Positions 1 through 37,169 of a stretch of DNA of 37,169 nucleotides are shown here, one piece after another. Each line of letters starts with the position of its first letter. Position 1 is the stretch's first letter. Source of the stretch: Oscillospiraceae bacterium (GTDB lineage: Bacteria; Bacillota; Clostridia; Oscillospirales; Oscillospiraceae); contig SVKQ01000015.1 of assembly GCA_015068325.1 (NCBI GenBank), positions 292,703 through 329,871 on the forward strand. The letters run 5' to 3'. Both the position numbers and the translations under genes were made by a program. The notes beneath the pieces were generated by a model, which saw nothing but the letters and a program-made list of their open reading frames with translations, made no database searches and had not been told where the DNA came from.

Positions 1-2456
1 CCGGCCAACTCCAGGCCCGGCTTCTCCACCACGATGGCCTTGATCTCCGGGATCTGGTTGGCCCGCAGCAGACCCAGCATGCCGTATTTAGCGGTGGGCC
101 TGCAATTCTCATCGATGGGATAGCGCTCCGTCAGCGCATAGCCCATGGACATGACCATGCCGCCCTCAATCTGCCCTTCACAGCTGAGGGGATTGACGGC
201 TTTCCCCACATCGTGGGCACCCACCAGCTTCTTGATCCGACCGGTCTCCCTGTCCAGAATGCACATCTGGGTAGCGTAGCCGTAGGCCACGTGGCTGACC
301 GGATTGGGTACCCTGGCGCCCAGCGGATTGGTCTTGGCCAGATACTCTCCGTAGAACTCCATGCCCACCAGGCTGCGCAGCGTCCGCCCGGCGTCCAGCT
401 GCGCCTTCACCTTTTCGCAGGCGCGGCGGGTAGCCTCGCCGGTGACCAATGTCTGACGGGAGCCGGAGGAGTCGCCGGAGTCCGGTGCGATCCACGTATT
501 GCTGCGCTCATAGACCACATCCCGGCGGTGCAGGCCGGTGTGGGTGACCACCATCTGCACCAGTACGGTGCCCAGGCCCTGGCCGATGCAGGAGGCGCCG
601 GCATAGATGTGGAGCTTACCGTCGCCCTCCACGATGAGCTTGCAGCGGCCCCAATCCGGCAGGCCTACGCCCACACCGGCGTTTTTCATGGCGCAGGCGA
701 TGCCCACGGGATCGCCGTTCGCCACCGCCTCGTCATAGAGGGGCTTGATGGCCTCCAGCGTCTCTACCAGCCCGGTCTCCGGCCCCACGATCTGTCCGTT
801 GGGCAGCACGCCGCCGGGACGGATGGCGTTGCGGTAGCGGATCTCCCAAGGGGAGATACCCACCTTGTCGGCCATCTGATTGAGCAGCGTCTCCGTACAG
901 AAGCAGGTCTGGGTCACGCCAAAGCCCCGGAAGGCGCCGGCGGGGGGGTTGTTGGTATAGAAGGCCTTACCATCGATCTCAAAATTTTCATAGGCATAGG
1001 GCCCGGCTGCGTGAGTGCAGGCACGCTCCAGCACCGGGCCGCCCAGAGAGGCAAAAGCGCCGGTATCGGATACCACCGTGGCCTTGACACCCTGGATGAT
1101 GCCGTTCTCGTCGCAGCCCATGGTGAACTCCATGTCCATGCTGTGGCGCTTGGGGTGCACCAGGATAGACTCCTGCCGGCTCAGCTTGACCTTGACGGGC
1201 CGACGGGTCCGGTAACACAGCAGCGCCGCGTGGTGCTGGACGGACATGTCCTCCTTGCCGCCGAAGCCGCCGCCCACCAGCATGTTCTGCACCAGGCACT
1301 TGTCATAGGTGACGCCCAGCATGGCGGCGCACTCGTAGCGGGTGGTGTGGGCGCTCTGGTCGCTGGTCAGCAGCTTGACGCCGCCGTTTTCCATCGGCAG
1401 CGCCACACAGCACTCCGGCTCCAGGAAGGCGTGTTCCGTCCAGGGGGTGTGGAATTTCTCGGTGATGACATATTTGGAGCGGGCGATGGCCCCGTCCGGG
1501 TCTCCCCGGGAAATGTGGCGGTGGGCCTGCATGTTATCCCGCTCGTTGACGAACACCAGCGGCGCGCCGGGGGCCGACGCCTCCGCTGGATCGTGGACCA
1601 GGGGCAATGGCTCATACTCGATCCTGACCAGGGCCTTGGCGTCCTCCAGTGTGTCCTGATCTTCCGCGCAGATCAGAGCCAGCGCATCGCCCAGGTACTG
1701 GGTCACCTCGCCCTCGCCCACCAGCGTGGGCTGGTCCTTCTTGATATGGCCCACGTTGACCTCGCCGGGGATGTCTTTCTGTGTCAGCACCGCCACTACG
1801 CCAGGCAGCTGTTCCGCCTCGGAGGTGTCGATTTTCAGGATCCTGGCCCGGGCCCAGGGGCTGCGCACGGCGCCGCCCCAGCACATGCCGTCTACATACA
1901 CGTCGTCGGGATAGAGGCCGTAGCCCTGCACCTTCTCCGCCACGTCCAGCCGGTGGACACGACTGCCCACCTGCCAGTCCTCCTCCCCAGAGGCGGGGAG
2001 ACTCCCCGCCCGGAAGAGTTTGGCAGCCAGCAAAATGCCGTCGATGATCTTCACATAGCCGGTGCAGCGGCAGATGTTGTTGCGGATGGCAAAGGCGGCC
2101 TCCTCCCGGGTGGGGTCGGGATTGGCGTCCAACAGCGCCTTGGCGGAAATCACCATGCCGGGGATGCAGAAGCCGCACTGGACCGCCCCCGCTTCGCCAA
2201 AGGCATAAGTATACACCTCTTTTTCCCACTCGCTCAGGCCCTCCACCGTAACGATGGTCTTGCCCTCCAGCTTGTCGGTCTGCGGGATGCAGGCCTTGGT
2301 AGGCTTGCCGTCGATGAGCACGTGGCAGGTACCGCAGGCGCCCTCGCTGCAGCCGTCCTTCACGCTGGTCAGGTGCAGCTCATCCCGCAGAAATCGGATC
2401 AGTTTTTGATTTTGATCGACCGTTACGGTCCTTCCGTTCACTACGAAGGTCGCCAT
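1..2456 (-). CDS. Selenium-dependent xanthine dehydrogenase homologue, 2Fe-2S and molybdopterin domains fused (3' end cut by window)
   Basis: Molybdenum hydroxylase of the xanthine dehydrogenase family; about 818 residues are present and the C-terminus runs off the left edge. Residues 1-75 form a plant-type ferredoxin domain with Cys36, 41, 44 and 56. Residues 90-150 form the second [2Fe-2S] domain with Cys94, 97, 129 and 131 (CGFC...CRC). The rest is the molybdopterin-binding large subunit with VGGGFGGKE, PAGAFRGFG and a GQGLG motif. There is no FAD domain, so electrons must leave through a partner not seen here. The catalytic Glu expected near the C-terminus lies outside the window. ATG at 2456 is preceded by AAAAAAGGAG. 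The selenium dependence is inferred from selD, yqeB and yqeC in the same window and from the fused architecture; purine or a related heterocycle as substrate is also inference. Confidence 0.88.
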   Translation of the reverse strand, partial: MATFVVNGRTVTVDQNQKLIRFLRDELHLTSVKDGCSEGACGTCHVLIDGKPTKACIPQTDKLEGKTIVTVEGLSEWEKEVYTYAFGEAGAVQCGFCIPGMVISAKALLDANPDPTREEAAFAIRNNICRCTGYVKIIDGILLAAKLFRAGSLPASGEEDWQVGSRVHRLDVAEKVQGYGLYPDDVYVDGMCWGGAVRSPWARARILKIDTSEAEQLPGVVAVLTQKDIPGEVNVGHIKKDQPTLVGEGEVTQYLGDALALICAEDQDTLEDAKALVRIEYEPLPLVHDPAEASAPGAPLVFVNERDNMQAHRHISRGDPDGAIARSKYVITEKFHTPWTEHAFLEPECCVALPMENGGVKLLTSDQSAHTTRYECAAMLGVTYDKCLVQNMLVGGGFGGKEDMSVQHHAALLCYRTRRPVKVKLSRQESILVHPKRHSMDMEFTMGCDENGIIQGVKATVVSDTGAFASLGGPVLERACTHAAGPYAYENFEIDGKAFYTNNPPAGAFRGFGVTQTCFCTETLLNQMADKVGISPWEIRYRNAIRPGGVLPNGQIVGPETGLVETLEAIKPLYDEAVANGDPVGIACAMKNAGVGVGLPDWGRCKLIVEGDGKLHIYAGASCIGQGLGTVLVQMVVTHTGLHRRDVVYERSNTWIAPDSGDSSGSRQTLVTGEATRRACEKVKAQLDAGRTLRSLVGMEFYGEYLAKTNPLGARVPNPVSHVAYGYATQMCILDRETGRIKKLVGAHDVGKAVNPLSCEGQIEGGMVMSMGYALTERYPIDENCRPTAKYGMLGLLRANQIPEIKAIVVEKPGLELA

Positions 2457-2518
2457 GAGCCTGCTCCTTTTTTGCGATGGCTTCCAAAAATTTTTTGGTC
2501 GTCAAACTTTTTTTATTT

Positions 2519-2547
2519 ATTATACCATAGCCGCCGCAAAAAGCAAA
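2519..2547 (-). promoter_or_regulatory. Promoter for the xanthine dehydrogenase gene
   Basis: On the minus strand TTTGCT (2547-2542), a 17-bp spacer and a perfect TATAAT (2524-2519) precede the ATG at 2456 by about 60 bp. TGG directly before the -10 resembles an extended -10 element. It shows this gene is transcribed separately from the glycine reductase operon that ends at 2654. Confidence 0.7.
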
Positions 2548-2615
2548 GGAAAATCCGCTGCTTCTTTATTCTTTCCGCCATATCACGATCTGATCCCCTG
2601 CAGCAGATACAGCGA

Positions 2616-2644
2616 CGCCCCGCCGGTTTGGATCCGGCGGGGCG
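2616..2644 (-). terminator. Hairpin after grdD, probable end of the glycine reductase operon
   Basis: Perfect 11-bp inverted repeat CGCCCCGCCGG / CCGGCGGGGCG with a 7-nt loop, 10 nt beyond the grdD stop codon. The minus strand has no strong U-run after it, so efficiency is uncertain, but its position fits an operon end. Confidence 0.6.
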
Positions 2645-2653
2645 CTTTCGTAT

Positions 2654-3805
2654 TTATCCGATATAGCCGGCCTTGCGGAGTATAGCGGCCGACCTCTCCA
2701 GGTTCGTCTCGCTGACGAGTACCAGCGGACCGGTGCAGCCCATGGCAGACTCGGCGTAGATCCCCTCAGCCCACAGGGCCTTGACGGCGTCCTCTATCTC
2801 CATGACCTCAATGCCGGGGATGCTGCCGGTACAGGGCTCCTTGGGCGGTGCCACGACCTCCTTGGCGGCGGCCGGAGCGGCGGAGGCAGCCCGGCGGGCG
2901 GCCAGAATATCGTCCAGCCCGGCCTTCTCGGCCCTGGCAAATTCCTCAGCGGCCACGGCGAACACATTGTTGCGCACCAGCTCGGCGGCAAAGGTGAGGG
3001 CGTTGGCGATCAGCGGCGCGCCGGAGGCGCGGGAGATGATCAGCACCAGCTTGTCATAGCCGCGGCCGATGCCGGGGCCGTAGCCGTAGCCGGTGGCCTC
3101 ATAGCTGCCGCCGGTGGTATAGGCACTGAGCACCTTCACCAGCACATTACCGGTGAGGGAGTCGCACACCAGCACATCCGGCGTGCCCTGCAGCACATCG
3201 TTGCCCCGCATGACGGCACCGCCGTCGGCGCGGGCAGACTGGGCGAAGCGAAAGCCGTAGCCGTTTTGCTGCAGCTGGCGCAGCGCCGTCTCACAGGCGC
3301 GGGCACCGTCCACGTTCAGGATACCCACGGTGGGATCGGCGACGCCGCTGGCCTTGGCGGTGATGATGCCGTACACGGCGTTGAGGATCATGGCCTCCAC
3401 CCGGTCAGTGCTGGAGGTGCCGGTGGTGGTAGCCAGGAAGACAGACTTGCCGCGGCCCGGCGTGACGACCCGGCCCACGGTGGATACGCCGATGGGGAAC
3501 GGAAAGTGCATGGTGACGGCGCCGTCCACCGCGCCGGACTCCAGCAGCTCCACCATCTTCCGGTGGCCCGCCTCGTCGTCCGCAACGGCCACGGTGGTGA
3601 CGCCCTCTGCGCACAGCGTGCCGATGTATGCCACGTCCACGCCCTGGCGGGCGGCCGTGACGGCGGCCTCCATGGCGTTCTCCTCGCCGTGCTCGCTGCC
3701 CATGCCGGTCAGGGCGATCCTGGGCCGGCGGGCATCGGTGCCGTATTGGAGGTGGTCTGCCAACTCGCGGAAGGTATCGACGATGATCTGATTGACGTTG
3801 CTCAT
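2654..3805 (-). CDS. grdD: Glycine reductase complex component C, alpha subunit GrdD
   Basis: Protein C of glycine reductase releases the Se-carboxymethyl group bound on GrdA as acetyl phosphate. The 383-residue product matches the PlsX-like GrdD family in length and sequence. The near-terminal Cys in SAMGCTGPL (residue 357 here) corresponds to the Cys359 known from Eubacterium acidaminophilum GrdD as the acetyl-transfer thiol. ATG at 3805 is chosen because AGGTGA lies at the right distance; a GTG at 3814 would overlap the grdC stop codon and add three residues. The start lies 1 nt past the grdC TGA (3809-3807), so translation is probably coupled. Last gene of the grd operon. Confidence 0.95.
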   Translation of the reverse strand: MSNVNQIIVDTFRELADHLQYGTDARRPRIALTGMGSEHGEENAMEAAVTAARQGVDVAYIGTLCAEGVTTVAVADDEAGHRKMVELLESGAVDGAVTMHFPFPIGVSTVGRVVTPGRGKSVFLATTTGTSSTDRVEAMILNAVYGIITAKASGVADPTVGILNVDGARACETALRQLQQNGYGFRFAQSARADGGAVMRGNDVLQGTPDVLVCDSLTGNVLVKVLSAYTTGGSYEATGYGYGPGIGRGYDKLVLIISRASGAPLIANALTFAAELVRNNVFAVAAEEFARAEKAGLDDILAARRAASAAPAAAKEVVAPPKEPCTGSIPGIEVMEIEDAVKALWAEGIYAESAMGCTGPLVLVSETNLERSAAILRKAGYIG

Positions 3806-3806
3806 A

Positions 3807-5354
3807 TCACTCACCTGCCTGTGCCGCCAGCGTATCGGCGAAATTGCGCATAGCCTCGGCGATCATGCCGCGGATCTGCTTCTCGTCCACGGCGGCAGGA
3901 GCCGCCTCCTTCGCGCCCTCGTTGGCCTCGATCATAAAGGATACGCCGTCGAACAGATTGGTCAGACGACCCAGGAACAACGAGCCCTTGCCGATGATCA
4001 TGACCCGGCGCAGCTTGCCGGAGAGCATATCCTCCCGGGCAAAGCCGATGTAGGGCACACCGGAGGGGATGTGGCCCTGGGTAGGGGCCCAGCCGGTAAG
4101 GCCGTGCCTGACGGTGAAATCCGCCAGCTCGGCGCGCTGCAGTTCGCCCCGCTTGACAGCCAAAGCGCCGATCATCTTGTAGTTGGCCATGGGCACGTCG
4201 CCGGCGCCGGCAGGCTTGGTGATGTCGGGGTTCTGCATTTCGGGGGAGTATTTGTCCACATCGGTGATCTTCAGGCCGTTGCGGTCCAGCGGGTCGGTGA
4301 CCAGCGAGGTGATGACCGCCTGAGGCGCTGAGCCGGTGCCCACGCTGTGGCGGCCCAGCATCTGCAGGTTGATATAAGGATTGACGCCGTCATCCGCGGT
4401 GAGCACCACAGCGAAGCCGGCAATCATGTCCTCCATGATGGGCAGGCCCTTCTTCACATGATCCTTGCCGTTCATGCCCAGCTTGGCGGTGCAGCCGCCG
4501 GCCGTCACCACCACGGTGCGGTAGGCGCCGCTGGCCACCAGGGCCGCCGCGTCGATGATGGCGTGAGCCGGTGCGGCGCAGAAGGCGCGGCAGTCGGAGC
4601 CACTGGCACTGTTCAGCCCGGCGATCTCCGCGGCAGACTTGGCGAAGTTGCCGCCGCCGCGCTGGTTGATGTCGCCGCAGGCCTCCTCGGCACAGTCGAT
4701 GACGTACTCCACGTCGTTCTTGTCAATACCGGTGCAGTGCACCACGTTCAGCAGCGCCAGCACGGAGGACGCCTTGGACACCAGGTTCTCATGCATCACG
4801 TGGGCGGAAAGGTTGGCATCAATGTCGTGGGCGCGCTTGACGCAGCCCACCAGGGTGCCCAGATGATAGAGGCCCTCGGCCCCCTCCTCGTCCACCAGAC
4901 GGGCGATCTCGCCTGCATCCAGTCCCTCCTGCAGGCGGGCGGTGATGGTCTCGTCCACCAGTGGGTTGGCGGCAAAGGCCTCCCGGTTGGCGGCCACAAA
5001 GGCGCTGTCCAGCTTGACCAAGTCAAACACGTCGCACACCTGCATCAGCAGCAGGAACTCGTTCTGGGGCATGATCTGGCCGAACCTGCCGTAGCGGTCG
5101 GTGCAGTCGCACACCTTGTCACACCAGGGCTGGGGGACGGCCGCCAGCTCATCGGGGGTCCTGTTGCCGATGTAGACCTGATTGGGCCAGTAGGCCACGG
5201 CCTGCTCAAAGGTACGGATATGGGAGGGCAGCTCCGTCAGGTACTCGCTCGCGGGATTGACAATGCGCTCCGTGGTCTGCGTGGTTCCGTTGTGGATGAC
5301 CATGTCGGGGGTATGCGCCAGAACGTATCCGGCGCCGCGAATAACACTCTTCAT
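3807..5354 (-). CDS. grdC: Glycine reductase complex component C, beta subunit GrdC
   Basis: Large subunit of protein C, which with GrdD converts the ketene-like Se-carboxymethyl intermediate on GrdA into acetyl phosphate. The 515-residue product has a FabH/thiolase-like fold; SGSDCRAFCAAPAH around residues 251-264 resembles the nucleophilic Cys region of ketoacyl-ACP synthases. ATG at 5354 with AAAGGTGAT upstream gives the MKSVIRGAGY start; longer in-frame extensions upstream lack family-like sequence. It lies about 107 nt downstream of grdA and reads into grdD. Start assignment and identity are secure. Confidence 0.95.
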   Translation of the reverse strand: MKSVIRGAGYVLAHTPDMVIHNGTTQTTERIVNPASEYLTELPSHIRTFEQAVAYWPNQVYIGNRTPDELAAVPQPWCDKVCDCTDRYGRFGQIMPQNEFLLLMQVCDVFDLVKLDSAFVAANREAFAANPLVDETITARLQEGLDAGEIARLVDEEGAEGLYHLGTLVGCVKRAHDIDANLSAHVMHENLVSKASSVLALLNVVHCTGIDKNDVEYVIDCAEEACGDINQRGGGNFAKSAAEIAGLNSASGSDCRAFCAAPAHAIIDAAALVASGAYRTVVVTAGGCTAKLGMNGKDHVKKGLPIMEDMIAGFAVVLTADDGVNPYINLQMLGRHSVGTGSAPQAVITSLVTDPLDRNGLKITDVDKYSPEMQNPDITKPAGAGDVPMANYKMIGALAVKRGELQRAELADFTVRHGLTGWAPTQGHIPSGVPYIGFAREDMLSGKLRRVMIIGKGSLFLGRLTNLFDGVSFMIEANEGAKEAAPAAVDEKQIRGMIAEAMRNFADTLAAQAGE

Positions 5355-5461
5355 ATGTAGGATCACCTTTCCAGTTAGTTGTGTTTTCGGTGGCTGCGGG
5401 GAAAACGGGAAGAAGCAGCGCGAGCGGGACGGCATACCGCCGTCCCGCTCGCTGCAAGACA

Positions 5462-5938
5462 TCAGTCTTTGAAGGCACAGAAGTCCTCACGAATCGCGCT
5501 CATTTCGCTGATGATATCATCAACGTCGAGCACCATTTCCATCATACTGATCTGTTCGTCGTAGATGGCCTCGTCAAATTCGGCTTTGACTTCCGGCTCA
5601 CATACATGATACACCCTGAGTCCCAACGAGACTCCGGCCAAAGGACCTGCATATGTGGGGTCACCGTTCGTCACGGTCTCGGCTGCCAGGCCGGCAGCTT
5701 CACCTTCCGCAGCGCCCAGCAAAACGACGACGTTTTCCGGACCATACTGCTCCGTGAACTCCTTGACCCGCTTCTGGTTTTCCAGATCCATGGCACCTGC
5801 GGCGGTTCAGACGAAACACTCGGTAGAGGAGAACACGACCTCGGCCCCAGCGGACTCGGCACAGGCGGCAATCGCCATTCCGGGAATACCATCGCGGTCA
5901 CCAATGATGATGGCCTTTCTACCTTTGAGAATGCTCAT
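5462..5938 (-). CDS. grdA: Glycine/sarcosine/betaine reductase selenoprotein A, GrdA (TGA = selenocysteine)
   Basis: GrdA is the small selenoprotein carrying the carboxymethyl group between the substrate-specific protein B and protein C. Reading through the TGA at 5809-5807 gives 158 residues with Sec at position 44 in [16 protein letters not shown], matching the known Sec44 context of clostridial GrdA. The downstream part ([10 protein letters not shown], near-terminal AFKD) also fits the family. ATG at 5938 is preceded by GGAAGGAGG. A standard gene finder would call only the 109-residue fragment after the TGA. Gene order trxA-grdA-grdC-grdD is typical of Stickland fermenters. Confidence 0.97.
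5807..5809 (-). other. Selenocysteine codon (TGA) of grdA
   Basis: In-frame TGA at codon 44 within the conserved CFVU motif. Downstream RNA offers only modest candidate hairpins: CAGGU/AUCUG with a GCCAUGG loop starting 7 nt after the TGA, and UCUGG/CCAGA further on. The bacterial SECIS is therefore not clearly resolved by eye, but family conservation and the presence of selA, selB, selD and tRNA-Sec make recoding very likely. Confidence 0.93.
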
Positions 5939-6001
5939 TTCCCATTTTCCTCCTTCCTTTCGATTTCTTATAGCAAGGCGGCATAGCCGCTACTATACGA
6001 A

Positions 6002-6322
6002 TCAGGCGTGGTACTTCTTGACCATCGCCTCCACGTTTTCGGGGGTGGCGTCGTCCTTCACCAGGGACTCCACCATCTCACCACCCTGATAGATGGCGAT
6101 GACGGGCAGGCCCATCACCTTCTGGCTGATGGCCAGACGGCGGGCCTTGGAGATGTTCAGGCCGGAGAACTTGATGGTGTCGCCATAGGTCTCCTCCAGC
6201 GCGTGTACATGGGGCTTCAACGCCTCACAGGGGACGCAGCCATCGCCATAGAAGTCCACCAGCACAGTGCCCTCAGCCTGCAGGACTTCCGCCTCAAAAT
6301 TGAATTTATCCAGCTCCAGCAT
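6002..6322 (-). CDS. trxA: Thioredoxin with GCVPC active site, glycine reductase partner
   Basis: A 106-residue thioredoxin that delivers electrons from TrxB to the selenoprotein of glycine reductase. The active site is G28-C29-V30-P31-C32 rather than the usual WCGPC; this variant is characteristic of thioredoxins encoded in clostridial glycine reductase operons. The cis-proline loop is in VMGLPVIAIYQGG. ATG at 6322 has AAAGGAGGAT upstream. The gene lies between trxB and grdA in the same operon. Confidence 0.95.
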   Translation of the reverse strand: MLELDKFNFEAEVLQAEGTVLVDFYGDGCVPCEALKPHVHALEETYGDTIKFSGLNISKARRLAISQKVMGLPVIAIYQGGEMVESLVKDDATPENVEAMVKKYHA

Positions 6323-6357
6323 GATTCAAAATCCTCCTTTTTATGTATCAACGGGGT

Positions 6358-7293
6358 TTACTGCTCCAGATAGCGCTCGGCCATGGTGGCGGCAATAGCG
6401 CCGTCCGCCGTGGCGGTGACCACCTGGCGCAGGCTCTTGACGCGGATATCGCCGGCGGCGAACACGCCGGGGATATTGGTGCGCATGTCGGGATCGGTGA
6501 TGATGTAGCCGCGATCCATATCCACCACGCCCTCGAACAGGGCAGAATTGGGATTGTAGCCGATGAAGCCGAACAGGCCGAACAGGCCGTCATCCTCGTC
6601 CGCCTTGATCTCGGTCAGTTCGCCGGTCTTGACGTTCTTCACCACGATGGTGTTCAGCAGCTCCTCGCCGTCAGCCCGCTGCACCACACTGTCCCACAGG
6701 AAGTGGATCTTGGGGTTGGCAAAGGCCTTCTCCTGGATGGATCTGGCGGCGCGCAGCTGGTCGCGCCGGTGGATAATGGTGACCTTGCGGGCGAACTTGG
6801 TCAGATACATGGCCTCCTCCACGGCGGAGTCGCCGCCGCCCACCACGAACACCTCGAAGTCCTCGAAAAAGGCGGCGTCGCAGGTGGCGCAGAAGGAGAT
6901 GCCCTTGCCCACGAACTTGCCCTCGTTCTCGCAGCCGATGGGCTTGGGGAAGGCTCCAGTGGCAATGATGACGGTCCGCGCCTGATAGGTGTCCTTGCTG
7001 CCCACCAGCTTCTTCACCTCGCCGGTGAGCTCCACGCTCTTGATGGTGTCCCGGGCCCGCTGCACGCCGAACTTCTCAGCCTGCTGCGTCATGCGGGCGA
7101 TCAGGGACGGGCCGGACTCGCCCTCTACCATGGCACCGGGGTAGTTCTCGATCTCGTCGGTGATGGCGATCTGGCCGCCGTCGCTGCCCTTCTCGATCAG
7201 CAGTACGTCCAAACGGCTGCGCCCGGCATAGATCCCCGCGGTGAGGCCCGCAGGGCCTGCGCCTAGAATGATCAGATCATAGATCTTGTCCAT
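6358..7293 (-). CDS. trxB: Thioredoxin reductase, glycine reductase operon
   Basis: FAD- and NADPH-dependent reductase of TrxA. About 311 residues: FAD motif GAGPAG at 11-16, redox pair Cys135/Cys138 in CATC, NADPH motif GGGDSA at 152-157, and a C-terminal AAGD FAD motif. The ATG at 7293 gives the family-typical MDKIYDLIILGAG start. GGAGG lies 14 nt upstream of it, somewhat far, so initiation at the in-frame TTG at 7317 or 7305 cannot be excluded. The TTG at 7317 overlaps the true grdB stop, suggesting coupling. It supplies the low-potential thiols needed for glycine reduction. Confidence 0.94.
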   Translation of the reverse strand: MDKIYDLIILGAGPAGLTAGIYAGRSRLDVLLIEKGSDGGQIAITDEIENYPGAMVEGESGPSLIARMTQQAEKFGVQRARDTIKSVELTGEVKKLVGSKDTYQARTVIIATGAFPKPIGCENEGKFVGKGISFCATCDAAFFEDFEVFVVGGGDSAVEEAMYLTKFARKVTIIHRRDQLRAARSIQEKAFANPKIHFLWDSVVQRADGEELLNTIVVKNVKTGELTEIKADEDDGLFGLFGFIGYNPNSALFEGVVDMDRGYIITDPDMRTNIPGVFAAGDIRVKSLRQVVTATADGAIAATMAERYLEQ

Positions 7294-7313
7294 ATGCTGT
7301 TGCAAAACCTCCG

Positions 7314-8630
7314 TCAATCGGTGAATACCGCGTTGCTCTCACCGGACACGGCGCCGTTGCCGTCGGTCAGGAGATTCAGCGCGCCCATGACGATCTCGCG
7401 GCGGCGCTCCAGCTCCTTCTCCGGCGTAAGGTTGGGATCTCCGGTGGGATAGGGGATGGCCTGGGCGCCGTAGATACGGGCAGCGCCCACGGTCTTGGAA
7501 ATGGGGGTAACTGTGCAGATGTGAGCGGCGGGGATGCCAGCCTTCTCCAGCTGCTTGACGATCGTTGCACCGCAACGCGTACAGGTACCTCACGTACTGG
7601 TCAGAATGACGCCGTCGACGCCGGCAGACAGCAGCCGCTCGGCAATCTCCTGGCCCATTCTGGTGGCGTCGGCAACCGCTGTGGAGTTGCCGGTGGTGGT
7701 GCAGAGGACGGGATATACGCTACCGATGACCCCTTCTTTCTCCAGGATCTTCAGCATGTCATAGGGCGCCACGCGGTTGGGGTCATTGTTGGCATAGACT
7801 GGGTCATAGCCGGCGTGGACAGACTCCCACTGGCCGGGCTCCAAGCGCTCTGCGTCGCCCAGCTCATAGGCCTTCCAGAACTTGGCCGTGGCGGCTACCA
7901 TGTGGTCGGGGTTGCCCATAGGGACCACGCCGCCGGAGGTACACAGGGCGATCTTGGCCTTGCTCAGGTCGGCAATGGGGGCGGAGGGCTCGACCTTTTC
8001 ATAGGTGGAGATCTCCAGCTCGGTCTCGTAGGGCTCGCCGTGGATCTTGGCCAGCAACATGTCCACAGCGCGCTCGGCGCCGTTCTTCTCCCGGAAGATG
8101 TTGACGCGCTGGCCTTTGGCGTAGTACTGCTCAGCCTTGGGGCTGCCCAAAGGCTCACCGGTGAGCAGCTTTTTGGCAAAGCCGGCCATCAGAGGCACGG
8201 CCTTGCGGATGCCGGCGGCGGACTTGGCCACCTGCAGGATATAGACGTCCTTCCTGTACATCTCCACCGCGGGGTTTTCCTCGTAGAGGCCGGTGATGGC
8301 CTCCACGCCCATCTCCTTGGCGGTCTTGCACACATCGCCGCAGGCGATGCCGAAGCGGCCGGCGTTGAAAGCGGGACCGGCGATCAGCAGGTCGGGCTGG
8401 TACTTCTCGATCTGCTGGCGGATATAGGCCCGGCCGGTGTCCATATTCTCGGCGTAGAAGTTATCGCCGCAGACGATGGTGGCCACAATCTCGGCCACAT
8501 CCTTCAGCTGGGGGCCGAAGGTGTTGGCGGAGCCGTGCATGCCCTCAAAGATCTGAGGCTCGGTATAGGCCATGTCCTCGCCGCCGATCTGGCCGAAGAA
8601 CTGGTTGGTGTAGAAAAGGATCTTCTTCAT
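7314..8630 (-). CDS. grdB: Glycine reductase complex selenoprotein B, GrdB (TGA = selenocysteine)
   Basis: Selenoprotein subunit of the substrate-binding protein B, which works with the GrdE-derived pyruvoyl subunits to activate glycine and pass the carboxymethyl group to GrdA. Reading through TGA at 7592-7590 gives 438 residues with Sec347 in the motif TSTUGTCTRCG, as in known GrdB proteins (about 436 residues). Without recoding the gene would look like a truncated 346-residue protein. ATG at 8630 is preceded by AAAGGAGGAGG. Sarcosine- and betaine-specific paralogues (GrdF, GrdH) are similar; glycine specificity is inferred from the presence of grdA, grdC, grdD and trx genes in the same operon. 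Confidence 0.95.
7558..7580 (-). promoter_or_regulatory. Probable bacterial SECIS hairpin of grdB
   Basis: Starting 9 nt after the Sec TGA (7592-7590), the mRNA can form CGTTGC-GGT-GCAACG, a perfect 6-bp stem with a GGU loop. It extends by ACG/CGT below a 2-nt AU bulge. Distance from the UGA, the G/U loop and the bulged U fit bacterial SECIS elements recognised by SelB. Confidence 0.65.
7590..7592 (-). other. Selenocysteine codon (TGA) of grdB
   Basis: In-frame TGA at codon 347, inside the conserved UGTCTRCG motif. The reading frame continues for 91 more family-like residues to a TGA at 7316-7314. Confidence 0.95.
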
Positions 8631-8647
8631 CTGACGAACCTCCTCCT

Positions 8648-9934
8648 TTAAACAGTTGTGGCAGACAGGTAGGTGTTGCCCTGCAGGTTGTGCCCGCCCA
8701 TGATGCCGTGGATCTCCAGCAGCAAGGTGCCGTCGGGCTTGATGGAGTCCACATTGCCGCCGGTAACGCGCTCCACTTCCTTCAGCTCGCCCAGTATGCG
8801 GTCCATCTTGGGCAGCAGGAGGGTGGCGTTGCTGTTGCCGGTGGAGACGATGGCATTGGCCTCGGTGACCACGTCGGGCAGGGACTCAGACATGCCGTCG
8901 GTACCGGCATCCTCATTGGTGATGATGACAGTCTTGACGCCGCGCTTCTCCAGCCCGCGGCACACGTGCATCAAGTCGGTGGTGGGGTTACCGAAGCCCT
9001 CCTGGGATATGATGGCCGCCTCGGCGCCCAACTCGTCCGCCGCCAGGCGGACGGACATCATGATGTCGCGCTGCTTCTCCTTCAGGGTGACCATCAGCGG
9101 GTTGAGCACGATGCCCACGAAGTTCAGGTCCACACCGTGGCGGGCCCACAGCGCCTTGATGACCGCGTTGTTCAGATGGTGATACGTGGTGGTCTTGGAA
9201 CCGGGAGAGACACAGTTGCCGCTGACAACGGCTCCGTCGAAAAACTCGGTGGGGGACATGATGGTGGGCACCAGCTGCTTGGCGTCGCGGCCGTAGAAAT
9301 AGGTGTCGTGGAGCAGACCCTGGGCCATGCAGTTGCAAACATACACCACCTTGGGCAGATCCGGATACTGGGCGCCCCGCTCGGCGGCACTGGGCCAGTG
9401 GTACTGCTCCGACTCGTACTCGGTGGCGGTCAGGGCGGTCTCGCCCAGCCACTTGGCGGCCTTCAGGCCCGCCATGCGCACGGTCTCCTCATGCTCGTGA
9501 GGGTCCACGTCCGCCCGCTTGGTCAGGTGCAGCACGATGTTGTTCAGCCGGGAAAAGAGCGTATACCTGGCGGCCGGACCGCTCATGTCGATAAGCCCTT
9601 CCTGGAAGCCCACGATGGGTCCCGTGGTCACCACGGCGCAGCCCTTCAGCACATAAGTGACGCCGGAGCCGGCCTGGGGCACCTCCGTGCCGAAAATGCC
9701 GGGAAAAATGTCGCCCTCCGGCTTGGCCCGGGGCTCGATCACGTCCTTTACCGGCAGGATGCGGCAGGACTCGCCCGGCTTGGCCAGATCGACCTTGACC
9801 GCGATGATTCTGGGATCCTCCAGAAGCAACTTCTTCAGTCCGGCCTCGTCCACCGTCAGGACGCCGTCTGTCAGGCTGTTCCTGTCGCCCAGGACAACAT
9901 CGCGGACCTGGACGTTGCGCAGTTCAAGATCCAT
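8648..9934 (-). CDS. grdE: Glycine reductase component B precursor GrdE (alpha and beta subunits)
   Basis: Proprotein of protein B, 428 residues. It is cleaved before Cys241 in VVSGN-CVSPGS, where family members generate the pyruvoyl group that binds the amino group of the substrate as a Schiff base. The sequence around YHHLNN and EEGFGNPTTDL-like blocks matches the family. ATG at 9934 has AAGGGGGT upstream. It is the first gene of the operon proper, with its own promoter and a GTATAC palindrome upstream; grdB starts 17 nt after its stop. Paralogues GrdG and GrdI serve sarcosine and betaine, so glycine specificity rests on context. Confidence 0.94.
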   Translation of the reverse strand: MDLELRNVQVRDVVLGDRNSLTDGVLTVDEAGLKKLLLEDPRIIAVKVDLAKPGESCRILPVKDVIEPRAKPEGDIFPGIFGTEVPQAGSGVTYVLKGCAVVTTGPIVGFQEGLIDMSGPAARYTLFSRLNNIVLHLTKRADVDPHEHEETVRMAGLKAAKWLGETALTATEYESEQYHWPSAAERGAQYPDLPKVVYVCNCMAQGLLHDTYFYGRDAKQLVPTIMSPTEFFDGAVVSGNCVSPGSKTTTYHHLNNAVIKALWARHGVDLNFVGIVLNPLMVTLKEKQRDIMMSVRLAADELGAEAAIISQEGFGNPTTDLMHVCRGLEKRGVKTVIITNEDAGTDGMSESLPDVVTEANAIVSTGNSNATLLLPKMDRILGELKEVERVTGGNVDSIKPDGTLLLEIHGIMGGHNLQGNTYLSATTV

Positions 9935-9996
9935 GGTGTGTTACCCCCTTGTACGATCAGATTGCATACTACTGCTTATGCTTATATATCATCCAC

Positions 9997-10025
9997 ACTA
10001 TACAACGAACGGCGGTAAAAATCAA
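9997..10025 (-). promoter_or_regulatory. Promoter of the grdE operon
   Basis: TTGATT (10025-10020), 17-bp spacer and TATAGT (10002-9997) on the minus strand, about 60 bp before the grdE ATG. Confidence 0.75.
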
Positions 10026-10061
10026 TCCTTAAAATGAAATTTTACGAAAAAATTTACGTCT

Positions 10062-10079
10062 AAAATTGTATACAATTTT
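10062..10079. promoter_or_regulatory. 18-bp perfect palindrome, probable GntR-family operator upstream of grdE
   Basis: AAAATTGTATACAATTTT is a perfect palindrome centred 71 bp upstream of the centre of the grdE -10 box. The core TTGTATACAA resembles sites bound by FCD-type GntR regulators. Near-identical copies lie upstream of ald and yedE and between the DMT and gntR genes. Its position above the -35 favours activation. Confidence 0.7.
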
Positions 10080-10098
10080 TCTTATAAAGCGGTCCTTT

Positions 10099-10470
10099 TC
10101 ACCGATCCGAAAAGACGTTTTCCACCAGATCACAGTCGATCATCTGATAATCCAGCAGGACAGACGGTGCCATCCGCGTCCGGTCGGGCAGGGTGAACTT
10201 GTCCGTCACAGTCAGGGCATCGGAGAAAATACAGCACTCCTCCCAGTCCGGCGCGCCCGCCTCCGCCGACAGGACCACCGTCCGGTAGGGCGTCTCATGG
10301 GGGCGCAGGCTGCCGTAGAGCGGATGGTTGCACAGCCGGTGGCCGATATAGACCAGATCGCGCGCGCGTACCAGCACATCGCGATAAGTGTCCTCCTCCC
10401 GGAGGCGCACCTCACCCCGTCCGGTGAAGCGCCGGGCGGCCATGGGATTGTTGGTCACAATGAGATACAT
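10099..10470 (-). CDS. grdX: GrdX family protein
   Basis: A 123-residue protein of the GrdX family, of unknown biochemical role, usually encoded at the front of glycine reductase operons. Family-like features are the MYLIVTNNP start, the central GHRLCNHPLYGSLRPHETPY block, and a C-terminal LLDYQMIDCDLVENVF. No signal peptide or membrane segment is visible. ATG at 10470 has AAAGGAG upstream. Unusually, the gene starts only about 18 nt after the terminator of the tRNA-Sec gene and no promoter is visible between them, so it probably depends on read-through. It ends 20 nt before the palindrome upstream of grdE. Confidence 0.88.
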   Translation of the reverse strand: MYLIVTNNPMAARRFTGRGEVRLREEDTYRDVLVRARDLVYIGHRLCNHPLYGSLRPHETPYRTVVLSAEAGAPDWEECCIFSDALTVTDKFTLPDRTRMAPSVLLDYQMIDCDLVENVFSDR

Positions 10471-10487
10471 AGGCGCTCCTTTACACG

Positions 10488-10525
10488 ATAAAAAATCGCC
10501 CCAACAGTTCTCTGTTGGGGCGATT
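10488..10525 (-). terminator. Rho-independent terminator after tRNA-Sec
   Basis: Stem AATCGCCCCAACAG / CTGTTGGGGCGATT, 14 bp with a 4-nt loop, followed on the minus strand by a T6 run (ATTTTTTATC). It begins 2 nt after the tRNA CCA and ends just ahead of the grdX ribosome binding site. Confidence 0.92.
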
Positions 10526-10526
10526 C

Positions 10527-10623
10527 TGGCGGAAGTATGTGGGAATCGAACCCACCCAGGCAGCTGTTCACCACCAACACTGGTTTTGAAGACCAGGGGG
10601 CACACCAGAACCCATCTACTCCC
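10527..10623 (-). tRNA. selC: tRNA-Sec (anticodon TCA)
   Basis: 97-nt selenocysteine tRNA. The anticodon arm is CTGGT-CTTCAAA-ACCAG with TCA in the loop, there is a long variable arm (GTTGGTGGTGAACAGCTGCC region), T arm GTGGG-TTCGATT-CCCAC, and an encoded CCA end after discriminator G. The acceptor pairs GGGAGTA with TACTTCC (one G-U pair); the eighth pair of the bacterial 8-bp acceptor appears to be a G-A mismatch. It follows selB by about 100 nt and has its own promoter and terminator. Confidence 0.97.
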
Positions 10624-10658
10624 AGATCGGCCGGTCCGGAAAGCCTTGGCAAGACCAC

Positions 10659-10687
10659 TCTATACCATAAATACGGCAAAAAAGCAA
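10659..10687 (-). promoter_or_regulatory. Promoter of tRNA-Sec
   Basis: TTGCTT (10687-10682), 17-bp spacer, TATAGA (10664-10659) preceded by TATGG, about 36 bp before the tRNA 5' end. It allows tRNA-Sec transcription independent of selA-selB. Confidence 0.72.
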
Positions 10688-10726
10688 GGGTCATTTTCCA
10701 GACGGGCACCTCCTCCGCTCCGGCGG

Positions 10727-12637
10727 TCAGAGTGTTCCGATCACCACGCGGCTGTCGTCCACCTTTTTGGTGATCCTGTTCTTGTCGAAGTATTCCAGGA
10801 TCGCCAGCGCGTATTTCCGGGAGGTAGCCAGCAGGTCCCGGTACTGGGCCAGCGTGAAAGTGGGGTACTGCGCAAAGAAGTCCCGGCTCAGGCGGCAGAC
10901 CTCTTCATAGACCTCCCGGTGATAAAAGAGCTGAGGCGTCAGCATCACCAGCTCGCCGCAGGACACCAGATTCTCCAGCACCTTCCTGCAGTCGTCCCGT
11001 TCGTTGGGTTGGAAGGATGCGTACAGGTCGTCGGCGAAGGGCGTCTCCCGCCCGGCAGTGCGATACTGCTGCAATATCCGCTGGCGCAGCTGTTCCTGAC
11101 GACGCGTCAGCACCACGCGGAACGCCGGCAGGGCGCAGCGGTCCGCGATCTGAACGATAGTACCACCCCGGAGCATTACGGCCAGGATAGCGTCGGCTTC
11201 CTTCCGCTCCGTGTTCCGGAAGGCCTTCTGCCGCAGTGCGGCCACAGCCATGCCGGCGTGAAGCGGGTTGGCCCGGTGGTATTCCTCCAGCACCTTTTCC
11301 ACGCTCCGACAGGCATCCTGATAGATCGCGGCCGTGAGATACCGCCGCGGTAGCACCTCTACCAGCCGACCTGCGTTGACCTGATCGGCCAGCGCCGCGG
11401 CCAGTTCCTCCTCCGGACAGCTGCGGCGCTCCGCTAACTGCCCGGCCGAGGGCAGGCGATAGCCATACTCCCCCACCAGCTGCACCAGCTGCTGGTCAGC
11501 GGAGCCGGATTCCCGGATCCGCAACTCCTCCAGCACGGCGGGCTGGTTGCGCTTGCGGCGGGGCGGGCAGTCGTCCAGCACCACACCGCCGCCGATGGTC
11601 TCCAGCGGCGAATAGAAGCGAATCACAAACCGGTCGCCCCGTTTGGCCGCGACGTTTTCCGTCATGCGCAGCTGGGCATAGCAGGACTGCCCCGGCTCCA
11701 GCGCGTCCCGGTCCAGCAGCACCGCCTTGCACAGCAGCGTGCGGGATCCATGGTAAAAGTGGACGGTGGATCCGCTCTGGATCACGCGGCCCGAGTCCTT
11801 CAGGTTGGTCAGCTTCACATCCAGCATGCGGGTCAGCCGCAGACTGCCCGGCTTGCTGAGCACATCGCCCCGCTGGATGGCATCCCGCCGCAGGCCGGCC
11901 AGATTCACCGCCACCCGCTGCCCGGCATAGGCGCCGGTCACCGACTCGTTGTGGACCTGCAGCGTGCGGACCTTGGCCGTCTCGCCGGAGGGCATGATCT
12001 CCACCGTGTCGCCCACGGAGAGGTTTCCCTCGATCATGGTGCCGGTGACCACCGTGCCGAACCCGTCCTTGGAGAACACCCGGTCCACCGGCAGGCGGAA
12101 GGGAATCTGCTCGTTGCGGGCAGCCACCTGGCCCACCATCTGCTGCAGCTGCTGCCGCAGCGCGGCGACGCCCTCGCCGGTGTAAGACGACACGGCCAGC
12201 ACCGGCTTGCCCTCCAGGAACGTGCCCCTCACATGCTCGGCCACATCGTCGCGGACGATGTCCAGCCATTCCGGCTCCACGGTGTCAATCTTGGTGATGA
12301 CCACCACGCCGTCACGGATGCCCAGCAGGGACAGGATGTTCAGATGCTCGATGGTCTGAGGCATGAAGCCCTCGTCGGCAGCCACCACCAGCATGGCCAG
12401 ATCGATGCCGCCGGCACCGGCCAGCATGTTCTTGATGAATTTCTCGTGGCCCGGCACATCCACGATGCCGGCCCGGGTACCGTCGTCAAAGGTGATGTAG
12501 GCAAAACCCAATTCGATGGTGATGCCCCGCTTCTTCTCTTCGATGAGACGGTCGGTGTCGATGCCCGTCAAGGCCTTGATCAGCAGGGTCTTGCCGTGGT
12601 CCACGTGGCCGGCGGTGCCGATGATCACGTGGCTCAT
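10727..12637 (-). CDS. selB: Selenocysteine-specific elongation factor SelB
   Basis: GTPase that brings Sec-tRNA to UGA codons marked by a SECIS hairpin. 636 residues. EF-Tu-like GTPase motifs: P-loop GHVDHGKT at 10-17, DVPGHE at 60-65, TKID at 115-118; then beta-barrel domains, and a C-terminal winged-helix region that in SelB binds the SECIS. Its ATG (12637) overlaps the selA stop codon in an ATGA, so the two are translationally coupled. The clients in this window are grdA and grdB. Confidence 0.97.
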
Positions 12638-14016
12638 GGCAGGACCTCCGCCGCCGCTTCGGCAATATACACAAAGTCTGCGGGATCGATGGTGCGTACA
12701 TCCAGCAGATACTGTTCCGCCGAAATACGTCCGACGATGGGTCTTTCTCTCCGCCGCAGCGCCTCCTCCAGCGCGTTGACGCTCATCCTCCCGCCGGGCA
12801 GGACGGCTACGGCCCAGGTGGGCAGCAGCTGTGTGGGCACGGAGCCTCCTCCCACCGGGCTCTCCTCTGCTGTCACTTCAGCCTCCACGCCGCGGCGCAG
12901 CAGCGCCTGACGCAGCTCCTCAGCGGCGGCGCGCAGCGTCTCCCGTGGTGTGGCCAGCATGGCCAACACCGGGATCTCGCGCTCCGCCCGCTCCGTATCC
13001 TGATACGCACTCAGCGTGGCACTCAGCGCCGCCAGCGTCATCTTGTCCACCCGGAGGGCTCGGGCCAGCGGATGCTTTTTCATCCGGTCAATATATTCCT
13101 TTTTACCCAGGATCACACCGGCCTGGGGCCCGCCCAACAGCTTGTCGCCGCTGAAGCTGACCACGTCTACCCCGGCGCGGATGCTGTGCTGCACAGTAGG
13201 CTCGTCGTGAATACCGTAGCGCTCCAGGTCTACCAGCGAGCCGCTGCCCAGATCCTGTACCACAGGCAGACCCGTCCGGCGGCCCAGCGCCACAATGTCC
13301 TCCAGCGACAGCGACTCGGTAAAGCCCACGATGCGGTAGTTGCTGGTGTGCACCTTCAGCAGGGCACGGGTGTCCTCGTTGATGGCCCGCTCGTAGTCAT
13401 ACAGATGGGTCTTGTTGGTGGTGCCCACCTCACGCAGGCGGCAGCCACACAGCTCCATGACGTCCGGCACCCGGAAGGAGCCGCCGATCTCCACCAGCTC
13501 GCCCCGGGAGGTGATGACCTCGCCGCCCTGGGCCAGTGTCCCCAAGATCAGCATCACCGCCGCGGCGTTGTTGTTGACTACCATGGCGCTCTCCGCACCC
13601 GTCAGGCGGCAGAGCAACTGCTCCACATGGATGTGGCGGGAGCCGCGGCAGCCGGCCCCGGGATCATACTCCAGCGTGGAGTAGCTGCGGGCGATATCAC
13701 GCACCGCGTCGGCCGCCCGCTCCGACAGGCAGCCGCGGCCCAGATTGGTGTGCAGCACCACGCCCGTGCCGTTGACCACCGGCCGCAGGGATGGGATGGA
13801 GTCCCGGTGGGCCAACGCGCAGACCCGGCCACACAGCTCCTCCATGGCGGGGATCTCCGCCACCTGTCCGGCCAAGATGCCGGCGCGCAGTTCCTCCAGC
13901 ACGCGGCGGATCCACTCCGTTACGGCGGCGGGGGTATGCCGGCTCTTCAGTTCAGCGATGGAAGGGTCGTCGAAAAACTCTGTGACTTTGGGGATGTTCC
14001 GCAGCAGCTGACGCAT
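12634..14016 (-). CDS. selA: L-seryl-tRNA(Sec) selenium transferase SelA
   Basis: PLP enzyme that converts Ser-tRNA(Sec) to Sec-tRNA(Sec) using selenophosphate. 460 residues. The PLP lysine is Lys292 in [27 protein letters not shown] near residues 81-94 is also typical. The ATG at 14016 ([10 protein letters not shown]) has AGAGGAGG upstream and matches the family N-terminus; a longer in-frame start would run into the preceding transporter's stop region. It lies 32 nt after the DMT transporter with no promoter visible between them, so it is probably part of a DMT-DMT-selA-selB transcript. Confidence 0.97.
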
Positions 14017-14048
14017 GGGGCAGCCCTCCTCTCTGTTTTCTCTCAATC

Positions 14049-15005
14049 TCACGCGCCGATTTTTCCGACCGCGCCGGCCCCGTCACGGCGGCGCTGCAGC
14101 AGCACGTGCAGGATGTTCACGCAGTAGATGCCCGCCACCACCAAGAAGGTGGCAAAGCCCTGCAGCAGGGAAAACGGCTCATGCAGGAACAACACGCCGC
14201 TGACCACTGAGATCACCGTGGTCAGTCCGGCAAAGGCAGAGGTCCGGGTCGTGCCCAGGATCGTCAGCGACCGGTTGGCCAGCAGGAACGCCAGCGTGGT
14301 GCAGCCCAGGCCCAGATATGCGGCCGAGAGCAAAAACTCGCCGTTGGTGAAGGGCATCATCAGATATGCAGAGAAAGTTCCCGCCCTCAGGTTCTCCACC
14401 GTCGCGCAGACGGTGAATACCACCGTGCCAGTCAGGCACATGAAATAGGTCTTTTCAATAGGGCTGTACTGCGACAGCGACTTGTTGATGACAAAATACG
14501 CGCCCTGGCTCAGCACCGCGCCCAGCAGCAGGATATAGCCCAGCAGGTTGAAGGTGGGCGTTCCCTCCTTCAGCAGCACGATGATGACGATGCCCGCCGT
14601 GGAGGCCATGATGCCGGCCACCTGGATCCAGGACGGATTCTCCCGCAGAAAAATGGCCGTGGCGATGACCGTGATAATGGGGATGCAGGCGATGATGGTG
14701 CCGCTCTCCGAAGCAGACGTCAGGCTGACGCCGTATGTCTCCAGGATGAAATACGCCGCCGGTGAAAAGACCGTCATTTTCAGCAGCGTCCAGGGCGACT
14801 TCGTACGGAAGTCGATGTGCAGCACACCCACCAGCATCAGCAGTGTCATAGCCACAGCACCCAGCAGGAAGCGCCAGCTCAATAGGGTAAAGACAGATAC
14901 CTCTCCCACGATTCTCTTGGTAAACATGTAGCTGTGTCCAAACAGCATGGAACTGCAGCAGGAGCCCAGCATGGCGCTGATCTCGCGCCAGGTCAGTTTG
15001 CCCAT
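14049..15005 (-). CDS. EamA/DMT-family transporter (copy 1, next to selA)
   Basis: A 318-residue membrane protein with about ten hydrophobic segments and the duplicated EamA layout (motifs ETYGVSLTSASESGTI in the first half and FLHEPFSLLQG in the second). ATG at 15005 has AAGGTGAGT upstream; a GTG at 15017 is less well placed. It is about two thirds identical by eye to the neighbouring 15081-16037 gene, so the pair arose by tandem duplication. The DMT superfamily exports or imports amino acids and other metabolites, but the substrate cannot be read from sequence. Position upstream of selA, and control by a site shared with grd and yedE, suggest an amino acid or a selenium/sulfur compound; this is inference. 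Confidence 0.87.
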   Translation of the reverse strand: MGKLTWREISAMLGSCCSSMLFGHSYMFTKRIVGEVSVFTLLSWRFLLGAVAMTLLMLVGVLHIDFRTKSPWTLLKMTVFSPAAYFILETYGVSLTSASESGTIIACIPIITVIATAIFLRENPSWIQVAGIMASTAGIVIIVLLKEGTPTFNLLGYILLLGAVLSQGAYFVINKSLSQYSPIEKTYFMCLTGTVVFTVCATVENLRAGTFSAYLMMPFTNGEFLLSAAYLGLGCTTLAFLLANRSLTILGTTRTSAFAGLTTVISVVSGVLFLHEPFSLLQGFATFLVVAGIYCVNILHVLLQRRRDGAGAVGKIGA

Positions 15006-15080
15006 AGGATCACTCACCTTGTTTATAAGATTCAGATTCAGACAATATGGGATATGCGCGGTCAGCGGCCGGCCGCAGCC

Positions 15081-16037
15081 CTACCCGTTGTTTTCGGCCT
15101 GGAGGCCGACTCCGCCGCGATGGCGCAGCCACAGCACGTGCAGGATATTCACGCAGTAGATGCCCACCAGCACCAGACCGGTGGCCACGCCCTGCAGCGT
15201 GGAGAACGGCTCATGCAGAAACACCACGCCGCTGATCACTGAGATCACCGTGCTCAGCCCCGCAAAGGCGGAGGCGGGAACGGGTCCCAGAATGGTCACC
15301 GACCGGTTGAGCAGCAGAAAGGCCAGCGTGGTGCAGCCCAGCCCCAGGTACACGGCTGAGAGCAGGAAGGAGCCGTCGGTAAAGGGCAGCTTAACGTAAT
15401 CGATGAAGCTGCCGCTGCGCAGGCTCTCCACTGCGGCGCAGACGGTAAAAAGCACCGCGCCGGTCAGGCATGTGAAATATGTTTTTTCCACCACGGTGTA
15501 CTGGGTCATCTGCCGCCCGGTGATCACATAGCCTATGTCACAGACCACCGCACCCATCAGCAGCACATATCCCAGCGCACTGAAGGTGGGCGTGGTGCCC
15601 TTGAGCAGTACGATGATGAGGATGCCCGTTGTGGAGATCAGCACGCCGGTCACCTGAACCCAGCTGGCCTTCTCCCGCAGGATGACAGCGGAGGCGATGA
15701 CGGAAGCGATGGGGATGAGGGCGATGATCGTCCCGCTCTCCGAGGCGGAGGTGAGGCTGATGCCGTACGTCTCCAGGATATAGTAGGCCGCTGGCATGAA
15801 GATCACCATGCGCAGCAGAGGCCAGGGCGACTTGCTGCGGAAATCGATGCGCATCACGCCCACCATCACCAGCAGCGTCATGAAGACCGCGCCGATCAGA
15901 AAGCGCCAGCTCAAAAGGGCGAACACCGTCACCTCTCCCACGATCCGCTTCGTGAACATGTAGCTGTTGCCGAACATCAGTGAGCAGCAGCAGGACCCCA
16001 ACATGGCGCTGATCTCGCGCCAGGTCAGTTTGTTCAT
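15081..16037 (-). CDS. EamA/DMT-family transporter (copy 2)
   Basis: A 318-residue paralogue of the 14049-15005 gene, same length, with about ten membrane segments. The first helix has an unusual Cys cluster (AMLGSCCCSLMFGNSY). ATG at 16037 is preceded by GAGGTGAAT. It is the first gene of the probable DMT-DMT-selA-selB unit and is transcribed divergently from the gntR gene at 16217. A TTGTGTACAT operator-like site sits at its expected transcription start, suggesting repression. The 75-bp gap to copy 1 contains the palindrome GCGGCCGGCCGC but no convincing promoter. Confidence 0.87.
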   Translation of the reverse strand: MNKLTWREISAMLGSCCCSLMFGNSYMFTKRIVGEVTVFALLSWRFLIGAVFMTLLVMVGVMRIDFRSKSPWPLLRMVIFMPAAYYILETYGISLTSASESGTIIALIPIASVIASAVILREKASWVQVTGVLISTTGILIIVLLKGTTPTFSALGYVLLMGAVVCDIGYVITGRQMTQYTVVEKTYFTCLTGAVLFTVCAAVESLRSGSFIDYVKLPFTDGSFLLSAVYLGLGCTTLAFLLLNRSVTILGPVPASAFAGLSTVISVISGVVFLHEPFSTLQGVATGLVLVGIYCVNILHVLWLRHRGGVGLQAENNG

Positions 16038-16064
16038 GGGCCATTCACCTCAAAAGAACAAGAA

Positions 16065-16074
16065 TTGTGTACAT
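16065..16074. promoter_or_regulatory. Operator-like site TTGTGTACAT between divergent DMT and gntR genes
   Basis: One mismatch from the TTGTATACAT found upstream of ald and yedE. It lies immediately after the -10 box of the DMT promoter and 83 bp upstream of the gntR -10 box, so one site could repress leftward and influence rightward transcription. Confidence 0.55.
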
Positions 16075-16075
16075 G

Positions 16076-16103
16076 ATTTTAACACATATTTCCGATAAAA
16101 CAA
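16076..16103 (-). promoter_or_regulatory. Promoter of the DMT-DMT-selA-selB unit
   Basis: TTGTTT (16103-16098), 16-bp spacer, TAAAAT (16081-16076) on the minus strand, about 40 bp before the ATG at 16037. Confidence 0.6.
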
Positions 16104-16126
16104 CCCCCCTGCGGCACAAAAAGTCG

Positions 16127-16155
16127 TTGCGGCAGCGTGCCAGATCGTGTATAAT
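16127..16155 (+). promoter_or_regulatory. Promoter of the first gntR gene
   Basis: TTGCGG (16127-16132), 17-bp spacer, TATAAT (16150-16155). The -10 lies inside an imperfect inverted repeat ATCGTGTAT-AATG-ATATACGAT (16144-16165, one mismatch), a possible autoregulatory site. Confidence 0.7.
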
Positions 16156-16216
16156 GATATACGATAGCGAAGAAACAGCCGAGCCGGCCCGACACAGGAA
16201 AACAGAGGATCGTGGA

Positions 16217-16858
16217 ATGATGAAAAAAGAAACCCCCAGAGGCATTGTTTATCAGCATATTAAAAAGCAGATCCTGACAAAGGCGCTGTTTCCCGGCAAC
16301 CGGATCGTGGAGGAGGACGTGGTGCGCGAAACCGGCGTCAGCCGGACCTCCATCCGACCCGCTCTGCTGCAGCTGCAGTATGAGGGGTTGGTGGAGATCG
16401 TGCCCAACCGGGGCGCCTTCGTGGCCAAGCCCACCAAGGAGGACCTCCTGCAGGTCTATCGGATGCGCCGGGTCCTGGAATGCGGCGCGCTGGAGGAAGC
16501 CATGGAAAAGCGGACAGATGCGCAGCTGCAGGCCATGGAGCGGAATCTGGAGGCACAGTCTGTATTGACCCAGCACTATAGCCGTCAGGAATATGTGACG
16601 CTGAACCACCAGTTTCACTGGCTGATGGTACAGATGACCGGCAATGCCTACTATGAGAAGTATCTCAACGAGATTTACAACCGGATCAACACATTCCTGT
16701 TCTTCTATGACAATGCGGTGGACAACAACTCTCTGACCAGCCATTTGATGATCTATGAGGCGCTGCGGGACCGCGACCTGGCAAAGGGTCTGGCCGGCAT
16801 CCGCTTGGACGTGGACATCGCGCTGGACGACCTGCAGGCCACCGAACTGACCAACTGA
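16217..16858 (+). CDS. GntR-family regulator with FCD domain (first of tandem pair)
   Basis: 213-residue transcription factor. The N-terminal winged helix-turn-helix (about residues 5-75, with IVEEDVVRETGVSRTSIRPALLQLQYEGLVEI) is followed by an all-helical FCD ligand domain. In FCD domains the motif before the central helix is normally DxxFH; here it is NHQFH, so a usual metal-ligand Asp may be Asn. ATG at 16217 is used because GAGG lies 8 nt upstream; an adjacent ATG at 16220 is possible. It is about 50 nt upstream of a second, similar gntR and divergent from the DMT genes. It is a candidate regulator of the TTGTATACAA sites in this window. Confidence 0.9.
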   Translation: MMKKETPRGIVYQHIKKQILTKALFPGNRIVEEDVVRETGVSRTSIRPALLQLQYEGLVEIVPNRGAFVAKPTKEDLLQVYRMRRVLECGALEEAMEKRTDAQLQAMERNLEAQSVLTQHYSRQEYVTLNHQFHWLMVQMTGNAYYEKYLNEIYNRINTFLFFYDNAVDNNSLTSHLMIYEALRDRDLAKGLAGIRLDVDIALDDLQATELTN

Positions 16859-16910
16859 GGGACGGCCGCCAACTGACCCGCGCATCCCGACGAAAGGAGA
16901 TCGCTCTTTT

Positions 16911-17549
16911 ATGAGAGACACCAGCCCCGCCGATGTGGCGTATACTTATATCAAAAATCAGATCGTCACCCGCGCCATGTACCCCGGCACAAAGCTGGTG
17001 GAGGAGGACATCGTGCGGGAGACGGGCGTCAGCCGCACGCCGGTGCGCTCGGCGCTGATGCGCCTTGCCTATGAAGGGCTGGTAGTACAGGAGCCCAACC
17101 GGGGTGCCTATGTGGCCAAGCCCACGGCCACGGACCTGCGTCAGGTATATGAGACCCGGGCCATCCTGGAGGCGGGCGCTTTCCGCCTGGCAGTCCGCCG
17201 CCGCAGCGAGGAGAGTGTACGCCGCATGGAGGAGAACCTGCGGCAGCAGGAGCAGCTGGAGAAGCTGTTCAATATGTCCGAATATGCCACCTTAAACCGG
17301 GAGTTCCACTGGCTCATCGCCATGGAGGCCCAGAACGCCTATCTGGAGAAATATCTCAACGAGCTGTACAACAAGGTATCGACCTACCTTCTGTTTTGGG
17401 ATGACTCCACCACCAATGACGCTTCGCTGGATATCCACCGCCGGATCTATGAGGCCTTCCGGGACAGAGACGAGGAAAAGGGGCTGGCCGCGCTGATGGA
17501 GGACATCCAGCTGGCGGAGGACAGTCTCCGCCAGGCCCAGCAGCTGTGA
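16911..17549 (+). CDS. GntR-family regulator with FCD domain (second of tandem pair)
   Basis: 212-residue paralogue of the preceding regulator: winged helix with LVEEDIVRETGVSRTPVRSA around residues 24-43, then an FCD domain that again shows NREFHW instead of DxxFH. ATG at 16911 follows AAAGGAGATCGC. The two genes are probably co-transcribed from the 16127 promoter and end at the terminator at 17563. Its position just upstream of ald, with a TTGTATACAT site between, suggests it controls ald and the selenium and Stickland genes. The effector is unknown; alanine, glycine or a related amino acid is a guess. Confidence 0.9.
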   Translation: MRDTSPADVAYTYIKNQIVTRAMYPGTKLVEEDIVRETGVSRTPVRSALMRLAYEGLVVQEPNRGAYVAKPTATDLRQVYETRAILEAGAFRLAVRRRSEESVRRMEENLRQQEQLEKLFNMSEYATLNREFHWLIAMEAQNAYLEKYLNELYNKVSTYLLFWDDSTTNDASLDIHRRIYEAFRDRDEEKGLAALMEDIQLAEDSLRQAQQL

Positions 17550-17562
17550 TCTGTTCCACCCA

Positions 17563-17589
17563 AGCCGCACGCACCGCGTGCGGCTTTTT
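17563..17589 (+). terminator. Rho-independent terminator after the gntR pair
   Basis: Perfect 10-bp stem AGCCGCACGC / GCGTGCGGCT with a 3-nt loop, followed by TTTT. A second hairpin without a U-run (GCGCCGCCG / CGGCGGCGC, 17597-17621) follows closely. Confidence 0.93.
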
Positions 17590-17646
17590 GGTCGCCGCGC
17601 CGCCGTTTCCGCCGGCGGCGCAGCGCAATTGAGGCATAATTCAAGA

Positions 17647-17656
17647 TTGTATACAT
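17647..17656. promoter_or_regulatory. Operator-like site TTGTATACAT upstream of ald
   Basis: Matches the core of the grdE palindrome in 9 of 10 positions. Its centre is 95 bp upstream of the centre of the ald -10 box, in the non-coding stretch between the gntR terminator and the ald promoter. Confidence 0.6.
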
Positions 17657-17720
17657 TCACCATACGGGCTCTCCCTTTTTCGGCATTCCTACGAAAATAG
17701 CGGCACCGGGGCGCCGATTC

Positions 17721-17749
17721 TTGACAAGGGACAGGGAAAAAAATACAAT
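17721..17749 (+). promoter_or_regulatory. Promoter of ald
   Basis: Consensus TTGACA (17721-17726), 17-bp spacer, TACAAT (17744-17749), leaving a leader of about 90 nt before ATG 17844. Confidence 0.85.
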
Positions 17750-17843
17750 GCAAGGTGTCACGGAAGGCGCCGAACGGTACCGGATATGCAGGCGTTCAGC
17801 GGCTTCTGACAAGAGCGTATTTGAAGGAAGGAAGGAAAGCACA

Positions 17844-18962
17844 ATGGTAATTGGTGTTCTGAAAGAGGTCAAGCCCAACGAGTACCGCGTTTCCGCCGTG
17901 CCCGCCACGGTCATGGAGATCGTCCGCCACGGCCACACCGTCTATGTAGAGACGGGTGCCGGCGTAGGCAGCGGCTACAGCGACGCCGAATATGAGGCCG
18001 CCGGCGCCATCATTGCCGACACGGACACCGTGTGGGAAAAGGCCGACCTCTATTACAAGGTCAAGGAGCTGTTTCCCCAGGAGTACAAGTGGATGGGCCC
18101 GGACAAGATCCTGTTTACCTACATCCACTCCAACGCCCACCCTGAAGAGACTGACGTACTGCTCAGCAGTCACGTCTCCGCCGTGGCCTATGAGGATGTG
18201 CCCGATGAACAGGGCCACTTCCCCATGCTGCGGCCCATGAGTGAGCTGGCCGGCAAGGGCGGCTTCCTGGCGGCCCTGCACTATGCCCAGGCTGTCAACG
18301 GCGGCCCCGGCAAACTGCTGGCCAATGTGGCCGGTGTGGAGACCCCTATCGTCACCTGCCTGGGCTGCGGCAACATCGGCATCGGCGTGGCCGAGCTGGC
18401 CGCCGGTCTCGGCAACGAGGTCCGCATCTTGGATGTGAACATGAACGTCATGCTGGAGGCCAAGAAGTACCTGCCCCACAATGTGTCCTTCATGATCTCC
18501 AACCGCGCCAACCTGGAAAAGTGCCTGCGGGAGACCGACGTACTGGTCAACGGCATCCAGTGGGCCAAGGACCGCAAGGATCACATCGTCTATCGCGAGG
18601 ATCTGAAGCTGATGAAGCCCGGCGCCCTGCTGATCGACGTGGCCTGCGACGACAACGGCGCCATCGAGACCTGCCGCTCCACCACCCACGACGATCCCGT
18701 CTACTATGAAGAGGGCGTCCTCCACTACTGCGTGGACAACATCCCCTCTGCCTTCTCCCAGACCGCGTCTGTCACGCTGGCCAACTCCACCCTTCCCTAT
18801 CTGCTGCAGATGGCCGACAAGGGCTTCAAGAAGGCCATTGAGGACAACCGCCTGCTGCGCAAGGGCATGACCTGCTATAACGGCAAGCTGACCCTGCAGG
18901 AGACCGCCCTGAAGCAGAACCGCGAATGGACCGACGCCGAGGAACTCATCAAGGTCTGGTGA
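17844..18962 (+). CDS. ald: Alanine dehydrogenase family protein
   Basis: NAD-dependent oxidative deamination of L-alanine to pyruvate and ammonia, the electron-donor half of a Stickland pair. 372 residues, the usual Ald length. Seen: KEVKPNEYRV at the N-terminus, Lys74 and His95 where B. subtilis Ald has its pyruvate-binding Lys and catalytic His, PMSELAGK, the Rossmann motif GCGNIGIG near residues 172-179, and the IDVACDD Asp. Divergent points: IHSNAHP instead of LHLAA, and DNIPSAFSQTAS instead of the usual NMPGAVPRTST. A relative acting on another amino acid therefore remains possible. ATG follows GGAAGGAAGG. Confidence 0.82.
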   Translation: MVIGVLKEVKPNEYRVSAVPATVMEIVRHGHTVYVETGAGVGSGYSDAEYEAAGAIIADTDTVWEKADLYYKVKELFPQEYKWMGPDKILFTYIHSNAHPEETDVLLSSHVSAVAYEDVPDEQGHFPMLRPMSELAGKGGFLAALHYAQAVNGGPGKLLANVAGVETPIVTCLGCGNIGIGVAELAAGLGNEVRILDVNMNVMLEAKKYLPHNVSFMISNRANLEKCLRETDVLVNGIQWAKDRKDHIVYREDLKLMKPGALLIDVACDDNGAIETCRSTTHDDPVYYEEGVLHYCVDNIPSAFSQTASVTLANSTLPYLLQMADKGFKKAIEDNRLLRKGMTCYNGKLTLQETALKQNREWTDAEELIKVW

Positions 18963-18997
18963 GCCCGGCAGCCCGGCAAATACACGAAAACAAGCGA

Positions 18998-19023
18998 GAG
19001 GCCCTGCCAACAGGCAGGGCCTC
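18998..19023. terminator. Bidirectional terminator between ald and the tusA-like gene
   Basis: 11-bp stem GAGGCCCTGCC / GGCAGGGCCTC with a 4-nt loop, extended by AGCG/CGCT. On the minus strand it is followed by TCGCTTGTTTTCG, so it serves the tusA-like gene best; it also stops ald read-through. Confidence 0.8.
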
Positions 19024-19044
19024 CCGCTTATCATACAGTGTTGT

Positions 19045-19248
19045 TTACTTCTTCAGCGTCAGGGTGTAATCCCCGCCGCCCTCGGCCACGGAGACCTCAT
19101 AGCCCTGCAGGCGGGCATAGCGGGTGATGTTCTCCACACAGACCATGCTGTCCACCTGCACCTGCAGTTCGGCAGGCGCGTTCTTCTTGACTTCCTTCTG
19201 CACCATGACAACGGGGATGGGGCAGCTCATACCTCTGGCATCGATCAT
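19045..19248 (-). CDS. TusA-family sulfurtransferase-like protein paired with YedE
   Basis: A 67-residue protein with the TusA/SirA fold signature: RGMSCPIPV with Cys9-Pro-Ile-Pro12. In TusA the Cys carries persulfide; with YedE it probably handles selenium or sulfur (inference). It corresponds to the N-terminal domain of YedF without the DsrE-like C-terminal part. ATG at 19248 with AAGGAGG upstream lies 1 nt beyond the yedE stop, so translation is coupled. A second full-length YedF is encoded at 23888. Confidence 0.9.
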   Translation of the reverse strand: MIDARGMSCPIPVVMVQKEVKKNAPAELQVQVDSMVCVENITRYARLQGYEVSVAEGGGDYTLTLKK

Positions 19249-19249
19249 G

Positions 19250-20347
19250 TTATTTTGCCTCCTTCTTGTTCAAGGTGTTGACCAGGGAGATGATCAGCAG
19301 CACCACGAAGCCGATGGCCACGGCAATCTTACCGTTGGTGCCGATGCCGCCGGCGGAGTAGACATCATCCTTCACAGCGGCGGCAGCGCCGGCCAGCTTG
19401 AAGTTGTGGGCAAACGCGGCACCCACGACCATGCCCAGCACGGTCACGGCGGAGTCGCCGTTGCCCTCGCCGGCCAGGATCAGCTGGCGCAGCGGGCAGC
19501 CGCCCAGCAGCACGCTGCCCCAGCCCACCAGCACCATGCCCAGCAGATTCCACAGCTGGCTGGCGTGGGCGATGGGCTGCAGATAGGTGGAGAAGCCCTT
19601 GAAGTTGCCCAGAATCAGGTTGCCCACCAGCACCGTCAGGAAGATGGCGGCAAAACCGGACAGCAGACTGAAATCGCCGAACATGACGGCGTCGCGCATA
19701 CCACCCACCATGCAGATACGGGACTTCTGAGCCAAGGCTCCCACGACCAGGGCCACCACCAGCGCCAGCAGTACGGAGGCGTGCTTGGAGCCGGGGCCGC
19801 TCTCGGAGAAGGCGAAGATGGCGGGCACCGCCAGGAAGAGGACCAGCAGGACGATCATGATACCGGGCATGGCGAAGCCTTCGGTCCGGGCCACCTCATA
19901 GCTGCGCTTGAGGGAGAATCCCTTTTTGATAAAAAGGACGCCGATGCCGATGCCGATAGCAAAGCCGGCCAGACCCACAAAGGCGTTCAGGTCGCCGCCG
20001 CCCATGCGGATGACCATACGCAGTGGGCAGCCCAGGAACACCAGCGCACCCACCATGACAAAGAAGCCCAGGATAAAACGGGTGGCCGGAGAGGAGCCGG
20101 CACGGGCCTTGAACTCCTTGGTGGCCACGGACATGATGGTGGAGCCCAGCACCAGGCCGATGATCTCGGGCCGGACATACTGGACGACCTCCGCCGTGTG
20201 CAGTTTGGTGGCACCGGCGATGTCACGCAGGAAGCAGGCGATGCAGAAGCCCATGTTGGCGGGGTTGCCGAAGGCGGTCAGCACCAGCGCAGCGACACCT
20301 ACCACCACGCCGGTCACCAATACCCACGGATTGATTCTCTTGGACAT
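19250..20347 (-). CDS. yedE: Selenium metabolism membrane protein YedE (probable selenium transporter)
   Basis: A 365-residue polytopic membrane protein of the YeeE/YedE family, the selenium-linked branch (YedE/FdhT). About ten hydrophobic segments are seen. Conserved Cys positions include Cys35 and Cys38 (GFCIACF), Cys107 in FLGCPLRM, Cys212 (RICMVGGMRD) and Cys284 in GGCPLRQL, which in this family line the sulfur or selenium conduit. ATG at 20347 has AAAGGAGAAA upstream. It is followed by a TusA-like gene in the same operon and preceded by a strong promoter and a GTATAC site. A transport role is inferred from family and context. Confidence 0.93.
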   Translation of the reverse strand: MSKRINPWVLVTGVVVGVAALVLTAFGNPANMGFCIACFLRDIAGATKLHTAEVVQYVRPEIIGLVLGSTIMSVATKEFKARAGSSPATRFILGFFVMVGALVFLGCPLRMVIRMGGGDLNAFVGLAGFAIGIGIGVLFIKKGFSLKRSYEVARTEGFAMPGIMIVLLVLFLAVPAIFAFSESGPGSKHASVLLALVVALVVGALAQKSRICMVGGMRDAVMFGDFSLLSGFAAIFLTVLVGNLILGNFKGFSTYLQPIAHASQLWNLLGMVLVGWGSVLLGGCPLRQLILAGEGNGDSAVTVLGMVVGAAFAHNFKLAGAAAAVKDDVYSAGGIGTNGKIAVAIGFVVLLIISLVNTLNKKEAK

Positions 20348-20404
20348 AATGATTTTCTCCTTTCTCTCAGGCGGTCTTTCTCATATACCCGCCCGTGGTT
20401 ATAC

Positions 20405-20433
20405 ATTCTAAAATATCACGAATGCCCTGTCAA
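20405..20433 (-). promoter_or_regulatory. Promoter of yedE-tusA
   Basis: Consensus TTGACA (20433-20428), 17-bp spacer, TAGAAT (20410-20405). The spacer contains TCGTGATATT, a 10-mer also present in the yqeC-selD operon promoter region. Confidence 0.88.
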
Positions 20434-20462
20434 GAGAAAACCGGATAAATTTCAACCAAATT

Positions 20463-20472
20463 TTGTATACAT
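20463..20472. promoter_or_regulatory. Operator-like site TTGTATACAT upstream of yedE
   Basis: Same 10-mer as upstream of ald. Its centre is 60 bp from the centre of the yedE -10 box, between the selD stop codon and the yedE -35. Confidence 0.62.
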
Positions 20473-20479
20473 TTTCCGT

Positions 20480-21517
20480 TCAGTGCAAAAAGATCCGCTT
20501 GCCGCCCCGGTAGGCCTCCACCGTGCCGATGCGCTGGGCGGAGGGCACCGTCTCCTGCAGCTCGGCAAACAGGGCGTCGGCATCTGCGGGATCCACGGCG
20601 ATCAGCAGACCGCCGGCAGTCTGGGGGTCGTAGAGCATGTCCTGCTTGGCCAACTCCACCGTGCCCGGGTCCACATGGGGCTCGGCAAAGCTGCGGTTGC
20701 GGTACATGCCCTCCGGCAGCAGACCCATCCGCGCCAGCTCCAGCGCCTCGCCGATCAGGTCGATGTCATCCACGTGCAGGTGGATCTCGGTGTCGCTGCC
20801 CTGGGCCATCTCACAGGCGTGGCCCAATAGGGCAAAGCCGGTCACGTCTGTGCAGGCGTGGACCCGGTACTTGACCATGGCGTCCCGTCCGGCCCGGTTC
20901 AGGGTGGTCATCAGCTGTGTGGCCAGGGCCATCGCTTCGGCGGAGGCCATCTCCACCTTGGCAGCGGTGGTCAGGATACCGATACCCAGCGGCTTGGTCA
21001 GCAGCAGCACGTCGCCGGGCTTCGCGCCGCTGTTGGTCAGTACCCGATCGGGGTGCACGAAGCCGGTAACGGCCAGGCCGTACTTGGGCTCCTCATCCAG
21101 AATGCTGTGGCCGCCGGTGATGATGACGCCCGCCTCATAAGCCTTCTCATAGCCGCCCCGCAGGATCTCGTGGACAGCCTCTTTGGGCAGACCCGCCGGC
21201 ACCGCCATGATGTTCAGCGCCAGCTTGGGCTCGCCGCCCATGGCGTACACGTCCGACAGGGCGTTGGTGGCTGCGATGGCGCCGAAAGTATAAGGATCAT
21301 CGGCGATGGGCGGGAAGAAGTCCACTGTCTGCACCAGTGCCAGGTCATCTGTCACCTTATATACGCTGGCGTCATCACTCTTGTCGAAACCCACCAGCAG
21401 ATTGGGGTCGCGCAGCACCTTCAGGTCACCCAGCAGCTGAGCCAGCACGCCGGCACCCACCTTGGCCCCGCAGCCGGCGCAGTTGGCCAGCTTGGTCAGT
21501 TTCACTTCATTTTCCAT
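20480..21517 (-). CDS. selD: Selenophosphate synthetase SelD
   Basis: Makes selenophosphate, the selenium donor for SelA and for selenium-containing molybdenum hydroxylases, from selenide and ATP. 345 residues. Cys16 and Lys19 in CAGCGAK align with the E. coli Cys17/Lys20 pair, so this is a Cys form, unlike the Sec-containing SelD of some clostridia. Further family features are the TDDLALVQTVDFFPPI ATP and metal region and the ITGGHS and ACTDVTGFALLGH motifs. ATG at 21517 lies inside the yqeB end (11-nt overlap). It is last in the DUF3343-yqeC-yqeB-selD operon, with no clear terminator before yedE. Confidence 0.97.
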   Translation of the reverse strand: MENEVKLTKLANCAGCGAKVGAGVLAQLLGDLKVLRDPNLLVGFDKSDDASVYKVTDDLALVQTVDFFPPIADDPYTFGAIAATNALSDVYAMGGEPKLALNIMAVPAGLPKEAVHEILRGGYEKAYEAGVIITGGHSILDEEPKYGLAVTGFVHPDRVLTNSGAKPGDVLLLTKPLGIGILTTAAKVEMASAEAMALATQLMTTLNRAGRDAMVKYRVHACTDVTGFALLGHACEMAQGSDTEIHLHVDDIDLIGEALELARMGLLPEGMYRNRSFAEPHVDPGTVELAKQDMLYDPQTAGGLLIAVDPADADALFAELQETVPSAQRIGTVEAYRGGKRIFLH

Positions 21518-22307
21518 CCCTCTGTCCTCCCATAAAATGCATGATCGCCTCCAACACGCCGCCGCCGATGGACAGTGCCTTGTCAGAGCAGGTATAACAG
21601 TATTTTGCCTGGCCGCGGGGATCCACGTCGCCGGCCTTCATGCCCCGGTGTGTCATGACGCCGTCGGCCAGCAGGCCCCGCAGCACGCCGCCGATGGTAC
21701 ACGCCATGGGCTGGCCGTCTACGTATCCCACCACGTCGCCGACGGCCACCATATCGCCGATCTGCCGGATTCCCACAAAGGGTCCGTCAGCCGGCGCGCG
21801 CAACACCCGTTCGCCTGCAAAACCGCCGACGTAGCCGGGTATGGCCGTATTGGGCAGCGGGCTGCCCTGGTAGATGACGCGGCCCAGCGTGTGGCCCCGC
21901 ATGGTCTCCACTGCCGCGTGGCAGTCCCTCCCGGCTGTAAATCCGGGCCCAACACCCACCACGATGGGTGCGTCGGTGATCCGGGTACCCAGATTGCGCT
22001 TGGCCAGGATGGCGTCCACCAGCGCATCGGGTTGCAGCACCCGGCGGCAGATGCACTCCGGGTCCACCAGCACCGGCAGGATGCCCTGTGCCAGCAGCGC
22101 CAGCGCCTCGTCGGCGCCGTGTGCGCGCCGGGCCGTCACCTCTTCTACCGTGTGCTCACCCCGCACGATCGCCTCGGAAAAGGCCACCGTGCGTCGGATG
22201 GCCGTGGGGTACTCCAGATCGGTCATCACCACACTGAAGCCGCTGCGCCACAGGCGCATCGCCACGCCGCTGGCCAGATCGCCGGCCCCGCGGATCAACG
22301 TAAGCAT
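21507..22307 (-). CDS. yqeB: YqeB/EF2563-type selenium-dependent molybdenum hydroxylase system protein
   Basis: A 266-residue accessory protein with an N-terminal Rossmann-like segment (LIRGAGDLASGVAMRLWRSG), a central GPGFTAGRDCHAAVETMRGH block and a C-terminal DVDPRG...YCYTCSDKALSIGGG, as in the EF2563 family. The family is tied by comparative genomics to selenium-requiring molybdenum hydroxylases and may act in cofactor maturation; the reaction is not known. ATG at 22307 with GAGAGGAGA upstream overlaps yqeC by 13 nt, and its stop overlaps selD. The likely client here is the xanthine dehydrogenase homologue at 1-2456. Confidence 0.93.
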   Translation of the reverse strand: MLTLIRGAGDLASGVAMRLWRSGFSVVMTDLEYPTAIRRTVAFSEAIVRGEHTVEEVTARRAHGADEALALLAQGILPVLVDPECICRRVLQPDALVDAILAKRNLGTRITDAPIVVGVGPGFTAGRDCHAAVETMRGHTLGRVIYQGSPLPNTAIPGYVGGFAGERVLRAPADGPFVGIRQIGDMVAVGDVVGYVDGQPMACTIGGVLRGLLADGVMTHRGMKAGDVDPRGQAKYCYTCSDKALSIGGGVLEAIMHFMGGQRDGK

Positions 22308-22981
22308 GTGTATCTCCTCTCACACAGGCTGCCTGCCGCCACCGGGCAGGTCAGATATCGCGCCAGCTCCAGCGCCGCCGACTCATTGTCCGGGCGCTCC
22401 ACCTGGTTGATGTAGACCCGGTCTCCCAACCCCTCGGCTGTGATGACCCGTGCCGCCAATTCCGGGGTGACGGCGTCCTCCGCCCTTGCCCCCGCCAGCG
22501 CTGCATAGAGCTCCGGCCGGTGGCAGACCTCCCCTATGGGGTGGCCGAAGCCGCCGGCTCCCACCACTAATATCGTCTGCTCCGCGTTCTCCGGGATCAC
22601 CGGCTCCCATGGCGCATGGGCCTTCAGCGGCAGCATGTGGGCGCCGTCGGCCTCCACGATCACATAGTCCGCCAACTGCGCCAGCGCCGAAAAAGACAGC
22701 TCCGGCGCGCCCAGCTTGCCGTTCTCCCGCGAAATGCCCGCGCAGACGGCACCGTATCGCTCCAGCGCAGAGCGCACCGCCTCCGCTCCGGCATCCGTCA
22801 GCACGGGATACTGCTCCGGCCGGCATATCCGGGTGGACGTGCACAGCAGCACGGTGCCGCGGCTCCGCAGCTCCTCCGCCAGCGTGTACAGCAGCGTGGT
22901 CTTTCCGCCGCCGCCGATCAGCGCGGTGACACCGCGCCCGACCTGCAGCAGCGGCGCGATCTCCATCCGCTCCCCGCTCAT
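22295..22981 (-). CDS. yqeC: YqeC, selenium-dependent hydroxylase accessory protein
   Basis: A 228-residue P-loop protein: TALIGGGGKTTLL near residues 19-31 is the nucleotide-binding loop, and YVIVEADGAHMLPLKAH resembles the acidic switch region of the YqeC family. It is thought to act with YqeB in maturing selenium-dependent molybdenum hydroxylases; the exact reaction is unknown. ATG at 22981 overlaps the DUF3343 stop as ATGA. A longer in-frame reading upstream is an artefact over the DUF3343 gene. The tight four-gene overlap shows one transcript and coupled translation. Confidence 0.93.
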   Translation of the reverse strand: MSGERMEIAPLLQVGRGVTALIGGGGKTTLLYTLAEELRSRGTVLLCTSTRICRPEQYPVLTDAGAEAVRSALERYGAVCAGISRENGKLGAPELSFSALAQLADYVIVEADGAHMLPLKAHAPWEPVIPENAEQTILVVGAGGFGHPIGEVCHRPELYAALAGARAEDAVTPELAARVITAEGLGDRVYINQVERPDNESAALELARYLTCPVAAGSLCERRYTCLR

Positions 22982-23214
22982 AGCAGCAGCTCGTGGACCC
23001 CCGCCGTCTCGATCCCTGCCTCGGCCAGGGCCTCCTCGATCGCAGACCGCGCCCCGGCGGGCGCGCTCCAGGCGATGCCGCAGTCGGCAGACAGGGCCCG
23101 GGGCGCGGAGATCAGCTTCCCCGCCAGCTCTCTGGCCCTGCATACCTTCTCCGTCGCCATGGCCTCCGCCGTGGTGTGGAATGTAACAACGACGTGCATC
23201 GTCCGCTCTCTCAT
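22978..23214 (-). CDS. DUF3343 protein, first gene of the yqeC-yqeB-selD operon
   Basis: A 78-residue small protein. Seen: HVVVTFHTTAEAMATEKVC near the N-terminus and ADCGIAWSAP at 43-52, giving Cys25 and Cys45. It resembles the DUF3343 protein at 24496 in length and in the FHTT and CG..WSAP blocks. Function is unknown; the two Cys and its overlap with yqeC suggest a role in selenium or sulfur handling (inference). ATG at 23214 has AGGAG nine nt upstream. Confidence 0.85.
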   Translation of the reverse strand: MRERTMHVVVTFHTTAEAMATEKVCRARELAGKLISAPRALSADCGIAWSAPAGARSAIEEALAEAGIETAGVHELLL

Positions 23215-23268
23215 GGTGTGGGTTCTCCTGCCGGCGAAATTCTCATAACAATATCACGAGTTCTCATT

Positions 23269-23297
23269 ATTATAGCAAAGCAGATCCCCCTTTTCAA
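23269..23297 (-). promoter_or_regulatory. Promoter of the DUF3343-yqeC-yqeB-selD operon
   Basis: TTGAAA (23297-23292), 17-bp spacer, perfect TATAAT (23274-23269) on the minus strand. TCGTGATATT (23259-23250) follows the -10, in a position where a bound protein could block initiation. Confidence 0.88.
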
Positions 23298-23317
23298 GCC
23301 GTATTTCGCCGTTTCAT

Positions 23318-23346
23318 TTGACGCGGCGCAAAAAACATATTATACT
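23318..23346 (+). promoter_or_regulatory. Promoter of the ModE-like gene
   Basis: TTGACG (23318-23323), 17-bp spacer, TATACT (23341-23346). It is divergent from the yqe operon promoter, with the two -35 boxes only about 20 bp apart. Confidence 0.82.
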
Positions 23347-23385
23347 TGTATCAGCCGTTCCACATTTATCGAAGGGGGCTTTACC

Positions 23386-23751
23386 ATGAGCGAGCCGCTG
23401 CATGTCAACCTGTCCATCCGGATCTTCTCCGACCGGAAGTGCTTCGGTCCAGGCGTAGCCACGCTGCTGCACCGGGTGGAGGAGCGCCACTCTCTGCGGG
23501 CCGCTGCGGCGTCCATGGAGATGGCCTATTCCAAAGCCTGGGCCGTTTTGCACAATGCAGAGGAAGGGCTGGGCTTCAAGCTGCTTCACTCCCGCACCGG
23601 CGGGCGCAGCGGCGGCGGTGCCACACTGACCGACGAGGCCCGGCGCATGCTGGCGGCCTATGAGGACTACTGCACCGCGCTGCGCGAATACGGAGACCGG
23701 CTGTTCGCGGAAAAATTTGCCTTCTATCCGGAACTGACCAGGCGCCCGTGA
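23386..23751 (+). CDS. ModE-like winged helix-turn-helix regulator
   Basis: 121 residues resembling the N-terminal DNA-binding domain of ModE (LysR-like winged HTH), without a molybdate-binding Mop domain. Seen: CFGPGVATLLHRVEERHSLR, then AAAASMEMAYSKAWAVLHNAEE as the HTH, and TGGRSGGGATLTDEARRML as the wing. ATG at 23386 follows GAAGGGGGC. It is divergently transcribed from the selenium-molybdenum hydroxylase accessory operon, so it plausibly regulates that operon or yedF in response to molybdenum or selenium state; without a Mop domain the sensing mode is unknown. Confidence 0.85.
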   Translation: MSEPLHVNLSIRIFSDRKCFGPGVATLLHRVEERHSLRAAAASMEMAYSKAWAVLHNAEEGLGFKLLHSRTGGRSGGGATLTDEARRMLAAYEDYCTALREYGDRLFAEKFAFYPELTRRP

Positions 23752-23782
23752 TCCACTTCCTCCGGCCTTGGGGAAAATCTGC

Positions 23783-23811
23783 TTGACACGTTATTCTCGC
23801 AAAAATATAAT
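23783..23811 (+). promoter_or_regulatory. Promoter of yedF-DUF3343
   Basis: Perfect TTGACA (23783-23788), 17-bp spacer, perfect TATAAT (23806-23811). The start point would fall near 23818, inside the dyad described separately. Confidence 0.9.
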
Positions 23812-23856
23812 ATGTCGAGAGAGCCCCGTCCGCGGGGCTCCCCCGACATATTTTTT
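23810..23856 (+). terminator. Hairpin with U-run in the yedF leader (terminator or attenuator, possible operator)
   Basis: Outer arms ATATGTCG (23810-23817) and CGACATAT (23844-23851), inner stem GAGCCCCG/CGGGGCTC (23821-23840) with a TCCG loop, then TTTTTT ending at 23856. It can terminate transcripts coming from the ModE-like gene. It also lies between the yedF promoter and the yedF ribosome binding site, so it may attenuate yedF itself. The outer arms overlap the -10 and start point and might bind a protein. Confidence 0.8.
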
Positions 23857-23887
23857 ACAGATCGACATGAGAGGGAGGTTATATAAA

Positions 23888-24499
23888 ATGGCACATATGG
23901 TCACAGTAGACGCGATGGGCGAGCAGTGTCCGATCCCCGTCGTCAAGGCGACGAAGGCCATCGGCGAGCTGGCCGGCCCGGCCACGGTAGAGGTCCATGT
24001 GGACAACGAGACGGCGGTGCAGAATCTGCTGCGCATGGCCGCCGGCAAGGGCTTTGCCGCCAGGAGTCAGCAGGCGGAACCAAGACATTTCGTCGTCACC
24101 ATCGAGGCGGATCGCCCTGTCGAGCCGTCGGATGAGCCCGTCGCCTGTCTGCCCGACCTGCGGGGCGATATCGTGGTGGCTGTCGGCTCCGCCGCCATGG
24201 GCACCGGCAGCGATGAGCTGGGCAAGACGCTGATGAAGGGCTTCCTCTATGCCGTTTCCCAGCAGGAACAGTTGCCCAGAACCATCCTGTTTTTCAACGG
24301 CGGCGCTTATCTGACCACCGAAGGCTCCGCCTCGCTGGAGGATCTGCGCACCATGGAGGCCCAGGGCGTGGAGATCCTGACCTGCGGCACCTGTTTGGAT
24401 TTCTACGGTCTGAAGGAAAAGCTGGCTGTGGGCGGCGTGACCAACATGTATGCCATCGTGGAAAAACTCACCCGAGCCGCCAAGGTGATCAGACCGTGA
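23888..24499 (+). CDS. yedF: Selenium metabolism protein YedF
   Basis: 203-residue two-domain protein. The N-terminal TusA-like domain has EQCPIPVVKA with Cys14; the C-terminal DsrE-like domain has AMGTGSDELGKTLMKGFLYA-type sequence and Cys166/Cys169 in CGTCLDFYG. The YedF family is genomically tied to selenium use; it probably carries or delivers reduced selenium, with no reaction proven. ATG at 23888 has GAGAGGGAGG upstream. The downstream DUF3343 gene starts on a GTG overlapping its stop codon. Confidence 0.95.
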   Translation: MAHMVTVDAMGEQCPIPVVKATKAIGELAGPATVEVHVDNETAVQNLLRMAAGKGFAARSQQAEPRHFVVTIEADRPVEPSDEPVACLPDLRGDIVVAVGSAAMGTGSDELGKTLMKGFLYAVSQQEQLPRTILFFNGGAYLTTEGSASLEDLRTMEAQGVEILTCGTCLDFYGLKEKLAVGGVTNMYAIVEKLTRAAKVIRP

Positions 24500-24732
24500 G
24501 GGAAAAGCATCTGCGCGTGATCCTGACCTTTCACACCACCACCGACGCCATGGCTATGGAGGCCTGCTGCACCGAAAAGGGCATCTCCGGGCGACTGATC
24601 CCCGTGCCCACCGTCATCACCGCCGGCTGCGGCCTGTGCTGGAGCGCGCCGCCGGAGGAACAGGAGGCGGCCCTTTTTGCTGCGAAGACGGCCGGCATCC
24701 CCGTGGCCGGTGTCTACCAGATGATGATCTGA
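24496..24732 (+). CDS. DUF3343 protein coupled to yedF
   Basis: A 78-residue paralogue of the 22978 gene. Seen: RVILTFHTTTDAMAMEACC and AGCGLCWSAP, with Cys24, 25, 45 and 48, so it has two more Cys than its paralogue. It starts on GTG at 24496, overlapping the yedF TGA by 4 nt. Unknown function; its link to yedF supports a thiol or selenium-handling role (inference). Confidence 0.85.
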   Translation: MREKHLRVILTFHTTTDAMAMEACCTEKGISGRLIPVPTVITAGCGLCWSAPPEEQEAALFAAKTAGIPVAGVYQMMI

Positions 24733-24770
24733 CCGCCGCAGCCCCATACAATTGAAAACGCCGCTCCGAG

Positions 24771-24798
24771 GGAGGCACTTCATAAGAAGGCTGCCTCC
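24771..24798 (+). terminator. Weak hairpin after the yedF operon
   Basis: Stem GGAGGCA / TGCCTCC, 7 bp with a 14-nt loop, followed by TTCCCATTTG. A plausible but weak terminator. Confidence 0.35.
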
Positions 24799-24820
24799 TT
24801 CCCATTTGAACATGGAAGCA

Positions 24821-24848
24821 CTGACTACGTCAGTCACAATGGTATAAT
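24821..24848 (+). promoter_or_regulatory. Promoter of the vanZ-like gene
   Basis: CTGACT (24821-24826), 16-bp spacer, perfect TATAAT (24843-24848) with an extended -10 (TGG). The -35 lies in a small dyad ACTGAC-TAC-GTCAGT (24820-24834), a possible operator. Confidence 0.65.
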
Positions 24849-24888
24849 GACTAAAACAACTCATGGTTTTTTTGGGGAGGGAGAATAA

Positions 24889-25422
24889 GTGATAGAGATA
24901 TCATTTTTCACATTAGAGGTCGCCTTTACAGCAATCTGGTTGCTCATAAGGATCATCATATGGGTAAAGCAAAAAAGAGTAGACTGGAGGCGGGAGGCAG
25001 TTCTGCTGTTGATGTATATCAATCTTGCTGTCATCATCCGGTTCGTGTTTTTCCCAAGGACGTTGGTTGCCGGACACGTACAGCCTCTTGTTTTTGAGAT
25101 GGCGGCAATATTTCCTTTGCGTATAAATCTGGTCCCATTGGCCCACCTTTTTGATTATGGCAGTGTCCGAGATACCATTTGGAATGTGGTTGGCAATGCG
25201 GCGATGTTTATCCCCAGCGGCATTGTGCTGCCCATCGTATACAGAAAGCTGAACAGCTTTTGGAAAGTAGTCGCAGCCGGTGCGTCTATTTCACTGTGCA
25301 TAGAGATCCTGCAGTTGCCTTTTGCCTCCAGGGCTTCAGATATTGATGATCTGATTTTGAATACGCTTGGAGTAGTTGTCGGATATGGGATCTATGCGGC
25401 TATCAAACGGTTTAGACGATAA
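24889..25422 (+). CDS. VanZ-family membrane protein
   Basis: 177 residues with four to five hydrophobic segments. The VanZ-like core has RINLVPLAHLFDYGSVRDTIWNVVGN-type sequence (PL..NL.P...N..GN pattern), CIEILQLPFASRASDIDDLILNTLG and a C-terminal basic tail. VanZ relatives include a teicoplanin-resistance protein, but most are of unknown function; no resistance claim is made. GTG start at 24889 is preceded by GGGGAGGGAG. Base composition is clearly more AT-rich than neighbours, which suggests a separate origin. It interrupts the stretch between yedF and pyrG. Confidence 0.82.
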   Translation: MIEISFFTLEVAFTAIWLLIRIIIWVKQKRVDWRREAVLLLMYINLAVIIRFVFFPRTLVAGHVQPLVFEMAAIFPLRINLVPLAHLFDYGSVRDTIWNVVGNAAMFIPSGIVLPIVYRKLNSFWKVVAAGASISLCIEILQLPFASRASDIDDLILNTLGVVVGYGIYAAIKRFRR

Positions 25423-25836
25423 CTCCTCGTTTGTCTAGCAGGTCCTTTATGTTCACGGATCTTACAGATATCGGATCTTACCCCTATAATCCAGAATAGA
25501 GAGGCAAAGCAGGCGTGACTACCGCGGTCGCGCCTGCTTTCATATCCTTTTTTGTCGGTAAACACCTGCCTCAAAGCACCTTCCTTACGGGGCACCCCGA
25601 GGGACGGCGTTATCCTCTTCCTTTCTCCCGCCTGAAAGGGCGGGTCCAAGTTTACTTTACACCTCTTTTTCCCTCCCTGCAAGAGACAATTTGGCCTGTG
25701 GGGAAATTTTCGTAGACTGTCATAAAATGGAAAATCCGCGTCTCTGGAATTTTGTGATATCTCCGCATTGACGTGTCTCCTGTCCGGCAGGAAAATGGGT
25801 ACATTATTTTAAATATCGAAAAGAGGGGACGCACAC
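25423..25836. other. Non-coding stretch between vanZ-like gene and pyrG
   Basis: 414 bp without a credible gene. It holds the terminator at 25506-25540, a small hairpin CCCGCC/GGCGGG at 25627-25644, and a short dyad TCCTG-TCCGG-CAGGA near 25778-25793. I found no convincing consensus promoter for pyrG and no G-rich leader typical of pyrG attenuation. Confidence 0.6.
25506..25540 (+). terminator. Terminator after the vanZ-like gene
   Basis: 10-bp stem AAAGCAGGCG / CGCCTGCTTT with a 15-nt loop, followed by CATATCCTTTTTTG. Confidence 0.78.
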
Positions 25837-27447
25837 ATGAAGTACATCTTTATTACTGGCGGCGTGGTGTCCGGGCTGGGCAAGGGCATCTGCGCAGCCT
25901 CGCTGGGCCGGCTGCTGAAACAGCGGGGCCTGCGGGTGCGCAACCAGAAGTTCGACCCCTATCTGAACGTGGACCCCGGCACCATGAACCCCCTGCAGCA
26001 CGGCGAGGTCTTTGTCACTGACGACGGCGCCGAGACCGACCTGGATCTGGGCCACTACGAGCGCTTTGTGGACGAGGATCTGACAGAGAACAGCTCCATC
26101 TCCTCCGGCAAGATCTACTGGGCCGTGCTGAACCGGGAGCGGCAGGGCGGTTATCTGGGCGGCACGGTGCAGATCATCCCCCATGTGACCGACGAGATCA
26201 AGCGGCGCATCTACGCCACCTCTGAGCAGGAGGCGGACGTGGTGATCGCCGAGATCGGCGGCACTGTGGGGGACATCGAGAGTCAGCCCTTTCTGGAGGC
26301 CATCCGGCAGGTGGCGGCGGAGCAGGGCCGGCAGAACGTGCTCTACATCCATGTGCCCCTGATCGTCCAGATCCCCGGCAGCGGCGAGCTGAAGAGCAAG
26401 CCCACCCAGCACTCCGTCAAGGAGCTTTTGAGCCTGGGCATCCAGCCGGACGTGCTGGTCTGCCGCACCGACGCGCCCATCACGGAGGATGTCCGCCGCA
26501 AGATCGCCCTGTTCTGCAACGTAGCGCCGGAGTGTGTCATCCAGAACACCACCGCCCACACCCTGTACGAGATACCGCTGCTGCTGCACCGGGAGGGGTT
26601 GGATGAGGTGGTGTGCCGCCGTCTGGGGCTGGCCTGTCCCGCGCCGGAGCTGCGGGAGTGGTCTGCCATGGTGGAGTCCATCAAAACCACCACCCGGCAC
26701 ACCGCCATCGCACTGGTGGGCAAATACATCAGCCTCCACGACGCCTATCTCAGCGTGGTAGAGTCTCTCTTCCACGCCGGCATTGCCAACGGGACGCTGG
26801 TAGACATCCGCTGGGTGGACAGCGAGCAGCTGACGGAGGAAAATGCCGACGAGATGCTGGGCGGCTGTGACGGCATCCTGGTACCGGGCGGTTTCGGCAG
26901 CCGTGGCATCGAGGGTATGGTCACGGCAGCAGCCTGGGCCCGGGAGCGTGCTGTGCCCTACTTCGGCATCTGCCTGGGCATGCAGGTGGCGGTGATCGCC
27001 TTTGCCCGCCGCGCACTGGGCTGGGCCGACGCCAACTCCGCCGAGTTCGACCCCGACACGCCCCATCCCGTCATCGACCTGATGCCCGATCAGGTGCACG
27101 TCACCGCCAAGGGCGGGACCATGCGTCTGGGTCGTTACCCCTGCCTGCTGGCGCCGGACAGCCGCAGCCGGAAGCTGTACGGTACGGCGGAGATCAGCGA
27201 GCGGCATCGACACCGGTACGAGTTCAACAACATTTTCCGGAGACAACTGGTGGCCGCCGGCCTGCAGACGGCGGGTCTGTCGCCGGACGGCACGCTGGTG
27301 GAGGTGGTGGAGGACCCTGCCCACCCCTGGTTCGTGGGCGTGCAGTTCCATCCGGAGTTCAAGAGCCGCCCCAACCGGCCCCATCCGCTGTTCCGCGGCT
27401 TCATCGCAGCAGCTGTACAGCGCAGCCTCTCCCCGACGGACAGATGA
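25837..27447 (+). CDS. pyrG: CTP synthase
   Basis: ATP- and glutamine-dependent amination of UTP to CTP. 536 residues, standard length. The N-terminal synthetase domain begins [20 protein letters not shown] (P-loop-like). The C-terminal glutaminase has Cys379 in YFGICLGMQ and a later VQFHPEF with the catalytic His and Glu. ATG at 25837 follows AAGAGGGGAC. A housekeeping gene with no visible functional link to the selenium genes. Confidence 0.98.
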
Positions 27448-27824
27448 GGCACTGCCGCCTGCTTGCCTGAAGGCCGGGTCTTCAGACAGTTTTCTGCGCA
27501 GGCAAAGCCCTGCCGCAGGCAGCAGTTCCCCTTTGGCCTCTTTAATAAAATATTCTTATAAAATGAATTATTTCTTGCCTTTTCCCTGTTCCCATATCCA
27601 TTTTATACAAAACAAATACAGATTTTATCACATTTCTTACGAAATCCGATACCGCGTATTGACAAGGCGTTCAAAACGTGGTAACATTTTGTTCGTCCGA
27701 TAGTGTAGAACGCAAGCCGACAAAGAAGAACGTTTTGCGACAGTGGGGGTGTCACAGAGGTATTTGACGCGGCGGGCGGCGGCCTCTTCGGGCAAAACTG
27801 AGAAAGAGAAAAGGAGAAATCACT
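27448..27824. other. Non-coding stretch between pyrG and gntP
   Basis: 377 bp without a gene. The first 100 bp can fold in several ways (CTGAAG/CTTCAG at 27467-27485 followed by ACAGTTTTCTG; larger TTGCCTG/CAGGCAA pairing) and probably hold the pyrG terminator. An AT-rich block follows (27541-27650), then the gntP promoter and a leader of about 130 nt with repeated GAACG elements. Confidence 0.55.
27659..27687 (+). promoter_or_regulatory. Promoter of the gntP operon
   Basis: TTGACA (27659-27664), 17-bp spacer, TAACAT (27682-27687). Downstream, TGTAGAAC (27704-27711) and GAAGAACG (27725-27732) repeat GAACG at a 20-bp interval, mirroring the ilvD promoter. Confidence 0.75.
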
Positions 27825-29246
27825 ATGTCTGCTGGCGTATTCGTACTGGTCCTGGCAGCGGCGATCGTTCTGCTGATCCTCCTGATCATCAAGCTGAACG
27901 TGCACCCTGTCATGGCCCTGTTCACCACCGCTCTGCTGACCGGTATCGTCCTTGGTTACGGCGTGACCGGCACAGCTGAAACGATCAGCGCGGGCTTCGG
28001 CAGCACGCTGACCGGCGTCGGCATCACCATTATCCTGGGCGCCATCATTTCCATGGCGATCGAGGATACCGGTGCTGCCAAGTCCATTGCCAACTTCTTC
28101 ATCAAGCTGTTCCGCGGCAAGAACATGGAACTGGCCCCCTCCCTGACGGCCTTCATCATGTCCATCCCCGTGTTCGGCGACATCACCATGGTGCTGACGG
28201 CCCCCATCGCCTCCATGATCTCCAAGCGCAAGCACATCTCTATGTCCACCATGGCCTCCTTTACCGGTCTGGGCCTGTTCCTGACCCACGGTCTGGTGCC
28301 CCCCACCCCCGGCATCCTGGCCATCGCCATCATGTTTGAGGCCGATCTGGGTCTGACCATCGTCTGGGGCGTCGTCTTCTCCCTGATCGCCTTCTTCGCC
28401 ACCTGGCTGCTGCTGCGCAAGTGGACCGAGAAGGAGTGGATCGATCCCAATCCCGAGATGGTCAAGGGTCTGGAAGAGACCAACAGCGACAGTGTGGAGG
28501 ACCTCCTCATCAAGGAGCCCAACCTGCCCGGCACCTTCACCTCTTTCCTGCCCCTGCTGCTGCCCGTGGTGCTGATTTCCCTGTCCTCCTTCGCCAACAT
28601 GTATGCCCCCGAGGGCAGCGCCATCCGCGTGATCTTCACCACCATCGGCCACAAGGTCATCGCCCTGTTCATCGGCGTGCTGTACTCCATCTTCCTGGGC
28701 TACAAGCAGCGCAAGTCCGTCCTCAGAGCCTATGAGGTCAACTTCCCTGCCGAGGCCAACTCCAAGCTGAAGGACATCATCCTCAACAAGTGGGTCGCCC
28801 GCGCCCTGGTCGTCTGCCTGGCTCCCCTGCTGATCACCGCCATGGGCGGCGCTTTCGGCAAGATCCTCAGCAGCGCTCCCGCTCTGGAGCCCTTGTCCCA
28901 GGCCATCGGCAACAGCCCCATCCCCGGCATCCTGGTGCCCTGGGCCGTGGCCGCCATCATGATGACCGCCGTCGGCTCTATGACCACCGCCGGTATGACC
29001 GCCGCCGCGATCGTGCTGCCCATGATGCCCGCTCTGGGCCTGTCCCCCCTGGCCGCTGTCATGGCCATCGGTGCCGGCACCCTGATGGGCAACCACTACA
29101 ACAACTCCGGCTTCTGGGTCATGGGTCAGTTCTTCCACCTGAACAGTAAGCAGTCCCTGAAGTACGTCACCCTGCCCTGCGCCGTTGCCTCTGTGATCGC
29201 GATCGTCGCCATCGCCATTGTCAACGCTGTCGGTCTGCTGGGCTGA
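27825..29246 (+). CDS. GntP-family permease
   Basis: 473-residue polytopic membrane protein of the gluconate:H+ symporter (GntP) family, with a dozen or more hydrophobic segments. Family-like sequence includes SIPVFGDITMVLTAPIA, FLTHGLVPPTPGILAI and NNSGFWVMGQFF near the C-terminus. Members carry gluconate and other sugar acids, glycerate or hydroxy acids. The two dehydrogenases after it and the IlvD/Edd dehydratase nearby favour a sugar acid, but the exact substrate is not readable. ATG at 27825 has AAAAGGAGAAA upstream. Confidence 0.92.
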   Translation: MSAGVFVLVLAAAIVLLILLIIKLNVHPVMALFTTALLTGIVLGYGVTGTAETISAGFGSTLTGVGITIILGAIISMAIEDTGAAKSIANFFIKLFRGKNMELAPSLTAFIMSIPVFGDITMVLTAPIASMISKRKHISMSTMASFTGLGLFLTHGLVPPTPGILAIAIMFEADLGLTIVWGVVFSLIAFFATWLLLRKWTEKEWIDPNPEMVKGLEETNSDSVEDLLIKEPNLPGTFTSFLPLLLPVVLISLSSFANMYAPEGSAIRVIFTTIGHKVIALFIGVLYSIFLGYKQRKSVLRAYEVNFPAEANSKLKDIILNKWVARALVVCLAPLLITAMGGAFGKILSSAPALEPLSQAIGNSPIPGILVPWAVAAIMMTAVGSMTTAGMTAAAIVLPMMPALGLSPLAAVMAIGAGTLMGNHYNNSGFWVMGQFFHLNSKQSLKYVTLPCAVASVIAIVAIAIVNAVGLLG

Positions 29247-29284
29247 TCGCACATACATAGCGTAAGAAGCATTCCCTCTCCGGA

Positions 29285-29307
29285 GGCGCTCTGTTCACCG
29301 GAGCGCC
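29285..29307 (+). other. Hairpin between gntP and the first dehydrogenase gene
   Basis: 7-bp arms GGCGCTC / GAGCGCC followed by CCCGGATGTTTTATC. It could be a partial terminator or an mRNA stability element that lowers downstream expression. Confidence 0.4.
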
Positions 29308-29337
29308 CCCGGATGTTTTATCAAAAGGAGGATCACC

Positions 29338-30126
29338 ATGGATATTCGTTACGACGGAAAAGTCGTCCTGGTCACCGGCGGTTCCGCCGGCATCGGCCTG
29401 TCTGTCGCCGAGCTGTTCGGCTCTCTGGGCGCCCGGATTGCCATCTGCGGCACCAACCCCGTCAAGCTGGAAAAGGCCGCCGATGAGCTGCGCGCCAAGG
29501 GCATCACCGTGTTCAGCCAGCCCTGCGATGTGTCCGACAGCACCTCGCTGGAGCGCTTCGCTGCCGACACCGAGGCGGCGCTGGGTCCCATCGACGTGTG
29601 GGTCAGCAACGCCGGCGTCTGCCCCCAATATGCCATCCTCGACACCGACGAGGCCACCTGGGACAAGACGGTGGACGTCAATATGAAGTCCGTCTATCTG
29701 GGCGCCCGCATCGCCTATCGGCTGATGAAGGAGCGCGGCGGCGTGATCCTTCTGGCCTCCTCCTTCGCCGCGCTGTTCCCGTCCGTGGGCAGCGGCGTGT
29801 ACGCCGCCACCAAGGCGGCCGTCAGTTCCATGACCCGCACGCTGGCCGCCGAGCTGGCGCCCTACGGTATCCGCGTCAACGGCTACATCCCCGGTGTCAT
29901 CGACACGGAGATGAACCGCGAGCGGATTGCCCGGGACGGCGACACCTTGAAGACGCCCATCGCCATGCAGACCTTCGGCGAGCCCATCGACGTGGCCTGG
30001 GGTCTGGCGTTCCTGGCCTCCGATTACGCCCGCTACATCACCGGCACACTGCTGGAGATCACCGGCGGCAAGATGGGCGTCCAGAACCCCGCCAGAGCCT
30101 GGGAAGACAAGCAGACCCGGGGTTGA
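29338..30126 (+). CDS. Short-chain dehydrogenase/reductase (first)
   Basis: 262-residue classical SDR. Cofactor motif TGGSAGIG near residues 14-21, NAG in WVSNAGVCPQY, Ser then Tyr-X3-Lys in VYAATKAA, and a PGVIDTEM loop. ATG at 29338 with AAAGGAGGATCACC upstream. Co-transcribed with gntP and the next SDR. It probably oxidises or reduces a hydroxyl of the imported acid; substrate unknown. Confidence 0.9.
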   Translation: MDIRYDGKVVLVTGGSAGIGLSVAELFGSLGARIAICGTNPVKLEKAADELRAKGITVFSQPCDVSDSTSLERFAADTEAALGPIDVWVSNAGVCPQYAILDTDEATWDKTVDVNMKSVYLGARIAYRLMKERGGVILLASSFAALFPSVGSGVYAATKAAVSSMTRTLAAELAPYGIRVNGYIPGVIDTEMNRERIARDGDTLKTPIAMQTFGEPIDVAWGLAFLASDYARYITGTLLEITGGKMGVQNPARAWEDKQTRG

Positions 30127-30155
30127 GCCCCCCCACACACAGAAAGGAGCCTGTC

Positions 30156-30908
30156 GTGAACGTAAAGAACAAAGTCATCGCCATCACCGGCGCAGCCGGC
30201 GGGCTGGGGGCCGGCATGGCCCGTACGCTGGCCGCGGCCGGCGCAGAGGTCTGGTTGCTGGACCTGGACGAGGCCGGCTGCCTGCGTCTGGCGCAGGAGC
30301 TGACTGCGGCCGGCGGCAACGCCTGCGGGGCACATCTGGATGTGACCGACGAGGCGGAGTGGGCAGCCGTGCTGGGTACCATCGTGACGGAGAGCGGCCG
30401 CCTGGACGTGCTGGTGAACAACGCCGGCATCAACATCCGCAAGCCCATCGAGGAGATGGTCAAGGACGAGTGGATGAAGATGATGGAGGTCAACACCGGC
30501 AGCGTGTTCCTGGGCAGCAAGTACGCCATTCCCATCATGCGGCGGCAGGGCGGCGGCGTCATCATCAACACCTCCTCCGTGTGCGGCCTCATCGGCCATC
30601 GTTTCACGCCGGAGGCCTATACTGCCACCAAAGGCGCCATCACCATGCTGACCAAGTCCATCGCCGCCCGCTATGGCAAGGACGGCGTCCGCTGCAACTC
30701 CATCCACCCCAGCACCGTGGCAACGGCGCTGGTGGCCAAGGCGATGGAGGATCCAGTCTGGCGCGAGAACCGCTTTTCGGAAGTGCCGCTGGGCCGTTTG
30801 GCCTCTGTGGAGGATGTGGCCAACGCCGTGCTGTATCTGGCCAGCGAGGAGGCCTCCTTCCTCAACGGCGTCAGTCTGCCAGTGGACGGCGGTGTGACCT
30901 GCTACTAA
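30156..30908 (+). CDS. Short-chain dehydrogenase/reductase (second)
   Basis: 250-residue classical SDR starting on GTG at 30156 with AAAGGAG upstream. Motifs: TGAAGGLGAG cofactor loop near residues 10-19, VNNAGIN, SSVCGL, YTATKGA catalytic Tyr-X3-Lys, and a C-terminal LPVDGGVTCY typical of this family. Only distantly similar to the preceding SDR. Two different dehydrogenases side by side suggest interconversion through a keto acid, such as epimerisation; this is inference. It ends at a strong terminator. Confidence 0.9.
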   Translation: MNVKNKVIAITGAAGGLGAGMARTLAAAGAEVWLLDLDEAGCLRLAQELTAAGGNACGAHLDVTDEAEWAAVLGTIVTESGRLDVLVNNAGINIRKPIEEMVKDEWMKMMEVNTGSVFLGSKYAIPIMRRQGGGVIINTSSVCGLIGHRFTPEAYTATKGAITMLTKSIAARYGKDGVRCNSIHPSTVATALVAKAMEDPVWRENRFSEVPLGRLASVEDVANAVLYLASEEASFLNGVSLPVDGGVTCY

Positions 30909-30912
30909 AAAC

Positions 30913-30948
30913 AAAACAGCGAAGGAAGCCCCCTTCCTTCGCTGTTTT
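30913..30948. terminator. Bidirectional terminator between SDR and iclR genes
   Basis: Perfect 16-bp stem AAAACAGCGAAGGAAG / CTTCCTTCGCTGTTTT with a 4-nt loop. The A-run on one side and T-run on the other let it serve both converging genes. Confidence 0.95.
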
Positions 30949-30967
30949 CCGTTCTCTCTTCCTGCGC

Positions 30968-31756
30968 TCAGCCCTGTCCGTTGGCGGCCGGATCATAGCG
31001 GAACACCTCGCGTGAAATATCGGCCGCCGCCTGCTTGAGATCGTCCAGCAGCCCGCCTTCCCGGGCGGCCTGGATCCGCGGTGTCATGCCGGACACGCTG
31101 ATGGCACAGGCCACCGTCTCCGGCGCGGAAAACACCGGCACCGCCACGCAGAAGAGTCCCTCGGCGATCTCCTCGTTGTCGGTGGCATAGCCGCTGCGCC
31201 GCACCTCCGCAATCGCCCGGCGCAGCTGCTCCGCCGTGTGGATGGTGTTGGGCGTCATGACCCGCATCCTGCGGGAGAAGACGCGCTCCTGATCCTTTGG
31301 CGGCATGTACGCCAGGATGCATTTGCCGACTCCGGTACAGTGCAGATCGTTGCGGGTGCCGATCCGGGTACCGATATAAATGGCTCCCGAGGACTCCACC
31401 TTGTCCACGTAGATGACGCCGTCGTTTTCCTGTACGGCGCAGTGGGCCGTCTCTCCGTACCGGCGGTTGATCTGCTCCAGATAGGGGTGCACTGCCCGGA
31501 TGATCAGATTCTGCGCCTTCACCGCGTCGGAGAGGCTCAGCAGCTTCAGGCCCAGGGCGTACTTCTGGTTCTCCGCATTCTGCTGCAGATAGCCCAGGTT
31601 GGTCAGTGTGTTGATCAGGCCGAAAGCCGTGCTCTTGTTCAGTTCCAGTCCGTCGGCAATCTCCTTCACGCTCTGCTCGGCGCAGCCGCTGCGGGAAAAC
31701 AGCTCCAAGATGGAAAATGCTCGCTCGACGGACTGTATATTCTTCGTAGTGGCCAT
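30968..31756 (-). CDS. IclR-family transcriptional regulator
   Basis: 262 residues. The N-terminal winged HTH (about 5-70: SVERAFSILELFSR, then SVKEIADGLELNKSTAFGLINTLTNLGYL) is followed by an IclR effector domain (about 80-250). ATG at 31756 has GGGAGGACC upstream. It lies between the gntP-SDR-SDR genes and the dehydratase gene, and is divergent from the latter. A 21-bp palindrome just after its own promoter suggests autorepression. The probable effector is an intermediate of the local sugar-acid pathway (inference). Confidence 0.92.
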   Translation of the reverse strand: MATTKNIQSVERAFSILELFSRSGCAEQSVKEIADGLELNKSTAFGLINTLTNLGYLQQNAENQKYALGLKLLSLSDAVKAQNLIIRAVHPYLEQINRRYGETAHCAVQENDGVIYVDKVESSGAIYIGTRIGTRNDLHCTGVGKCILAYMPPKDQERVFSRRMRVMTPNTIHTAEQLRRAIAEVRRSGYATDNEEIAEGLFCVAVPVFSAPETVACAISVSGMTPRIQAAREGGLLDDLKQAAADISREVFRYDPAANGQG

Positions 31757-31768
31757 ATCGGTCCTCCC

Positions 31769-31789
31769 ATATTCTGTAATGCAGAATAT
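31769..31789. promoter_or_regulatory. Palindrome ATATTCTG-TAATG-CAGAATAT, probable IclR operator
   Basis: 8-bp perfect arms around a 5-nt centre, located a few bases after the expected transcription start of iclR and before its ribosome binding site. The half-site TGYAGAAY recurs in the gntP and ilvD promoters. Confidence 0.65.
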
Positions 31790-31800
31790 TGTTCTTATTC

Positions 31801-31829
31801 ATTATAGTTCATGATGTGAAGACTGTCAA
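31801..31829 (-). promoter_or_regulatory. Promoter of iclR
   Basis: TTGACA (31829-31824), 17-bp spacer, perfect TATAAT (31806-31801). The spacer holds a further loose dyad TTCA-TGATG-TGAA. Confidence 0.88.
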
Positions 31830-31880
31830 TACGCACAAAAATGAACCGGGATATTTTATGGTGCCGGCGCCGATTCGCCG

Positions 31881-31909
31881 TTGACAGACACAATTTGCCC
31901 CTTTATAAT
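31881..31909 (+). promoter_or_regulatory. Promoter of the IlvD/Edd gene
   Basis: Perfect TTGACA (31881-31886), 17-bp spacer, perfect TATAAT (31904-31909). TATAGAAC (31914-31921) and TGTAGAAT (31934-31941) follow at a 20-bp interval. A small hairpin TGCCGG-CTTT-CCGGCA (31952-31967) is in the leader. Confidence 0.9.
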
Positions 31910-31999
31910 AAATTATAGAACGGTAAGCGACAATGTAGAATAGGCTTTGTGTGCCGGCTTTCCGGCATCCGGAAAAATATTGGTAAAGGAGAAAGATTC

Positions 32000-33682
32000 A
32001 TGGAATTCCGCAGCAAGACGATCCTCGGCGAAGAGGACAGCGCGTTCGCGCGTTCCCTGTTCAAGTCCATGGGTTACACGGACAGCGAGCTGAGAGAGGG
32101 CAAGCCCCTCATCGGCATCGCAAACACGTGGAACACCCTGGTCCCCGGCCACTACAACCTGGATAAGGTGGCTGAGTACGCGAAAAACGGCATCTATGCT
32201 GCCGGCGGCACACCAGTGGAGTTCGGCACCATCGCCGCCTGCGACGGCGTGGCCCAGGGCCACGAGGGCATGCACTATATCCTACCCTCCCGCGAAATCA
32301 TCTGCAACAGCGTGGAGATCATGGCCCAGGCCCACCGGCTGGACGGCCTGGTGCTGCTGGCCTCCTGCGACAAGATTGTGCCCGCCATGCTGATGGCGGC
32401 AGCCCGTCTGGACATTCCCTGCATCGTGTGCGTGGGCGGCCCCATGCTGGGCGGCATCGAGTTTGACGGCCGCAAGAGCGACCTGACCTCCATCTCCGAG
32501 GCGCTGGGCATGGTCAAGGCCGGCACCATCACCGAGTGCGAATACGCCGCTCTGGAGAACACCGCCTGCCCCGGCTGCGGCTCCTGCTCCTTCTACGGCA
32601 CCGCCAACACCATGTGCTGTGTGTCCGAGGCACTGGGCATGTCCCTGCCCGGCAGCGCCCTGATCCCCGCCGCCTACGCCGCCCGTCTGCGCTCCTCCTT
32701 TGAGTCCGGCCGGGCCATCGTGGAATTGTGCAGAAAGGGCATCACCGCCCGCCAGATCATCACCCCCGCCGCTATCCGCAACGCCATCAAGGTGACCATG
32801 GCCACCTGCGGCTCCACCAATGCCGTGCTGCACCTGTCCGCCATCGCCAACGAGGCGGATCTGAACATGAACGTGGTGGAGGAGTTCGAGGCTCTCAACA
32901 AGACCACGCCCCAGATTGCCAAGGTCAACCCCGCCGCCAAGCCTGAAATGGAGGCCTTCCACCGCGCCGGCGGCATCCCCCGCGTGCAGCAGCACCTGGG
33001 CGACATTCTGGACACCTCTGTCATGACCGTCACCGGCAAGACGCTGCAGGAGAACCTGAACGAGTACGTGTTCGAGTATCCCGAGGACCCCGCCATCATC
33101 AAGACGGTGTCCGAGCCCTTCTCCCAGACGGGCGGCGTGGCCGTGCTGCACGGCAACCTGTGTCCCAACACCGCCGTCACCAAGCCCGGTGCCATCGATC
33201 CCTCCATGCACCGCTTCGTGGGCAAGGCCAAGTGCTACAACAGCGAGGAGGAAGCCGAGGAGGCCATCCTGGGCGGCAAGATCCAGGCCGGCGATGTAGT
33301 GGTCATCCGCTACGAGGGTCCCAAGGGCGGCCCCGGCATGCGTGAGATGTTCAAGGCCATGAAGTACATGTACGGCGTGGGTCTGAGCAAGTCCGCCGCC
33401 CTGATTACCGACGGCCGCTTCTCCGGCACCAACAACGGCTGCTTCGTGGGCCATATTTCCCCCGAGGCCGCCGAGGGCGGTCCCCTGGCCGTCGTCGAGG
33501 ACGGCGACGAGATCCTCATCGACGTCAACGAGGGCCGGCTGGAGCTCCACGTGTCCGACGAGGAGATCGCCGAGCGCTTCAAGAGCTGGAAGCTGCCTGA
33601 GAAGCACATCCCCAACGGCTACCTGCGGCTGTACGCCAAGACTGCCACTTCCGCCGACCAGGGCGCTATCATCAAGATGTAA
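32000..33682 (+). CDS. IlvD/Edd-family dehydratase
   Basis: 560 residues of the dihydroxy-acid / 6-phosphogluconate dehydratase family, iron-sulfur enzymes that remove water from a 2,3-dihydroxy acid to give a 2-keto acid. Candidate cluster ligands are Cys81 (ACDG), Cys123 (SCDK) and Cys190/193/196 (CPGCGSC); LPSREII and DGRFSGTNNG are also family-like. ATG at 32000 follows AAAGGAGAAAG. It could be IlvD of valine/isoleucine synthesis. The adjacent IclR, GntP and SDR genes, rather than other ilv genes, favour a sugar-acid dehydratase; undecided from sequence. Confidence 0.88.
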   Translation: MEFRSKTILGEEDSAFARSLFKSMGYTDSELREGKPLIGIANTWNTLVPGHYNLDKVAEYAKNGIYAAGGTPVEFGTIAACDGVAQGHEGMHYILPSREIICNSVEIMAQAHRLDGLVLLASCDKIVPAMLMAAARLDIPCIVCVGGPMLGGIEFDGRKSDLTSISEALGMVKAGTITECEYAALENTACPGCGSCSFYGTANTMCCVSEALGMSLPGSALIPAAYAARLRSSFESGRAIVELCRKGITARQIITPAAIRNAIKVTMATCGSTNAVLHLSAIANEADLNMNVVEEFEALNKTTPQIAKVNPAAKPEMEAFHRAGGIPRVQQHLGDILDTSVMTVTGKTLQENLNEYVFEYPEDPAIIKTVSEPFSQTGGVAVLHGNLCPNTAVTKPGAIDPSMHRFVGKAKCYNSEEEAEEAILGGKIQAGDVVVIRYEGPKGGPGMREMFKAMKYMYGVGLSKSAALITDGRFSGTNNGCFVGHISPEAAEGGPLAVVEDGDEILIDVNEGRLELHVSDEEIAERFKSWKLPEKHIPNGYLRLYAKTATSADQGAIIKM

Positions 33683-33687
33683 TAAAC

Positions 33688-33730
33688 TGCCGCACCGGCG
33701 CGGGGACATCTCCGCGCCGGCCAGGCGGCA
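33688..33730 (+). other. Large intergenic hairpin between dehydratase and nifJ genes
   Basis: Inner stem CCGGCGCGG / CCGCGCCGG (33695-33720) with an 8-nt loop, flanked by TGCCGC/GCGGCA. No U-run follows, and the nifJ ribosome binding site is just after it, so an RNA processing or stability element is more likely than a terminator. Confidence 0.55.
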
Positions 33731-33745
33731 ACAGGAGGATATTCC

Positions 33746-36700
33746 ATGTCTGAGAAAAAAAACATGAAAACCATGGACGGCAACGAGGCCTGCGCCCATG
33801 TTGCCTACCACTTCACCGATGTCGCCGGCATCTTCCCCATCACGCCTTCCTCCCCCATGAGTGAGAAGGTGGACGAGTGGTCCGCCGCCGGCCGCAAGAA
33901 CATGTTCGGCCAACAGGTCAAGCTGGTGGAGATGCAGTCCGAGGGCGGCGCCGCCGGCGCGCTGCACGGCGCGGCTGAGGCCGGCGCCATGGCCACCACC
34001 TTCACCTCCTCCCAGGGTCTGCTGCTGATGATCCCCAACCTGTACATCATGACCGGCCACCGGATGCCCTCCGTGTTCCACGTGGCCGCCCGCTCCGTGG
34101 CTCAGCACGCCAACAACATCTTCGGCGACCACCAGGATGTGATGACCTGCCGCGCCACCGGCTGCACCATGATGGCCACCTCCAGCGTGCAGGAGGTCAT
34201 GGATCTGGCCGGCGTGGCCCACCTGACCACCGTGGAGACCCGCGTTCCCTTCATGCACTTCTTCGACGGCTTCCGCACCAGCCATGAGATCCAGAAGATC
34301 GAGCTCATCGATTTGGACAGGGTGGCCGGTCTCATGAACCAGGACGCGCTGAAGGCCTACCACAACATCGCTATGAACCCGGAGCATCCGCTGCACCGCA
34401 CCACGGTGCAGGGCCCGGAGGTCTACTTCCAGCACGAGGAGGCCAACAACGGCATCTACAATGCCACCCCTGCCATCGTGGAGAAGTATATGCAGGGGAT
34501 CAATGAGATCACCGGGCGCGACTACCATATCTTCAACTACTACGGTGCCGACGACGCCGACCGCGTCGTCGTGCTGATGGGCTCCGCGTGCGAGGCCACC
34601 CGCGAGGTGGTGGACTACCTGAACGCCCGGGGCGAGAAGGTTGGCATGCTGCAGATCCATCTGTACCGCCCCTTTGACATCCAGTACTTCCTCAGCAAGA
34701 TGCCCAAGACGGTCCGGACCATCACCGCCATGGACCGCTCCAAGGAGAACGGAGCCATCGCCGGCGCCGTGTATCTGGATGTGGTGGCCGCTTTCGCCAA
34801 TGACAAGAACGCCCCCACCATCTACGGCGGCCGCTACGGTCTGGCCTCCAAGGACGTGACCCCTGCTCAGATCAAGGCCGTGTTCGACAACATGAAGGCC
34901 GCTGAGCCCAAGGCCATGTTCACCATCGGCATCAACGACGACGTGACCCACCTGTCCCTGAACGTGGACGAGCCGCTGGTCACCGAATCCTCCGATACTG
35001 TGTCCTGCAAGTTCTGGGGTCTGGGCTCCGACGGTACCGTGGGCGCCAACAAGAACTCCGCCAAGATCATCGGCGACTACGCCGGTATGTACACCCAGGC
35101 GTATTTTGAGTACGACTCCAAGAAGTCCTACGGCATCACCAAGAGCCACCTGCGCTTCAGCAAGAGCCCCATCCGCTCCACCTATCTCATCAAGGCGGCG
35201 GATTTCTTGGCCTGCCACGCCCAGTTCTACATTGAGCGTTACGATATGATCCACGAGATCAAGGACGGCGGCACCTTCCTGCTGAACACCTCCTGGACCG
35301 AGGAGGAACTGGACAGCAAGCTGCCCGGCGACGTGAAGAAGTACATTGCCGACCACAACGTGCAGTTCTACATCGTGGACGCCAACCGCATCGCCCGGGA
35401 GCTGGGTCTGGGCAACCACGCCAACATGATCCTGCAGTCCGCCTTCTTCAAGCTCTCCGGCGTCATGCCGGTGGAGGAGGCCGTGCAGCACATGAAGGAG
35501 GCCGTGCAGAAGACCTACGCCAAGAAGGGCGAGAAGGTGGTTGGCATGAACATGGCCGCCGTAGACGCCGGCGTCAACAGTCCCGTCAAGGTCAATGTGC
35601 CCGCTTCCTGGTCCCAGGCTGCAGATGACCGCGCCGTGGACGAGACACTGCCCGACGTGGTGAAGAACATCGTGGTGCCCTGCAACCGCCAGCGCGGCGA
35701 CGACCTGCCCGTGTCCGCCTTCCTGCAGCACCAGGACGGCACCTATCCTCTGGGCACCTCCAAATACGACAAACGCGGCATCGCCGCCTCACTGCCCACC
35801 TGGGATCCCACCAAGTGTCTGCAGTGCAACCAGTGCACCTTTGTCTGCCCCCACGCGGCCATCCGCGCCTACCTGGTGAATGAGGAGGAGGCGAAGGCTG
35901 CCCCCGCCGGCTTCGAGATGGCGGACGCCAAGGGCGCCACCGGCCTCAAGTACCGTCTGCAGGTCAGCACGCTGGACTGCACGGGCTGCGGCTCCTGCGC
36001 CGCCTCCTGCCTGGCCAAGGACAAGGCCCTGACCATGCGACCGGTGGACGACACCATGTATGACCAGACCAACTGGAACTACGCCCTGTCCCTCAGCGAC
36101 AAGCCCGGCGTGTTCAACCGCAGGACCCTCAAGGGCAGCCAGTTCTATCAGCCGCTGCTGGAGTTCTCTGGCGCCTGTGCCGGCTGCGGCGAGACCCCCT
36201 ATGCCAAGCTACTCACCCAACTCTACGGTGAGAAAACCTACTGGGTCAACGGCGTGGGCTGCTCCACCGCCTGGGCCGGTGCCTTCCCCTCCCTGGCCTA
36301 TACCGCCAACAAGGAGGGCCGCGGCCCCAGCTGGTACGCTACCCTCTTCGAGGATCAGGCTGAGAACGGTCTGGGCATGGTGCTGGCCATCAACCAGCGC
36401 CGCGGCCGCGCCAAAATGCAGGTCGAGCAGCTGCTGCCGCTGGTGGCCGGCACAGAGGTGGAAACTGCCGCCAATGCCTGGTTGGACACCTTTGACGATC
36501 TGGACGCCAACGACGGCGCCACCCGTGCCCTGGTGGCCGCGCTGGAGAGTGCGGACCTCACCGGCGAGGCCCGCGAGCTGGCCGACGCCATCCTGCTGGA
36601 CAAGGATCAGCTGGGCAAGAAGGTGATCTGGCTCTTCGGCGGCGACGGATGGGCCTACGACATCGGCTACGGCGGTCTGGACCACGTGATGGCGTCCGGT

Positions 36701-37169
36701 GAGGACATCAACGTCTTCGTGGTGGACACCGAGGTGTACTCCAACACCGGAGGCCAGTCCTCCAAGGCCACTCCCGTGGGCGCCTCTGCCAAGTTCGCCG
36801 ACGGCGGCAAGCGGACCGCCAAGAAGGATCTGGGCCGTCTGATGATGACCTATCCCAACGTGTACGTGGCCTCCGTCGCCATGGGCGCCAATCCCGGCCA
36901 GCTGATGAAGGCTGTCACCGAGGCCGTGGACCACAAGGGCCCCTCCATCGTCATCGCCTATGCCCCCTGCATCAACCACACCATCAACATGAGCCATTCT
37001 CAGTTGGAGGCGAAGAAGGCGGTGGAGGCCGGCTACTGGCCCCTGTATCGGTACAATCCCGAACTGGCCGCCCAGGGCAAGAACCCCTTCACCCTGGATT
37101 CCAAGGATCCCAAGTCCTCCTTCCAGGACTTCATCCTGGGCGAAGGCCGCTATGCCGCCCTGAAGAAGC
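33746..37169 (+). CDS. nifJ: Pyruvate:ferredoxin (flavodoxin) oxidoreductase, 3' end cut by window
   Basis: Single-chain PFOR that oxidises pyruvate with CoA to acetyl-CoA, CO2 and reduced ferredoxin. About 1141 of the usual roughly 1180 residues are present. Domains in order: pyrimidine-binding domain with GIFPITPSSPMSE near residue 28, the gamma-type domain in the middle, two [4Fe-4S] motifs starting at Cys691 (CLQCNQCTFVCP) and Cys745 (CTGCGSCAASC), and the TPP-binding domain with GDGWAYDIG from Gly966. ATG at 33746 with AGGAGGAT upstream. It is probably co-transcribed with the dehydratase gene 63 nt upstream, and would take pyruvate from Ald or sugar-acid breakdown. Confidence 0.97.
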   Translation, partial: MSEKKNMKTMDGNEACAHVAYHFTDVAGIFPITPSSPMSEKVDEWSAAGRKNMFGQQVKLVEMQSEGGAAGALHGAAEAGAMATTFTSSQGLLLMIPNLYIMTGHRMPSVFHVAARSVAQHANNIFGDHQDVMTCRATGCTMMATSSVQEVMDLAGVAHLTTVETRVPFMHFFDGFRTSHEIQKIELIDLDRVAGLMNQDALKAYHNIAMNPEHPLHRTTVQGPEVYFQHEEANNGIYNATPAIVEKYMQGINEITGRDYHIFNYYGADDADRVVVLMGSACEATREVVDYLNARGEKVGMLQIHLYRPFDIQYFLSKMPKTVRTITAMDRSKENGAIAGAVYLDVVAAFANDKNAPTIYGGRYGLASKDVTPAQIKAVFDNMKAAEPKAMFTIGINDDVTHLSLNVDEPLVTESSDTVSCKFWGLGSDGTVGANKNSAKIIGDYAGMYTQAYFEYDSKKSYGITKSHLRFSKSPIRSTYLIKAADFLACHAQFYIERYDMIHEIKDGGTFLLNTSWTEEELDSKLPGDVKKYIADHNVQFYIVDANRIARELGLGNHANMILQSAFFKLSGVMPVEEAVQHMKEAVQKTYAKKGEKVVGMNMAAVDAGVNSPVKVNVPASWSQAADDRAVDETLPDVVKNIVVPCNRQRGDDLPVSAFLQHQDGTYPLGTSKYDKRGIAASLPTWDPTKCLQCNQCTFVCPHAAIRAYLVNEEEAKAAPAGFEMADAKGATGLKYRLQVSTLDCTGCGSCAASCLAKDKALTMRPVDDTMYDQTNWNYALSLSDKPGVFNRRTLKGSQFYQPLLEFSGACAGCGETPYAKLLTQLYGEKTYWVNGVGCSTAWAGAFPSLAYTANKEGRGPSWYATLFEDQAENGLGMVLAINQRRGRAKMQVEQLLPLVAGTEVETAANAWLDTFDDLDANDGATRALVAALESADLTGEARELADAILLDKDQLGKKVIWLFGGDGWAYDIGYGGLDHVMASGEDINVFVVDTEVYSNTGGQSSKATPVGASAKFADGGKRTAKKDLGRLMMTYPNVYVASVAMGANPGQLMKAVTEAVDHKGPSIVIAYAPCINHTINMSHSQLEAKKAVEAGYWPLYRYNPELAAQGKNPFTLDSKDPKSSFQDFILGEGRYAALKK

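Follow-up and report, generated by a model that had tools for sequence, protein, structure and literature searches.

A ten-base palindrome, most likely bound by two sister GntR regulators, that probably switches reductase, alanine dehydrogenase and selenium genes together in a few gut bacteria

The window, the whole stretch of 37,169 nucleotides from an Oscillospiraceae bacterium that was analysed here, has a G+C content of 62% and carries a reductase cluster that runs from a grdE-type gene to a grdD-type gene ending at 2654. Adjacent to this cluster are selenium genes, two transporter genes, two GntR genes, ald and yedE, interspersed with copies of a short palindrome:

5462..5938, minus strand: grdA selenoprotein (U44)
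7323..8630, minus strand: grdB selenoprotein (U347), with SECIS_4 at 7552-7589
8651..9934, minus strand: component B subunit of grdE type; the reductase cluster starts with this gene
10066..10075, minus strand: perfect palindrome TTGTATACAA in front of grdE, inside AAAATTGTATACAATTTT (10062-10079)
10099..10470, minus strand: grdX (NF038093)
10527..10623, minus strand: tRNA-Sec (Rfam search)
10727..12637, minus strand: selB, named from sequence and place without a family model
12634..14052, minus strand: selA (TIGR00474), given as the longest open frame; translation may in truth begin further in
14049..15005, minus strand: dmt2, EamA/DMT transporter (domain search), 70% identical to dmt1
15081..16037, minus strand: dmt1, EamA/DMT transporter (domain search)
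16065..16074, plus strand: palindrome TTGTGTACAT between dmt1 and gntR1 (motif scan)
16217..16858, plus strand: gntR1, GntR-FCD regulator (PF00392 and PF07729 above cut-off)
16911..17549, plus strand: gntR2, GntR-FCD regulator (PF00392 and PF07729 above cut-off)
17647..17656, plus strand: palindrome TTGTATACAT upstream of ald, the distal member of the 92-bp pair of relatives
17739..17748, plus strand: AAAAATACAA over the ald -10 box, presumed to be the decayed remnant of the proximal partner; 92 bp separate it from the distal site
17844..18962, plus strand: ald, alanine dehydrogenase (PF05222, PF01262)
19250..20347, minus strand: yedE, putative selenium transporter (TIGR04112)
20463..20472, minus strand: palindrome ATGTATACAA, as read on the yedE strand, in front of yedE (motif scan)

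The DMT-selA-selB/gntR divergon of a preliminary description is present, with the corrections that it contains two DMT genes and that tRNA-Sec and grdX sit between selB and the grdE palindrome. Homologues of selB keep the same gene order in the related genomes G001 and G008. The cluster earlier named glycine reductase encodes a Sec-containing Grd reductase. GrdB belongs to the broad family TIGR01918, but it falls below the glycine equivalog TIGR01917 (493.2 bits vs a cut-off of 602.2) and below both the sarcosine cut-off (516.7 vs 800) and the betaine one (481.6 vs 775). Ald scores 350.8 bits against TIGR00518, below the cut-off of 391.85. Selenium uptake had been assigned to yedE; the product is a putative selenium transporter, but the passages of PMC5322559 considered here suggest transport of Se compounds and offer export as a hypothesis.

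A pattern scan for TTGTRTACAW finds the motif at four distinct positions of the window. They are the ones named previously, no more and no fewer, and all four are intergenic. Shuffling gives an expectation of 0.03 sites (sd 0.17), and 0 of 100 shuffles reach the observed four. The bacterium's own genome (1.96 Mb) has nine distinct sites, four of them inside this 10.4 kb, and the probability that four of nine random sites would cluster that tightly is 4.5e-5. A weight matrix made from 22 sites ranks the window sites first (34.2, 26.9, 20.5 and 19.0 bits; next 14.4), a result that is partly circular because these four belonged to the 22. The fifth site in the genome precedes a double-cubane reductase gene that is followed by a gene for a Se/S carrier (DUF3343), which strengthens the selenium link of the putative regulon. 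Double-cubane genes were rejected as a general part of that regulon: the loci of G000 and G001 have sites, whereas 0 of 2 G008 loci do. The remaining sites were considered for their neighbours and are not claimed as regulon in G000 (L001, in coding frame, L003 and L005; L004 for promoter position too) or in G001 (L040-L043, L045, L046); neighbours only were listed for sites of G006 (L048, L050-L052, L054), G007, G008 (L057), G014 and G024. The site search was conducted with twelve distant loci, L084-L095, set aside.

The positions of the palindromes relative to predicted promoters fall into two groups. Upstream of grdE (TTGATT-17-TATAGT, 10025-9997), ald (TTGACA-17-TACAAT, 17721-17749) and yedE (TTGACA-17-TAGAAT, 20433-20405), the promoters agree with the 12-base consensus at 9, 11 and 11 positions, respectively; the gntR1 promoter (TTGCGG-17-TATAAT) is weaker. 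Distances from the -10 boxes of 71 (grdE), 95 (ald), 60 (yedE) and 83 bp (gntR) were reproduced exactly, and the site centres lie at -80.5, -104.5, -69.5 and -92.5 (gntR1), respectively, from the predicted +1. The copy at 16065, by contrast, had been said to overlap the DMT start; it does cover the predicted transcription start of dmt1 (centre -0.5) but lies 28 bp before the ATG. Second sites at a steady distance were sought within 260 bp of the grdE and yedE promoters, and none was found.

In relatives the palindrome again accompanies gntR genes as well as grdE, ald and yedE, and its occurrence largely tracks the presence of these GntR proteins. All 4 grdE orthologues of the genus have it in front of them (Fisher p 0.067 against outgroups), with its centre at -81.5 in G001 and G008 and at -70.5 in G006 (TTGTATACGA), and the DNA between site and promoter is no more alike across relatives than shuffles. 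Close copies of ald have it in 4 of the 6 genomes scored (Fisher p 0.067) and distant copies in 0 of 7, with one more having too little upstream DNA. At yedE it is present in 2 of 4 GntR-positive genomes (centre -71.5 in G006) vs 0 of 13 GntR-negative genomes scored. At the corresponding promoters examined in G001, G006 and G008, no dmt1/gntR1 site with at most one mismatch was detected. A further palindrome of G001 lies between grdA and grdC, without a good promoter. Genome-wide enrichment of the motif was dropped as a test of the regulator because GntR-negative genomes carry such sites too. The phasing, spacing and Fisher tests all rest on predicted promoters and on orthologues of shared ancestry; the main phasing set excludes every site that overlaps a start or -10 box, G008 ald (-109.5), the racemase promoters (-55.5, -56.5), L081 grdE (-0.5), G001 grdC, and the distant best promoters of G008 gntR2 (-141.5) and L081 gntR (-185.5).

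In relatives, ald has paired sites 92-93 bp apart (97 in G008), one of which is on the -10 box; the spacers are dissimilar, and the spacing is kept. The proximal site is recognizable with 0-1 mismatch in G001, L072, G008 and G018. This arrangement resembles that of repression by looping; in the window the proximal copy has presumably been lost and only the distal member kept. Activation of ald, proposed in the preliminary description, is therefore weak, given that the operator of relatives covers the -10 box with its usual partner 92-97 bp upstream. The racemase-ald operon is not intact in L074, where the frame of the racemase breaks off after 135 residues.

GntR1 and GntR2, which are 51% identical, both encode a GntR winged helix-turn-helix and an FCD domain, as had been stated for the two genes in the middle of the locus. 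Members of the gntR1 clade occur in exactly the four genus genomes that have a close grdE orthologue, and those of the gntR2 clade mostly adjoin ald, or an Asp/Glu-racemase gene and ald. The AlphaFold2 model of GntR2 (mean pLDDT 90.4) places six C-terminal-domain helices between residues 73 and 209, as in Atu1419 (PMC7797058) and not seven as in the FadR group, and matches solved members of the VanR group; with GntR2 so modelled, the two are FCD-GntR regulators of VanR-like fold. The own genome encodes four further weak relatives of GntR2, and the same palindrome lies near the starts of other FCD-GntR genes of the genus (L062, L067).

Atu1419, a VanR-group FCD-GntR protein of Agrobacterium fabrum, has been shown to bind ATGTATACAT, which bears out the earlier statement that FCD-type proteins bind such sites. 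According to the passages of PMC7797058 considered here, the likeness extends to the ten-base palindrome NTGTATACAN, to sites on -10 boxes, to conserved reading residues (Arg45/Thr46/Arg49/Gly66 vs Arg42/Thr43/Arg46/Gly65), and to two sites, proposed for Atu1419 to be bridged by a tetramer and matched here on the DNA side by the paired ald sites of relatives. Atu1419 differs in that it represses hydroxycinnamate genes from sites 190 and 109 bp apart, and those passages contain no activator-like positions of the kind seen here. Its zinc site (Asn-His-His-His) was also not found: N129, H133 and H176 are invariant and D198 replaces the third His in 20 of 20 aligned proteins, the alignment with Atu1419 being weak at D198 and that with 7xp0 clearer. 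FadR-subfamily regulons share an AT-rich palindrome with TKGT/ACMA boxes, but their GT-AC gap is typically 3 nt rather than the 2 found here, which the subfamily consensus allows; in the portion of PMC4494728 considered, 1 of the 634 regulators analysed is from Clostridia.

Stickland genes of the same broad reductase and amino-acid fermentation type are under sigma-54/EBP control by PrdR and SarR in the parts of PMC6615313 and PMC7438776 considered here, whereas this locus has sigma-A-like promoters and GntR palindromes. The best -24/-12 candidate at grdE of the window has 2 mismatches and lies 238 bp upstream, inside grdX, and those at grdE of G001, G006 and G008 have 3-4. Perfect sigma-54 promoters precede grdE in two sister genera, G108 (L136) and G317 (L137), each with an EBP (activator) gene beside the sigma-54 grdE-grdB cluster; among the other 15 family grdE-type loci there are none (best 1 mismatch). 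Loss of sigma-54 was rejected as the reason for the promoter difference because rpoN is present in G000, G001, G006, G018 and G024; it was not found in G008, which is 79% complete. Nor was a glycine riboswitch found by Rfam searches. At the gathering threshold the window yielded only tRNA-Sec and SECIS_4; relaxing to E<=1 over 9900-20500 added nothing to tRNA-Sec but an sRNA match below threshold within selB.

The ten-base palindrome is most likely the binding site of GntR1 and GntR2, and probably switches the reductase, alanine dehydrogenase and selenium genes together. The selenium/Stickland regulon proposed previously gains from the motif recurrence, the GntR co-occurrence and the match to a proved VanR-group operator. 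We consider it reasonably likely that TTGTRTACAW is the operator of these neighbouring VanR-like paralogues, and that its position sets the sign of control. The module joined in this way would serve amino-acid fermentation and selenium, and would comprise ald and yedE, the Sec-containing Grd reductase and, together with gntR1, the DMT-DMT-selA-selB operon. One GntR dimer would occupy each palindrome. Sites upstream of the -35 on about one helix face (yedE ~-70, grdE ~-81, gntR1 ~-92) would most likely activate in a class I-like manner, and those covering the start, as at dmt1, or the -10 box, as at ald in relatives, would most likely repress; the activation of grdE and yedE (~-81 or -70) and the repression of dmt1 claimed earlier thus agree with position, which is what they are judged by. 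The likely ancestral ald would have had a pair of operators at a distance of 92 bp, with a tetramer as the bridge. Since GntR1 tracks the grd/sel genes and GntR2 tracks ald, the two probably share a common site and sense different small molecules.

Pure repression by the GntR proteins from single or looped operators, with the grdE and yedE upstream sites auxiliary, seems to us rather unlikely. Atu1419, the nearest system by operator, is described as a repressor in the passages of PMC7797058, sites overlap the start or -10 box at ald of relatives, dmt1, G108 gntR and L081 grdE, and the sigma-A promoters of grdE, yedE and ald look fairly strong without an activator. Against this, grdE and yedE have no steady second site, and upstream positions are kept in four grdE (-80.5 to -81.5, one -70.5) and two yedE promoters, at grdE even with flanks no more alike than shuffles. 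That another FCD-GntR protein of the genome reads the palindrome is improbable: the four weak GntR2 relatives and the copies near L062 and L067 would accommodate such a reader, but gntR1 and gntR2 lie close to the sites and pair with grdE and ald, respectively, across species. It is hardly credible that the palindromes are promoter or AT-rich background, in which TTGTATACAAT and a -35 box 17 bp before it just make a good promoter. The ald site of relatives does double as a -10 box, but the upstream sites do not, the G+C-rich window should hold almost no copies by chance, position is held without flank similarity, and all 13 GntR-negative genomes scored are devoid of the yedE site.

A broader extension of operator control by GntR1 and GntR2 is a tentative possibility: a duplicated VanR-type pair may have replaced the sigma-54/EBP control of grdE-grdB-ald in sister genera, bringing reductase, electron-donor enzyme and selenium supply under one ten-base operator with two modes, helix-phased activation at ~-70/-81/-92 and, at ald, repression by lac-like looping across 92 bp. 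Among the open-access literature matches listed, in the portions considered, there was no GntR regulator of glycine, sarcosine or betaine reductase or of selenocysteine genes. If correct, the assignment would name the regulators and operator that couple amino-acid donor, selenium-dependent acceptor and selenium supply in some gut and rumen bacteria, and would set up a natural comparison between genera, related gene clusters being governed by sigma-54/EBP in one and by sigma-A/GntR in the other.

The window holds exactly the four copies of the palindrome TTGTRTACAW (presumed operator of the FCD-GntR regulators) that the preliminary description had claimed and no others, against an expectation of 0.03 and a count reached by none of 100 shuffles. 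All are intergenic, in the gaps grdX-grdE, dmt1-gntR1, gntR2-ald and selD-yedE, and the recomputed distances to the -10 boxes agree exactly with those given before (71, 95, 60 and 83 bp). The genome as assembled (1.96 Mb in 21 contigs) carries nine distinct sites, four within the window; in simulation, any four of nine fall within 10.4 kb with a probability of 4.5e-5. Weaker matrix matches precede pyrG (14.4 bits, 25795-25804) and a GntP-like transporter gene (13.6 bits, 27601-27610), and at locus L004, position 5003, TTGTGTACAA lies on a promoter -10 box (TTGACA-17-TACAAT) ahead of a glutathione-peroxidase-like gene; these three genes are named from sequence.

The minus strand carries dmt1-dmt2-selA-selB and then, in succession, tRNA-Sec, grdX and the Grd cluster. 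Oppositely directed to dmt1-selB are gntR1, gntR2 and ald, and past these come yedE, an additional small gene and selD; sequence and place are the basis for naming selB, selD and some grd genes. The Grd complex belongs to the glycine/sarcosine/betaine type, with Sec residues at U44 in GrdA and U347 in GrdB; GrdB reaches none of three substrate-level cut-offs, and 'glycine reductase' is therefore a working name.

Further features of the window
3-2456, molybdenum-hydroxylase-like gene (name from sequence)
7552-7589, SECIS_4 element, with the Sec-containing GrdA/GrdB genes
14049-17549, adjoining dmt pair (70% identical) and gntR pair (51% identical)
21507-24499, yqeB/yqeC/yedF-type genes (names from sequence)

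The two DMT genes and the two GntR genes each seem to have arisen by tandem duplication, on either side of a single divergent promoter region. The genes at 3-2456 and 21507-24499 are of the sort expected with selenium-dependent molybdenum hydroxylases. A fifth site in this genome stands ahead of a double-cubane reductase gene followed by a Se/S-carrier (DUF3343) gene, and in the relative G001 a site precedes BadF and a double-cubane gene; neither of the two double-cubane loci of G008 has one. DUF3343 and the 2-hydroxyglutaryl-CoA dehydratase subunit and activase are tied to selenium genes by genome context in published work (PMC5322559).

Of the 32 genus genomes searched, four have a grdE that is a close orthologue, in every case with the palindrome upstream (in G006 as TTGTATACGA). 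It is absent upstream of a grdE-like gene of G008 (48% identity) and, at ≤1 mismatch, from all 17 grdE-type loci that the family sample supplied from other genera. At the same threshold, close ald copies have it in four of six scored genomes (G000, the window's own, G001, G008 and G018; not G024 or G012), as do none of seven distant copies, an eighth being unscorable. The G006 ald, cut by a contig end and outside the six-genome table, has 2-mismatch words only. For yedE, where 17 of 19 loci had sufficient upstream DNA, the site occurs in two of four GntR-positive genomes (G000 and G006; not G008 or G018) against 0 of 13 GntR-negative ones (p 0.044), 'negative' meaning no match to GntR2 below E 1e-30 in genomes that have other FCD-GntR genes. 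The dmt1/gntR1 site has no counterpart, at ≤1 mismatch, at the corresponding promoters searched in G001, G006 and G008. Our estimates for GntR1 and GntR2 as readers of the palindrome (somewhat better than even) and for a takeover from sigma-54 control (rather unlikely) each came down slightly because of the G006 ald miss, the unmatched dmt1/gntR1 site and the sister-genus clusters without grdA, grdC and grdD. Comparison across relatives gives good support to the regulon proposed earlier and to VanR-like GntR proteins as its probable regulators.

The GntR2 type was found in 3 of 300 family genomes sampled. Scanning 84,980 species by pattern, with a single genome for each, gave 25 loci, 13 of them close (39-65% identity); five of these repeat genus genomes, and seven of the eight new ones carry the palindrome, the exception being L082.

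New close loci with the palindrome (coordinates: palindrome with second TTGTAT)
L072, at ald and a divergent Asp/Glu-racemase gene
L073, 10716, between gntR and racemase gene, then ald
L074, 4136, same arrangement, racemase frame broken
L076, 10701, same arrangement
L077, 2335, same arrangement
L083, 4723, same arrangement
L081, at grdE

Each of the five gntR-racemase gaps has a second TTGTAT, exactly 12 bp past the palindrome start, as if two dimers might sit side by side. Two of the three exact TTGTATACAA copies in the sister-genus genome G108 flank its gntR; one precedes the gene only if translation begins at either of the two start codons closest to the region of homology, the longest open frame covering it. 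TTGTATACAA/T also occurs at or near the starts of remoter FCD-GntR genes, 25-29% identical (L062 5602; L067 4913, 5062), and the palindrome therefore seems common to FCD regulators of the genus.

The genus genomes that have GntR1-clade proteins (tree support 92/99) are exactly the four in which grdE is a close orthologue, and most of the ald-adjoining proteins fall in the GntR2 clade (95/89), which together suggests a common operator with divided sensing; 7 of 17 inner branches of this tree are weakly supported, and the ald-adjoining G008 protein falls outside both clades. The third zinc-binding His of Atu1419, a VanR-group repressor of Agrobacterium fabrum, is instead Asp (D198 column) in 20 of 20 aligned GntR1/GntR2-type proteins, and the metal or ligand may differ.

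Site geometry bears on the earlier claim of activation. Predicted grdE centres are at -80.5, -81.5 and -81.5 in three species and -70.5, one helical turn closer, in a fourth; those of yedE are at -69.5 and -71.5 (two species), that of gntR1 at -92.5 and that of the G001 BadF gene at -91.5. These eight centres, from predicted starts and related sequences, are phased at 10.5 bp with R 0.92 (0.71 with ald distal sites included, 0.72 with one racemase value of -55.5); the window's four sites alone fall below significance (p 0.16). Class I activators such as CRP have sites at such positions. Activation by GntR is likely, from these positions, at grdE and yedE but doubtful at ald, where relatives have a -10-box site with an upstream partner. 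The palindrome (0-1 mismatch) covers the ald -10 box in L072, G008, G018 and two promoters of G001; the TACAAT hexamer, exactly 17 bp from the -35, forms its right half. Upstream there is a further site, at a distance of 92 bp in G001 and L072, 93 bp in G018 and 97 bp in G008, one G001 promoter having the proximal site only; the 2-mismatch words of G006 are 92 apart. The DNA between paired sites shows no similarity above that of shuffles (z -4.0 to 1.8 over 15 pairs), and therefore spacing rather than sequence seems to be kept. The arrangement resembles the bridged operators proposed for Atu1419 and, like lac O1-O3, would fit a bridged pair. In the window the distal ald site is at -104.5, and 17739 looks like a decayed proximal one. 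G001 also has a broken second ald copy (L038 1660-2779), and an intact one on a 4-kb contig (G001:C2); this may be an assembly artefact.

The nearest relatives outside the genus with a close grdE in the family sample, G108 (73%) and G317 (62%), have no palindrome at grdE. Both have there a perfect TGGCAC-N5-TTGCT promoter, a sigma-54 activator gene immediately 5' of grdE, and grdB and ald downstream.

Sister-genus loci
L163 (G108), 6364-15073, grdE-grdB, perfect sigma-54 promoter, two sigma-54 activator genes, ald downstream
L164 (G317), 7945-15214, grdE-grdB, perfect sigma-54 promoter, one sigma-54 activator gene identified, ald downstream

No grdA, grdC or grdD homologue was found in these 19-kb stretches, and the cluster content is therefore not the same. 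A PF03553 Na+/H+-antiporter-family transporter gene stands ahead of ald in G108; in G001 (L047) the palindrome lies upstream of another PF03553 gene, 30% identical. The grd operon of C. difficile is reported to be transcribed from something other than a -24/-12 promoter (PMC7438776), and grdGF of sarcosine metabolism is placed under the sigma-54 activator (EBP) SarR (PMC6615313). Taken with the sister-genus promoters, these cases indicate that control of this reductase class differs between lineages; that GntR replaced sigma-54 in this genus is a possible reading, but less likely than not.
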